From Candidatus Zixiibacteriota bacterium (GTDB lineage Bacteria; Zixibacteria; MSB-5A5; SM23-73-2): 49,910 nucleotides of DNA. Numbering within the stretch: the first letter of the stretch is position 1; every line of letters starts with the position of its first letter. The notes under the pieces are model-generated. The model saw only the letters and a program-made list of their open reading frames with translations. It had not been told where the DNA came from and ran no database searches. The stretch covers positions 1 through 49,910 of the forward strand of contig JAUWYR010000017.1 of assembly GCA_030615745.1 (NCBI GenBank), written 5' to 3'. Position numbers and translations under genes: made by a program. This document shows positions 1-49,910 of this stretch, piece by piece.

Positions 1-2183
1 TAAGAACTGCTGAAAAGATAACTAAGGAGGCTGAGGAGGTAAGAGAAAATGTCACTGCCTCGATTTTGATAAAAGATTTAGCTAATTGTAAAAGCATGCT
101 TTTCAGTGATCTACTTGATCAATTTAAAATCAGATACAAAAGGGATGAAAAATTTAAAAAGGTTATAGATTCTTGGGCTGATCGAGTCGGTATGGATCTG
201 AATGACCCTAAACTTATTGAGAAACTCTGTGTTGAGGGAGCTTACACTTTAATCAACAGGGTCTTGTTTTTACGAATCTGTGAAGACAAAGGTCATGTTA
301 AGCCAAAGTTGACTAAGGATTCATTAAAGAAGTGGAAAGAAATGGTGGAAAAGCCGAGCCGTCTGCTTGGTTTGGCATTTGAAGAAATATCTGATAGATT
401 CGAAGGTTTGTATAAATCACCACTTTTTGATGACATTAAATTTGAGGATGTCAAATGGAATGATAAAACTATCAATTTCATTTTGAATACATTAGGTGAG
501 CATGACTTCGGAAAAATAACCAAAGACATTTTGGGGCGAGCTTATGAACAACATATCACTAAAAAAGAGAGAAAAGAGCTTGGGCAGTTTTATACCCCAG
601 ACTTTATTATTGATTACATTTTGGATAGAGTGGAACTTTCGCCAGATAAAAAAGTCTTAGACCCAGCTTGCGGTTCAGGTGGATTTTTGATCAAAACATA
701 TGACAGATTAAAAGAAATGTATAGAAAAGAAGGATGGACAGAGGAGTCAGTTCACACAGAAATTTTATCAAAAAATCTTTTTGGAATTGATATCAATCCA
801 TTCGCAACTCAGTTAACGGTGATGAATTTGTTTTTGAAAGATTTAGATCATCCAACAAGCAATATAAACATTGCTGAAGGTGACTCTTTGGAAAGGCTGG
901 AAAACTTTTTTGATTTAGATTATTTTGAAAAGGAAAGCCCTTTAAACAAGTTGACTAAATCAAACAAAAGATTTTCCCATGGTAAGATTTTAAAAGAGAT
1001 GCCTTTTGATATGGTGGTTGGCAATCCACCTTACATCAGCTTTGGAATAAGAGGCTCCAGGGACTCAGCTAAGAGGAAAAAGGCATTATTAAAGCGACTG
1101 CGTGAGAAATATCCTAACTCTGCTGAGTATAAAATCAGCCTCTATGCTATCTTTATGCAGAGAGGAATAGAGCTTTTAAAAAAGGGTAGCAGGTTTGGCT
1201 TCATTATCCCGGATAGTTTTCTTTTAGGAAGATTCTTTTCCAAAATCCGTCGCTATATTTTGGACAATTGTAAGATAGTTGAAATAGTTTTGTTTATGAA
1301 GGATTTCTGGAAATATGGGATAGTTGGAAGACCAGTTATAATCATTCTTCAAAAAGAACCTGAAGAAAAAGAAAGGAAAAAAAACAAGCTTAAAGCTGTA
1401 TTATATTCTTCATCTAAAGATATTCAAAATGGTCGCTTTAAATCTTTCTCCTATCCTCAAAGCTATTTTGAGAAAATACCTTATAGTCGATTCAGGCTGT
1501 TTTTTGATAAGGAGTCTAAGGCTCTTGTAGAGAAGATTGAAAAACAAACGAAGGAATTAGGTAGTATTGTTAGTTTTTCAAGTGGTCTTATAGCAAAAGG
1601 TAAAAAATCGGATATAACAAGTAAAAAAAAGACAAGTAGTAAATGGTTACGTGGATTGATCCAAGGGAGTGAAATCGATAGATATTCCATATCTTATAAA
1701 GACAACTTCATCTTATACGATTTAACGAAACTTAAAAGTGGATTTAAGGAAGCTAACTATTCTGAGCCAAAAATTTTTCTTAGAAAAACTGGAGACAAAA
1801 TCACCGCCGCCTATGATAAAAAGGGGTTTTTGTGCCTTGATATTCTGCATGTGGGGAACTTAATTGATAAAAAATATGATCTTCGCTATATCTTAGGGAT
1901 TTTAAACTCTCAAATAATAAATAAATATTATAACTTGATAAGCCTTGAGTCAGGGCGAGCTATGGCTCAAACTGATATTGAAACTATTGAGCTGTTACCT
2001 ATAAAGTTAGCTTCGAAAAGAGTTCAAGCAGGGTTAGTTAAACTTGTCGATAAAATGCTTTTGCTAAATGAAAAATTAAATAAGGCTAAATCCTCTTCTG
2101 AAGCTGAAAAACTGAAAAAACAAATAAAAGAAGTTGATGAAAAGATCGAAAAGAATGTTCGTAAAATCTATGGGTTTGATTGA
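1..2183 (+). CDS. N-6 adenine DNA methylase of type II/IIG restriction-modification class, 5' end outside the window
   Basis: Methylates adenine in DNA, as a modification enzyme or as the methylase-specificity part of a fused type IIG enzyme. Counting from a TTG at 66, GQFYTP lies near residues 173-178, the SAM-binding motif DPACGSGGF near 199-207 and the catalytic NPPY at 320-323. The last ~300 residues look like a TaqI/Eco57I-type target recognition region, and the C-terminus is a charged coiled coil. The frame is open from base 3 to 65 with no stop, encoding a charged helix, so the TTG is probably internal and the gene starts upstream. A nuclease domain, if present, would be out of view. 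The next gene starts 3 bases after the stop. Confidence 0.9.
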   Translation, partial: RTAEKITKEAEEVRENVTASILIKDLANCKSMLFSDLLDQFKIRYKRDEKFKKVIDSWADRVGMDLNDPKLIEKLCVEGAYTLINRVLFLRICEDKGHVKPKLTKDSLKKWKEMVEKPSRLLGLAFEEISDRFEGLYKSPLFDDIKFEDVKWNDKTINFILNTLGEHDFGKITKDILGRAYEQHITKKERKELGQFYTPDFIIDYILDRVELSPDKKVLDPACGSGGFLIKTYDRLKEMYRKEGWTEESVHTEILSKNLFGIDINPFATQLTVMNLFLKDLDHPTSNINIAEGDSLERLENFFDLDYFEKESPLNKLTKSNKRFSHGKILKEMPFDMVVGNPPYISFGIRGSRDSAKRKKALLKRLREKYPNSAEYKISLYAIFMQRGIELLKKGSRFGFIIPDSFLLGRFFSKIRRYILDNCKIVEIVLFMKDFWKYGIVGRPVIIILQKEPEEKERKKNKLKAVLYSSSKDIQNGRFKSFSYPQSYFEKIPYSRFRLFFDKESKALVEKIEKQTKELGSIVSFSSGLIAKGKKSDITSKKKTSSKWLRGLIQGSEIDRYSISYKDNFILYDLTKLKSGFKEANYSEPKIFLRKTGDKITAAYDKKGFLCLDILHVGNLIDKKYDLRYILGILNSQIINKYYNLISLESGRAMAQTDIETIELLPIKLASKRVQAGLVKLVDKMLLLNEKLNKAKSSSEAEKLKKQIKEVDEKIEKNVRKIYGFD

Positions 2184-2186
2184 AAA

Positions 2187-2825
2187 ATGAATAAAGAGGG
2201 ATTGGGCTTAGTTATACCAGCTTTGGCTTTATCTTTTATCACTTTTTGCTTATTTTTCTTTTTTGGTCTTTTATTATTTTTTATTTTAGCAGTTTTATTT
2301 TCAATTACGACCATTTTTTTGATCTTCTTTTTCAGAGACCCGAAAAGAAAAATACCTCAAGGGGATGATCTTATTCTTTCTCCTGCTGACGGTAAAGTAT
2401 TTTCTATTGAACCATTCTATTATCACCCGTTTTTTGATTCAGGGGGAAAGAGATTGAGCATCTTTTTGAGAATAACAGATGTGCATATTAACAGAGCTCC
2501 AGTTTCCGGAACAGTAAAATGTTTGAGATACATTCCTGGAAGATTTTATCCTGCTTTTAAGTCTGAATCTTCAGAGGGAAATGAGCAAAATGAGATCTGG
2601 CTTGAAAATGATAGGGGAAAGATAGTTTTAAAACAGGTCGCAGGATTTTTGGCAAGAAGGGTTGTATGTAATTTAAAAAAGGGTGAAAAAATAGAGATGG
2701 GAGAAAAATTCGGGATGATAAAGTTTGGTTCGAAAGTTGAACTTCTTTTGCCCAAAGAGATTGAAATCCTTGTAAGTCTTAAAGAGAAGGTGAAGGCTGG
2801 AGAAACACTCATAGCTAAATTTTAA
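2187..2825 (+). CDS. psd: phosphatidylserine decarboxylase, short pyruvoyl-dependent type
   Basis: Converts phosphatidylserine to phosphatidylethanolamine at the membrane. At 212 residues it matches the short bacterial class. Residues 10-48 are very hydrophobic (membrane anchor), followed by FFRDPKR and SPADGKV (65-71), both typical of Psd. Autocleavage should occur at the Gly-Ser of KFGSKVE (G181-S182), turning Ser182 into the pyruvoyl group; family members usually have GSR or GST here. It follows the methylase stop by 3 bases and abuts pssA, which makes its substrate. Confidence 0.95.
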   Translation: MNKEGLGLVIPALALSFITFCLFFFFGLLLFFILAVLFSITTIFLIFFFRDPKRKIPQGDDLILSPADGKVFSIEPFYYHPFFDSGGKRLSIFLRITDVHINRAPVSGTVKCLRYIPGRFYPAFKSESSEGNEQNEIWLENDRGKIVLKQVAGFLARRVVCNLKKGEKIEMGEKFGMIKFGSKVELLLPKEIEILVSLKEKVKAGETLIAKF

Positions 2826-3584
2826 ATGGAAAAGATAAAAGGGATATTCCCCGGTATTTTCACCATCGGGAATATGATCTGCGGTTTTTTGGCTATCATC
2901 TCAATTTTTGATAATGAGCTTTTGACCGGATGTTGGCTTATTATCCTGGCTGGATTTTTCGATGCCTTAGATGGAGTAGTTGCCCGTTTGTCCAAAACCA
3001 CATCCAAATTTGGAACAGAGCTTGACTCCTTTGCAGATTTTTTATCATTCGGAATCGCACCAGCATTTTTGCTTTACTCTTTAAAGTTATCTCACCTCGG
3101 AAAATGGGGTTGGATGTTAGGGATTGTTTTTATCTTATGTGGCGCTTTTAGATTAACCAGATTTAATTTGCAAAACCAAGAGGAGAAAAATTATTTTACC
3201 GGACTACCTATACCCTCTTGTGCCTTTACCATATCCGGATATATACTTTTCTCCAACCATCTCTGGGGTGAGATAAAAGCGCCAGGGGTTTTAATTGGCA
3301 TAATACTTTTATTTTCCGCTCTGATGGTAAGTGGAATAGAATATGAGACATTTCCTGTTTTTCCTTTGAGGACAAAAAAGGACAGACTTAAATTAGTATA
3401 TATTATGATTGCTTTGTTAGCTATATTTATAAAACCGAAACTTATGATCTTTCCTTTTGGATTGGCTTATACTTTATCTGGGATAGGAAAACATATTTAT
3501 GAATTTTTCCATTTCGAGGAGAGACCTGTCCGGTCAGGAAAGATGAAAATTAACCAGAGGGATTTTTATGAAAAAAAATCATAA
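2826..3584 (+). CDS. pssA: CDP-diacylglycerol--serine O-phosphatidyltransferase
   Basis: Makes phosphatidylserine from CDP-diacylglycerol and L-serine; an integral membrane enzyme. The CDP-alcohol phosphotransferase signature is complete: D46, D49, G50, A53, R54, G63, D67, D71. Several membrane helices follow. The ATG directly follows the psd stop, so the two steps of phosphatidylethanolamine synthesis are coupled. The 3' end overlaps purS by 17 bases. The codons for ERPVRSGK near the C-terminus coincide with a copy of a palindromic repeat core (3524-3538) otherwise found between genes, so the hydrophilic tail may be partly repeat-derived. Confidence 0.95.
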   Translation: MEKIKGIFPGIFTIGNMICGFLAIISIFDNELLTGCWLIILAGFFDALDGVVARLSKTTSKFGTELDSFADFLSFGIAPAFLLYSLKLSHLGKWGWMLGIVFILCGAFRLTRFNLQNQEEKNYFTGLPIPSCAFTISGYILFSNHLWGEIKAPGVLIGIILLFSALMVSGIEYETFPVFPLRTKKDRLKLVYIMIALLAIFIKPKLMIFPFGLAYTLSGIGKHIYEFFHFEERPVRSGKMKINQRDFYEKKS

Positions 3585-3843
3585 AAAAAAGCTTTTCTCT
3601 GCAAAAGTTTTTGTTAGATTAAAAGATGGGGTTTTAGACCCACAGGGCTCAACCATTAAAAGAGCTCTTTTGGATATGGGTTACAAAGGAATCGAGGAGA
3701 TAAAGACTGGAAAAGTTTTTGAGATAAGCTTTGGCTCGGAGGACAATAAGAAATCAAAAGTTCTATTAGATGAAATATGCAAAAAGCTTTTAGCCAATCC
3801 GGTAATAGAGAAATACAGGTTTGAGATAGTTTCAAAAAAATGA
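3568..3843 (+). CDS. purS: phosphoribosylformylglycinamidine synthase subunit PurS
   Basis: Small structural subunit of the three-part FGAM synthase (PurS-PurQ-PurL) of purine synthesis. [19 protein letters not shown] and the following [16 protein letters not shown] are typical of PurS, and 91 residues is a normal length including a lysine-rich start. It begins inside the end of pssA with GAGGGA upstream as ribosome binding site, and its TGA overlaps the purQ ATG (ATGA). PurL is not in the window. Confidence 0.95.
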
Positions 3844-4541
3844 AATTTGGTGTTATCACATTTCCTGGTTCCAATTGTGACTATGATTGCTACCGGGCAG
3901 TCAAGGATGTTTTAAAAGAGGAGGTTGAGTTTTTGTGGCACAATGACACCTCTTTGAACGGATGTGATTGCGTTATTCTCCCTGGTGGCTTTTCCTATGG
4001 AGACTATTTGAGAACCGGAGCGATCGCCAGATTTTCTCTTATAATGAAGGAGGTTAAGAGGTTTGCAAACTATGGGGGAGCAGTTATTGGGATCTGCAAC
4101 GGGTTCCAGATTCTTTTAGAATCAGGTCTTTTGCCAGGGGCTATGCTTAAGAATAAGTCTTTAAGATTTATTTGTAAATACGTATATATCAGGGTTGAAA
4201 ATGTCGATACGCCTTATACCAATAAATGCAAAAAGGGTCAGGTTCTCAAAATTCCGATAGCTCATTCGGATGGCAATTATTACATCTCTGAAAAATGGTT
4301 AAAAGAGCTAAAAAAACAAAATCAGATCGTTTTCAGATATTGTGATTTAGATGGAAACTTAGATATCAGGTTCAATCCGAACGGCGCTTTTGATTTTATA
4401 GCTGGGATAAAAAACAAACAGGGAAATGTCTTGGGAATGATGCCTCATCCAGAGAGGGCATCTGAGAAGGTTTTAGGTTCTGCTGACGGTAGATACATAT
4501 TTGAATCGATAGTAGAATATTTTAGAGGGAAAAGGTTTTGA
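3840..4541 (+). CDS. purQ: phosphoribosylformylglycinamidine synthase subunit PurQ (glutaminase)
   Basis: Class I glutamine amidotransferase that feeds ammonia to PurL in the fourth step of purine synthesis. N-terminal [15 protein letters not shown], the oxyanion-loop motif [12 protein letters not shown], the nucleophile C86 in GICNGFQ, and a C-terminal HPER supplying the His and Glu of the triad are all present. The 233-residue length is normal. Start and stop overlap both neighbours by 4 bases, indicating translational coupling. Confidence 0.97.
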
Positions 4542-4807
4542 AGAAAAACGAGATAACCTTTTTGATAGTAGCATTGATCTTAGCCGCTGTAGTAGGAGGA
4601 ATAATAGGTGAGATAGTCGGCTCTTTTCTTCCTCAGGGACATGTTAAAACCCTTTTCACCCAGCACTATCAAAAGATTGGATTTGAGCCTGCAACTCTTA
4701 ATCTTTATGCTATCTCATTCACTTTTGGTTTGAGGTTTAAGATAAATTTTGTGAGCATTCTTTTTATAATATTGGTGATCATATATTTCAGGTGGTGGTA
4801 TCTTTAA
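4538..4807 (+). CDS. small membrane protein, DUF4321-like
   Basis: An 89-residue protein with two predicted membrane helices: residues 7-30, containing the glycine-rich [13 protein letters not shown], and 70-88, ending in aromatic RWWYL. The layout LPQG...[16 protein letters not shown] fits the DUF4321 family (recognised from memory). Function is unknown. The TTG start overlaps the purQ stop (TTGA), so it is probably translationally coupled to purQ. Confidence 0.8.
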
Positions 4808-4855
4808 TAATAGGTGATAGGTGGTAGGTGATAGTAATTTTTTTAGGAGGAGGTT

Positions 4856-5080
4856 ATGTTTGGAGGAATTGGCGCTCAGGAGATCATATTAATTCTTTTG
4901 GTTCTACTTCTACTTTTTGGTGCAAAGAGGCTTCCTGAGATAGCACAGGGTTTGGGTAAAGGAATAAGGGAGTTTAAAAAAGCTATGAAAGAGACATCTG
5001 ACGAGCTGAATAAGGCTGTGGATGAGGAAAAAAAGTTAGAGGAAAATCAGAAGGATAAATCTACTGATAAAAAAGAGTGA
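4856..5080 (+). CDS. tatA: Sec-independent protein translocase subunit TatA/TatE
   Basis: Forms the pore-like oligomer of the twin-arginine pathway, which exports folded proteins. One N-terminal membrane helix (residues 7-22) is followed by the hallmark hinge [23 protein letters not shown] and a charged, disordered tail. 74 residues is normal. TTTAGGAGGAGGT lies just before the ATG as a strong ribosome binding site. TatC is not in the window. A small imperfect tandem repeat of TAGGTGATAGG type sits at about 4809-4833 between this gene and the DUF4321 gene. Confidence 0.95.
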
Positions 5081-5523
5081 AGATGGGAATATTTCAATTA
5101 AAAGACATAAAAAGGATAGCTTCTTGTCTGGGCGCCTGTGAAATTAAAAAGGAAAAGGACCACACCCGCCTAAAAATTGAGAAAAAAAAGGAAAAAAGAA
5201 CTATAATCCTTGAGCTTTACCCTGAGACAGCCTTAGGAAAGACAAAAGGTCCTTTAGTGGTAGTCTACACACCTGACTGCCACCTTCAGCTTCACAACTG
5301 TTCGGGCTACGTTGTATCAGAGGAATTGGGTGAGGTTACCTTCATCGGAGAGACAAAGGACAAAATATCTGGTTTGGTAGTTGAACATCAAGCTGCTTGT
5401 GCCCTTTATGCTAATGTCAAGCGTGAGCTTATCTCAGGAGATTTCACCAAATTCGGAATAGAGGTAATGCTTTCAGGAGTGGCTTTGTCCTTAGCTGAGG
5501 AGATATTGGAGAAGAAGAGATAG
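5077..5523 (+). CDS. conserved hypothetical soluble protein
   Basis: 148 residues without signal peptide or membrane helix; I do not recognise the family. It looks like a small alpha/beta domain ([20 protein letters not shown], then GEVTFIGE) followed by a helical end. C15, C20, C86 and C93 could bind metal or form disulfides, but spacing gives no standard motif. The GTG at 5077 overlaps the tatA stop (GTGA); ATG at 5083 is an equally good start. It is the last gene of the plus-strand run from psd. Confidence 0.75.
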
Positions 5524-5533
5524 AGAAAAGTAG

Positions 5534-5553
5534 GTCGAGATTCCAATCTCGAC
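5534..5553. repeat. GTAGG-headed palindromic repeat, TCGAG subtype
   Basis: GTCGAGATTCCAATCTCGAC is a perfect 9-base inverted repeat around CC, preceded by GTAG. The same 20 bases occur at 8858-8877, and a one-base variant at 21305-21324. It lies between the convergent stops of the gene ending at 5523 and the one ending at 5568, so it may also act as a weak bidirectional terminator. Confidence 0.85.
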
Positions 5554-5567
5554 AGAAAGGGAGTTTT

Positions 5568-7130
5568 TTATTTAATTAGAAGCATCTTCTTAGATTGGAC
5601 AAAATCTTTTGTTTTTAATTTATAAAAGTAAACTCCTGAGCTCAATTTATTACCATTTTCATCTTCTCCGTCCCACTTTATTGCTTTTAACCCTCTTTTC
5701 TGATGTTCGTTTATTAAAGTTTTAATCTTTTGACCTAAGAGATTATAGATGCTTAGATTTACCCAGGCGTTTTTAGGCAAGAAGTATTCGATTGTTGTAG
5801 CCGGATTAAAAGGATTGGGATAGTTAGGGAATAGTTGAAATTTTGTGGGATGGGAAGATGGGTCTTGTTCAGGGACATCTACTGATTGAGATATTATATA
5901 ATTCATTTTTCTGGCTAAGCTATCAGCTACTTCAACACTTATCAAGTTTACTTCTCCATTTATATCGAAAGCAAATAGTTCGACTGAATCAGCAGGAATA
6001 GTTTTACCTTGTAAACTCCAGAGCAAAACCTTTAACCTATCTTCAGTATCCGTAAATTTAATATCCATATCTGCCCTCAAGTTTAGATTATCTACTGTAC
6101 CAGTATAAGTAAATAGTAAATAAATTGCTCGAATGGATTGGGATGATTTCGAAAAAACTTTCACTTTCTCATTTTCAAAAAGAGTGTATACATAGGCGGT
6201 ATCATAAGTGAAGGGAGGAAAAGGAAATTCCCAAGGCAATGCATCTCCTGTAATTACTCTGATCAAAAAAGCTAAGTCTGAGATGGATAAGGTTATTCCA
6301 TCAGCATTCACATCAGTAGCGTTGATCTGGATTTCCCTCCAGTAGGGATCATCTGAGAATACACTCCAGCCATGGATGAAATAATCGGAAAAAAGCTCTG
6401 CATCTTCCATTTCATAGGGATAACCATTAACATTTACATCTCCCCGCCAGCTATCTCCACGTGGTATCAAGATTCCTCCATCAATGAAATAAACACCTCT
6501 AACTATATCCATTAATGGTACAATCGTATCCGAGTAGGGGAATTCTAAAGGATCAGCACTCACATATAGTATGTATCCGCTTGGATCAACTAAAATGTTC
6601 TCATCGTATAGGGTTGTATCCCACTCAAAGCTAACAGGTAGATAGCGCCCCCTGAGTGTGAAATCATATTTGATCTGAAATTCCAAAAAGACCAACGAGT
6701 CATAGGTGAAATTGGGCTTGATTGGATATCCCTGATAACCGTCAGGCATATCAGCAATACCAACTACCTTCACCTTTTTCTTATAAACATCATAACAAGG
6801 CATAAACTCGTAGTAGAACTTCTCAAACATATAGTGAGGGGTGTTCTCAGATACCCAGAAGTCGATGCTGTCGATGAGATCCCCTCTTGTAGCATCCAAA
6901 AGAGTCAAATAGTTTGGGTCCCACTTGATTATAAATTGAAAGCCTCCAATATTTACCTGATTTCTTAGGAAAAGAGCAAGATTGACTATATCTCCTGGAT
7001 CAGCTTCTTCCTCCTCGATTTTGACATTGATAACAATAGATTCCTCTGTCTCACTATTGCCGACATAGGACAAACTGAAGAAAGATAAAAGGAAAACGAA
7101 ACCGCTCAGAAGCAAAATACTTTTCCTCAT
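5568..7130 (-). CDS. secreted cohesin/dockerin-like protein with C-terminal sorting domain
   Basis: Exported surface or extracellular protein of unknown role. A signal peptide (about 1-26) is followed by a cohesin-like beta domain (about 33-205; ADPGDIVNLALFLRN, GGFQFIIKWDP). Dockerin-type calcium-binding loops come next (RGDVNVNGYPYEMEDAELF and ATDVNADGITLSISDLAFLI). A type IX-like sorting domain ends the protein, from FPNYPNPFNPATTIEY to SGVYFYKLKTKDFVQSKKMLLIK. The tail is nearly identical at DNA level to that of the gene at 43318-44262. It stands alone; 7131-7319 upstream holds no gene. Confidence 0.85.
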   Translation of the reverse strand: MRKSILLLSGFVFLLSFFSLSYVGNSETEESIVINVKIEEEEADPGDIVNLALFLRNQVNIGGFQFIIKWDPNYLTLLDATRGDLIDSIDFWVSENTPHYMFEKFYYEFMPCYDVYKKKVKVVGIADMPDGYQGYPIKPNFTYDSLVFLEFQIKYDFTLRGRYLPVSFEWDTTLYDENILVDPSGYILYVSADPLEFPYSDTIVPLMDIVRGVYFIDGGILIPRGDSWRGDVNVNGYPYEMEDAELFSDYFIHGWSVFSDDPYWREIQINATDVNADGITLSISDLAFLIRVITGDALPWEFPFPPFTYDTAYVYTLFENEKVKVFSKSSQSIRAIYLLFTYTGTVDNLNLRADMDIKFTDTEDRLKVLLWSLQGKTIPADSVELFAFDINGEVNLISVEVADSLARKMNYIISQSVDVPEQDPSSHPTKFQLFPNYPNPFNPATTIEYFLPKNAWVNLSIYNLLGQKIKTLINEHQKRGLKAIKWDGEDENGNKLSSGVYFYKLKTKDFVQSKKMLLIK

Positions 7131-7319
7131 TTCCTGATCCCTCTGAAAAACTTAGAACTAAAGAGCAATCTCCTCTATAAACAAAGTAGGAATTAGAATA
7201 TAAATGTCAAGAAAAATCGCTTAATGAAATAAACGCTTTTCCGTTGTAGAAATTATCAGGAGAAAGCAGTAAAGATGTTAATTTGACAAAAGATATATAG
7301 ATTCTTAAAGATCAACCTA

Positions 7320-7943
7320 CTATTTTATTATCTGTAACCATTCCCCCATAAGAAAATAAATCCTTCCGATCAAAAGGGACATCCTCGACATAACGGTATA
7401 TCCGAAGGATGCTCCAAAAGAGACCATTAAAAACCAGATTCCAACCTTTGCCCCGGAACCAACTAATCCCTTGTGCTCTTTGGAGAAAAAAAAGTAGACC
7501 AGACCAGTTACCACCCCTAATATTAAAATGAAATTATTCAAAGATTCAAACCAGTTCCCTGTCCACAGTGGTAAAAGATTCGCATGGATTTGAAGAATTA
7601 AATCACCTGTTCCATATCCTATTATGGCAATTCCAGCAAAAATCCCTATTATCAAAGCCATAGACCATCTCGAAAGCCAGAAAAAATTCTTTGTGAACCT
7701 GCTGAAAAGCAAAACTCCCAAGGTAAAAGGGATCAAAAGTATCAGATCCCCCCTCATAAGTGGGTCTCAAAGATTAGGACGAAAAACATTATGGTATTCT
7801 AAACAACACCAGTATCCAGCTGAAACACCGACATAGAGATGTTCAGCAAATTTATAAAAAGGATTATCCTTATATAAAAAACTGAAAACACATAAGGTCA
7901 ATCCAGCAGCAAGCCAAACTCCTATAAATTCAACTGAAAGCAT
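7320..7943 (-). pseudogene. cassette copy 1, gene D: polytopic membrane protein interrupted by in-frame TGA
   Basis: Reading from ATG 7943, the frame gives MLSVEFIGVW...SFLYKDNPFYKFAEHLYVGVSAGYW, then a TGA at 7769-7767, then continues in the same frame through DPLMRGDLILLIP to YFFFSKEHKG and FGYTVMSRMSLLIGRI. Full length would be about 207 residues against 212 and 225 in the paralogues at 10607 and 14193. The stop aligns with Trp in PKVWEPVTQKGEWW of copy 2, so TGG to TGA is the simplest reading. Translation could restart at ATG 7757 to give a 145-residue C-terminal part. About six membrane helices; function unknown. Confidence 0.85.
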
Positions 7944-7993
7944 AATAGATTAAAAATCACTATCCTCCAAAAATTGGAAGGCAGAAAAATTTT

Positions 7994-8839
7994 TCATCTC
8001 TTCTTTTTCTTTCTTGTTGAAAAATATGCTATATTCCCAATCAATATAAAAAGAAAAACAACTATATGAGAAACTGACTGTGAATCCATTCCCCTTCTTC
8101 CTAATCCAGTTTCACCCACCAATTTCTCATATTCAGCCGCACCCTTCATCCCACCTAAAAGACCAACAAGTTGTCCAGATTGTAGATACGGATAAAACTC
8201 AGGCGCAGAAACAGCAGTGCAACCTGATACTAATTTTATATGAAAACGGGAAACAACCTGCAGGATCCACTCCTTTGTTCCGGGAAGACCTCCTGAGATA
8301 TTTATGATGATGTCTAAATCTTTGTAATTTTTCACATCCTTCATAATTGGCAAATCCTCAACTCTGTTTCCGTGATAATCTGTTGGAAAAGTAATTGGAA
8401 TACTTTCCCCTAAAGAGACCATAACAATCTCACGTCCTTCCTTAAACCCTAAATTGACAAAGTCCACCCCATATTTTTTATTAAACTCAGAAACAGCCAC
8501 CTGATTAAAAGCAGCCTCAGCTAAGGGTGAGCCAGTTGCCCAGAGCTGGATGGAGATTACTTTGAGATTTTTTTGACAGAGCTGTCTTACAACAGCCAGA
8601 TTCATAGGCCATAGCTCAGGCATAGAACCCGGATCATAATCGCATGCTAACAAAACCTTTGAGCCTTCAGGCAAAGACTGAATCTCATCATAAAAGCTCT
8701 GAACAGGCGGAGTGACTGAGAAATCGATATTTAAGGGAAAAATCAAAGGTAAAGCAATTGCGCCCACAATAAAAATGAAGATAATCCTTCGGTCAAGTTT
8801 TTCTAGACTCTCAAGGATTTTAAGTATCTTCTTTTTCAT
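7994..8839 (-). CDS. cassette copy 1, gene C: membrane-anchored extracytoplasmic alpha/beta protein
   Basis: An N-terminal helix after LEKLDRR, about 200 residues outside the membrane, and a C-terminal helix ending in RKKKKR put the bulk of the protein in the periplasm. Motifs shared with the paralogues: DYDPGSMPEL, FPTDYHGN, and GQLVGLLGGMKGAAEYE. The pattern of strands suggests a Rossmann-like fold, but I recognise no enzyme. Start chosen at ATG 8839 to match paralogues. The frame is also open from ATG 8890 through the palindrome at 8858-8877, and a strong SD (GGAGGTGA) sits next to that upstream ATG. Confidence 0.85.
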   Translation of the reverse strand: MKKKILKILESLEKLDRRIIFIFIVGAIALPLIFPLNIDFSVTPPVQSFYDEIQSLPEGSKVLLACDYDPGSMPELWPMNLAVVRQLCQKNLKVISIQLWATGSPLAEAAFNQVAVSEFNKKYGVDFVNLGFKEGREIVMVSLGESIPITFPTDYHGNRVEDLPIMKDVKNYKDLDIIINISGGLPGTKEWILQVVSRFHIKLVSGCTAVSAPEFYPYLQSGQLVGLLGGMKGAAEYEKLVGETGLGRRGMDSQSVSHIVVFLFILIGNIAYFSTRKKKKR

Positions 8840-8857
8840 ATCAAAATACAGTTGTAG

Positions 8858-8877
8858 GTCGAGATTCCAATCTCGAC
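8858..8877. repeat. GTAGG-headed palindromic repeat between cassette genes B1 and C1
   Basis: Identical 20-base palindrome to 5534-5553, again preceded by GTAG. It lies between the Shine-Dalgarno in the end of gene B1 and the expected start of C1, and in the C1 frame it has no stop codon, so it could add 17 residues to the N-terminus. Confidence 0.85.
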
Positions 8878-8882
8878 AAAAA

Positions 8883-9503
8883 TCATTCACCTCCCATATA
8901 GGTTCTTTCCAATCCCACTAAAACCTTAAGTCCAGTTGAAATTGCTCCTAATGCTGCACCTATCATAATTGCACGCTTGGCTGCGAGCTGAGGAACATTC
9001 ATTATCCACTCGATAAAATCAGGGAAGGGTCTCCACAAGAACTCTCCCACAGGCACCCTTCCAATCATAACTAAAACAGCGGTAACACCTAACAAGGCCG
9101 CTTCCCAGGTTCTTATCCTGAACGCTCGAAAAGCTGCGGATGCGATATAAAATGCTAAAAGAGAAAACATAGTAGCCTGCATAGGATACATAGCATTCAT
9201 AAAAATCCAGTTGAAAGTTGTCCCCTCCTTTATTCCAAAGCCAATTCCTAAGATTATCATTAAAACCAGACCAGATAAAAGGAGAATTTTATATCCCCAA
9301 TCTCTCTCTTTTCTTTTTATCACCTGAGAGTTAACCCTGACAATATTTCCTACCCCCAGAACATAGGCAAATGCGATAACGATTATTGCCCATTGATTCA
9401 CCCTATGAGCTATCTGTGTCCAATGTGGCTCTGGAATGAAAAAGTCGGAGATGAAGAAAAAACCGGCTAAAAAACATATTACTATGGGAACTTCTCTACG
9501 CAT
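8883..9503 (-). CDS. cassette copy 1, gene B: polytopic membrane protein
   Basis: 206 residues with about six membrane helices. It starts MRREVPIVI, as all three B copies start with MRR and a short hydrophobic stretch, and ends LERTYMGGE. The central YPMQATMFSLLAFYIASAAFRAFR is almost invariant among the copies. No known transporter or enzyme motif is visible. The stop region carries GGAGGTGA, which would serve gene C1. Function unknown; constant company with A, C and D suggests one membrane complex. Confidence 0.88.
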   Translation of the reverse strand: MRREVPIVICFLAGFFFISDFFIPEPHWTQIAHRVNQWAIIVIAFAYVLGVGNIVRVNSQVIKRKERDWGYKILLLSGLVLMIILGIGFGIKEGTTFNWIFMNAMYPMQATMFSLLAFYIASAAFRAFRIRTWEAALLGVTAVLVMIGRVPVGEFLWRPFPDFIEWIMNVPQLAAKRAIMIGAALGAISTGLKVLVGLERTYMGGE

Positions 9504-9548
9504 TTAGACTCAACTCCGCACTAAAAGTTAGCTTCTATATAAAAAAAT

Positions 9549-9685
9549 GGTAGCCGTCCCGCTAAAAGCGGGACGAAATTATCTATGTTGGTTCGGGAAT
9601 TGGAATTCCCGAACCAAGCCTTAATGCGGGAAATCCCCGGAACGGGTCTTGCCTGCCCGGCCAGGGACGACAATTCCCGCATTAA
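9549..9685. repeat. cluster of three palindromic repeats between A1 and B1
   Basis: Three units fill the 211-base gap between genes A1 and B1: a GGTAGCCG-headed palindrome (9549-9575, with CGTCCCGC/GCGGGACG arms); a palindrome at 9590-9615 (GGTTCGGGAATT/AATTCCCGAACC); and an outer inverted repeat TTAATGCGGGAA (9621-9632)/TTCCCGCATTAA (9674-9685) enclosing the GCCTGCCCGGCCAGG core (9651-9665). The matching gap in copy 3 is only 22 bases, so the repeats are additions. Confidence 0.85.
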
Positions 9686-9714
9686 CCAAAATTTAACTTC
9701 TTTTTTAAAAATTA

Positions 9715-10515
9715 TTACCGCACAAAAAACCAAGATGAAAACTTAGTAATACCAAAAGTCTCAAGCAAAGCTCCTAAGATTAAGATAATTATTATCAAAA
9801 ACTTAGCTAAATCAGAGCCTTTTAAACTCCCCAAAAGCTTTGGCTCTTTTGAAAGATAAGCTGAGGTTGCAAAAAGCTCCTCACCAATAATAGTGTAATC
9901 GCAGGCAACCACAAAAAATGGGAGCTGATGAATATTAGCGGTTCCTGCAACCTGAATTGCACCGGTTGAAAAACCGGTCTCAGCCATAATTAAAGACTCT
10001 GCGAAAAATGAGCCGAACATAAGATTAGCTGCAGGACGCTCCCTTAACATAATTCCATTCACACCCGCAGTGTAGGCGAACTGCTCATCCGAGATATATC
10101 TTATATTATTTTTATCATAGGCATCCGGTTTTCCAGCCTTTATATATCCTTGTTTAACAGCCTCCTCTGCAACTGGAACAACAAATGGTCTGCAGATCGG
10201 AACTAAGAGTGGGACATCGTATCTCGCAACCATCTCAGTAACATTACCTAAGATGATCATAGATGCAACGGTCTGCAGATTATCCATATCCTCTATCCCT
10301 GAGATATATAAAATTGGTTTGCCCATCTCAGTTGCCCTTCCAACCGCCTCCTCAATAGCATCTAAACCAGAAATCCTGCGAACAAAAAGTGATTTACCTT
10401 TTTTAGCCTGATTTATAAAATAGAAGACAAAGGCAAAGAAAAGCCCAAGTATAACCAAGACGTTGATTCGATTAAAATCAAACCAAGAGGAGAGATAGAA
10501 AAAGATAGGGGACAT
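9715..10515 (-). CDS. cassette copy 1, gene A: DUF6754-like membrane protein without Fn3 domain
   Basis: 266 residues: one N-terminal helix (about 17-37), a cytosolic domain after NQAKKGKSLFVRR, and a C-terminal helix. Conserved landmarks: VGRATEMGKPILY, DMDNLQT, ERPAANLMFGSFFAESLI, AETGFSTGAIQVAGT, DYTIIGEELFA, LGSLKGSD. From memory this domain is DUF6754. The copies at 12945 and 16425 have about 135 further residues at the N-terminus (signal peptide plus Fn3) that are absent here; only 91 bases separate its start from the upstream gene. Function unknown. Confidence 0.88.
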   Translation of the reverse strand: MSPIFFYLSSWFDFNRINVLVILGLFFAFVFYFINQAKKGKSLFVRRISGLDAIEEAVGRATEMGKPILYISGIEDMDNLQTVASMIILGNVTEMVARYDVPLLVPICRPFVVPVAEEAVKQGYIKAGKPDAYDKNNIRYISDEQFAYTAGVNGIMLRERPAANLMFGSFFAESLIMAETGFSTGAIQVAGTANIHQLPFFVVACDYTIIGEELFATSAYLSKEPKLLGSLKGSDLAKFLIIIILILGALLETFGITKFSSWFFVR

Positions 10516-10606
10516 TAATTTAGCTAAACCTTATCCCACTTTGGATTTTTTTTAAAACCACCCCTTATTAAAAGAGATACCTGAACAATTCTACAAAGTA
10601 ATCTCC

Positions 10607-11245
10607 TCAAAAGCCCCACAGGGCTTTAGTCACCATGAGATACCAATTGTGAATCTCCGTGATTCTATCTGCCAGAAGGGAGATTCTTCCCATCACGGTT
10701 AATCCAAACCCCGCGCCGAATCCGATCATGAGAATCCAGATTCCCAGTCTGGCCGCTCCTCCCACCACCCCTTTATGCCCCATGGAGAAGAAGAAATAGA
10801 TCAAGCCACAAAGAACTCCCAGCATAATCAAAAGGTTCCAGACCCCTTGAATGTTGGTGAAGTGTACGGGTAGCATGGTGGCGTGCAGTTGTTTTATAAC
10901 CCGTTGTTGCATCTCCAGCGGTATGGCCACTCCCACCGCAATCCCCATGTAAAAGGCGATGGCGAAGCGGGAGATCCAGGACCACTTTTTGGAAAAGCGG
11001 GCCCAGGTCATCATTCCCAGAATCGTAGGCAAAAGATACCACCACTCGCCTTTTTGAGTGACTGGCTCCCAAACCTTGGGAATGAAGCCGTTGAAGTAAA
11101 GGATGATAGCAAAATAACCCGCTGAAACCCCTACTACCAGATGCTCGGCAAATTTGTAAAAAGGGTTGTCTTTATAAAGGAAGGAAAATATGCATAAAGT
11201 CAAGAAAAGAGCAACCGTATTCCAGATTATAGTCCCCAGGTCCAT
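10607..11245 (-). CDS. cassette copy 2, gene D: polytopic membrane protein
   Basis: 212 residues, about six membrane helices. Signature segments shared with the other D copies: SFLYKDNPFYKFAEHLVVGVSAGY near the start, YFFFSMGHKG, then GGAARLGIWILMIGFGAGFGLTVMGRISLL near the end. The codons for the last residues form an inverted repeat (AAAGCCC/GGGCTTT, about 10609-10626). The gene looks G+C-richer than copies 1 and 3 (36 G/C in the 60 bases at 10921-10980, hand count). No catalytic motif is recognised. Confidence 0.9.
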   Translation of the reverse strand: MDLGTIIWNTVALFLTLCIFSFLYKDNPFYKFAEHLVVGVSAGYFAIILYFNGFIPKVWEPVTQKGEWWYLLPTILGMMTWARFSKKWSWISRFAIAFYMGIAVGVAIPLEMQQRVIKQLHATMLPVHFTNIQGVWNLLIMLGVLCGLIYFFFSMGHKGVVGGAARLGIWILMIGFGAGFGLTVMGRISLLADRITEIHNWYLMVTKALWGF

Positions 11246-11257
11246 TCTCCATCCTCC

Positions 11258-12082
11258 TTACTTAATTTTCTTTTTTCTGGACATAAAGTAGCCAATGTTG
11301 CCTGCCACAATGAACAGGATAATCACGATGTGAGCGGTGGTCTGGATGCTCATCATCTTTATGGCTCGATCACCCTGTTTAGACAAAACCTCATACTCAG
11401 AAGCTCCCTTAAGTCCTCCCATCAAACCGAATATCTGTCCAGACGCCAGATAGGGATAGTAATTGGCGGTCATCACTCCGGTGACGCCCACGGCTAATTT
11501 AACATTGTAACGTCCGTTACCGTAGATAATCCAGTAGTCAGTGATGTTACCGGACGAGATATCGATCACCACCTTCACATCATCATAATTTTGAACACCT
11601 CGCATCATGGGTAGGGAATCCAAAGGCACTCCGTAGTAGTCTGTGGGAAATGGAATCCTAAAGTTCTGACCCATGCCCAGAATGACTATTGAAAAATAGG
11701 GCTTGTAACCCAGATAGCAGTAATCTATTCCGCTTTTCTTGCCAAATTCTTTGCTGAGTTCGCTTATCAATTGCTCCGCCATTCCCGGTCCGTTCTGGGA
11801 AAGCGCGGAGATGATAAGTTTGACATCTTTGGCAAAACACTGACGCATGATGGCTTTTGCCATGGGATGCACCTCGGCCATGGCTTGGGGATCATAATCT
11901 ATCGCCAGAAACAGAATATCCCCCGGCTCTAAGCTCTCGACACAATCGTAGATAGCTTTCACCTCCTGGGTGACATATACGGGAACCCGGAAGGGATTCA
12001 AGACCGGGATGATCACCGCTATTCCCACCACCAGGTAAACCCATCTCCGATCCAGATTCATCAATCTCTCATAGAAATTCAT
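11258..12082 (-). CDS. cassette copy 2, gene C: membrane-anchored extracytoplasmic alpha/beta protein
   Basis: 274 residues with helices near 14-30 and 246-265, a positively charged end (RKKKIK) and a large extracytoplasmic middle. It keeps FPTDYYG and GQIFGLMGGLKGASEYE but has DYDPQAMAEVHPM where copies 1 and 3 have DYDPGSMPEL. The SD GGAGGT lies 7 bases before the ATG, showing the ancestral arrangement disturbed in copy 1. Function unknown. Confidence 0.9.
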   Translation of the reverse strand: MNFYERLMNLDRRWVYLVVGIAVIIPVLNPFRVPVYVTQEVKAIYDCVESLEPGDILFLAIDYDPQAMAEVHPMAKAIMRQCFAKDVKLIISALSQNGPGMAEQLISELSKEFGKKSGIDYCYLGYKPYFSIVILGMGQNFRIPFPTDYYGVPLDSLPMMRGVQNYDDVKVVIDISSGNITDYWIIYGNGRYNVKLAVGVTGVMTANYYPYLASGQIFGLMGGLKGASEYEVLSKQGDRAIKMMSIQTTAHIVIILFIVAGNIGYFMSRKKKIK

Positions 12083-12099
12083 AATCGTACCTCCAAAAG

Positions 12100-12717
12100 T
12101 TAATCATGACCCATATATGCTCTTTCGATCCCCAGGATGATCTTCAGGCAGGTAGCGACAATTCCCAATCCTATTCCGATTAAAATAGCCCGATTAGCCG
12201 CCATACTGGGAACCATTAAAATCCAGGTAGCTAACTTCTGATTTGAGCCAGAGATAGGTCCCAAGGGGATCAAACGGAGCATTATCACCATTGCGGTCAA
12301 AAGCAGAATAGTAGCCAGAACGGTTCTTGCCCGGAAAGCCCGGTAGGCGGCAGAGGCAATATAGAAAGCCAGAAGAGAAAACATGGTGGCTTGAATGGGG
12401 GTATAGATATACCAGAAGACCTGCATGAAAGGGGTTCCCTCTTCAATTCCCCATAGAGGGCCACCGATTAGCATAAAGAAAAGCCCACCCAAAGCTACCA
12501 CGCTATATCCCCAGCCTGGTGATCTTTTAACCACCTTATCCAGTTGAACCTTAAACAGGCTCCAGATGCCCAGAAGCATAGCAAAGATGCCGATGACGAT
12601 GATCCAATCCAGTCCATATTCGTAGAAGAACACTCCGGCATCGTGGGGGATGAAATACTGAATAGCCATGAACGCCCCTGAGACAAAAACGATAATAATG
12701 GGGAGCTGTCGGCGCAT
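12100..12717 (-). CDS. cassette copy 2, gene B: polytopic membrane protein
   Basis: 205 residues, about six membrane helices, starting MRRQLPIII and ending LGIERAYMGHD. The core YTPIQATMFSLLAFYIASAAYRAFRAR is nearly the same as in the B copies at 8883 and 15755. The 227-base gap upstream to gene A2 carries many imperfect copies of GCTCG/CGAGC (12739-12890) and no gene. Function unknown. Confidence 0.9.
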   Translation of the reverse strand: MRRQLPIIIVFVSGAFMAIQYFIPHDAGVFFYEYGLDWIIVIGIFAMLLGIWSLFKVQLDKVVKRSPGWGYSVVALGGLFFMLIGGPLWGIEEGTPFMQVFWYIYTPIQATMFSLLAFYIASAAYRAFRARTVLATILLLTAMVIMLRLIPLGPISGSNQKLATWILMVPSMAANRAILIGIGLGIVATCLKIILGIERAYMGHD

Positions 12718-12944
12718 GCTTTTCTCCTTTAATAAGGCTCGATGCTCGGATATGGTTGTCGAGGCTCGTAATGAAGCTCGTTATTTCGAAACTCGACACT
12801 TAAAAATTTCTTTATCCAATTAGGTAGTACAGCTTCTAACTTCGAGCCTCCAGCCTCGATACCAGCTTCGTCAACGTTAACCGAGCGTCGAAAACCAATT
12901 TTCATGAAATCCTCTTTGACACTTTATAGTATGTCTTATAAAGA

Positions 12945-14165
12945 TTATAGTTTCACCGCAAACAACTTTATGAAGAAATCCAGATGAAATGAAGCCGCCA
13001 ATCCTCCTAAGATCAGGCTGATCATTACCAGAGCCTTTCCCCAATCCTGGGCCTTAAGCGAGCCTAAGAGCAAAGGTTCCTTTCCCAGGTAGGCTGAGGC
13101 GGCGTAAAGTTCTTCTCCGATCAAGGTATAGTCTGTGGCAGCTACAAAGAAGGGGATCTGGGCAATCTCATCTGTGCCGGAGATCTGGATCGAGCCTGCC
13201 ACCGATCCGGTCTCTGCTAAAATCAAAGATTCCGCATAGAATTTCCCCAAATAGAAGTTGGTAGCAGGTCTTTCTCTGACCATAATTCCATTAACCGCTG
13301 CCACATAGGCAAACTGCATGGAGGTAACGTAGAATATGTTGTCCTCTTTATACATCTCCGGTCTTCCTGCATCCAGATAGGCCGCCTTCACCGTCTCCTG
13401 CGCCACGATCATCACTATGGGATCATTACAGGGCACCAGTATGGGGGTGCGGTATTCTGCTGTCATCTTCGATATTCGAGCTAATATCGTAAAGGAGGCG
13501 ATGGTGGCTACGTCGGCGGCAGTTCCCAAGCCCAGAATGTAAAGAATCGGCTTTCCCATTTCTGTGGCTCTCCCGATTGCTTCATCCACTGCCTCAATCC
13601 CGGCTAAAGGACGAATATAGAGCTCCTCTCCTTTTTTTGCCTTTCTGATAAACATTATAGTGAATACTGTAAAAATCACACAAGCAACCAAGATTACAGT
13701 CCTGCCTGTGTGAAACAGCTGACCATAGGCATAAGCGGGTGGGGAAACATCAGATAAAGATGACCCTTTCTCCGCATTTGCCCTCACCCGATAGTAAAAA
13801 TTCTTATGACTGGGGAAATAATCCTCAGACTTCTTCTCCTTAACCCCTCCATCCTCGTAAGTATTGACCCCCGCGGCTACCATTCTTCTAACCACAAATC
13901 CAGAATCGGGGTTATCTGATCTTAATATCTCGTATGAAATTACATTACTTTTTCCAGCTCCATCATCAGGTGAGAGCTCCCAGGTAATGGTTATGGAATG
14001 ACCGTTATCATTAGGAGTATCGAAGGCTTTCATATTCAAAGGAGGAGCAGGAGCTTGAACTGAAGTATTTGAGAAATCAGAGGCAGGGGAGTTAGCGAAA
14101 AATACAAAAAAAAATGATAAAAAGAATGAAAATAAAAAATAATGAAAACTTTTATTCATATTCAT
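12945..14165 (-). CDS. cassette copy 2, gene A: signal peptide, Fn3 domain and DUF6754-like domain
   Basis: 406 residues. Signal peptide (about 1-28), one fibronectin type III domain outside (about 45-145; KAFDTPNDNGHSITITWELS, ISYEILRS), a membrane helix (about 153-172), a cytosolic DUF6754-like domain beginning RKAKKGEELYIRPLAG, and a last hydrophobic segment. Landmarks VGRATEMGKPILY (here AIGRATEMGKPILY), ERPATNFYLGKFYAESLILAETG and DYTLIGEELYAASAYL are intact. It thus spans the membrane with sensing-like and cytosolic parts, though no signalling function is known. Confidence 0.9.
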   Translation of the reverse strand: MNMNKSFHYFLFSFFLSFFFVFFANSPASDFSNTSVQAPAPPLNMKAFDTPNDNGHSITITWELSPDDGAGKSNVISYEILRSDNPDSGFVVRRMVAAGVNTYEDGGVKEKKSEDYFPSHKNFYYRVRANAEKGSSLSDVSPPAYAYGQLFHTGRTVILVACVIFTVFTIMFIRKAKKGEELYIRPLAGIEAVDEAIGRATEMGKPILYILGLGTAADVATIASFTILARISKMTAEYRTPILVPCNDPIVMIVAQETVKAAYLDAGRPEMYKEDNIFYVTSMQFAYVAAVNGIMVRERPATNFYLGKFYAESLILAETGSVAGSIQISGTDEIAQIPFFVAATDYTLIGEELYAASAYLGKEPLLLGSLKAQDWGKALVMISLILGGLAASFHLDFFIKLFAVKL

Positions 14166-14192
14166 CTTTTCTCTTCCTCAAATCTCAAATCT

Positions 14193-14870
14193 CTATCCAA
14201 GCATCCCAAGCCAGGTTCCAAAGATATAATCCATCCTTCCGATCAAAAGGGACATACGGGACATAACAGTATAGCCAAATGATGCTCCAAAAGTTATCAT
14301 CAAAAACCAGATCCCCAATCGAGCAAGTCCTCCAAAAGTACCCTTGTGCTCTTTTGAGAAGAAGAAATAGGTAAGTCCACAGAATGTTCCTACTATGATG
14401 ATAAGGTTGCCTATAGTTGTATAAAAATCGCCATGAACATATAAAGGAAGTATAGTTCTTTGAATTTGACGCAAACCATTGCTAACCAGATAAGTTATGA
14501 AATAATAGCCTGAGGTTGTCCCAACCACGAAAGCCAGAGACCAACGCGATATCCAGCCGATCTTGGGGAAAAGTCTTAAAAGCATCAAAAATCCTAAAAT
14601 CCCACCAAAAATGTAACTCCAGTGCATATAGTCAGCCATTCCTGCAGAAAACCCCTGAGTTATGAAGGTGTTCAGACCTATTTCCACGTTGCGGATCATC
14701 TTGGCAACAAAAACGGTCCAGAACAAAGTCACAAACCAGTGTCCGGCTGAGACCCCGATAAATAAAGCCTCACAGAATTTATAATAAGGATTATCCCCAT
14801 AAAGAAAAGAGAAAATCCCGAGGGTCAAAAGTCCTCCGATCCAAATTCCTATATCTGGAGTAAGATGCAT
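14193..14870 (-). CDS. cassette copy 3, gene D: polytopic membrane protein
   Basis: 225 residues, the longest D copy, with an extra stretch around residues 60-80 (NTFITQGFSAGMADYMHWS). SFLYGDNPYYKFCEALFIGVSAGH, YFFFSKEHKG and GLARLGIWFLMITFGASFGYTVMSRMSLLIGRM are the shared motifs; the last is almost identical to the D1 pseudogene. It begins 14 bases after gene C3. About six membrane helices; function unknown. Confidence 0.9.
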   Translation of the reverse strand: MHLTPDIGIWIGGLLTLGIFSFLYGDNPYYKFCEALFIGVSAGHWFVTLFWTVFVAKMIRNVEIGLNTFITQGFSAGMADYMHWSYIFGGILGFLMLLRLFPKIGWISRWSLAFVVGTTSGYYFITYLVSNGLRQIQRTILPLYVHGDFYTTIGNLIIIVGTFCGLTYFFFSKEHKGTFGGLARLGIWFLMITFGASFGYTVMSRMSLLIGRMDYIFGTWLGMLG

Positions 14871-14884
14871 CTTTTTACCTCCGA

Positions 14885-15730
14885 CTAAGACTCTTTTCTC
14901 TTTTTCCGAGTAGCAAAGTATGCGATATTGCCAACTATAACAAAAAATATCACCACCGCATGGGATACCCCTTGACCGAACATATAGCGCACAGCTCTTG
15001 CCGGTCTTTTAGCCAAAATCTCATATTCAGCAGCACCTTTCATTCCGCCTAAGAGCCCGACAAGTTGACCAGTATTGATATAAGGATACATCAGAGGAGC
15101 CTGAACCGCTGTATTTCCTGCGCCGAGCTTGGCATGAAATCGATCCACCGCGAATTGAACCCACTCAGTGGTCCCGGGATAACCAGCAGAAAGGTTATAG
15201 ACAAAGTCAATATTGCTGAAGTTCTGAACCCCTTTCATTAAAGGTATTTCATCAATTGGAGTTCCGTAATAGTCTGCGGGAAAGGCGGCATGAATATCAG
15301 AGCCCAACCTCTGAATTACAACTTCACCTCCAGCAATGTAGCCTAAATTAACATAATCTATCCCATACTTTAGATTCTTCTCTTTGATATCCGGCTCATT
15401 TAAGATAATCTCCAATGCCCAGTTTGCCTGTAAAGGACCTTGAGGCCACAAGCCCATTATTACAAGTTTTAAATCTTTGGAAAAACAATGCCTTAAGACT
15501 GACTCAGCCATGGGCTGGAGCTCCGGCATAGAACCTGGGTCATAGTCAAAAGAGATCAAAACCTTAGAACCTGAAGGCAGTGCCTCAACTGTATCATACA
15601 CACCCCTGACCACTGGCGTGATATCAATATGCATGGTCACCTCAAAAAACAAAGGAAGCGCAATGGCTATGGCGATAAAGATAAAGATCACCCTCCGGTC
15701 GATCTTTAAAAGCTTCTCAAAAAATCCCAT
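14885..15730 (-). CDS. cassette copy 3, gene C: membrane-anchored extracytoplasmic alpha/beta protein
   Basis: 281 residues: MGFFEKLLKIDRR then a helix, about 210 extracytoplasmic residues, a C-terminal helix and RKKRKES. Motifs: FDYDPGSMPELQPM, FPADYYGTPIDEIPLMKGVQNF, LSAGYPGTTEW, GQLVGLLGGMKGAAEYE. The close match of these to copy 1 across a diverged background marks them as likely functional. No catalytic triad or metal site of a known family is evident. Confidence 0.9.
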   Translation of the reverse strand: MGFFEKLLKIDRRVIFIFIAIAIALPLFFEVTMHIDITPVVRGVYDTVEALPSGSKVLISFDYDPGSMPELQPMAESVLRHCFSKDLKLVIMGLWPQGPLQANWALEIILNEPDIKEKNLKYGIDYVNLGYIAGGEVVIQRLGSDIHAAFPADYYGTPIDEIPLMKGVQNFSNIDFVYNLSAGYPGTTEWVQFAVDRFHAKLGAGNTAVQAPLMYPYINTGQLVGLLGGMKGAAEYEILAKRPARAVRYMFGQGVSHAVVIFFVIVGNIAYFATRKKRKES

Positions 15731-15754
15731 TTTTTAATCTCTTTACTAAAAAGG

Positions 15755-16402
15755 TTATTCTCCGCCAAGAAAAGCTCTCTCAATTCCTAAAATGACTCTG
15801 AGAGAAGTTGATACAATTCCCAAAGCAATTCCTATCATAACCGCCCTCTGTCCAGCGGTCTGGGGGAAATCCATTATCCAGTCAGCAATGTTACCCATTC
15901 TCCAACCTTCTGGTAACCAGGTGGTCAAATAATAACCGATAGGAACTCTTCCCAACATCACAAAGAAAGCAGCCAAAAGCAATATAGTAGCTTCTAAGTT
16001 CCTCGCACGAAAGGCACGATAGGAAGCAGAGGCAATAAAAAAAGCTAAGATAGCGAACATAGCTGCCATCAAGGGATAATAGATCCGGTCATAAAGCCAA
16101 TAATATCTGGTTCCGAACTCGCCGAAATCTCTTCCCTCACGAATACCAATATAGACAAAAAGAAAAAATCCTAAAATAGTTACGATGCTAAAACCCCAGC
16201 CCGGTCTTTTCTTGTAAACTTTATCCACATTGATTTTCAATAAATTTAAAATCCCTAAATATATAGCAAACGCAGCAATCACCATGAACCAATCGGAGAA
16301 AAGATCTCTTACATCTGAAAAAGGAGCATGAGGAACAAAATAGGCGATGATAAGGGTAAAACCCACTATGGCTGTGATGGTTAAAGGGACCTCTCTTCGC
16401 AT
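15755..16402 (-). CDS. cassette copy 3, gene B: polytopic membrane protein
   Basis: 215 residues, about six helices, starting MRREVPLTI and ending LGIERAFLGGE. Central IYYPLMAAMFAILAFFIASASYRAFRARN corresponds to the invariant core of B1 and B2. It follows A3 by 22 bases and precedes C3 by 24 bases, the most compact layout of the three cassettes and probably closest to the ancestral one. Confidence 0.9.
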   Translation of the reverse strand: MRREVPLTITAIVGFTLIIAYFVPHAPFSDVRDLFSDWFMVIAAFAIYLGILNLLKINVDKVYKKRPGWGFSIVTILGFFLFVYIGIREGRDFGEFGTRYYWLYDRIYYPLMAAMFAILAFFIASASYRAFRARNLEATILLLAAFFVMLGRVPIGYYLTTWLPEGWRMGNIADWIMDFPQTAGQRAVMIGIALGIVSTSLRVILGIERAFLGGE

Positions 16403-16424
16403 TTACTTTACCTCATGAAGTTCT

Positions 16425-17636
16425 TTATCCTGCTGAAAACAAAGGACTTATATCATAAACTCCCAAACTCAAAAGAATAGCACCAATAACTATTGCTGCT
16501 AAAAATATAAATTTACCCACATCCTGACCTTTTAAGCTTCCTAAGAGCTTAGGGTCTTTTGAAAGATAAGCTGAGGCAGCGAAAAGCTCCTCGCCGATTA
16601 AAGTATAATCGCAGGCAGCAATAAAAAATGGTATCTGTGCAGGAGCTGCAGTTCCTGCGATCTGAATAGCCCCAACTGAATTTCCGGTCTCAGCTAAGAT
16701 TAAAGATTCTGCATAAAATTGACCCTGAAGGAATATCGCAGCAGGTTTCTCCCTGACAAAAAGACCATCCACAGCAGCGGCGTAACCGAACTGGTCATCG
16801 GTGAGGTAGTAAACCAGATCCTCGTTAAAAGCATCCGGTCTTCCTGCATCAGTATAAGCTCCCTTCATCACTTCTCTGCAGGTAACCATCACCATTGACC
16901 GAGAAACTGGAACCTCCAGTCTGGCTTCGTATTCAGCGGCAACTTTGGCTACTCTTCCTAAAATAGTTACCCCTGCTATGGTTTGCATATTGTCCATATC
17001 TGAGATTCCCGGGATATAAAATATTTTTCTTCCCATCTCCGTTGCTCTTCCCACTGCATCATCCACTGCTTCCAGTCCGGCGATCTTTCTTATGTAAAGC
17101 TTTTTTCCGGCTTTGGCTCGGTTAATAAAATATAAGATGGCAAAGGATAAAACTACTACGAAGACAAAAATATTTAATCTGCTTAAATTGAACCACTGTG
17201 CCTTGGACATAGCTGGCAGGCTGGGAAAGGATAGAGAATAGTTTATTCCGTCAGTTACATTGATTTTATAAAAATACTCTTTTCCATCCGTAACATTATT
17301 GTCAGTGAATTTTTGAGCGCCTGAGGCAGAAGACCCTATAAGCTCATACTCCCCATCAGCTTCAGTGGCTCTTAAGATCTCATATCCTTTGACATCATTT
17401 GCCCCGGTTCCGTCATCTTTTGATTTTTCCCAAGTTATGGTAATGCTTCTGCCCCTATCATTTGGAGTGTCAAAAGCACCCACATTGGTTGGTGAAGCCG
17501 GTGGGATAGTATCTTTTGGAACTATAAGCTCCTCTTGTGCTATTGCGATTGAAAAAAGCAAGATGAAGTTGAAAAGTAAAATCAAAACTATTAAGCTGAG
17601 CTTTTCCTTTAAGCTTTTACTTTTTGAGCTTTTCAT
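16425..17636 (-). CDS. cassette copy 3, gene A: signal peptide, Fn3 domain and DUF6754-like domain
   Basis: 403 residues. Signal peptide (about 12-33), Fn3 domain (about 45-140; FDTPNDRGRSITITWEKS, VKGYEILRA), a membrane helix (about 155-170), then NRAKAGKKLYIRKIAGLEAVDDAVGRATEMG and the rest of the DUF6754-like domain to DYTLIGEELFAASAYLSKDPKLLGSLKGQD and a final helix. It is the first gene of the twelve-gene run and probably the start of the main transcript. Confidence 0.9.
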   Translation of the reverse strand: MKSSKSKSLKEKLSLIVLILLFNFILLFSIAIAQEELIVPKDTIPPASPTNVGAFDTPNDRGRSITITWEKSKDDGTGANDVKGYEILRATEADGEYELIGSSASGAQKFTDNNVTDGKEYFYKINVTDGINYSLSFPSLPAMSKAQWFNLSRLNIFVFVVVLSFAILYFINRAKAGKKLYIRKIAGLEAVDDAVGRATEMGRKIFYIPGISDMDNMQTIAGVTILGRVAKVAAEYEARLEVPVSRSMVMVTCREVMKGAYTDAGRPDAFNEDLVYYLTDDQFGYAAAVDGLFVREKPAAIFLQGQFYAESLILAETGNSVGAIQIAGTAAPAQIPFFIAACDYTLIGEELFAASAYLSKDPKLLGSLKGQDVGKFIFLAAIVIGAILLSLGVYDISPLFSAG

Positions 17637-17659
17637 AATATTTTTTCAAAAATAAAATG

Positions 17660-17691
17660 CCACTCAGACTGATAAGGTCTAAGTGGTTTTT
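17660..17691. promoter_or_regulatory. leader hairpin upstream of the cassette run
   Basis: CCACTCAGAC (17660-17669) pairs with GTCTAAGTGG (17677-17686) across a 7-base loop, with one G-T pair. On the plus strand five T follow, so it would work as a terminator there; on the minus strand it sits in the 5' leader of gene A3, 24 bases before the ATG, followed by a less perfect T-rich stretch. It may be an insulator or a leader control element. Confidence 0.5.
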
Positions 17692-17795
17692 AAAAAATCT
17701 TTAAGTTTTTGAAATCTTCTTAACAGCAAAAAACAATCTCTTCTCCTCAAATTACTGACCTTAACTACCCCCTGTTTACAATCTTTAAAGAATGT

Positions 17796-17823
17796 ATTAT
17801 AAATTCTTATTTAAGTCAAGCAA
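17796..17823 (-). promoter_or_regulatory. probable promoter of the cassette run, in a 376-base gap
   Basis: On the minus strand a perfect TATAAT (17801-17796) lies 16 bases from TTGCTT (17823-17818); an overlapping TTGACT at 17819-17814 offers an alternative -35 with 17 bases to TACATT. The predicted leader is about 150 bases. The rest of the 17637-18012 gap is AT-rich with T and A tracts and I see no gene in it. Confidence 0.5.
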
Positions 17824-18012
17824 AATCTGAAAGAATTTTTTTTATTGGGCATTTTTTTAAAAGTTTTAAGAAAGGCGAAGTTTTAATATTAAGAAGATAA
17901 ATTGACGTATTTTTTAGATGAAAAATTAATGTAAAAAGGATAATTCTTTTAATTCAAAAAACTTTTTTGTTCAAATCAGTTTGCCAAGTCCTTGACTCAA
18001 AAAGCCTTAATT

Positions 18013-19143
18013 CTATTCTTCTAATAGCTCCACATTAGCTCTCGGAATTATTGCCCTTATTTTATCCCCAAACTCCACCTGTAATACACGGGCGGAAGAT
18101 TCAGATTCCAATTTCTGAAGATTGGGAGGGAGATCAACAACTTTTCCTAATTTTCCAAAATAAGGCTCTCTTATCACCCTTATCTGCCTTCCTATCTCCA
18201 GCCCAACCTTTTCGTCGAATTCCTCCTCTTTCATCTTAGTATGCACATCTCTCTCACATGGAATAACCACCTCTGGACGGATAACACCAGCTCTTATTTG
18301 GGTTGCTCCATTTATACAAGCTTCCTCTCCCTCTTTTGACTTCAGAAGCTCGAAAGTCCTCTCAGCCATATTCATTTGCCCGAATCCCTCTGTAACCACC
18401 AAGGTTATCCCAAGCTCCTCTGAGCCGGTGATAGCCACTCCCAGATCATAACCTAAAAATTCCCTTAAATCCTTATCATCGAATCCACCAATAACTATAC
18501 CTTTAGCTCCAACTGAGACTGCCTTTTTAATAGCAGAAGCTGTAACAAGACTTCCTCCCACTAAAACATAACCCTCGTAATCTTTGTTAATATGCTTATC
18601 GGACAAAACCTCGGTATTGTCTTTGCACACCATCTTGAGTTTTCCGTGTGTTTCCCCACCAATTCCAAAAATTCCCTGAATAAAAGAGCCCCAACTGCTT
18701 ACCGCAACCCCTTCTTCTTGGTAAACCTCCACCACTTCACCTTTTAAATAAGCTTTTATCTCCACTGGTTGAGGATTGCCACGAATTAAAACCTGACCAG
18801 TAATTGAGGAGATACTTTCTATTGTTCCTTCGGTTTTAGTTTTGCACTCGGAGGTGAAAAGGCCAAAAAAGCTTTTGCTTTTAGCAATTACCTCGTTCTC
18901 TTCTACCTTTTCCCCCTCCTTTTTAAGCATATGATGAATCACATCCTCAGGAGGAACTCCTAAGATATTAGCCACATTTATAGGCTCAACCGCACCCGGC
19001 AGAAGGGTTCGAGCCACCACAGTGTCAGGCTCAACCTTATTACCCACCTTAACCAGAACCTCCCCCTTCAAAGGCAAAATTCTTTTTTTGGTTAACAAGA
19101 TTTTTTCTGTAACTTTTAAACCTGGCGTATAAGCATGACCCAT
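18013..19143 (-). CDS. KOW/barrel-sandwich-like soluble protein of unknown function
   Basis: 376 residues, no signal peptide. The N-terminal part (about 15-100; LPLKGEVLVKVGNKVEPDTVVA, HHMLKKEGEKVEENEVIAKS) resembles the barrel-sandwich hybrid seen in lipoyl and RnfC-like domains. The middle (about 195-270; GGSLVTASAIKKAVSVGAKGIVIGG) looks like an alpha/beta domain. The C-terminus (about 325-375; GRQIRVIREPYFGKLGKVVDLP) is KOW/translation-factor-like. It follows the MutL-like ATPase by 99 bases and precedes the cassette run on the same strand. I do not know its function. Confidence 0.8.
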   Translation of the reverse strand: MGHAYTPGLKVTEKILLTKKRILPLKGEVLVKVGNKVEPDTVVARTLLPGAVEPINVANILGVPPEDVIHHMLKKEGEKVEENEVIAKSKSFFGLFTSECKTKTEGTIESISSITGQVLIRGNPQPVEIKAYLKGEVVEVYQEEGVAVSSWGSFIQGIFGIGGETHGKLKMVCKDNTEVLSDKHINKDYEGYVLVGGSLVTASAIKKAVSVGAKGIVIGGFDDKDLREFLGYDLGVAITGSEELGITLVVTEGFGQMNMAERTFELLKSKEGEEACINGATQIRAGVIRPEVVIPCERDVHTKMKEEEFDEKVGLEIGRQIRVIREPYFGKLGKVVDLPPNLQKLESESSARVLQVEFGDKIRAIIPRANVELLEE

Positions 19144-19242
19144 AATAATGCTCCTTATATATTTTAACTTATTTATTCTCGACCAAATTAAAAGTTCTCT
19201 GGCAGATAACTCTATTTACCTTATTATCTCTTAACAAATTCC

Positions 19243-21087
19243 TCACAATCTTTCCAAAGCCTCCTCAGGATAGATATCCAATGCGACCATCCATTCTTTT
19301 AACTTCTTCATTCTAATCTTATGGTCTTCTGGAAGATTAAAGGGTCTCCCTCTGGCATCGATTATTATACCAGTTACACCTCCGTGGATTTCCAAATCTA
19401 CTTTATTCCCTTTGCCTTCACCCGCGTCGAATCCTCTCAGAGGATTCAAAATAGCCTTACAGGTTAAAGGCATACCTGTTTTCTGGTCCAGTCCTAAGGG
19501 AATTCTTAACATCTCTCCATAGTTTATGGTTCCTTCGATTTTCTCTCCATCGGGCATCTCAAATTCATATTTTAAAATCTCCTTTGGCTCTTTTAACTTA
19601 CCTACCAGAGCAATGCAAGTTCCCAGATGGATCAAACAGTCCTTTTCAAACACCTGAGTGGCAGCCTTTGGATGAACATCTGTCAAAACACCTAACTGAG
19701 GCATCATAAAGATAGAATCAACTGCTAATCTTGTTATCCCCTCAGGTAAAAATCCATCGATTAGCATCAAGGCTGCTTGTTGCCTTCGTGGAGCATGGGA
19801 TAAGACACCTCCTGAGCCAATAAGCATATTTAATGACATCATATTAACTAAAGTCTGACCACCCATAGTCTGCTCAAATGCATCCGCAATAGTCCTCTGC
19901 TGTTGAATTCCTTTTAGAACTGTGGCAAATGATTTGTGCTGGACAAAAGCTAATCTCAAGGCCTCCTTGGCAATCGCTTGTTCAAAAATCAGCTCCTCCA
20001 TTGTCTGAGGGATAGTGGTTGGTCTTATCATTTTGTTCTTGACTCTGTTTCTCAAATCCCTTTCATCCATATCAAAAGGAAACCACCTGGTCACATTCTC
20101 CAACCCAGCCTCAGCAAAAACATTGGAGACTGAATAGCTCATCCCCAAATTGGCGCTTACAGTTCTGTTGAATATCCCCTGAAAGACTGAGAAGATATCA
20201 GTGGTTGCACCACCGATATCAACTCCCACAGCTTCTATCTGATTCATATCAGCAATGGTTTTTATTATCAAACCTACTGCTCCTGGTGTAGGCATTATGG
20301 GCGCATCTGTCCAGCTCATAAGTTTTCTGTATCCAGGTGCCTGAGCCATAACGTGCTCCATAAAAAGGTCGTGGATTTTTTCCCTGGCAGGCATAAGGTT
20401 CTCCCTCTCCAAAACCGGTCTTAAGTTATCAACGATATCCAGATCCACCTTTCCATCCAGAGTTTTTCTAATAGCCTCTTGCGCATCTTTGTTCCCAGCA
20501 TAGATAACTGGAAGTTTGTATCCTGTTCCCAGCCTCGGCTTAGGATCTGCTGCGGATATAAGCTCTGCCAGTTCCACCACGTGGGTTGTTGTTCCTCCGT
20601 CTATTCCTCCGGAAAGAAGGATCATATCAGGTCTCAGGTATCTTATCCTTTCGATCTGTTGATGGGGAAGCCTTTTATCATTTGAGGCTATGACATCCAT
20701 AACAATAGCGCCTGCGCCCAAAGCTGCACGCTCAGCAGATTCTGCGGTCATGCTTCTAACTACCCCCGCCACCATCATCTGAAGTCCTCCCCCTGCTGAA
20801 GAGGTGGAAACATATAAATCTGTTCCCACATTGCTATTTGAAGGGGATATGATCTTTCCTTTCTCATCCAATAGCTTTCTTCCGGAAAGCTCCTCCACTT
20901 CAGCCACAGCATTCAATACTCCCATAGTAACATCCTCAAAAGGAGACTCCACCGTAGTAGGTGCCTCACCCCTCACAATCAACCTGTAGTCTTCTCCTTT
21001 TTTCTCAATCAAAATCGCTTTGGTGGTGGTGCTGCCACAATCGGTAGCTAAGATAATTTTAATATTTTCAGGTTTTAAATCTTTCAT
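19243..21087 (-). CDS. MutL-like (glutamate mutase L family) ASKHA ATPase
   Basis: 614 residues. The phosphate-binding signature LATDCGSTTTKAIL is at about 13-26 and a second ASKHA motif VGVDIGGATTDIFS in the middle (about 291-305), as in the GlmL/MutL family of actin-like ATPases. GlmL accompanies B12-dependent glutamate mutase, but no mutase subunit lies in the window; here it sits with the KOW-like protein and cassette run, suggesting another role such as assembling or remodelling that complex. Start ATG 21087 is preceded by GAGGAG about 9 bases upstream. Confidence 0.88.
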   Translation of the reverse strand: MKDLKPENIKIILATDCGSTTTKAILIEKKGEDYRLIVRGEAPTTVESPFEDVTMGVLNAVAEVEELSGRKLLDEKGKIISPSNSNVGTDLYVSTSSAGGGLQMMVAGVVRSMTAESAERAALGAGAIVMDVIASNDKRLPHQQIERIRYLRPDMILLSGGIDGGTTTHVVELAELISAADPKPRLGTGYKLPVIYAGNKDAQEAIRKTLDGKVDLDIVDNLRPVLERENLMPAREKIHDLFMEHVMAQAPGYRKLMSWTDAPIMPTPGAVGLIIKTIADMNQIEAVGVDIGGATTDIFSVFQGIFNRTVSANLGMSYSVSNVFAEAGLENVTRWFPFDMDERDLRNRVKNKMIRPTTIPQTMEELIFEQAIAKEALRLAFVQHKSFATVLKGIQQQRTIADAFEQTMGGQTLVNMMSLNMLIGSGGVLSHAPRRQQAALMLIDGFLPEGITRLAVDSIFMMPQLGVLTDVHPKAATQVFEKDCLIHLGTCIALVGKLKEPKEILKYEFEMPDGEKIEGTINYGEMLRIPLGLDQKTGMPLTCKAILNPLRGFDAGEGKGNKVDLEIHGGVTGIIIDARGRPFNLPEDHKIRMKKLKEWMVALDIYPEEALERL

Positions 21088-21140
21088 ATAACCTACTCAC
21101 TCCTCTATAATATAATTGTCTAAGACCGAGTTCATTGTTG

Positions 21141-21356
21141 TGTCAGGACCTAGTCCTGACACCTGCTCTGCGTCAGGAGTAACTCCTGATGCAACTTTTA
21201 AAACCGAGTAGGGACAGGTCTTAAGACCTGTCTGGACCCATATGGGTCCCTACTTTTTATTTACGACTAAATCACTACATTTATCAAAAAATCCAAAATA
21301 GTAGGTCGAGATTCAAATCTCGACAAAAAGAAGTCGATTTTAGAAAATCGACCTAC
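21141..21356. repeat. cluster of palindromic repeats (GTCAGGA and GTAGG types)
   Basis: The 279-base gap between the MutL-like gene and the DJ-1-like gene holds TGTCAGGAC/GTCCTGACA (21141-21161), GCGTCAGGAG/CTCCTGATGC (21170-21192), a compound GTAGGGACAGGTC...GGGTCCCTAC element (21208-21252), and GTAGGTCGAG...CTCGAC (21301-21324) followed by GTCGATTTTAGAAAATCGAC and CTAC (to 21356). All have relatives elsewhere in the window. Confidence 0.85.
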
Positions 21357-21366
21357 TGTTTAAATC

Positions 21367-22002
21367 CTATTCCTTCAAGGCTTCTACTAATGCTTCCCCA
21401 AACTTTTTCGCCACCGGAGGTCCTGAAGCAGTAATGATATTACCATCCCTTACCACATCCTCTTCAGTATAAAAAGCACCTTTATCTTTTAACTTATCTT
21501 CTTCAGATTTCCAGCAGGTTGCTTTTTTACCCTCTAATATTTTTGCATTAGCCAAAGTCACGGGCGCAATACAGATTGCTCCTACTATTTTACCCTGATT
21601 CAAAAATTCTTTTGCCAGATTATGAACAAAAACATCATCCCAGTACTGGGAAGCGCCTATACCTCCGACAAAAACAATAGCATCCCACTCCTCTGGTTTA
21701 ATATCTGTAACCAAAAGATCAGGCTGAACCTCATGACCACCCATCCCCTTAACCATTTCTTTTGTGGTGCTGGCTACTGATACAATAGCACCTGCATCTG
21801 CTAAGACCTCCTCCGGGTCCAAAAGCTCCTCATCCCGATAATTTTTTTCAGCAATGACCATAACCACTTTCTTTCCTTCAATTACCCTTTGTTCCATCTT
21901 CTCAGGCTCAATTTCAGCCTCCTCCTTTTTCCCACAGCCTGAAAACAAAAGCCCCAAGACCAATAAAGGAACTAAGTTAAGTAAAATCCTTTTCATCTTC
22001 AC
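21367..22002 (-). CDS. DJ-1/PfpI family lipoprotein
   Basis: 211 residues. Signal peptide with lipobox-like LLFSGC (C23), so probably a membrane-anchored lipoprotein, unusual for a DJ-1/PfpI protein. The domain runs from about residue 45 (KKVVMVIAEKNYRDEEL, with E52) to the end, with the nucleophile-elbow cysteine C144 in GAICIAPVTLANA. Relatives are glyoxalases, chaperones or proteases; which applies cannot be told. An AGGAGGTG ribosome binding site precedes the ATG. It is preceded by about 70 bases without genes. Confidence 0.88.
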   Translation of the reverse strand: MKMKRILLNLVPLLVLGLLFSGCGKKEEAEIEPEKMEQRVIEGKKVVMVIAEKNYRDEELLDPEEVLADAGAIVSVASTTKEMVKGMGGHEVQPDLLVTDIKPEEWDAIVFVGGIGASQYWDDVFVHNLAKEFLNQGKIVGAICIAPVTLANAKILEGKKATCWKSEEDKLKDKGAFYTEEDVVRDGNIITASGPPVAKKFGEALVEALKE

Positions 22003-22072
22003 CTCCTGTTTTAATTAAGATTATCCGTTCTTAAATCTTCTCTAAAATCTACCTCGGTTTAAAATCATTGCC

Positions 22073-22480
22073 TTACTCTTTCCCCAAAATAATCTGCCAG
22101 ATATTTCTTTTTCCTTTCCTTTTTCTCTCCTCTTTTGCTTTTTTCTTCATCTCTTTCTCTTTAGCCTCCTGTTCTGCTTCGAATTTTTCTATTTTCTGTA
22201 ATAAAATCTCAACTGTTCCCCTCTCCTCCATAAGCTTTCTTAACTCATCGTAATCCTTCCAGGAAAAAATCGCCTGAAAGAAAGGCTCAAAAAAGACCAT
22301 CATCTGTGAACCAATATAATTTAAAGGCTTCATCGTCTCCAAGAACAATATTGCAGGAACAGACATCTTCCAATATATCACCTTTTTTGCAATCTTGTCC
22401 AAAATCTCATGTTGGTGCTGGGTAAGCTCTTTTTCCTTTGGATCTTTCGGTTGAAAGGAGAACATCTCCCTGAAGGTCAT
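22073..22480 (-). CDS. hypothetical protein with charged C-terminal coiled coil
   Basis: 135 residues. A short hydrophobic stretch (VIYWKMSVPAILFLETM, about 34-50, then PLNYIGSQMMVFFEPFF) suggests membrane association, and residues 85-125 are a very charged helix rich in Lys and Glu. I do not recognise the family. Its start overlaps the stop of the next gene upstream by 4 bases (ATGA), so the two are coupled. Confidence 0.75.
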   Translation of the reverse strand: MTFREMFSFQPKDPKEKELTQHQHEILDKIAKKVIYWKMSVPAILFLETMKPLNYIGSQMMVFFEPFFQAIFSWKDYDELRKLMEERGTVEILLQKIEKFEAEQEAKEKEMKKKAKEERKRKGKRNIWQIILGKE

Positions 22481-22896
22481 GATTTTTTTCCCTCTTTTAG
22501 TTTAGATTTTACGAAATCGATAACCTCATCTTTATTCTTTTCAAATCTCAAATATATACCCCTGAAATTCTCCAACCTCGACGGTCTCTCAAATGGGGAG
22601 AGTAAAACCCCATTTTTATCCACATAAAAACTACGATAATAGTTCCAATCTTTGGCCTTATTGGTGAAAAAAAATCTAACTTTGATTTTGTCCTTGCTCA
22701 GCTCATATTCTGTAGGGAAAAAAAATGATGATAAAGAACCAAAGAGAATTATAACAGAGATCACCAAAAAAAGGATGCTTTGGGTTGATAGATAAACTAA
22801 AATCCAGCACAAAATCAGAAAACAGATAACCAAAACCGATATTTTTGTGTTTTTTTTAAAAGGATAGGACCTCCATCTAAGAATTTCTTCTGACAT
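22477..22896 (-). CDS. hypothetical membrane protein, possibly bacterial PH-like
   Basis: 139 residues with a cytosolic start, two close hydrophobic helices (about 19-60) and a small beta-rich end (YELSKDKIKVRFFFTNKAKDW, NGVLLSPFERPSRLENFRGIYLRF). That two-helix plus beta pattern resembles bacterial PH-domain membrane proteins, as an inference only. It lies 2 bases after the gene at 22899 and is coupled to the gene at 22073. Confidence 0.75.
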   Translation of the reverse strand: MSEEILRWRSYPFKKNTKISVLVICFLILCWILVYLSTQSILFLVISVIILFGSLSSFFFPTEYELSKDKIKVRFFFTNKAKDWNYYRSFYVDKNGVLLSPFERPSRLENFRGIYLRFEKNKDEVIDFVKSKLKEGKKS

Positions 22897-22898
22897 AA

Positions 22899-23126
22899 CT
22901 ATTCCTTTTTTGGTTTTTCACCAGATGATCTGTATCTTTCCTTTCTGACCTGCTCCATCTCCTTTAAAAGCTCCTCAGATTTAAAAAATTTTTTCTTCAG
23001 CAAAAGTCTGACCAAAGCCTCTTGAGCTAAATTGTTGGAAAGACAAAGCTCCTCAAAGGTAACTTCCTTTACCTTGTCACCTATGACTATTTTTAAAGCT
23101 ATTTTTTTGTCGTCTTTTTGAGCCAA
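22899..23126 (-). CDS. small hypothetical soluble protein
   Basis: 75 residues: a beta start (KKIALKIVIGDKVKEVTFEEL) followed by two charged helices. It heads the three-gene unit with the genes at 22477 and 22073. No motif known to me; could be an adaptor for the membrane partner downstream. The 120 bases upstream are AT-rich and empty. Confidence 0.7.
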   Translation of the reverse strand: MAQKDDKKIALKIVIGDKVKEVTFEELCLSNNLAQEALVRLLLKKKFFKSEELLKEMEQVRKERYRSSGEKPKKE

Positions 23127-23246
23127 AACAATTCCTTAATATGTTAAATAAATATAATAAATAAAAGAATTTTTTGCAACAGACAGAGATTATTTATTTG
23201 CTTTAACGTAAGACCAAAAACTTTAAACAAATCAAAAATTTTTCAT

Positions 23247-25025
23247 TCACTTTAATTTTTTAAACTCTCCATTTTGGATAATATAAATGTAAAATAAGTT
23301 GTTTGCTCCTTGGGAGTCGAAATTTACTGCAAAAGTTTTGTCCAAATTTCCTATTTTAAAAAAGTTTTTTTTAATCTTTTTTGGGCTATGGTCATCTTTT
23401 AATGCAGAAGATAAAAGGATAGAAGCCTTGTAACCCAAAATAGCGGGTTTATTAGGATCTTTTAAGTAGGTTTTTTCATAAGTTTTCTCAAAAGATGAAA
23501 AAGAAGAATCACCTTCCAGATGGGAAAATTCCGATGCAAAAACAACACCTTCGACATAATCTTTTGCCAGGTCCAAAACTTTTTTTTCTCCCCATCCATC
23601 TGTTCCTAAGATCTTGGTCTGGATTTTTTTGAACCTAATCTGTGGAGCAATTAAGATCACCTCCTCAGGATACCCAGGAACAAAAAGTCCATCCAGGCTC
23701 ACAGGTATAGCATCTTCGGGAATTGGTTCTCCATCCTCATCCACATACAAGGTTGAATCCAGACCGATCTCTTTTTCCTCAAGCAATATCTCCCTTAAGT
23801 TCGAAAGGTTTGAGCCAAAATCTGTTGCTCCCCTCTCATAGTATTCAACATCCACTACCTTTCCCCCTAACTTCTCCAGCTGAAGTTTAAATGCTTCAGA
23901 TACGCAGGTCCCATATTTATCATCTGGAGAAAGGATAGCAAAATCTTTTAAATTCATCTCCTTTATAGCATACTCAGCCACTCCGCTCCCGATTTTTTCA
24001 GGGCTTAAAGCTAACTGGAAAACATATTCACCTATTTTGGCAATATCGTCAAAAGAAGCTGTGGGAAAAAGAATTGGGATGCCAAAACAATTAGCCACAC
24101 AACCTGCTCCCACACTCTCCTCACTTGTGAGCGGACCCAAAATGACTAAAACGTCCTCATCGATAAGTTCTTTTGTTTTTATCGCCGCTTTAGCTGGCTT
24201 GCTCTCAGTATCCTTTATCAAAAGCCTTATAGGTACGGAAGTAGTTTTTTCTATTCCGAGTTTGATCCCATTTAAAAGGTCTTGACCATAAAAAGAAAAC
24301 TCTCCAGAAAGAGGGGCTAGGACCCCTATTTTTAAAGCTTCAGCCCCTGAGATAAGTTCAGCCTCTAAAAGGAATTTTTGCACCTCCTTCAAATGAGGGC
24401 TTTGTGGAAATCTCTTTTTGAAATTTGAAAAAACACCTCTGGCGGAAGAAAAATTTTTTTGCTCCAATTCTTTTTTGCCCCAAAAGAAATAAACTTCGGA
24501 AAGAATATCTTTTGAAAAGTCTTTTTTTGATAACTTTTTAAGCTGACCAAGATCCAGTCCATGGGTCAGTAAAGGGATAAGAGACCTAAAAGCTAAAGAT
24601 TTGGTCTTGGACTCTCCATTTTCGTAAGCCAGAATATATTTTTGAGCTGAGGTGAATTCATCTTTTTTCAAAAAACAGATATTTCCTAAATAGAATTGAC
24701 ATACAGGAACAAATCTGCTTTTAGGAAAATCACAGACAAGCTCCTCAAAATCTTTTTCAGCCTGAAGATAATCACCTAAGTTATATTCACATTTAGCCAT
24801 CATCAATTTGAAGATAGTATACTTCGGGTCAAAAGGGTAGTCCAAACAGAGCATTTCAAATTTATTTTTAGCCTCAGAGTAGCTTCCTTTTGCATATAAT
24901 TCTTTTCCCTTATTGAACTCAACTTCTAAACTCGAGGGATTACCAAAGACCGTCCCTTTAAAAAAGAAAATAAAAAAAAGCCAAAGGCTGGCATTTGATA
25001 TTAAAAGCCTTTTCGCTTTCACCAT
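23247..25025 (-). CDS. TPR protein fused to periplasmic-binding-protein type 1 domain
   Basis: 592 residues. A hydrophobic N-terminus (about 9-27) acts as signal peptide. Residues 30-215 form TPR repeats (GKELYAKGSYSEAKNKFEML, YNLGDYLQAEKDFEELV). The rest is a Leu/Ile/Val-binding-protein-like domain (LKIGVLAPLSGEFSFYGQDLLNGIKLG, LVILGPLTSEESV). This order recalls LpoA-type activators of penicillin-binding proteins and also ABC substrate-binding proteins with added TPRs; no permease genes are adjacent, which favours a non-transport role. Periplasmic. Confidence 0.85.
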   Translation of the reverse strand: MVKAKRLLISNASLWLFFIFFFKGTVFGNPSSLEVEFNKGKELYAKGSYSEAKNKFEMLCLDYPFDPKYTIFKLMMAKCEYNLGDYLQAEKDFEELVCDFPKSRFVPVCQFYLGNICFLKKDEFTSAQKYILAYENGESKTKSLAFRSLIPLLTHGLDLGQLKKLSKKDFSKDILSEVYFFWGKKELEQKNFSSARGVFSNFKKRFPQSPHLKEVQKFLLEAELISGAEALKIGVLAPLSGEFSFYGQDLLNGIKLGIEKTTSVPIRLLIKDTESKPAKAAIKTKELIDEDVLVILGPLTSEESVGAGCVANCFGIPILFPTASFDDIAKIGEYVFQLALSPEKIGSGVAEYAIKEMNLKDFAILSPDDKYGTCVSEAFKLQLEKLGGKVVDVEYYERGATDFGSNLSNLREILLEEKEIGLDSTLYVDEDGEPIPEDAIPVSLDGLFVPGYPEEVILIAPQIRFKKIQTKILGTDGWGEKKVLDLAKDYVEGVVFASEFSHLEGDSSFSSFEKTYEKTYLKDPNKPAILGYKASILLSSALKDDHSPKKIKKNFFKIGNLDKTFAVNFDSQGANNLFYIYIIQNGEFKKLK

Positions 25026-25077
25026 ACCAATAGAAAAGAAGCCGGCATTAAGAAAAAAAAACCTACAAAACTTTTTC

Positions 25078-25563
25078 CTAAAGTGAATACTTTCCGAAAT
25101 CCTCAGGGTTAATTCTCCTTAGCCTCTCCTTAAGCGACTCCGGATCGTATTCGTCCGGTTTTTTGCCACCTTCCCTTTTGAGACGGAAAAGCTCGTCTGC
25201 CACATAGATTGGGACACCGGTTTTCAAAGCCAAGGCGATTGAGTCAGAGGGTCTGGCATCTATCTCCAAAATTGTTCCTTTGAACTCAATAGAGATTTTG
25301 GCATAAAAGGTTTGGTCAATCAACTCCGTTACTGTGATCTTTTTAACTTTTCCATCCATCGACTCGATCACCTTTCGGAGAAGGTCATGGGTTAAAGGTC
25401 TTTTAGAGGACATTCCAGAAAGCTCCATGGCAATTGCCCAGGCTTCAAAATGCCCGATCCAGATGGGCAAAAGCATGTTCTCTGAATCCAAAGGAGCCAG
25501 AATAACCACCGGTGAGTTAGTGGTTATATCCAGGGCCAATCCATTTATTTTTGCTTGAATCAT
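25078..25563 (-). CDS. bifunctional nuclease family protein (DUF151)
   Basis: 161 residues matching the bacterial bifunctional nuclease/DUF151 family: VVILAPLDSENMLLPIWIGHFEAWAIAMEL near the start and IEIDARPSDSIALAL(K)TGVPIYVADEL in the middle are the family's core. Proteins of this family are described as DNase/RNase or as stress-related; the role here is uncertain. It follows rplI by 13 bases and probably shares the ribosomal transcript. Confidence 0.9.
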   Translation of the reverse strand: MIQAKINGLALDITTNSPVVILAPLDSENMLLPIWIGHFEAWAIAMELSGMSSKRPLTHDLLRKVIESMDGKVKKITVTELIDQTFYAKISIEFKGTILEIDARPSDSIALALKTGVPIYVADELFRLKREGGKKPDEYDPESLKERLRRINPEDFGKYSL

Positions 25564-25576
25564 AAAAGCCTCAAAA

Positions 25577-26026
25577 TCAAATTTGTTTTTTAACCACCCA
25601 TAGTTTTAAATTTGCGATAGCATCTTTTGAAACCTTTATCGGCACAGTATAAACTCCCAATGCTTTTATAGGTTCCTCGAGCTCAATTATTCGGCGGTTT
25701 ATATCAAAGCCCTTTTCTTTTAAAAGCTCAGCGATATCAGCGCTTGTAACTGAACCGAAGACCCTGTCCTCCTCACCAACTGATACCTCTGCAGTGCAAG
25801 ATATTTTCTCTATCTGAGCTTTAACTCTTTCATTCTTTCTTCTTTTTTTATTTTCCCTGAATTGTTTTTGCTTGGTTATCTCATCTATTGCTTTTAAGTT
25901 TTTCTTGCCCGCAGGGATAGCTAAGTTTTGTGGGAAAAGATAGTTTCTTCCATACCCATCTTTCACCTCCACCACATCCCCGCATTTCCCCAAGTCCTTT
26001 ATATCATCTCTCAATATGACCTTCAT
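25577..26026 (-). CDS. rplI: 50S ribosomal protein bL9
   Basis: 149 residues. N-terminal MKVILRDDIKDLGKCGDVVEVKDGYGRNYLFPQNLA is the 23S-binding domain with the L9 signature, followed by the long connecting helix (about 42-80) and the C-terminal domain. One base separates it from rpsR. Normal length. Confidence 0.97.
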   Translation of the reverse strand: MKVILRDDIKDLGKCGDVVEVKDGYGRNYLFPQNLAIPAGKKNLKAIDEITKQKQFRENKKRRKNERVKAQIEKISCTAEVSVGEEDRVFGSVTSADIAELLKEKGFDINRRIIELEEPIKALGVYTVPIKVSKDAIANLKLWVVKKQI

Positions 26027-26027
26027 T

Positions 26028-26261
26028 TTATCTCCGCACCTCCATACTTTTGTAAGGAAGGAGGGCTAAATGCCTTCCCCTCTTTATAGCCCTGGCTAAA
26101 AGGCGTTGGTGCTTTGTGCAGAGACCAGAGATCCTGCGTGGAACAATTTTACCCCGCTCACTTATAAATCTGATCAAAAGCCTATCATCCTTATAGTCTA
26201 TGTTCTCCACTTTTTGCTCGCAAAATCTGCACTTCCTTTTGCTTCTTAATTCATCTATCAT
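26028..26261 (-). CDS. rpsR: 30S ribosomal protein bS18
   Basis: 77 residues with [37 protein letters not shown], typical of S18. The RFCE form with two cysteines near the start is a zinc-type version (C11, C14). The S6-S18-L9 order is the usual one, but no ssb gene lies between rpsF and rpsR (22-base gap), unlike many bacteria. Confidence 0.97.
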
Positions 26262-26283
26262 CTTTCCTCCGATAAATTACTTC

Positions 26284-26595
26284 TTAAGCTTTTTCTTTTT
26301 GTTCCACTTCTTCTTCTGAGACTACTGTCAAAAATCTAAAACAGGACTCGTTTAAGCGGAGATAACTTTCTAACTCTTTGGGCAAATCAGGATTGCTCTC
26401 ATAGAGCGTAAATACATAATAACCCTCAGATTTTTTAGCTATAGGATAAGAAAACTTTCTTTTACCCCAGCGGTCAATCCTCAAAATGTTGCCATTTTTC
26501 GATTTAATAAAGTCCTCCACCTTCTTTATCTCTTCTTCGAATCTTTCATCCACCAAGGAAGGGTCTAAGATAAAAATTGTCTCATAGGTCCTCAA
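26284..26595 (-). CDS. rpsF: 30S ribosomal protein bS6
   Basis: 103 residues: MRTYETIFILDPSLVDE at the start and WGKRKFSYPIAKKSEGYYV in the middle are clear S6 signatures. Acidic tail VSEEEVEQKEKA. Binds S18 in the 30S platform. It starts 9 bases after the pth stop. Confidence 0.97.
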   Translation of the reverse strand: MRTYETIFILDPSLVDERFEEEIKKVEDFIKSKNGNILRIDRWGKRKFSYPIAKKSEGYYVFTLYESNPDLPKELESYLRLNESCFRFLTVVSEEEVEQKEKA

Positions 26596-26604
26596 ACTAT
26601 CACC

Positions 26605-27168
26605 TCACTGGTTAAACTTGTTCATTCCCTCTTCTAATCCATACAAAATAATATACTCAACTGCATCAGCTGAAATTTGAAGCATTTTATCCACATACTT
26701 TTTTTCATTCTCATCGAAATCCTCTAATACATATTTTTCTAAGTCAACATCCTCTTGTGGGAGTCCAACTCCCATTCGAAGGCGTGGAAAATTATAAGTG
26801 TTCAACTGGTAGATAATTGACCTCAAACCCTTGTGACCACCTTCTGTCCCTTTCTCCCTTATCCTTATTTTTCCGAGAGGCAAATTAACATCATCACAAA
26901 TGACCAAAAGCCCTTCAGCTGAAACTCCAAGATCACCCAAGCAGTCAACAACTGCCCAACCACTCATATTCATGAAGGTGGTTACCTTAGCTAACCAGAC
27001 CTTCTTATCACCAAAATCTGCCTCACAATACAAATACTCACCTTTCCCCGGTTTTAAATTAACTTTTTTACCTTTTGCCAATAAATCTATAAGCTTATAC
27101 CCCAAGTTATGCCGATTGTCCTCATACTCTTTCCCAGGATTACCAAGTCCTAAAACCAATTTTAACAT
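26605..27168 (-). CDS. pth: peptidyl-tRNA hydrolase
   Basis: Releases tRNA from stalled peptidyl-tRNA. MLKLVLGLGNPGKEYEDNRHNLGY carries the substrate-binding Asn and catalytic His region (RHNLGY), followed by the conserved TFMNMSG and the DDVNLPLGKIRIREKGTEGGHKGLRSI stretch. I start at ATG 27168; a TTG 24 bases upstream would add MAYFIFQK, which lies within the predicted promoter. 187 residues is normal. Confidence 0.96.
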   Translation of the reverse strand: MLKLVLGLGNPGKEYEDNRHNLGYKLIDLLAKGKKVNLKPGKGEYLYCEADFGDKKVWLAKVTTFMNMSGWAVVDCLGDLGVSAEGLLVICDDVNLPLGKIRIREKGTEGGHKGLRSIIYQLNTYNFPRLRMGVGLPQEDVDLEKYVLEDFDENEKKYVDKMLQISADAVEYIILYGLEEGMNKFNQ

Positions 27169-27180
27169 TTTTTGAAAAAT

Positions 27181-27208
27181 AAAATATGCCAAATTTTAGG
27201 TTTGTCAA
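27181..27208 (-). promoter_or_regulatory. promoter of pth-rpsF-rpsR-rplI
   Basis: On the minus strand TTGACA (27208-27203), 16-base spacer, TATTTT (27186-27181). The -10 ends 12 bases before the pth ATG, so a start point about 7 bases further gives an almost leaderless message. No Shine-Dalgarno is seen before this ATG. Confidence 0.6.
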
Positions 27209-27410
27209 GGAAAAAGGGGGCAACATTTAAAAAAGAGCTTAACTCACTTGTAATCAACCAATCTGAAACACAAATGTTTTTACATTCTTTTTTGAATTTA
27301 TCTCGTTTTACTCTTTAGGCTCCTTAAGGACTTTTTTTCATCTTTATATTTGTTAATTTAGACTATCAAAGAACTTGAGTTAGGTCTCTGAAAAACTCCT
27401 ATTTCCGCAA

Positions 27411-27591
27411 GAGATTGCTTCGTCCCTCCGTTCCTCGCAATGACAGTTGTTTCCTGTGTCATTGCGAACGGAGTGAAGCAATCCCTAAGTAGCTGGAATT
27501 CAATGAGATTGTTTCGTCGAGTTCCCTCGCAATGACAGGCTTCGTTCCTATGTCGTTGCGAGCCCCGATGACATCGGGACAAAACAATCTC
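27411..27591. repeat. alternating GTCATTGCGAG repeats in a 490-base gap
   Basis: The gap between pth and rho (27193-27683) has no gene; an apparent frame on the minus strand is made of repeat. Units: GAGATTGCTTCG...CTCGCAATGAC (27411-27444), the inverted GTCATTGCGA...GAAGCAATCC (27458-27484), a second direct unit (27506-27537) and a second inverted unit with a CCCGATGACATCGGG palindrome (27552-27591). They form two head-to-head pairs like REP elements. A relative is at 43051-43135. Confidence 0.85.
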
Positions 27592-27683
27592 TCATTTTAG
27601 ATTACTCTATGTATAGATATTTAAATGGAACCTAAAGGTAATGGGTCTTAGTTCAAAAAAATCCGATTAAAAAGTAGATAGGT

Positions 27684-28931
27684 TCAATCTTTCATTGACT
27701 CGAGAAATTGAGCATTAGATTTGGTCTTTCTCATCCTGTCGAGCAAAAACTCCATGGCCTCAACTGAATTCATCTCATTTAGAAACTTCCTTAAAATCCA
27801 GACCTTGCTCAACTGGTCTTCCTTCAACAAAAGCTCCTCTTTTCTTGTGCCAGTGCGATTGATATCTATAGCTGGAAAGATTCTTCTGTCCGAGAGTCTT
27901 CTATCCAAAACCATCTCCATATTTCCAGTTCCTTTAAACTCCTCGAAAATCACCTCATCCATTCTGCTTCCTGTCTCAACCAGAGCAGTGGCTATAATAG
28001 TTAAGCTTCCACCTTCCTCTATGTTTCTCGCCGCTCCAAAAAACCTCTTGGGTTTCTGCAATGCATTTGAATCAACTCCTCCAGATAAAATCTTACCGGA
28101 GTGAGGGACCACCGCATTATGTGCTCTTGCCAAACGGGTAATGCTGTCCAGAAGTATGACCACATTCTGTTTGTGTTCAATTAATCTTTTGGCTTTTTCC
28201 AAGACCATATCCGCAACTTGGACGTGTCTATCTGCTGGCTCATCGAATGTGGAGCTTATCACTTCCCCTTTTACCGAACGCTTCATGTCAGTAACCTCCT
28301 CAGGTCGCTCATCGATCAAAAGAACAATGAGCTTCATCTCCGGATGATTGGTAGTTATACTATTGGCAATCTTCTGCAATAGTATGGTCTTCCCAGCCTT
28401 AGGCGGTGAAACGATTAGAGCCCGCTGACCCTTCCCAATGGGAGCTAAAAAGTCTAAAATCCTCATGGCCAGCTCATCCGCTCCAATCTCAAGCTTGATT
28501 TTTTCCAGAGGATACAGGGGCGTGAGATTGTCGAAAAGGGCTCTGTGTTTAGCAACTTCAGGATTTCCAAAATTCACCGCCTCAATCTTTAGCAAAGCGA
28601 AATACTTCTCAGTATCCTTAGGGGGACGCACCTGTCCAGATATCGTATCCCCTTTTTTTAAGTCAAACCTTTTTATCTGTGAAGGGGATACGTAGATGTC
28701 ATCAGGACCTGGCAGATAGTTATAATCAGGAGACCTCAAAAATCCATAGCCTTCATTCAAAACCTCTAAAACTCCCTCAGCAAATATCAAACCATCTTTC
28801 TCAGTTTTCGCTTCTAAGATCTTAAAGATTAACTCCTGTTTTCTCAGGCCACTTGTTGTTCCGATCTTTAATTCTTCTGCCAATTTCAAAAGCTCTGAGA
28901 CTGTCTTGCTTTTAAGTTCGACTATATCCAT
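27684..28931 (-). CDS. rho: transcription termination factor Rho
   Basis: 415 residues from ATG 28931, preceded by GAGGTGAG; a GTG 9 bases upstream is less likely. N-terminal helical domain, RNA-binding cold-shock-like domain ([16 protein letters not shown]), Walker A region (SPPKAGKT, about 175-183) and [30 protein letters not shown] is the secondary RNA-binding Q/R-loop region. It lacks the long inserted domain seen in some phyla. Hexameric helicase that ends unprotected transcripts. Confidence 0.97.
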
Positions 28932-29073
28932 AGAACTCACCTCATAATTTTTGGTTTTTTACAAGATTAAAAAGTTTTTAATACTTGCTATTTTTTTAGG
29001 ATGAAGTAGAAAATAAGGACTTTTCTCAAATCCTTTCAAGTTTTTATTTTGTTCGACCAAAGGGTTTGAAAAC

Positions 29074-29436
29074 TTAACTTTCTTTTTTATCCAAAATCTC
29101 TTTTAACGGTGCATCACCCCAAAGCCTTTCCAGTCCATAAAATTCTCTGGTCTCTTTTAAGAATATATGAACCACTACATCCACATAGTCTAACAAAATC
29201 CACCTTGACGCCTCATAACCCTCATTATGCCAAACCTTCACTCCCTTTTTTGTAAGACTTTCTATGATATGATCTGCAATCGCTTTCGCATGAAGCTCCA
29301 CTTCAGCTGAACAGATGACAAAAAAATCAGCTACATTTGAAAGCTTTCTTAAATCCAGTATTTTTATATTAAAAGCCTTTTTATCTAAAGCTAATTTTCC
29401 AGCGAAAAGAGCTAACCTCCTGGGGGTAATCTCCAA
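29074..29436 (-). CDS. rsfS: ribosomal silencing factor RsfS
   Basis: 120 residues. FNIKILDLRKLSNVADFFVICSA and GYEASRWILLDYVDVVVHIF are the DUF143/Iojap signature. Binds L14 and blocks subunit joining in poor nutrient conditions. It starts 17 bases after the stop of the LytR_C gene. The 130 bases between its end and the rho start contain AT-rich sequence, probably the rho promoter, with no clear boxes. Confidence 0.95.
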   Translation of the reverse strand: MEITPRRLALFAGKLALDKKAFNIKILDLRKLSNVADFFVICSAEVELHAKAIADHIIESLTKKGVKVWHNEGYEASRWILLDYVDVVVHIFLKETREFYGLERLWGDAPLKEILDKKES

Positions 29437-29453
29437 CCAGCCTCCTTAAGCCA

Positions 29454-29963
29454 TTAATTTTCCATCTTTCCTTCCGCTTTTTTTAAGATCTTTTTAAAAT
29501 CTGACCCTAAAACCAAAGTTGCATCCAAGTCTAGAAAATTATCCTTCAAAGGTTTGAAAAAAACATTGTTTTTTTTCAAACCTAAAATCTCAGCTATTTG
29601 ACCTATCAATTCTTTGTTTCCACTACGGTCTAAAAGAATAGTCTGGAAAACAAAAGAATCTGAAAAATCAACTTCATTTACCACATAAAAAACAAGGTTT
29701 TTTGATCTATTCTCATTTAAAAATTCAGATACTTTTCTACAAGCCCCTTTGATACCTGAACCATTAAGAATCTGGATTCTTATATCCTTCGGCTCGATTT
29801 CTGTTTTAATTTCTTTTTGTCCTAATCTTTTTACAAATGAAAACCCGTACACAAAGACAAAAATCCCTAAAAGAGTTATTAAAATTCCAGAAAAACTCGC
29901 CCCTCTTTTTCTTTTGGGTCTTTTTTTGTAAAACCTATACTCTTTTTTTAATTTTTTACCCAT
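29454..29963 (-). CDS. LytR_C domain protein, single-pass membrane
   Basis: 169 residues: a basic start (KKLKKEYRFYKKRPKRKRG), a membrane helix (about 25-43) and a LytR_C domain (about 60-160; DIRIQILNGSGIKGACRKVSEFL, ending LDLDATLVLGSDFKKI). The domain is usually attached to LytR-CpsA-Psr cell wall ligases; here it stands alone without the catalytic domain. Located directly before rsfS as in other genomes of this type. Confidence 0.85.
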   Translation of the reverse strand: MGKKLKKEYRFYKKRPKRKRGASFSGILITLLGIFVFVYGFSFVKRLGQKEIKTEIEPKDIRIQILNGSGIKGACRKVSEFLNENRSKNLVFYVVNEVDFSDSFVFQTILLDRSGNKELIGQIAEILGLKKNNVFFKPLKDNFLDLDATLVLGSDFKKILKKAEGKMEN

Positions 29964-30083
29964 ACTAAAAAGATCTGGATAACTTCGGATGGGAGTAAAA
30001 AGAACAATTTTGGGTGAACATAAAGTTTGAATAAGATGAGAGGCTTCCCCCTCTTTTAATTATAATCTTTTTTCTCACCTCCT

Positions 30084-30542
30084 TCAATCCCAGAGATAAT
30101 AATAAGGATTATAGCTTTTAGGCAAATTACCTATCTTTAAGAGAAAATGGAAGTTGCTCTTTTTGTATTCCAGTTGAAAATCGGATAAAATCCCTTGAGT
30201 ATTAAAAGAATTACCAGACCTTTGCCAAAATGATGGGCGATGTAAATATCCTAAATTCATCGTAAGTTTTAATGGCTCAGAAATCTGATATTGGATGGTG
30301 TTAAGATACAGACCAAAACTTTCAGAGCTTTTTTTGCTGGAAAAATATGTAAGTGTGTAACTATGCCTCATCTTCAATCGATTCGGATCCAGAAGAGAAA
30401 AGCTTTGTTTTTGGGGATTTAAACCAAAAAAGCTTTCATCTCTAATCTCTTGTTTCTGGGAATAAATAACTGAAAAAAAACTCAAAACAAAAAAGCTGAC
30501 TATTAAAATGAATAATACTTTTCTTTTCAAAATCAACTCCAT
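30084..30542 (-). CDS. hypothetical exported protein, beta-rich
   Basis: 152 residues. Signal peptide (about 8-28, ending VIYSQ) and a mature part rich in alternating aromatic and polar residues (SYTLTYFSSKKSSESFGLYLNTIQYQI, LKLTMNLGYLHRPSFW), typical of outer membrane or periplasmic beta proteins. It may be a small outer membrane protein. 120 bases separate it from the LytR_C gene. I do not recognise the family. Confidence 0.75.
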   Translation of the reverse strand: MELILKRKVLFILIVSFFVLSFFSVIYSQKQEIRDESFFGLNPQKQSFSLLDPNRLKMRHSYTLTYFSSKKSSESFGLYLNTIQYQISEPLKLTMNLGYLHRPSFWQRSGNSFNTQGILSDFQLEYKKSNFHFLLKIGNLPKSYNPYYYLWD

Positions 30543-30608
30543 AATAATACTCTCAGAATATATATCGGGGATTTTACACTTGTCAATAACTTTTTATTAT
30601 ACGTTTTA

Positions 30609-31367
30609 TTATTTTTTCTTGTTTGCCAAAAGTTTTTCCAAAAGCTTAAGCTGCTGGATCGAGTTTACTCCCATAATCTCTTTTGGGTCTTTGGCAACAA
30701 CAGCTGAGATTCTATGGTTTTGCCTTCTTAGAATCTCAATAGCATCAGTTAAATAATATTCGCCCTGTTGATTGTCCTTTTTTACCTTCTCCAGAGCTGG
30801 GAAAAGGAATTTAGAATTAAAGCAAAAACTTCCAGTATTTATCTCTTTTATCTTTTTTTCTTTTTCTGAGGCATCCTTTTCCTCAACAATTTTTTCTAAA
30901 GACCCATCTTTTCTTCTCACAATTCTACCGTAACCTTTGGGTCTATCGAGTATAGCTATCAAAACCGTTGCTTTAGCTTTAGTCTTTCTATGAGTTCGTA
31001 TAAGCCTTTTGATGGTATAGCCACTAAGAAAAGGGACATCTCCGCATAAGACTAAAATCTCGCCACGAAAATCAGCTAATATATCTTCAGTTTGAAGCAC
31101 AGCGTGTCCTGTGCCCAAAAGCTTTTTTTGTTCTACGAACTCAAATTCTCTTTGTTTAAAAAGATCGAAAACCATCTTTTTTTTATAACCAACGACCAAG
31201 ATAATTTTAGGAATTTTTAGATTTTCCAAAGTAGAGACCAGATAATCGACTATCGGTCTTCCACCAATTTTATGCAAGACCTTAGGGATATTAGACTTCA
31301 TTCTTTTACCTTTGCCAGCAGCCAGAACAACCGCGCAAGTATTTTTAAAATAATTTCCTCTTAACAT
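30609..31367 (-). CDS. GlmU-like UDP-GlcNAc pyrophosphorylase domain protein, no acetyltransferase domain
   Basis: About 252 residues. VVLAAGKGKRMKSNIPKVLHKIGGRPIVDYL is the nucleotidyltransferase signature of GlmU, with LLGTGHAVLQTEDIL, LVLCGDVPFL and NTGSFCFNSKFLFPAL following. The left-handed beta helix that would carry acetyltransferase activity is absent, so it may only make UDP-GlcNAc or a related sugar nucleotide. The start is uncertain: ATG 31367 or ATG 31391, just past a palindromic repeat. Confidence 0.88.
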   Translation of the reverse strand: MLRGNYFKNTCAVVLAAGKGKRMKSNIPKVLHKIGGRPIVDYLVSTLENLKIPKIILVVGYKKKMVFDLFKQREFEFVEQKKLLGTGHAVLQTEDILADFRGEILVLCGDVPFLSGYTIKRLIRTHRKTKAKATVLIAILDRPKGYGRIVRRKDGSLEKIVEEKDASEKEKKIKEINTGSFCFNSKFLFPALEKVKKDNQQGEYYLTDAIEILRRQNHRISAVVAKDPKEIMGVNSIQQLKLLEKLLANKKK

Positions 31368-31394
31368 TTTCTCATTTTTGAAATTGCACATTGT

Positions 31395-31475
31395 TTCGCA
31401 ACCTGCCTGTCCGGCCAGGAAAGGTTGCGGCTACCATTTTTTACAAATTTTTATCTTGGTAGCCGTCCCTCACGG
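31395..31475. repeat. CCTGYCYGGCCAGG-core repeat and GGTAGCCG unit
   Basis: GCAACC and GGTTGC arms enclose TGCCTGTCCGGCCAGGA (31404-31420), followed by CGGCTACC, then GGTAGCCGTCCCTCACGG (31458-31475). The core recurs inverted at 31931-31951 and, with changes, at 9651-9665, 37506-37521 and 3524-3538. Confidence 0.85.
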
Positions 31476-31484
31476 TATTAAGAC

Positions 31485-31844
31485 TCAAAAATTCTTTTTA
31501 ACGATTCTGTTTTTCTCGTCCAAAAATATTAACTTTGGCTTATGCTTTTTGGCATCCTCTTCTTCTAAGATGCAGTAAGAGATGATAATCAGAATATCTC
31601 CAACTTCACCTAATCTGGCAGCAGGACCATTTAAACATATTATTCCAGAACCAGCTTTTCCCACAAGGACATATGTTTCGAACCTTTCTCCGTTATTCTG
31701 ATTTAGAACCTGGACCAGTTCATAAGGCAAAAGATTTGCCTCTTTCATCAGATCCTCATCGATAGTTATACTCCCCTCATAATCTAAAACTGCCTCAGTA
31801 ACAACCGCTTTATGAATTTTGGATTTGCACAAGGTTACAAGCAT
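31485..31844 (-). CDS. panD: aspartate 1-decarboxylase
   Basis: Makes beta-alanine for pantothenate; pyruvoyl enzyme. The self-cleavage site is G24-S25 in [30 protein letters not shown] and [20 protein letters not shown] are typical. 119 residues is normal. AAGGGA lies upstream of ATG 31844 as ribosome binding site. With panC and panB next to it, the pathway to pantoate and pantothenate is nearly complete (no ketopantoate reductase here). Confidence 0.96.
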
Positions 31845-31870
31845 TTTGTCCCTTCTTGTTTAATTTTTTC

Positions 31871-32121
31871 TCGCAGGCTGAAGCCTGCGCCTACCAATTA
31901 TAAATTTTACAATTTTTTGGTAGCCGCAATCTTTCCTGGCCGGACAGGCAGATTGCGCTTTTTTCTCTTGTTGTGTCAGGACCTCAGTCCTGACACCTTC
32001 TTAAGCGTCAGGAGTAGAGCTCCCGACGCAACTATTTAGGGGCTTGTTGAGCCTGGCGAAATCCCGATTTATCGGGATCCCCTCCCAACTACCAGCGGGA
32101 GACCACAAGGGTCTCCCCTAC
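31871..32121. repeat. dense cluster of palindromic repeats between panC and panD
   Basis: The 273-base gap is almost wholly repeat: TCGCAGGCTGAAGCCTGCG with CCTAC (31871-31895), GGTAGCCGCAATC...GATTGCG enclosing the inverted CCTGGCCGGACAGG core (31919-31957), GTGTCAGGAC/GTCCTGACAC and GCGTCAGGAG...CTCCCGACGC (31974-32031), ATCCCGATTTATCGGGAT (32061-32078), and GGGAGACCACAAGGGTCTCCC with CTAC (32097-32121). The last overlaps the panC end and supplies its TAG stop. Confidence 0.85.
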
Positions 32122-32963
32122 ACTTTTATTTTAATGTTATCAATCAACCTCGTTTTCCCGACCCTCACTGCAAAAGAAATTAAAACATCCCCCTTTAACT
32201 TTTTCAGTGGTCTCAGTGTTTCAGAATCATTTATAGCTATATAATCCACTTTCGCCATTGGCTTTTCTTGAATAAGTTTTTTCATCCTATCTTTTATCTT
32301 TCTTGAATCTCTTTCTCCGGATTCTATCATCTTTTTAGCCAAATTCAAAGATTGATACAAAACCAGAGCCTCATTTTTCTCCTTATCAGAAAGATACATA
32401 TTCCTCGAGCTTAAGGCAAGCCCTGATTTCTCCCTGATAGTTGGGGCAACTATAATTTTCACAAAAAAATTCAAATCTTTGACCATTCTTTTTATAACAA
32501 CTGCCTGCTGAAAATCCTTTTGACCGAAAACTGCTATGTCCGGCTGGACTATATTAAAAAGTTTTGCCACAATAGTTGTCACCCCTTTGAAATGTTCAGG
32601 ACGGGATACACCCTCTAAAAGTCTGGTCAAATTTTCAACTTCAACATAGGTGTCATACCCTTCTGGGTACATATTCTTTATATCAGGAACAAAGAGGAAA
32701 TTACATCCTATCTCTTTTAAAAGTCTCTTATCTCTTTTTAAGTCTTTTGGGTATCTTTTGAAATCATCTTTTGGACCAAATTGTGTGGGATTGATAAAAA
32801 TGCTCACAACTAAGACATCTGATTTCTTTTTTGCAACCTTAACCAAACTCAGATGGCCTTCGTGAAAATAACCCATCGTCGGAACAAAGCCGATGATTTT
32901 TCTCTCTTTTTTCAAACTCATGCAAATCTCTTGTATTCTTTTTGGGGATCTTATGACCTTCAT
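32118..32963 (-). CDS. panC: pantothenate synthetase
   Basis: Joins pantoate and beta-alanine with ATP. GFVPTMGYFHEGHLSLV has the HIGH-like nucleotide-binding motif, with QFGPKDDFKRYP, FGQKDFQQAVVIKRMV and ALSSRNMYLS later. 281 residues, normal. The TAG stop lies in a GTAGGGGAGACC repeat. It begins 61 bases after panB. Confidence 0.96.
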   Translation of the reverse strand: MKVIRSPKRIQEICMSLKKERKIIGFVPTMGYFHEGHLSLVKVAKKKSDVLVVSIFINPTQFGPKDDFKRYPKDLKRDKRLLKEIGCNFLFVPDIKNMYPEGYDTYVEVENLTRLLEGVSRPEHFKGVTTIVAKLFNIVQPDIAVFGQKDFQQAVVIKRMVKDLNFFVKIIVAPTIREKSGLALSSRNMYLSDKEKNEALVLYQSLNLAKKMIESGERDSRKIKDRMKKLIQEKPMAKVDYIAINDSETLRPLKKLKGDVLISFAVRVGKTRLIDNIKIKV

Positions 32964-33024
32964 CTGACTAAATTAAAAATTCAAAATTAAAAATTTTAAA
33001 TTTTTCATTTTGAATTTTGAATTT

Positions 33025-33828
33025 TCAGTAGCTTTCCTCTTCTGAGGGGAACCGTCCAGATTTGACATCCTCCAAGTATTTTTGACAAGCTTTTCTTATC
33101 TCTTTTCCAAGCTCAGCATAACGTCTGACAAATTTTGGCTTAAAATCTTCGAAAAGCCCCAAAATATCATTTACCACCAGAACCTGCCCATCACAAAAAG
33201 ACCCTGCCCCTATTCCGATAGTGGGAATTTTTATTGACCCTGAGATCTTTTTGGCTAAATCTTTGGGCATCGACTCTAAAACAACAGAAAAACATCCGAT
33301 TTTCTCCAGCTCTTTTGCTGATTCGATCAAGTAATTTTTTGTTTTTTCTTTTTTCCCCTGGACTGTAAAGCCCCCGAATTTATGAATCGATTGAGGAGTT
33401 AATCCTATATGTCCCATCACCGGAATCCCCACCTCTATTATTTTTTTAATGGTCTGGGTCATCTCCAGCCCACCCTCAATTTTAACTCCCTCTGCTCCTC
33501 CTTCCTTTAAAAACCTCCCCGCATTAAATATCGCATCTGAGACATTTGTCTGATAGGACAAAAAAGGCATATCCGCTACCACCATAGCTCTTTTAACTGC
33601 TTTTGATACTGCTTTGGTATGATGGATCATCTGATCTATTCCAATTGATAAAGTGGTTTTGCTCCCATAAAAGACCATGTTCACAGAATCCCCGACTAAG
33701 ATACAGTCTATGCCGATCTCATCTAAAATCTTTGCGGTGAAAAAATCGTAAGCGGTCAAAATAGCAACCCTCTCCCCCTTTTTCTTCATCTCAAGAAATG
33801 TCCTGATTGTTACCTTTCCTTTATTCAT
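33025..33828 (-). CDS. panB: 3-methyl-2-oxobutanoate hydroxymethyltransferase
   Basis: Makes ketopantoate from alpha-ketoisovalerate and methylene-tetrahydrofolate. ILTAYDFFTAKILDEIGIDCILVGDSVNMV and MGHIGLTPQSIHKFGG are clear. The conserved region IPTIGIGAGSFCDGQVLV is near the end. 267 residues. The gap to panC has an A/T-rich near-palindrome (ATTCAAAATT/AATTTTGAAT, about 32971-33019). Confidence 0.96.
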   Translation of the reverse strand: MNKGKVTIRTFLEMKKKGERVAILTAYDFFTAKILDEIGIDCILVGDSVNMVFYGSKTTLSIGIDQMIHHTKAVSKAVKRAMVVADMPFLSYQTNVSDAIFNAGRFLKEGGAEGVKIEGGLEMTQTIKKIIEVGIPVMGHIGLTPQSIHKFGGFTVQGKKEKTKNYLIESAKELEKIGCFSVVLESMPKDLAKKISGSIKIPTIGIGAGSFCDGQVLVVNDILGLFEDFKPKFVRRYAELGKEIRKACQKYLEDVKSGRFPSEEESY

Positions 33829-33858
33829 AGTTTTTTAAATATGTGAAAAATTAAAAAA

Positions 33859-34491
33859 CTATCTTTTCACATAATACCTTCTTCTCTTTTGAGGCTTTTT
33901 CAAAATCTCTAAAAGCTCGTCTATGTCTTTTGGATTTTTCTTGAAATCGAAGTCATCGGCATTTAAAATCAGAAGGGGGGTCAAATCATAATGAAAAAAA
34001 TAACGGTTATAAGCCTCATTTAGCGCTAAAAGATAATCGTAATCTATTTTTTCGGGATGTTTCCCCTTTTTCTTTTTTATCCTTTTGTAAATAGTTTCAG
34101 GATTGGATTGCAAATATATGATAAGGTCAGGTTTCGGTATATCCTTTTCTAACAAGGAAAAGATCTTCTCATACAATAAGAGCTCTTTTTCATCAAGGTT
34201 AACAGAGGCATATATTTTGTCCTTCTCGAAAAAGTAATCTGAGATGATTTTTTTGAAAAAAAGGTCGTGTTCGAAAAGCTGTTGCTTTTGTTTATATCTT
34301 GAGAGAAGGAAAAAAAGTTGAGTTTGAATTGCATACCTTTTTTTATCTTTGTAGAAGTCGAGCAAAAAGGGATTCTCCTCAGTATTTTCCAAAACAAGCC
34401 TGGCCTCAAGTCTCTCAGCTAAAAGTTCTGCTAAATCTGTTTTGCCAGCACCTATCATTCCTTCCAAAGCAATGTAGTTTGGTTCATTCAT
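33859..34491 (-). CDS. deoxynucleoside kinase family protein
   Basis: 210 residues. The P-loop EGMIGAGKT (about 10-18), ENPFLLDFY (about 40-48), and a later arginine-rich segment (IYKRIKKKKGKHPEKIDYDYL) are typical of the dNK/dCK/dGK type. Phosphorylates salvage deoxynucleosides; which base is not clear. It overlaps folK by 8 bases, suggesting coupled translation. Confidence 0.9.
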   Translation of the reverse strand: MNEPNYIALEGMIGAGKTDLAELLAERLEARLVLENTEENPFLLDFYKDKKRYAIQTQLFFLLSRYKQKQQLFEHDLFFKKIISDYFFEKDKIYASVNLDEKELLLYEKIFSLLEKDIPKPDLIIYLQSNPETIYKRIKKKKGKHPEKIDYDYLLALNEAYNRYFFHYDLTPLLILNADDFDFKKNPKDIDELLEILKKPQKRRRYYVKR

Positions 34492-34984
34492 GATTTTCTC
34501 TTTTAAAAAGTTTTATCTTTTTTTCATCTTTAAGCTCTTTCAAAAGGGTAAAAACTCTTTTTTTCTGGAGAGGATGAATTTTGTTTCTGGAAACTTCCAA
34601 AAGTGGAACTAAAACAAACCTCCTTTTATGAAGTTGAGGATGGGGCAAAGTGAGTTTTTTAGTATTTATGATTTGGTCATCATAGAAAAGTAAATCCAGA
34701 TCGATTTTTCTCGGACCATTTTTCCCACTTTTTTCCCTGCCCATCTTTTTCTCTATTTCCAAAAGCTTATCCAACAGTTCAAATGGCAAAAGGTCTGTCT
34801 TTACCTTTATCACCATATTCAAAAACCAACTTTGATCTTCATAACCAACGGGTTCTGTTAGGTAAACAGAAGATTTTTTCATCACCTTCAACCAATCCAG
34901 ACTTTCCAAAATCTTTATACCTTTTTCTAAGTTCTTAAATCTTTTCCCTAAATTTGAACCCAATCCGATATAGGCAAAGCCCAT
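34484..34984 (-). CDS. folK: 6-hydroxymethyl-7,8-dihydropterin pyrophosphokinase
   Basis: 166 residues. AYIGLGSNLGKRFKNLEKGIKIL and GPRKIDLDLLFYDDQIINTKKLTLPHPQLHKRRFVLVPL are the FolK signature with the pterin- and magnesium-binding DLDLL. Precedes the dNK gene and follows folB by 9 bases, so folate steps are transcribed together. Confidence 0.96.
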   Translation of the reverse strand: MGFAYIGLGSNLGKRFKNLEKGIKILESLDWLKVMKKSSVYLTEPVGYEDQSWFLNMVIKVKTDLLPFELLDKLLEIEKKMGREKSGKNGPRKIDLDLLFYDDQIINTKKLTLPHPQLHKRRFVLVPLLEVSRNKIHPLQKKRVFTLLKELKDEKKIKLFKRENHE

Positions 34985-34993
34985 TTCAAACCT

Positions 34994-35359
34994 CTAACTC
35001 TTTTTTCTTTTCCTTTTGACCTCGACCTCGATATCATCCAAGTTTCCGGGAACTGGAGGGATTTTCTTTCTTACTCTGACTAATACCTCTTTAGGTTTGA
35101 ATCTTTTTAAGATCTCATCTGCCAGCTTTACAGCTATGGTCTCGAGTAAACAGAACTTGTTCTCCATCACCAGATCATGAACAGTGTTATAAACCTGGGT
35201 ATAATTTACAGTATCTTGAAGCCTATCCCTTTTAGCAGCTTTATCCAAATCCAAAGACAACTCCACATCAACCTCAAATCTTCTACCAGTCTGGCGTTCA
35301 GCTTTGGATACACCGTGAAATCCATAGAAGGTCATGTTATGAAGCCTTATTGTTCCCAT
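34994..35359 (-). CDS. folB: dihydroneopterin aldolase
   Basis: 121 residues. MTFYGFHGVSKAERQTGRRFEVDVELSLD carries the conserved GFHGV and EVDVEL. VNYTQVYNTVHDLVMENKFCLLETIA and a conserved C-terminal lysine region complete the family pattern. Cleaves dihydroneopterin to the FolK substrate. It adjoins the aminotransferase-like gene with no gap. Confidence 0.95.
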   Translation of the reverse strand: MGTIRLHNMTFYGFHGVSKAERQTGRRFEVDVELSLDLDKAAKRDRLQDTVNYTQVYNTVHDLVMENKFCLLETIAVKLADEILKRFKPKEVLVRVRKKIPPVPGNLDDIEVEVKRKRKKS

Positions 35360-36568
35360 CTATATTCTCCTCTTGGGCCTGTAACTTAACTGCAAAAGAT
35401 GAGAATGCTTTTCAATTCTTTTTATTGCCTGGTTTAACTTATCAGAAGATAAGTTTAAAGCTAATCTGATATATCCCTCACCATTTTCTCCAAAATCAGA
35501 TCCCGGGATTACAATCAACCCTGATTTTCTTAGAAGCATCCTGGCAAAACCCAAAGAGGAATAATGGGGAGGTATCTGGATCCAGAAAAATGGAGTGGCT
35601 TTAGGCTTTTTTATCCTCCATCCTAAGTTCAGGAGTTTTTCCATCAAAAGATTTTTTCTTTTTGAAAATTCTTGGTTTTTTTCTGAGACTATCCTGTAAT
35701 GGTTTTCCAAAAGATAAAAAGCAACTTCTGAAAAGATTTTATCATTCAAAGAACCAAAGATTTTTTTCTCAGATTCAAGTTCTAAAATCACATCCTTGTT
35801 TCCAGCAAAAAATCCCAATTTAAATAGTGGATTATTGTAATTGGTTGAAAGGGAATGATATTCCACGCACACCTTTTTTGCCCCATCTATCTGTAAAGGG
35901 CTTAAAGGGGTATAATCATCATAGATTATATGACTAAAGCTAAAATCGTGAACCAAAAGTATATTGTTCTTGCTACAAATCTCAACTACATCCTTGAAAA
36001 AATGATAATCTGCAACTGCGGATGTTGGATTGTTTGGATAATTCAAAAACAGAAGCTTTGCTTTTTTTAAGACCTTCTCTGAGAGCGTCTTTAAATTAGG
36101 TAAAAAGTCGTTTCTTTCAAATAGTGGAACAGTTTGAATCTCTGATTCAGCTAAAGCACAAACGCACCTGTAAAGAGGATCTGAAGGGTCGGGGATAATT
36201 ACAACATCACCTTTGTTCAAAAAACTCAAAGCCAAACATAAATACGCCACCCTTTTTGTTGGCAGAAGTGTGACCTCTTTTTCCGGATTTAATTTGACCT
36301 GATATTTTTTCTCAAACCAGAAAGAGATCTTTTGTTTTAATTTTTTCTCCTCTTCGGTCAAAATCTCTGAAAAAGCATTTTCCCAAAAAAAAGAGGGGGG
36401 AAACTTTATCTCTGAAGTTATTTTAAGCTGAGGATTGAACACACCCAAATCTATTATCTCAACACCCTTTTTTTTAAGTCTTTGTTTGGTCCTCTCTATT
36501 TCGAAAAAGGAAAATGGAGGAACTCTTTGGAGCCTTTCAGATTTATCCAGAATGACTTTTTTTATCAT
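35360..36568 (-). CDS. aminotransferase class I/II fold protein lacking the PLP lysine
   Basis: 402 residues with the fold and order of LL-diaminopimelate aminotransferase-like proteins: LLFLNYPNNPTSAV (about 172-185), a shifted VHDFSFSHIIYDDY where DEIYSDLVYD-like sequence is expected, VCVEYHSLSTNYNNPLFKLGFFAGN, and GYIRLALN holding the substrate arginine. In relatives the third segment reads HSLSKTYN with the Schiff-base lysine; here T242 (codon ACC) takes that place. It is probably not a transaminase. Coupled to the class II aldolase by a 4-base overlap (ATGA). Confidence 0.88.
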   Translation of the reverse strand: MIKKVILDKSERLQRVPPFSFFEIERTKQRLKKKGVEIIDLGVFNPQLKITSEIKFPPSFFWENAFSEILTEEEKKLKQKISFWFEKKYQVKLNPEKEVTLLPTKRVAYLCLALSFLNKGDVVIIPDPSDPLYRCVCALAESEIQTVPLFERNDFLPNLKTLSEKVLKKAKLLFLNYPNNPTSAVADYHFFKDVVEICSKNNILLVHDFSFSHIIYDDYTPLSPLQIDGAKKVCVEYHSLSTNYNNPLFKLGFFAGNKDVILELESEKKIFGSLNDKIFSEVAFYLLENHYRIVSEKNQEFSKRKNLLMEKLLNLGWRIKKPKATPFFWIQIPPHYSSLGFARMLLRKSGLIVIPGSDFGENGEGYIRLALNLSSDKLNQAIKRIEKHSHLLQLSYRPKRRI

Positions 36569-37218
36569 GGAGATTTTTCTTTTTCTATGAATCCTTCAGA
36601 TATTTTAAAAAGCTTATTTATTTGTTCTTTGGATAATTCTTTTATTTTGCCTAATCTTGAGGCAAGGGAAAAAATTTTGGAAAAATGCTCCACCCTCTCT
36701 AATTTTAAATATGCCTCCTCAAGATTTTTTCCAACTGTCACTACCCCGTGATTTTCCATAATAATTGCATCGTGATCCCCGACAAGACCTGCAATCGATT
36801 CACAAACCTCATAGGTGGAAGGTGTAGCATAAGGGGCTAAAGGAATTTTGCCTAAGGATAAAATAACTTCTGGCAGGAGAAACTCAGGCAACCGAACTTT
36901 AGCTATTGCTAAAGCTGTACTATAGGGTGGATGAGCGTGAACAACAGCACATACATCCGCTCTTTTTTCATAAACAAAAAGATGCATCAAAAGCTCAGAG
37001 GTTGGATTTAGCCTTCCCTTGAGTTTTTTACCTTTTAAATCGACAACAACCAAATCCTCAGGTTTTAAAAAACCCTTACTTTTCTGAGTTGGTGTAACCA
37101 AAATTTTATCCTCCAATTTGAGGCTTACATTCCCATCATTTGCCGCAACAAACCCTTTGTCATAAATCTTTTTACAAATCTCTATTAGTTTTTTCTTGGT
37201 TAATAAGGAGACCTTCAT
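36565..37218 (-). CDS. class II aldolase/adducin family protein
   Basis: 217 residues. AANDGNVSLKL at the start, the metal-ligand motif VHAHPPYSTALAI, and IIMENHGVVTVGKNLEEAY with the third histidine fit L-fuculose-phosphate or L-ribulose-phosphate type aldolases and related epimerases. Substrate unknown. It begins the run of genes on the minus strand down to panD. Confidence 0.9.
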   Translation of the reverse strand: MKVSLLTKKKLIEICKKIYDKGFVAANDGNVSLKLEDKILVTPTQKSKGFLKPEDLVVVDLKGKKLKGRLNPTSELLMHLFVYEKRADVCAVVHAHPPYSTALAIAKVRLPEFLLPEVILSLGKIPLAPYATPSTYEVCESIAGLVGDHDAIIMENHGVVTVGKNLEEAYLKLERVEHFSKIFSLASRLGKIKELSKEQINKLFKISEGFIEKEKSP

Positions 37219-37591
37219 TTCGAATCTTTAAAAAAGAATTAATAAACCAAATAATATCAAATTAGGGTTTTGTCAAGATTTAATTTAGGGCAAAGTGAAG
37301 AGTTTTTAAAACAGGATGCCTAAACGCAAACTTTTTATTTTCCAAAAGCTTATAAGTAAAGCTGAAGCTTTACACTCCAATGGTTCACATTCTATGAATC
37401 CTTCGGAAAAAACAATTTGACAATCCTTTTAAAAATAATAACTTAAAACAAATTTTAGTGCTTGCCAAGTCCCCTGACTTGGCAAGGGATTATCTGGTTA
37501 GGTCAGCCTGCCCGGCCAAGGGGGACCCAACCAGCACGTTTGGTATGATAAGATTTAAGAGGCAAAACTCTTAGCCTTAAGATAAAATAAA
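37219..37591. other. 373-base divergent intergenic region
   Basis: No gene is visible between the divergent class II aldolase and DUF502 genes. It holds a perfect hairpin CTTGCCAAGTC/GACTTGGCAAG (37461-37486), and GGTTAGGTC (37498-37506)...GACCCAACC enclosing the GCCTGCCCGGCCAAGG core (37506-37521). A TTGACA at 37417-37422 is the best -35 for the DUF502 gene, but no clear -10 follows it. Confidence 0.6.
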
Positions 37592-38218
37592 ATGGCTATT
37601 AAAGAGAAAATTTTAGGAAAGTTAAGGTTTTTTTTCCTCTCCGGGGTTTTAGCCATTGTTCCAATAATTATAACCTATATTGTGCTCCGCTTTCTATTCG
37701 AGGGATTGGATAATCTCCTCTCCCCCTGGATAACAAAATTTTTGGGCTACCACGTTCCAGGATTAGGAGTATTAGCTACAATTGTTTTGATCTTTTTAGC
37801 AGGATTTTTAACTGCCAACGTGGTAGGATCAAGGGTTTTCAAATGGGCAGAAGCTTTTGTGGTCAAAACCCCACTGGTAAAAACAATTTATGTTTCAGCT
37901 AAACAGTTAGTAGAAGCATTGACCATAGCTGATAAGAAAGCTTTCAAACAGGTGGTTTTAGTTGAATATCCGAGGAAGGGTGTTTACGCCTTAGGGTTTC
38001 TTACCGAACAGATTGTGATAGAATTCAAAGACAAAGAGGAAAATGAAATGATAGCAGTTTTCATCCCTTCGACCCCAACTCCAGTAACTGGGCTGGTGAT
38101 ACTCTTTCCTAAAAAAGATGTGGTTTTTTTGGATATAACTATTGAGGAAGGGATAAAATTCTTTGTGTCAGGAGGTATTGCTTCTCCAAAGAGGTTTCCA
38201 CTAAAAGAGAATCTTTAA
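37592..38218 (+). CDS. DUF502 family membrane protein
   Basis: 208 residues with two membrane helices (about 13-35 and 55-80) then a cytosolic beta-rich part. FFLSGVLAIVPIIITYIVL, VPGLGVLATIVLIFLAGFLTANVVGSR, and FIPSTPTPVTGLVILFPKKDV are typical. Function in bacteria is unclear. No strong ribosome binding site is seen. Confidence 0.93.
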   Translation: MAIKEKILGKLRFFFLSGVLAIVPIIITYIVLRFLFEGLDNLLSPWITKFLGYHVPGLGVLATIVLIFLAGFLTANVVGSRVFKWAEAFVVKTPLVKTIYVSAKQLVEALTIADKKAFKQVVLVEYPRKGVYALGFLTEQIVIEFKDKEENEMIAVFIPSTPTPVTGLVILFPKKDVVFLDITIEEGIKFFVSGGIASPKRFPLKENL

Positions 38219-38284
38219 CCTTTTTATGCTCTTTAAAGTCAAAGCTACAGTTGCAATGGCAAAAGCGGAGAAGGTGGAGTTTTG

Positions 38285-39277
38285 ATGTCGAATCAAGTCC
38301 TATTATGGATTGCCTTTAACATCTTCGTGCTGGCGATGTTGGCTCTGGACCTGGGGGTTTTCCATCGCAAGGCTCATGTTATTAAAATCAAAGAAGCCCT
38401 GGCCTGGAGTGCTATGTGGATTACCCTAGCCCTTCTCTTCAATCTGGGAGTTTACTTCTGGCGCGGTCCGGAGACAGCGCTCGAATTCCTGACTGGCTAC
38501 GTGATCGAGAAGTCTCTGAGCGTAGACAACATCTTCGTCTTTTTGCTGATCTTCTCCTACTTTCGCGTGTCCCTTCTTTACCAGCATAAAGTCCTTTTTT
38601 GGGGCATTCTCGGTGCGCTGATCATGCGAGCGATTTTCATCGCCACAGGGGTAACGCTGATCCAGAAGTTTCACTGGGTCATCTATATTTTCGGAGCGTT
38701 CCTGATTCTGACCGGCATCAAAATGGCTTTGCAGAAAGACAAGAAGATCCATCCAGAAAGGAATCCTGTGCTCAGGCTCTTCCGTCGATTTATGCCTGTT
38801 ACGGATCGCTATGAGAATGGAAGGTTTTTCGTAAAGAGAGCCGGACGTTACCTCGCCACGCCGTTGTTCATTGTGCTTCTGGTTGTTGAAACTACAGACG
38901 TCATTTTTGCAGTAGACTCGATTCCCGCTATCCTTGCTATCACGTTGGATCCTTTCATTGTGTACACCTCTAATGTGTTCGCTATTTTAGGATTACGGGC
39001 GCTCTACTTCGCATTGGCTGGACTGATGCAACTGTTTCATCATCTCCATTACGGGCTTTCTGTCATCCTGGTCTTCGTAGGGGTGAAGATGCTGATTTCC
39101 AACATCTACGAGATTCCGGTTAGCATTGCTTTAGGTCTGGTAGTCAGCATCCTGCTCATTTCTGTGATAGCTTCCGTTGTCCGACCGCGCAAGGTAGAGA
39201 CCATCCCACCACCACCTGACCATCCAGACGAGGAAACAGAGCCCAATCATGCAAATCAGAGCAAGGATGAACCATGA
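38285..39277 (+). CDS. TerC family membrane protein
   Basis: 330 residues from ATG 38285 (AAGGTGGAG upstream). A TTG 3 bases before would add one residue. TerC proteins are membrane carriers linked to tellurite resistance and manganese efflux. EKSLSVDNIFVFLLIFSYF and VVETTDVIFAVDSIPAILAIT each hold an acidic membrane motif typical of the family. The ATG overlaps the TGA of a 19-codon frame at 38226-38285 (TGATG). Base composition looks higher in G+C than its neighbours (36 G/C at 38461-38520, 26 at 38521-38580, hand count). Confidence 0.93.
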   Translation: MSNQVLLWIAFNIFVLAMLALDLGVFHRKAHVIKIKEALAWSAMWITLALLFNLGVYFWRGPETALEFLTGYVIEKSLSVDNIFVFLLIFSYFRVSLLYQHKVLFWGILGALIMRAIFIATGVTLIQKFHWVIYIFGAFLILTGIKMALQKDKKIHPERNPVLRLFRRFMPVTDRYENGRFFVKRAGRYLATPLFIVLLVVETTDVIFAVDSIPAILAITLDPFIVYTSNVFAILGLRALYFALAGLMQLFHHLHYGLSVILVFVGVKMLISNIYEIPVSIALGLVVSILLISVIASVVRPRKVETIPPPPDHPDEETEPNHANQSKDEP

Positions 39278-39341
39278 GCCAGCCGCCGATATTGTCCCTT
39301 GATGTAAGCAATATGAGGCTGCAACATCATCTAACATCGCG

Positions 39342-40001
39342 TTGCGGTTCGGACTTAAGGACTCACCTAAATGGCCTTCGCGCACTTCGACAATGATTTT
39401 GAAAATGAAACCTTTCCCTCGAGATCCTTCTATAGCGGCACTTCTCTTGATGTGCTTCTGGCTTTATTTTGTGGCTCCCCCATTTCTTTACAGCATGTTA
39501 GCGCTGGCAACACTTCCGGGTGTGTCTAACTTTGTCTTTGTCCAGTGGCTGGCGCCTTTTTTATCTGAGTTTCCTGGAAAAGTTTCCGCTTTAAACTAGG
39601 CCAGAACAGTTAAGAAGGCTCCTATTGGAGTGATGAATATGGTATCATCTAATATCAACCAGTGGACTGTTCTTGTGGGAATGATTCCCATAGTTTACAG
39701 CTTATCCAAAGGAGAAGTCTCGGTGGTGGTATTCGACCAACAGCAAAAATTGGAGATACTTTTGACTATGGTTCAGTCCGCTTTAGGGATGATTCTATTA
39801 GCCAATTTGAAGTTTAACTGGTATGAGGCATTGGGTCTTTTTGGCTTGTGGTTTATTCAGCTTATTTATCCACACTTAAGGGAGGAAATAATTCTGGTCT
39901 ACTCAGCCTGGGTTGTTTTTGAACTCATCTTAGCTATGTCCAAGAAAAAAAGGCTTTATGCCTTCGGAGAGTTTAAAAAGCTTTTAAAAGAGTCTTTTTG
40001 A
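39342..40001 (+). pseudogene. 3' remnant of sodium/calcium exchanger-like antiporter, with in-frame TAG
   Basis: One frame runs from about 39342 to 40001, broken only by TAG at 39597-39599. It encodes hydrophobic sequence (YSMLALATLPGVSNFVF, FLSEFPGKVSALN-stop-ARTVKKAPIGVMN, MVSSNINQWTVLVGMIPIVY, then two or three more helices). The SSNINQWTV segment matches the alpha-repeat of cation antiporters, and the stop is probably at a Trp codon (TGG to TAG). The N-terminal half is missing; homology-like sequence appears to begin near 39390, close to where base composition changes after TerC. Confidence 0.75.
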
Positions 40002-40043
40002 CCTATGATTCAATTACTCGAAAACTATATAAACAAAATTTTC

Positions 40044-40072
40044 TTGACTTATCTCGTATAGTTTAATAAGAT
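40044..40072 (+). promoter_or_regulatory. promoter of htpX
   Basis: TTGACT (40044-40049), 17-base spacer, TAAGAT (40067-40072), followed by AAGGAGGT (40086-40093) 8 bases before the ATG. A standard housekeeping sigma factor pattern. Confidence 0.65.
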
Positions 40073-40101
40073 ATTTATGGAAATAAAGGAGGTCTTAATA
40101 G

Positions 40102-40947
40102 ATGAACACTTTCAAAACAGCAACACTTTTAATCGCTTTAACACTACTTTTAATCTTGGTAGGAGGACTAATAGGAGGAAAATCAGGGATGATTTTTGCC
40201 CTTTTTTTGGCAGGGGTGATGAACTTTACCAGCTATTGGTTCTCAGATAAAATCGTTTTGAGAATTTATCGTGCTCAAAAAATCGATGAGGGTGACAATC
40301 CGCGACTCTATAGAATTGTAAGAGCCACCTCTCAAAAAGCTCGATTGCCCATGCCCAAAGTATACATAATCCCCACCAATACACCCAATGCCTTTGCCAC
40401 AGGAAGAAGCCCGAATCATGCTGCTGTAGCAGCAACTTATGGAATATTAAAGATATTGAATGATGACGAATTAGAAGGGGTTATCTCCCATGAGCTGACT
40501 CACATAAAAAATCGAGACATTTTAACTGCATCTGTGGTTGCCACCATAGCTGGAGCAATATCAATGCTTGCCTTCATGGCAAGGTGGGCAGCAATTTTCG
40601 GAGGATATGGAAGGGATAATAATAGAGGTGGTGGGTTGGGTCTTTTAGTTGCAGCTATTGTAGCACCTATTGCAGCAATGTTGATTCAGCTGGCAATATC
40701 GAGGTCAAGGGAATATGCAGCTGATGAAGGGTCAGCTAAGATTAGCCATAAACCTTTAGCTTTAGCCCAAGCCTTGAAAAAACTCCAATATGCAAACAAA
40801 AGGATTCCACTTGAAGCCAATCCATCAACAGCCCATCTTTTCATAGTTAACCCTCTGCGGGGTGGGGGATTAACCTCACTATTCAGCACCCATCCACCAG
40901 TAGAAGAACGCATTGCAAGACTCAGGAATTTGGCAAGGAAAACATAG
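40102..40947 (+). CDS. htpX: membrane zinc metalloprotease HtpX
   Basis: 281 residues. Two N-terminal helices, the zinc motif HELTH (H130, E131, H134), two more helices, and [13 protein letters not shown] with the third ligand. Degrades damaged membrane proteins. TPNAFATG and [13 protein letters not shown] at the end are typical. Strong promoter and ribosome binding site precede it. Confidence 0.96.
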
Positions 40948-40985
40948 ATTTTACCGATAAGATGGGTGGGTGAACCAATCTTAAA

Positions 40986-42296
40986 ATGGAAAGTTACTGG
41001 ATAGAGATATTACTTATTATTCTTTTGGTCTTTTTGAATGGATATTTTGCGAGCTCTGAGTTTGCCTTAATCGCAGCCCGAAAAAGCAAGATCAGACATT
41101 TAGCAGAAACAGGTGATAAACGCGCAATTCTTGTAAAAAAGCTTCAGGATGAGCCGGATAAGTTCTTGGCTGTCATCCAGATAGGAGTAACCTTAGTTGG
41201 AACTTTAGCCTCGGTTGTGGGGGGAGCAAGAATCGTTCACCTAATAGAGCCAAAAATAGAAAAAATACCAATTCAATTTGTGCAAAATGCATCTGAACCG
41301 ATCTCTATCGGGATTGTGGTGATGGTGATCGCTTATCTTTTTTTGGTGATTGGTGAACTCGTTCCAAAGTATGTTACTTTAAAATATCCTGAGAAAATCG
41401 CATTCAGAGTTGCCCGTCCTATACAATTTATCACCAATCTCACTTTTTTTATTGTCCAGATATTATCCTTTTCCACAAAAGGGATTGCGAAAATATTAAT
41501 CCGTAAAGCTCCTGCTGAGACCCCCTTTATCTCTGAGGAGGAGGTGAAATATATACTGAAAGAGGGTAAGGAAAAAGGAATTTTCGAGCCTTCAGAGGAA
41601 AAGCTCATAAGAAGTGTCTTCGAGTTCACAGATACCTATGTCCATAATATCATGACTCCAAGAACAGAGATCGTGGCATTAGACATCGAATCTAACCCAG
41701 AGAAATTAATGAGAGTTATAAATGAGGAAGGCTTTACCAGAATCCCGGTTTTTAAGGATGATTTAGACCATATCGTGGGAATAATCCATGCTAAGGATGT
41801 GATAAATACACTTTTTAACAGAAAGCTAATCATAGTAAAGGATATAATTCGTCCTGCTTATTTTGTCCCGGATTCCAAAAAGATCTCCGGGCTTTTAAAT
41901 GAATTTCAGAAAAAGAAAATCCATATGGCTATTGTTCTGGATGAGTTTGGCGGAACTGCTGGACTGGTAACTCTTGAGGATATATTGGAAGAAATCGTTG
42001 GAGAGATAGAGGATGAATATGATGAGACTACAAAAGAGGTCGATTTTCTTTCAGATGGCTCAGCAATTGTAAAAGCAGGAATAAAGGTAGACGATTTCAA
42101 CCGTGAGTTCAAAGCCAATCTCCCTCTGGACATCTCGGATACTTTAGGAGGATTCCTTATAAATTCTTTGGAAAGAATTCCCGCCCTGGATGAAAAGATA
42201 AGCCTTTATGGGTTAACCTTCATCATCTATGAGAAGATGGGATACAGGATAAAAAAGATTAAGGTGGTAAAAAAGAAAAAGTCTCCACAAAGATAA
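40986..42296 (+). CDS. CNNM/CorC-type (HlyC/CorC family) membrane transporter
   Basis: 436 residues: CNNM/DUF21 membrane domain (about 1-185; FLNGYFASSEFALIAARKSKI), a pair of CBS domains (about 205-325; MTPRTEIVALD, HIVGIIHAKDVI, AIVLDEFGGTAGLVTLEDILEEIVGEI) and the C-terminal CorC_HlyC domain (about 345-430). The family is linked to magnesium or divalent cation efflux. The gene begins 38 bases after htpX and probably continues the same transcript. It ends in a terminator-like hairpin. Confidence 0.93.
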   Translation: MESYWIEILLIILLVFLNGYFASSEFALIAARKSKIRHLAETGDKRAILVKKLQDEPDKFLAVIQIGVTLVGTLASVVGGARIVHLIEPKIEKIPIQFVQNASEPISIGIVVMVIAYLFLVIGELVPKYVTLKYPEKIAFRVARPIQFITNLTFFIVQILSFSTKGIAKILIRKAPAETPFISEEEVKYILKEGKEKGIFEPSEEKLIRSVFEFTDTYVHNIMTPRTEIVALDIESNPEKLMRVINEEGFTRIPVFKDDLDHIVGIIHAKDVINTLFNRKLIIVKDIIRPAYFVPDSKKISGLLNEFQKKKIHMAIVLDEFGGTAGLVTLEDILEEIVGEIEDEYDETTKEVDFLSDGSAIVKAGIKVDDFNREFKANLPLDISDTLGGFLINSLERIPALDEKISLYGLTFIIYEKMGYRIKKIKVVKKKKSPQR

Positions 42297-42327
42297 CACA
42301 GGTTATCTTAACCTGTGTTAATTTTTT
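42295..42327 (+). terminator. intrinsic terminator-like hairpin between CNNM and DedA genes
   Basis: AACACAGGTTA (42295-42305) and TAACCTGTGTT (42309-42319) form a perfect 11-base stem with a 3-base loop, followed by AATTTTTT. The stem begins within the stop codon of the upstream gene and the DedA ATG (42330) comes just after the T-run. Confidence 0.7.
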
Positions 42328-42329
42328 AT

Positions 42330-42935
42330 ATGTTCGAAGCGATAATAGAACCAGTTGGAAAATGGATTATAGAGGTTATCTCAAAGATCGGGTATTTAGG
42401 GATAGTTCTGACAATGGGAATAGAGTCAGCCTGTATCCCCCTACCCTCTGAGATAATAATGCCTTTTTCAGGCTATTTGGCTTCCATTGGAAGATTTAAT
42501 TTATATTTAGTATCAGTGGCTGGTGCTTTCGGGTGTTTGGTCGGGTCAATCTTAGCCTATTATGTTGGAATATGGGGAGGAAGAACTTTTATTTTAAAGT
42601 ATGGTAAATATTTTTTGATCTCCCATAAAGACTTAGAGACAGCAGAGCGATGGTTTGGTAGGTATGGTGATTTGACAATCTTTTTCTCAAGACTTATGCC
42701 GGTTATAAGAACCTTTATCTCCCTTCCTGCTGGAATTGCAAAGATGAACTTCCCAAAGTTTGCCATTTACACTTTTTTAGGCTCTTTGCCCTGGTGCTTT
42801 GCTCTGGCTTATGTTGGAAAGATCTTAGGAGAAAACTGGCAATCGATAAGAGTATATTTTCACAATGCAGATATTGTGATAATCGTTTTGATAGTATTAG
42901 GCATAGGCTTTTTCATCTACCGTCATTTAAAATAG
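42330..42935 (+). CDS. DedA family membrane protein
   Basis: 201 residues from ATG 42330; a GTG at 42315 in the terminator stem is less likely. YLGIVLTMGIESACIPLPSEIIMPFSGYLAS and FFSRLMPVIRTFISLPAGIAKMNFPKFAIYTFLGS are the DedA signatures (the E and F-SR-P-R segments). Family members help undecaprenyl-phosphate or lipid transport and pH balance. No Shine-Dalgarno is evident, since the hairpin occupies the upstream bases. Confidence 0.92.
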   Translation: MFEAIIEPVGKWIIEVISKIGYLGIVLTMGIESACIPLPSEIIMPFSGYLASIGRFNLYLVSVAGAFGCLVGSILAYYVGIWGGRTFILKYGKYFLISHKDLETAERWFGRYGDLTIFFSRLMPVIRTFISLPAGIAKMNFPKFAIYTFLGSLPWCFALAYVGKILGENWQSIRVYFHNADIVIIVLIVLGIGFFIYRHLK

Positions 42936-43022
42936 CAAAACCTGATAAATTTTTGAAATTTTTCTCTTGAAAAAAATTGCTGATGAGAGTAAAATTTTTT
43001 AATATGTTCTTTAATCTAATTG

Positions 43023-43157
43023 ATACAAACGCATTAAATGCTTCTACCTTGTCATTGCGAGAAGTCCATATGGACGACGAAACAATCTCCCTTTTGAGAT
43101 TGCTTCGCCCCGATGTTATCGGGACTCGCAATGACACTCTAATTATTGCGTTTGTAT
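43023..43157. repeat. nested inverted repeats with a GTCATTGCGAG element, in a 382-base gap
   Basis: Inner element: GTCATTGCGAG (43051-43061) to CTCGCAATGAC (43125-43135), with CGATGTTATCG inside and GATTGCTTCG-type sequence as at 27411. Outer arms ATACAAACGCA (43023-43033) and TGCGTTTGTAT (43147-43157). No gene lies between 42936 and 43317. Further on, TTTTTTTGATT/AATCAAAAAAA (43239-43272) forms an AT hairpin before the next gene. Confidence 0.8.
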
Positions 43158-43317
43158 TAATAATTATACTTGAACTTTGGATTCGTGTTCAATAGTTTCA
43201 TTATTTGACAATCAGATTATTTAGTATAAAACTCAACTTTTTTTGATTCTTGTCCGAATTAATCAAAAAAAGACTTTGATTATTTTAAGAAATTAAATCT
43301 TTTATCTTGGAGTTACT

Positions 43318-44262
43318 ATGATAAAAATTTCTCTTATACCATTTTTGATTTTCAGCTTAATTTCGGTAACATCAAATGCTCAGGATCCTTATTCTCCTGA
43401 TACTGTTTACTTTAAAGCTTCAGGCTCATATTCTGATGATACCATATTTGTTCCACAAACAGATCCACCCTGGGATATTTCTGTAGATGTTATGGTTCGG
43501 ACTGACAATGGAGTTGCGGGTGTTTCTCTTCCTCTATATGATGCTTGCTACGATGCTGCGACCATGCCCACCTTTCTGGATCCGATGAAAAATGACCCTG
43601 ATTCTACAACTCCTCACGCCTTCACTGGCTGCTTGACCGATATCCCCGGCTGGAATAACGTTTTGAACCTCTATGGCACCACTACTCCTACTCCCCCGAA
43701 CTTCTTGGTCGCAGTAGTTCACTACACCGATTCCTTTGGCGCCCCTGGTCCTATGACAACTTACCAACTGGCTCATCTGACCTTTACTGTGAATGCACTT
43801 GGTTGCATCTGCCTGGATACAATTCCTGTTTTCTGGCCAGGAGGATTAACTCCAGCTATTACTACCCCTTCTGCTACGAACTATATTCCAATATTCAAGT
43901 TTAAATGCTTTGTAATATCCCAATCAGTTAATGTACCGGAAAAAGAAAAATCTTTTGATCCTGAAAAATTTCAGCTATTCCCTAACTATCCTAATCCCTT
44001 TAACCCCACTACCACCATTCCCTTCACTGTTCACAGTAAACAGAAAACAGTAAACAGACCCATCCACATCACTCTTGCTATCTACAACATTCTGGGCCAA
44101 AAGGTGAGGACTTTAGTTGATGAACCAAAAAAACCAGGAGAATATGAGGTAGTATGGGATGGAAAAGATGAACAGGGCAGCCAATTAAGCTCAGGAGTTT
44201 ACCTTTATAAATTAAAAACAAAAGATTTTGTCCAGTCTAAAAAGATGTTGTTAATAAGATAA
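43318..44262 (+). CDS. secreted cohesin-like protein with C-terminal sorting domain
   Basis: 314 residues. Signal peptide (about 1-21, cut near SNAQD), a beta-rich domain (about 22-205) that looks cohesin-like (VMVRTDNGVAGVSLPLYD, FTVNALGC), and a sorting tail from FPNYPNPFNPTTTIPF to SGVYLYKLKTKDFVQSKKMLLIR. GGAGTT is the possible ribosome binding site. The tail segment is nearly the same DNA as in the gene at 5568-7130 although the rest differs. A promoter may be at 43206 (TTGACA), but the spacing to TATAAA is 14 bases. Confidence 0.85.
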   Translation: MIKISLIPFLIFSLISVTSNAQDPYSPDTVYFKASGSYSDDTIFVPQTDPPWDISVDVMVRTDNGVAGVSLPLYDACYDAATMPTFLDPMKNDPDSTTPHAFTGCLTDIPGWNNVLNLYGTTTPTPPNFLVAVVHYTDSFGAPGPMTTYQLAHLTFTVNALGCICLDTIPVFWPGGLTPAITTPSATNYIPIFKFKCFVISQSVNVPEKEKSFDPEKFQLFPNYPNPFNPTTTIPFTVHSKQKTVNRPIHITLAIYNILGQKVRTLVDEPKKPGEYEVVWDGKDEQGSQLSSGVYLYKLKTKDFVQSKKMLLIR

Positions 44263-44577
44263 AAAAGCTCCTTTTTTGTCTAGATTGAAATCTCAATCAA
44301 AAGAGAGACCATAAAGGTCTCCCCCTACATCTTTTAATCTGTTCAATCCGTTGGGAATTTTTACTAATTCATATTCCAAAACCCAGCCCCACTACCCCTT
44401 TTATCGGTGGATTCACCAAATCTAAAGACTCTATCCCCCTTTTTCAAAACAAAGCCAAACTAAGGAGTTCATTGCAAAGCATTAGCAAAATTTCGAAATT
44501 TGTCCCCAACTGCACGATTTTAGAACTTTTTTAATAACAGAAGCTGAGGTTATGCAAACTCCCATACCTGATTTCTG
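44263..44577. other. 315-base intergenic region between convergent genes
   Basis: Contains a GTAGG-type palindrome, GAGAGACCATAAAGGTCTC with CCCCCTAC (44303-44328), closely related to 32097-32121. At 44541 there is AAGCTGAGGTTATGCAAACT, repeated with small changes at 46576 on the other side of the next gene. No gene is seen; a short minus-strand frame here has no start. Confidence 0.6.
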
Positions 44578-46485
44578 CTATTGACTACAGGGCGGAGGAC
44601 CACCTTTAAGCAGATAATTGGCTAAGTAAATGACGTCAGAAAGATTTATATCAGTATCACAGTTCACATATCCAGATTCCACGGGAATAGGTGCAGGTCC
44701 ACCCTTTAGCAGATAGTTGGCTAAGTAGATTACATCGCCGAGGTTGATCTCTTCATCTCCATTGGCGTCACCACAGATATACACATATAAACTTACCATC
44801 TGGGTATCAGCACTCCACTCGTCCTCCGCAACTACCCAGAAGCTGTCCACAAAAGATGAATCAGGAGCTTCACAAATTAGCGAATCATTTTGAAGTGTGC
44901 ACCATGAAGGAATCTCGAGGTAGCTGATCTGGTGGACCGAATCATCCGGGTCATATATTTCCGGATAATAATAAAGCGTATCATAGGTGGCCAGCGCAAA
45001 GGAGTCGGGTGAAACGATTTCTGGAGGCACATTATCACATATAACGGTGAAGGTATGAGCACCTGGAGCGCCCATGGGTGGATGGGTAACTACTCTTCCG
45101 GAAGAGTCGGCAGCCTTTATATAATAAGAAACCACTGTGCCTGGGGGCTGAAAAGGAATGTAGGCATAAAAAGAATCAGGGTCTGGAGTTGACTGTAAAT
45201 GTGTGGTGTCGTATGGTGATGTCTCTGTTCGGTAATAGACTAAAAGAGACTCAGGTAAAAGTCCCATACCGCTGTGGTCTTTGATTTCAACCGAAACCAA
45301 ATAATCCTCATCGTAGGTTTCGGTATCAAAAAGAGGAATGTGGTTCACAAAGAGCATAAAACGATCGGTAACTCCCATTATTCGACAGTGGATGGCATCG
45401 TTCTCATACCATGAGCCGTAGAATCCCAGAATCTCGTAACCCGGCAGCGCCTCCTGGTATATCCGAATTGCTGTCGTATCAGAGGGATCACCAAAGAGTG
45501 GCACCAATACCTTGTTGTTCAGGATTATGGAGTTGGTGTAGGCGGTTCCCGATGGGCAGGGTATTCTTATAACCGTATAAGGTCTTTCCCATGAGCTTAT
45601 CTGTGTTGCCAAGGATTCAGCTCTTTGGTTAAGGAGGTGATAACTGGGATGTCCGGGTAAAACCTCTTTCACCAGAATTGTGGCTGGGTCCAAAAACTTT
45701 GCCCAGCAGTCAATATGGTGGATTCCACCGGATTCCACATATTCCAGAACAGTATAGTCATTGCCCAGATAGGCTTTCATGATGGAATCGACTTCGGCTT
45801 GGGTTTTGTCTGGATTTTCATCATAAACCAGACGGGTCGACATGGAGACGCCCAATCCGTCAGACATATGATTTCCGCCAGTATGTATAAGGTCCATACC
45901 GTAAACCTGAATCCCCCAGTCCGAACCAATAACTTGTGGAATTAGATCATCCTGTGGACGTGGTCTGTTGTAAATGTGATCCACTATTCCCTGATTCCCC
46001 TGTCCATCGAAAATGAACCAGGGACCGTAATCTCTTGTCCAGATCGAATTTGTAGGGGCAAGTATGAAATAGACATTATCCATATTCACTCCCCCGCTCT
46101 GGTAAGTGGATATGGCTTGAGCTTGCTGGGAGGAATTCGCCACAATGGTGTGGACTTCTATGTCTTCAGACATCTCCGCAATCAAAGACACAGAAAGTCC
46201 GAGTGGCCAGCGTATGATCGCTCCGGTCATTGGTTCCCACTCCGCGGGATTTCTAACTGGTCCCTGTGGAGCATCGGTGGTTTTATGAGTGATCCCGATT
46301 TCATCCAGCCTCCTCATCTCCTCCGGGGTCAGCTCAATCGGCAGTGATTCTATCTCTTCGTAGTCGAGGATTTTTTTATCTACATTCGCAGTCCCTTTTG
46401 TATCTAAACTACCCAAAATTTGTGCTAAGGCACCTGTTGCAAAAAATAACCCTATAAGCACTACTGTGATGACAACTCGTCTCAT
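44578..46485 (-). CDS. secreted agmatine deiminase/peptidyl-arginine deiminase-like protein with dockerins
   Basis: 635 residues. Signal peptide (about 1-21). Porphyromonas-type PAD/agmatine deiminase domain (about 75-390): EWEPMTGAIIRWP, D152 in WTRDYGPW, H257 and D259 in HHIDCWAKF, and C367 in NDAIHCRIMG, so the catalytic set is present. A beta domain (about 400-470) and an Ig-like stretch follow, then two dockerin-type motifs at the end (CGDANGDEEINLGDVIYLANYL, about 570-635). It should hydrolyse guanidino groups outside the cell; whether free agmatine or protein arginine is unclear. Confidence 0.87.
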   Translation of the reverse strand: MRRVVITVVLIGLFFATGALAQILGSLDTKGTANVDKKILDYEEIESLPIELTPEEMRRLDEIGITHKTTDAPQGPVRNPAEWEPMTGAIIRWPLGLSVSLIAEMSEDIEVHTIVANSSQQAQAISTYQSGGVNMDNVYFILAPTNSIWTRDYGPWFIFDGQGNQGIVDHIYNRPRPQDDLIPQVIGSDWGIQVYGMDLIHTGGNHMSDGLGVSMSTRLVYDENPDKTQAEVDSIMKAYLGNDYTVLEYVESGGIHHIDCWAKFLDPATILVKEVLPGHPSYHLLNQRAESLATQISSWERPYTVIRIPCPSGTAYTNSIILNNKVLVPLFGDPSDTTAIRIYQEALPGYEILGFYGSWYENDAIHCRIMGVTDRFMLFVNHIPLFDTETYDEDYLVSVEIKDHSGMGLLPESLLVYYRTETSPYDTTHLQSTPDPDSFYAYIPFQPPGTVVSYYIKAADSSGRVVTHPPMGAPGAHTFTVICDNVPPEIVSPDSFALATYDTLYYYPEIYDPDDSVHQISYLEIPSWCTLQNDSLICEAPDSSFVDSFWVVAEDEWSADTQMVSLYVYICGDANGDEEINLGDVIYLANYLLKGGPAPIPVESGYVNCDTDINLSDVIYLANYLLKGGPPPCSQ

Positions 46486-46984
46486 TTACGCCTCAAGTAA
46501 GATTGAAATTCCAACCAACTCTGGACTCTAAAATACTATAATAAATATAACCGAAATCACAAATTTGGCAAGCAAAAGCTGAGGTTGTGCAGACTTCTAT
46601 AGATGTTTTTTTGTATTAGTTACAAAAGCTGGAAGAAAAGTTGTAAAAGTTTTGATCTTTTTAAGCGTCAGGAGTAAAGCTCCTGACGCAACTATTTGAA
46701 AAGATTCTAAGTTTAGCTTTTGAAAAAGTAAAAATTCCTCTTTATGGCAAAGCAGAATCTTTGAATGCCGCAGTTGCTTGTGGGATTATTCTTTATCAGA
46801 TGGCGAAAAAGAGAGCAGATAAAGTCTAATTTTTAGATTCTTAATATCTTTTGGTTAAAAGTAACGGATATGCGAAATATTCTAAATGGTTGTGTTAAAA
46901 GCTTTCCTCCTGATGCTTAAAAAGGTGTCAGGACTTTCACCGAAGGCCGCCAAATATTAGAACCCCTCACCAAAGCAAAAGAGA
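46486..46984. other. 499-base intergenic region with repeats and a gene remnant
   Basis: Holds a direct repeat AAGCTGAGGTTGTGCAGACT (46576-46595) matching 44541, the palindrome GCGTCAGGAG...CTCCTGACGC (46665-46690) and a SpoU-like remnant (46692-46829). The rest, including a GTGTCAGGACT fragment near 46925, has no open frame worth calling. Confidence 0.6.
46692..46829 (+). pseudogene. 3' end of a SpoU/TrmH-type RNA methyltransferase
   Basis: In one frame the bases 46701-46829 encode KILSLAFEKVKIPLYGKAES then LNAAVACGIILYQMAKKRAD and a stop. IPLYGKAESLNAAVACGIILY matches motif 3 of SPOUT methyltransferases (IPM-G-ESLNV-VA), which forms the knot. Only about 43 codons remain, with no start, and a GTCAGGA palindrome stands directly upstream, where the gene seems cut. 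Confidence 0.65.
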
Positions 46985-47698
46985 TCAAAAAGTCTTTAAG
47001 TAAGCCAAAAGATTCTTGATCTCCTCTTCAGAGAGAGAGGATTCGAATGAGGGCATATTCTTATATGGGTTGAGGAGCTGTTCTCTTACGTTTTCAGGGG
47101 TAGCGGGCTTTTTACTGACAGGAAGTTTTTCTTTTTTCAGGATTTCTTTCAATCCAGGACCAATTTTGGTATAAAACCTATCAGCATAGTGGCAGAAGGA
47201 GCAGTTGTTATCAAAAAGCGCTTCTCCAAGCTGAGCATCCCCTTCAGGGCTAACTGCCGAAGGCTGTTTTTCTGGTTCTGGAGGTTTTTGGCTGGTACTC
47301 AGGAAAAAAAATCCGGCAGAGGTGCAAAACACCACAAATGCTAAGGCGAATACGGTCATCCCCAATCCGGGGACATATCTTAGGAATTGTTTGTAGAACC
47401 CAACTATGGAAAGCTTCAAGGCAAGCACTATAATAAGCCCGAGTGCCAAAACTCCATGGAAAACAGCTCTTAACGAGAGCTTATCCCCAATCATAGCAAC
47501 ATATTTTATACAGAAATAACTTATCATCAAAAGGAGTATAGCGAAAACAACCCCGGCGCCCTTGTGCATCCTTCTCAAAAATACAGCGCTTATCTTCCTC
47601 TCTGCTCTGCCCATCAAAGTTAACATGCAGATGACCGCAATCAGTCCCGCTAACAGGAAAAATATGGAAAGTATGGACTTAAAGTGAAATAAAGACAT
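46985..47698 (-). CDS. membrane-bound c-type cytochrome
   Basis: 237 residues. Four membrane helices (about 10-28, 47-66, 78-98, 112-134) then a periplasmic cytochrome c domain with CSFCH (166-170) for haem and a Met ligand in NMPSF (M215). Ends in a helix (EEEIKNLLAYLKTF). Several His in the helices could bind haem b. Probably an electron-transfer partner of the sugar dehydrogenase and the second cytochrome nearby. Confidence 0.9.
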   Translation of the reverse strand: MSLFHFKSILSIFFLLAGLIAVICMLTLMGRAERKISAVFLRRMHKGAGVVFAILLLMISYFCIKYVAMIGDKLSLRAVFHGVLALGLIIVLALKLSIVGFYKQFLRYVPGLGMTVFALAFVVFCTSAGFFFLSTSQKPPEPEKQPSAVSPEGDAQLGEALFDNNCSFCHYADRFYTKIGPGLKEILKKEKLPVSKKPATPENVREQLLNPYKNMPSFESSLSEEEIKNLLAYLKTF

Positions 47699-47841
47699 AC
47701 TATTGCCCTGCTGAGAAATTATATTGATTTACCGACGAAACAAAATCAAGATGTGATATACCTTTTGATATGTAAAAAACTCAATCTATGAAATCTAACT
47801 CCTTATTGAAAATTCATATGGTAACGGAAAGTTACCCGGAC

Positions 47842-48066
47842 TTATTCGGCAGCTCCGATCTCGCAGTAATACATTTTATCCAGCTTATGCTCCGAGGCAA
47901 CAGGGCAGGCTCCGCAGACACATCCGTTTTTAGTAAGTTCACAGTCGGTTTTCCCTTTTGCACAAAAAAGACCATGCATCTTATCTTTCATGCATTGATT
48001 ATGTGTGGGGCAACCGCCGCAAATACACTTTTTCATGTTCTCCTGAGTATCGGCAACTTTTGTCAT
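47842..48066 (-). CDS. small Cys-rich protein, DUF2769-like
   Basis: 74 residues with CICGGCPTHNQC, FCAKGKTDC, GCVCGACP and YYC segments: about eleven cysteines in a pattern of two CxCxxCP units. From memory this is the DUF2769 family. It may bind metal or an iron-sulfur cluster. 143 bases separate it from the cytochrome gene; it begins 12 bases after the dehydrogenase. Confidence 0.85.
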   Translation of the reverse strand: MTKVADTQENMKKCICGGCPTHNQCMKDKMHGLFCAKGKTDCELTKNGCVCGACPVASEHKLDKMYYCEIGAAE

Positions 48067-48078
48067 TGTTTTTTCTCC

Positions 48079-49164
48079 TTATGTTTTGGTTATTTTCCAG
48101 ATGTTTCCACCTTGCTTTTTTCCCTTTTTGAATCCGACCTCCCCGTGCAGATCGGTGAAGTATAAACCGTCAGGACCAAAGGATAGGCCGCACACGCTTG
48201 CCGGCCCCTGGCCTGTGTATCTAACGAATTCATTCAAATAGGTGACATTATCATGTTCGTCGATTACTAATTCGACAATCTTTTTGCCTTTTTCTACTTT
48301 TCCTTCTTCATATGCATACCCGAAAAGAGCCACAAAGAAATGATCTTTAAATTCAGGTCCGAACTGATCTTGGGCAAAATCAATTGCGGTTGGAGCCTCG
48401 GTATACCACCAGACAAATATCGAGTTAGTTCTCATTGAATTGGGCCACCCGTAGTTTTCTCCGGGAAGAATCTTGGCGATTCTGTCGTCCACCGCTGGTC
48501 CGTTATCGGATATATAAAGCTCTCCATCAGATTTTCTCCAGGCTGCCCCAAAGGGATTGCGTAAGCCTTTGGCATAAACGCAGCTTTTTGGATCGGGATT
48601 ATCTTCGGGGATCGAGCCATCAAGATTCATACGAAGTATCTTACCTCTTAAGTCCTCATCATCCTGCGCAACTTCCGGATTTATCATTCCATCTCCAACA
48701 TTGACGAAAAGCTTTTCTTCGTGAATGGTCAATGCCTGGACCTGGTGAGCTGCATTAATCGAAAGTATGTTGTCAATTATGGTTTCAGCTTTTTCAGCCT
48801 TCAATCCGTCTCTGGTGGTGAATTTGATCACTTTATTTTTGAATGATTTGCCATCCTTATAAAGCATAGAAGCGAAAACATCTGAGTTTTCATGCACCGC
48901 AATCCCCATCACACCCGATTCTCCTGTTCCAGGGATCTTATAATCCGGCTGGTAATTCAAAAGATTTTCTGCAAAGACAAAAACTTTAAATTCGTTAGTA
49001 ACTACTTTAATTTTCCCATATAGTTCAGTCACATAAAATAGAGGTGACCCCTTTTCTTTCTTAGGATTGGGCACGAAAGCTATGTTAACCGGCAGAAACA
49101 AGCCGGAAACAACTTTTTCGATTTTAAAACTTTCCCTTAGCTTCCAATTTCCCTGTGGAGACAT
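48079..49164 (-). CDS. PQQ-dependent sugar dehydrogenase (glucose/sorbosone dehydrogenase type)
   Basis: 361 residues forming a six-bladed propeller: FLPVNIAFVPNP, VTELYGKIKVV, GESGVMGIAVHENSD, NVGDG, LRGKILRMNLDGSIPEDNP, GLRNPFGAAWRKSDGELYISDNG, PGENYGWPN. Oxidises aldoses using PQQ or passes electrons to cytochrome c. No signal peptide is seen, which is odd because such enzymes are usually periplasmic. GAGG precedes the ATG. Confidence 0.88.
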   Translation of the reverse strand: MSPQGNWKLRESFKIEKVVSGLFLPVNIAFVPNPKKEKGSPLFYVTELYGKIKVVTNEFKVFVFAENLLNYQPDYKIPGTGESGVMGIAVHENSDVFASMLYKDGKSFKNKVIKFTTRDGLKAEKAETIIDNILSINAAHQVQALTIHEEKLFVNVGDGMINPEVAQDDEDLRGKILRMNLDGSIPEDNPDPKSCVYAKGLRNPFGAAWRKSDGELYISDNGPAVDDRIAKILPGENYGWPNSMRTNSIFVWWYTEAPTAIDFAQDQFGPEFKDHFFVALFGYAYEEGKVEKGKKIVELVIDEHDNVTYLNEFVRYTGQGPASVCGLSFGPDGLYFTDLHGEVGFKKGKKQGGNIWKITKT

Positions 49165-49228
49165 AAGAACCTCGACTTACTATCTAATTTATAAAAAAGA
49201 AAGATTTTTGAACTACTTCTTTGAGTGC

Positions 49229-49268
49229 AGCGGAGGGTCCCTTCAAAAGGAAACTGTCCCTCCGCTGT
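49229..49268. other. stem-loop between cytochrome and dehydrogenase genes
   Basis: CAGCGGAGGG (49229-49238) pairs with CCCTCCGCTG (49259-49268), with an inner CCTT/AAGG. No T-run follows on the minus strand, so it is more likely an mRNA-stabilising or processing element than a terminator. Confidence 0.55.
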
Positions 49269-49292
49269 AAAAAGATTTTGTTGCAGGTGGAT

Positions 49293-49736
49293 TTACTTTT
49301 TCTTCTCCTCCTCCTTCTTAACCACTTTAACAGAGGCAACGTAAGCGGTCAGGTCTGTAAGTTTCTGATCGTCCCACTTAAGCGCCTTCCCCTTCATGGG
49401 ATTGACTATGCACCAGTTGTTCACCTGATCTAAGGTCATAACCCTTTTTGCCATCATGAAGTATTTGGGGTATTTAGATGCCAGATCATCAAAAGCAGGA
49501 ATAACCATATCACCCATCTTGCCATCCTTAGTTCCACCTTCCATATGACAGGAATTGCAGGTCATCTTACCTGCCCCTAAGCTCTTATCGTTGAACAACT
49601 TCTTTCCATTCTCTATCGATTTAGCCAACTCTTTTGCCGGATCAGCCATTTTCATCTCTTCTTTTTTCTGGGCATAGGCGAGCATCACAAATCCTAAAAA
49701 CAAAGCTATCAAGATCAAAGCAATTATTTTCTTCAC
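49293..49736 (-). CDS. periplasmic c-type cytochrome
   Basis: 147 residues from GTG 49736, which has AGGAGG eight bases upstream; the GTG at 49745 is too close to that site. Signal peptide (about 1-22, cut after AYA), haem motif CNSCH (about 60-64), likely Met ligand later in the domain (several Met), and a Lys/Glu-rich tail. KLFNDKSLGAGKMTCNSCH is typical of small mono-haem cytochromes. No gene is seen between 49746 and the window end. Confidence 0.9.
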   Translation of the reverse strand: MKKIIALILIALFLGFVMLAYAQKKEEMKMADPAKELAKSIENGKKLFNDKSLGAGKMTCNSCHMEGGTKDGKMGDMVIPAFDDLASKYPKYFMMAKRVMTLDQVNNWCIVNPMKGKALKWDDQKLTDLTAYVASVKVVKKEEEKKK

Positions 49737-49910
49737 CTGTCTCACCTCCTTTCAAGTGTTTTAAGTGAATCTTTTCTCCAAATAAATTTTCTCCGATTTT
49801 AGATCATGGTTTGATAAAAGAGAGCGTTTTGCGTCAAATGATAATAATTACTATTTTAAAAAACTTCTACGACAATCAAGCAATGTGATTTGACAAAAAT
49901 ACTAAGTCAG

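Follow-up and report, generated by a model that had tools for sequence, protein, structure and literature searches.

The question that this locus raises is what a set of four membrane protein genes, present three times in succession, is for. The window, by which we mean the whole stretch of 49,910 nt that was analysed, corresponds to contig C27. The genome from which it comes measures 2.28 Mb and, among the genomes searched, the nearest relatives with a name are Candidatus Zixiibacteriota. Between 7320 and 17636, on the minus strand, it carries twelve open reading frames in the order A1 B1 C1 D1, A2 B2 C2 D2, A3 B3 C3 D3 (Table 1). An earlier note on this DNA had described these twelve genes as three A-B-C-D units, and all are where it placed them, with only the coordinates of D3 amended. 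It had taken the cassette to be a set of four genes, and the four families do occur together and in order, but it missed the larger system: the conserved unit reaches upstream beyond the three A-B-C-D units, to 22896, and includes K, M, X and Y. Our tentative answer, which we would put a little short of an even chance, is that A-B-C-D provides the membrane module for a machine of the inner membrane that has yet to be described, with Y-X-M-K partly making up its cytosolic side and ATP acting through M and K on A.

Table 1. Genes of the conserved neighbourhood in the window, listed from its upstream end
Gene	Coordinates	Strand	Description
Y	22477..22896	-	139 aa; TM segment(s) predicted; weak PH-like domain of bacterial type; marks where the conserved neighbourhood ends upstream
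X	22073..22480	-	135-aa soluble protein of no known family; 4-base overlap with Y
M	19243..21087	-	MutL/GlmL-superfamily ASKHA ATPase (PF13941); as a rule one copy
K	18013..19143	-	Barrel-sandwich hybrid (RnfC_N/NqrA_N-like), alpha/beta and KOW; single copy
A1	16425..17636	-	Signal/N-terminal fn3-like domain, TM, predicted cytosolic DUF6754 domain, TM
B1	15755..16402	-	Polytopic, about six predicted TM helices
C1	14885..15730	-	TM, predicted extracytoplasmic Rossmann-like domain, TM
D1	14193..14870	-	Polytopic, about six predicted TM helices
A2	12945..14165	-	Architecture as A1; PF20539 376 bits
B2	12100..12717	-	B-type by alignment
C2	11258..12082	-	C protein chosen for the structure model
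D2	10607..11245	-	D-type by alignment
A3	9715..10515	-	Short form without fn3-like domain; A protein chosen for the structure model
B3	8883..9503	-	76% identical to counterpart in L009
C3	7994..8890	-	75% identical to counterpart in L009
D3	7320..7943	-	D-type; in-frame TGA at 7769-7767; listed ORF 7320-7757 is the 3' part

A DJ-1/PfpI gene lies between X and M in the window; it is not among the conserved neighbour families and is hence left out of the table. Rfam and tRNA scans of the window found nothing, and promoter and terminator scans gave no excess over shuffled sequence.

In the case of A the family is clear. The three proteins score 412 bits (A1), 376 bits (A2) and 387.6 bits (A3) against PF20539 (DUF6754), far over the cut-off of 27, in agreement with the DUF6754-like label that they had been given; no function has been described for this family. 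A1 and A2 have an N-terminal extracytoplasmic fn3-like domain that A3 lacks, and the family profile itself includes an fn3-like region. The AlphaFold2 model of A3 (pLDDT 90.2, pTM 0.84) predicts with confidence a TM helix, an alpha/beta (Rossmann-like) domain and a second TM helix, and that of C2 (pLDDT 95.4, pTM 0.90) likewise a Rossmann-like domain between two TM helices, the order of helices and strands in the domain being the same in both models. By the positive-charge rule the domain of A is predicted to be cytosolic, from a KKGK-type stretch right after TM1, and that of C to lie outside, from positive residues at both ends. The models and the charge prediction thus support the topology proposed in the earlier note, with A on the cytosolic face, B and D in the membrane, and C having a large extracytoplasmic domain between two helices, one being predicted on each side.

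The shared order of elements in A and C does not lead us to claim common descent, as profile-profile comparison with hhalign, local and global, gave no significant sequence relation between them. Foldseek found no close fold in the PDB for either, only generic Rossmann-type matches with low TM-scores (best E 8e-4 for A and 1.5e-3 for C, TM up to about 0.5 to small targets that include the molybdenum-cofactor carrier protein and transhydrogenase domain III), and there was no PDB sequence match beyond the fn3 region of A.

For B and for D alike about six TM helices are predicted, which makes both polytopic as originally described; profile comparison gave no relation between them. Pfam gave no reliable match for B, C or D: those to B are weak and scattered, the best at 2e-6 to TMD0_ABC, and none to C or D holds across members. 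Conserved polar residues lie within predicted membrane helices of all three families, namely R186 in TM6 of B, E34 in TM2 of D, which is invariant, and Q247, H251 and N262 in TM2 of C, of which H251 and N262 are invariant. In L056 C and D are fused in one protein of 571 aa. A joint alignment of this fusion with separate C and D proteins was dropped, since MAFFT put D rows on C, and C was folded alone.

With regard to the relationship of the three units, members of each type in the window are about 41-51% identical to the first copy over whole-length alignments, which is far beyond chance, and the claim of homologous but diverged copies holds. The term triplication suits them less well. Diverged paralogous versions have indeed been kept, but the term understates their age. 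In a tree of whole units (a quick search with SH-aLRT support only) unit 1 of the window joins the units that stand first in other arrays, and unit 2 those that stand last, each in a well-supported clade, and between these clades branch units from other phyla; the paralog classes are therefore older than the group of close relatives. In relatives the orthologs of units 1 and 2 keep this array order, and the classes of both units have orthologs in other species and phyla. Unit 3 has a long branch, and none of the units placed in the tree, which did not include the third unit of L009, is a close partner.

The four genes of a unit also appear to be inherited as sets, because the pairing of units between loci given by A is also that given by C in 141 of 153 locus pairs, by B in 134 and by D in 128, far above the chance expectation of 40.5. 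Such inheritance fits an obligate complex, and linkage without contact would yield it too.

D3 starts at 7943 and is interrupted by the single in-frame TGA, a stop that the search tool also flags; what is left of it shares 80% identity with D3 of L009, a related locus, and no stop was seen in the D copies that G001, a genome of the same genus, was found to have. Unit 3 as a whole is not decaying, since its identity to the counterpart in L009 (75-80%) exceeds that of units 1 and 2 to their own counterparts (67-71%, for A and C). The genome has five A genes, three in the window, one on contig C69 (L007), where there is a fourth complete A-B-C-D unit, and one on C55 (L006), where there is an A-B pair. 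A C-D pair without A-B on C12 (L201) is presumably the rest of the fifth set begun on C55. This separation of A-B from C-D indicates that a unit can be split, and we count it against the machine model.

The distribution of the system, a set of seven or eight genes, is wide and takes in many little-studied bacteria. A was found in 154 of 311 searched relatives, a non-random sample. All 98 genomes from the class of the window have it, as do 56 of the 213 bacterial genomes from elsewhere, these 56 belonging to 47 families. In a set of 80 genomes from outside that class, C is present in 39 of the 40 that have A and in none of the 40 that lack it. For K the figures in the same genomes are 36 of 40 and 0 of 40 at a presence threshold of E 1e-50, the remaining four A-positive genomes falling below it. 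Omp85 was tried as a marker to separate genomes with and without the system and was not informative (39/40 against 36/40). The order A-B-C-D is kept in Zixibacteria, Stahlbacteria/WOR-3, Latescibacterota, Planctomycetota, Poribacteria, Fermentibacterota, Marinimicrobia and others, so that the four families are together in many phyla. The earlier note had proposed their co-occurrence across genomes as a test, and its idea of a single complex comes through that test well.

The partner families come from clustering of neighbour genes in the loci of named genomes, in which four families adjoin ABCD. K, M, X and Y are found next to it in up to nine groups (X in 8, Y in 7), with K often immediately upstream of A, M upstream of K, and X and Y further upstream. 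Unrelated families have compact operons of overlapping or closely spaced genes (L151, L159, L164, L169), in the orders X-M-K-A-B-C-D (L151), X-A-B-C-D-M-K (L159), X-A-B-C-D-M (L164) and Y-X-M-K-A-B-C-D-A-B-C-D (L169), and Y-X-A-B-C-D is found with K elsewhere in L160 and L161. In the 36 genomes behind the named loci K and M are each present in 35, mostly once. Overall K is single-copy and M mostly so, in contrast to 1-7 copies for A to D, C being counted at 1-7. The subunits need not be 1:1, since G285 has four C genes and one A.

M matches PF13941 over its full length at 432.5 bits (cut-off 27), and in the alignment of M proteins DCGSTTTK is nearly invariant and DIGGATTD and SGG, which are ATP-site motifs, are invariant. 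K is well conserved, with a mean column identity of 61% over 22 rows; its N-terminus matches RnfC_N in 9 of the 22 members (best 1.2e-6) and NQRA_N in 4, with biotin-lipoyl matches as well, and KOW is at the C-terminus. Marinimicrobia have M and K as one fused protein (about 1006 aa). Several genomes also have a distantly related paralog in which M and K are fused (about 950-1000 aa), and in the two read fully it has no ABCD beside it. For X no family was found; it has invariant residues E48, P52, Q59, P66 and E85, and adjoins M or A in seven loci (L147, L151, L159, L160, L164, L167, L169). Two members of the Y family match bPH_6 weakly (best E 5.7e-4), and the order Y-X recurs in L160 and L169.

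Several known systems have features in common with this one. M resembles the MutL/GlmL superfamily (PF13941, with GlmL and ornithine Or-4) in its full-length match and kept nucleotide-site motifs, but is about 160 residues longer and is paired with K and a membrane complex. The likeness of K to RnfC and NqrA is limited to the N-terminal barrel-sandwich hybrid: it ends in KOW and, on reading of the sequences, has isolated cysteines only and not the iron-sulphur motif of RnfC, and no other Rnf/Nqr subunit was recognised among A to D. In ECF transporters and some others one shared ATPase serves several membrane modules, and here too there is a single-copy ATPase unit and several membrane modules per genome. 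This is a likeness of design only, for M belongs to the ASKHA and not to the ABC ATPases, and the sequences showed no relation. None of A to D matched a subunit of described transporter or secretion families in Pfam, PDB sequence or Foldseek searches, and PADLOC models for anti-phage defence gave 0 matches for 10 proteins, so that the view that no known system has this make-up has survived these searches. A search of a paper library that covers a minority of subscription papers found nothing relevant on DUF6754, PF20539, PF13941 or the gene combination. We regard the system as categorically new as a whole, and offer its mechanism in a more tentative way.

We infer that A, B, C and D form one physical complex from the C-D fusion, the co-occurrence and the inheritance by units. 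In the machine that we propose B and D would be the membrane core, with the Rossmann-like domain of A on its cytosolic face, that of C on the outer face of the same membrane, and the N-terminal fn3-like domains of A, where present, outside. A single ATPase unit of M and K, probably with X, would serve all membrane modules of a cell, and the modules would be several paralogous versions, inherited as sets and presumably differing in specificity. Binding or hydrolysis of ATP by M would act through K on A to bring C and the B/D core into a different state, and this change would drive transport or remodelling of something in the envelope. Here the coupling of M and K to A, and the existence and nature of a substrate, are what we infer, and that M provides ATP drive is a guess. 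To our knowledge there is no ASKHA ATPase that drives a membrane machine. Against the proposal also stand the four A-positive genomes in which K fell short of the threshold, the placing of K and M apart from ABCD in genomes such as G300 and G305, and the unequal numbers of C and A in G285. It is possible, although we hold this with less confidence than the proposal as a whole, that the system represents a class of envelope machine not described before, whose several interchangeable membrane modules, with Rossmann-like domains on opposite faces, are all powered by one ATPase of ASKHA fold through a barrel-sandwich/KOW adaptor.

There are other ways to read these genes. M, with K, could be a chaperone or reactivase like GlmL, which would assemble or reactivate a membrane-bound enzyme made up of A to D, with the Rossmann-like domains binding its cofactor or substrate. 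The named members of PF13941 are mutase accessory proteins, and the weak structural matches of A and C include nucleotide- and cofactor-binding folds, but we consider this rather unlikely: M falls below the NCBIfam GlmL (NF040745, 235.9 bits against a cut-off of 475), Or-4 and TIGR01319 cut-offs, and no enzyme family was recognised in A to D. The MutE subunit of glutamate mutase (PF06368) is missing from the window's genome (G000), and of 48 genomes with A just 2 have a match to it above the cut-off. It is therefore unlikely that M is a glutamate mutase reactivase here, and that enzyme is not supported as its partner. The system might also be a scaffold or membrane organiser that moves no substrate and ties cytosolic factors to periplasmic structures for integrity or shape of the envelope. 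The fn3-like outer domains of A, the long extracytoplasmic regions of some A proteins and the PH-like character of Y would suit this, as would some neighbours named by reading the sequence, with no profile search: NfeD-like, SPFH and CBS genes between units in L029, a LiaF-like membrane protein gene in L066, and MreB, which lies close to C-D on C12 and also in G001. However such envelope-type neighbours are not conserved across phyla, and the polar residues conserved in membrane helices, together with a conserved ATPase, suggest more than a scaffold, which we think unlikely.

It is still less probable that A to D are a self-contained transporter or enzyme, and K, M, X and Y separate housekeeping genes that share an operon by chance. 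K and M are apart from ABCD in some genomes, such as G300 and G305, and neither adjoins the extra units on C55, C12 and C69, but both are in nearly all genomes with A, K is in none of the 40 without it, and the genes meet again in differing orders in different families. As for the extra units being dosage copies with the same function, the architecture is the same in all copies, but this we consider the most improbable reading, with units 1 and 2 in separate well-supported clades alongside same-position orthologs from other species, and best matching positional in 65 of 73 pairs of equal-sized arrays. It is the machine with membrane modules A-B-C-D that we continue to favour, at the tentative level given above.

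The presence of the system in every sampled genome of the class, and in 47 other sampled families, makes a basic role in the cell envelope of these bacteria very likely. Of the four membrane families three are without a fitting Pfam entry and the fourth is a DUF. Since Planctomycetota and Caldithrix are among the relatives, experiments in organisms that can be cultured may be possible, and if M does drive the system, an ASKHA ATPase would join the known ways of energising membrane machines.

The D gene of the third unit (D3) carries an in-frame TGA at 7767-7769, and in the related locus L009 the third D stays open throughout the region that matches it. This TGA is either a true nonsense change or an assembly error.

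With regard to neighbouring genes, the secreted cohesin-like protein is probably unrelated to the system, and the DJ-1/PfpI gene was not found among the conserved neighbours of other genomes. At L029 (13956-15826, +) two ABCD units are separated by genes that we read as NfeD-like, SPFH-like and CBS-domain genes.

Features outside the standard arrangement.
Feature	Locus	Position	Strand	Remark
Secreted protein, cohesin-like domain, type IX secretion C-terminal signal	window	5568-7130	-	immediately downstream of D3
DJ-1/PfpI gene	window	21367-22002	-	flanked by X (small soluble protein) and M
A, ~910-935 aa, very long extracytoplasmic N-terminal region	L168	7194-9923	+	
As L168	L170	6627-9434	-	
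Distant M-K fusion paralog, ~950-1000 aa	L147	9844-12825	-	not adjoining ABCD
As L147	L149	1322-4171	+	not adjoining ABCD
Split fifth set, C-D pair	L201	6161-10481	-	contig C12
C-D pair as on C12	L203	4072-7703	-	
Four C genes surrounding single D, with one B and one A	L156	4263-9926	-	

The long A protein of L170 starts with a lipoprotein-like signal. The distant fusions of M (ASKHA ATPase) and K (barrel-sandwich and KOW protein) are in genomes of Cloacimonadota and Aegiribacteria that have ordinary M and K as well.

Close to the C-D pair on C12 is a gene that reads as MreB, as also in G001 of the same genus. In G227, a divergent member with no Omp85 match, the C protein is lengthened at its N-terminus by a long stretch in which PDWLR-like motifs recur (L157, 6079-8199, -), and D and M come directly after C. 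The four C genes of L156, against one each of D, B and A, indicate that C is able to multiply independently.
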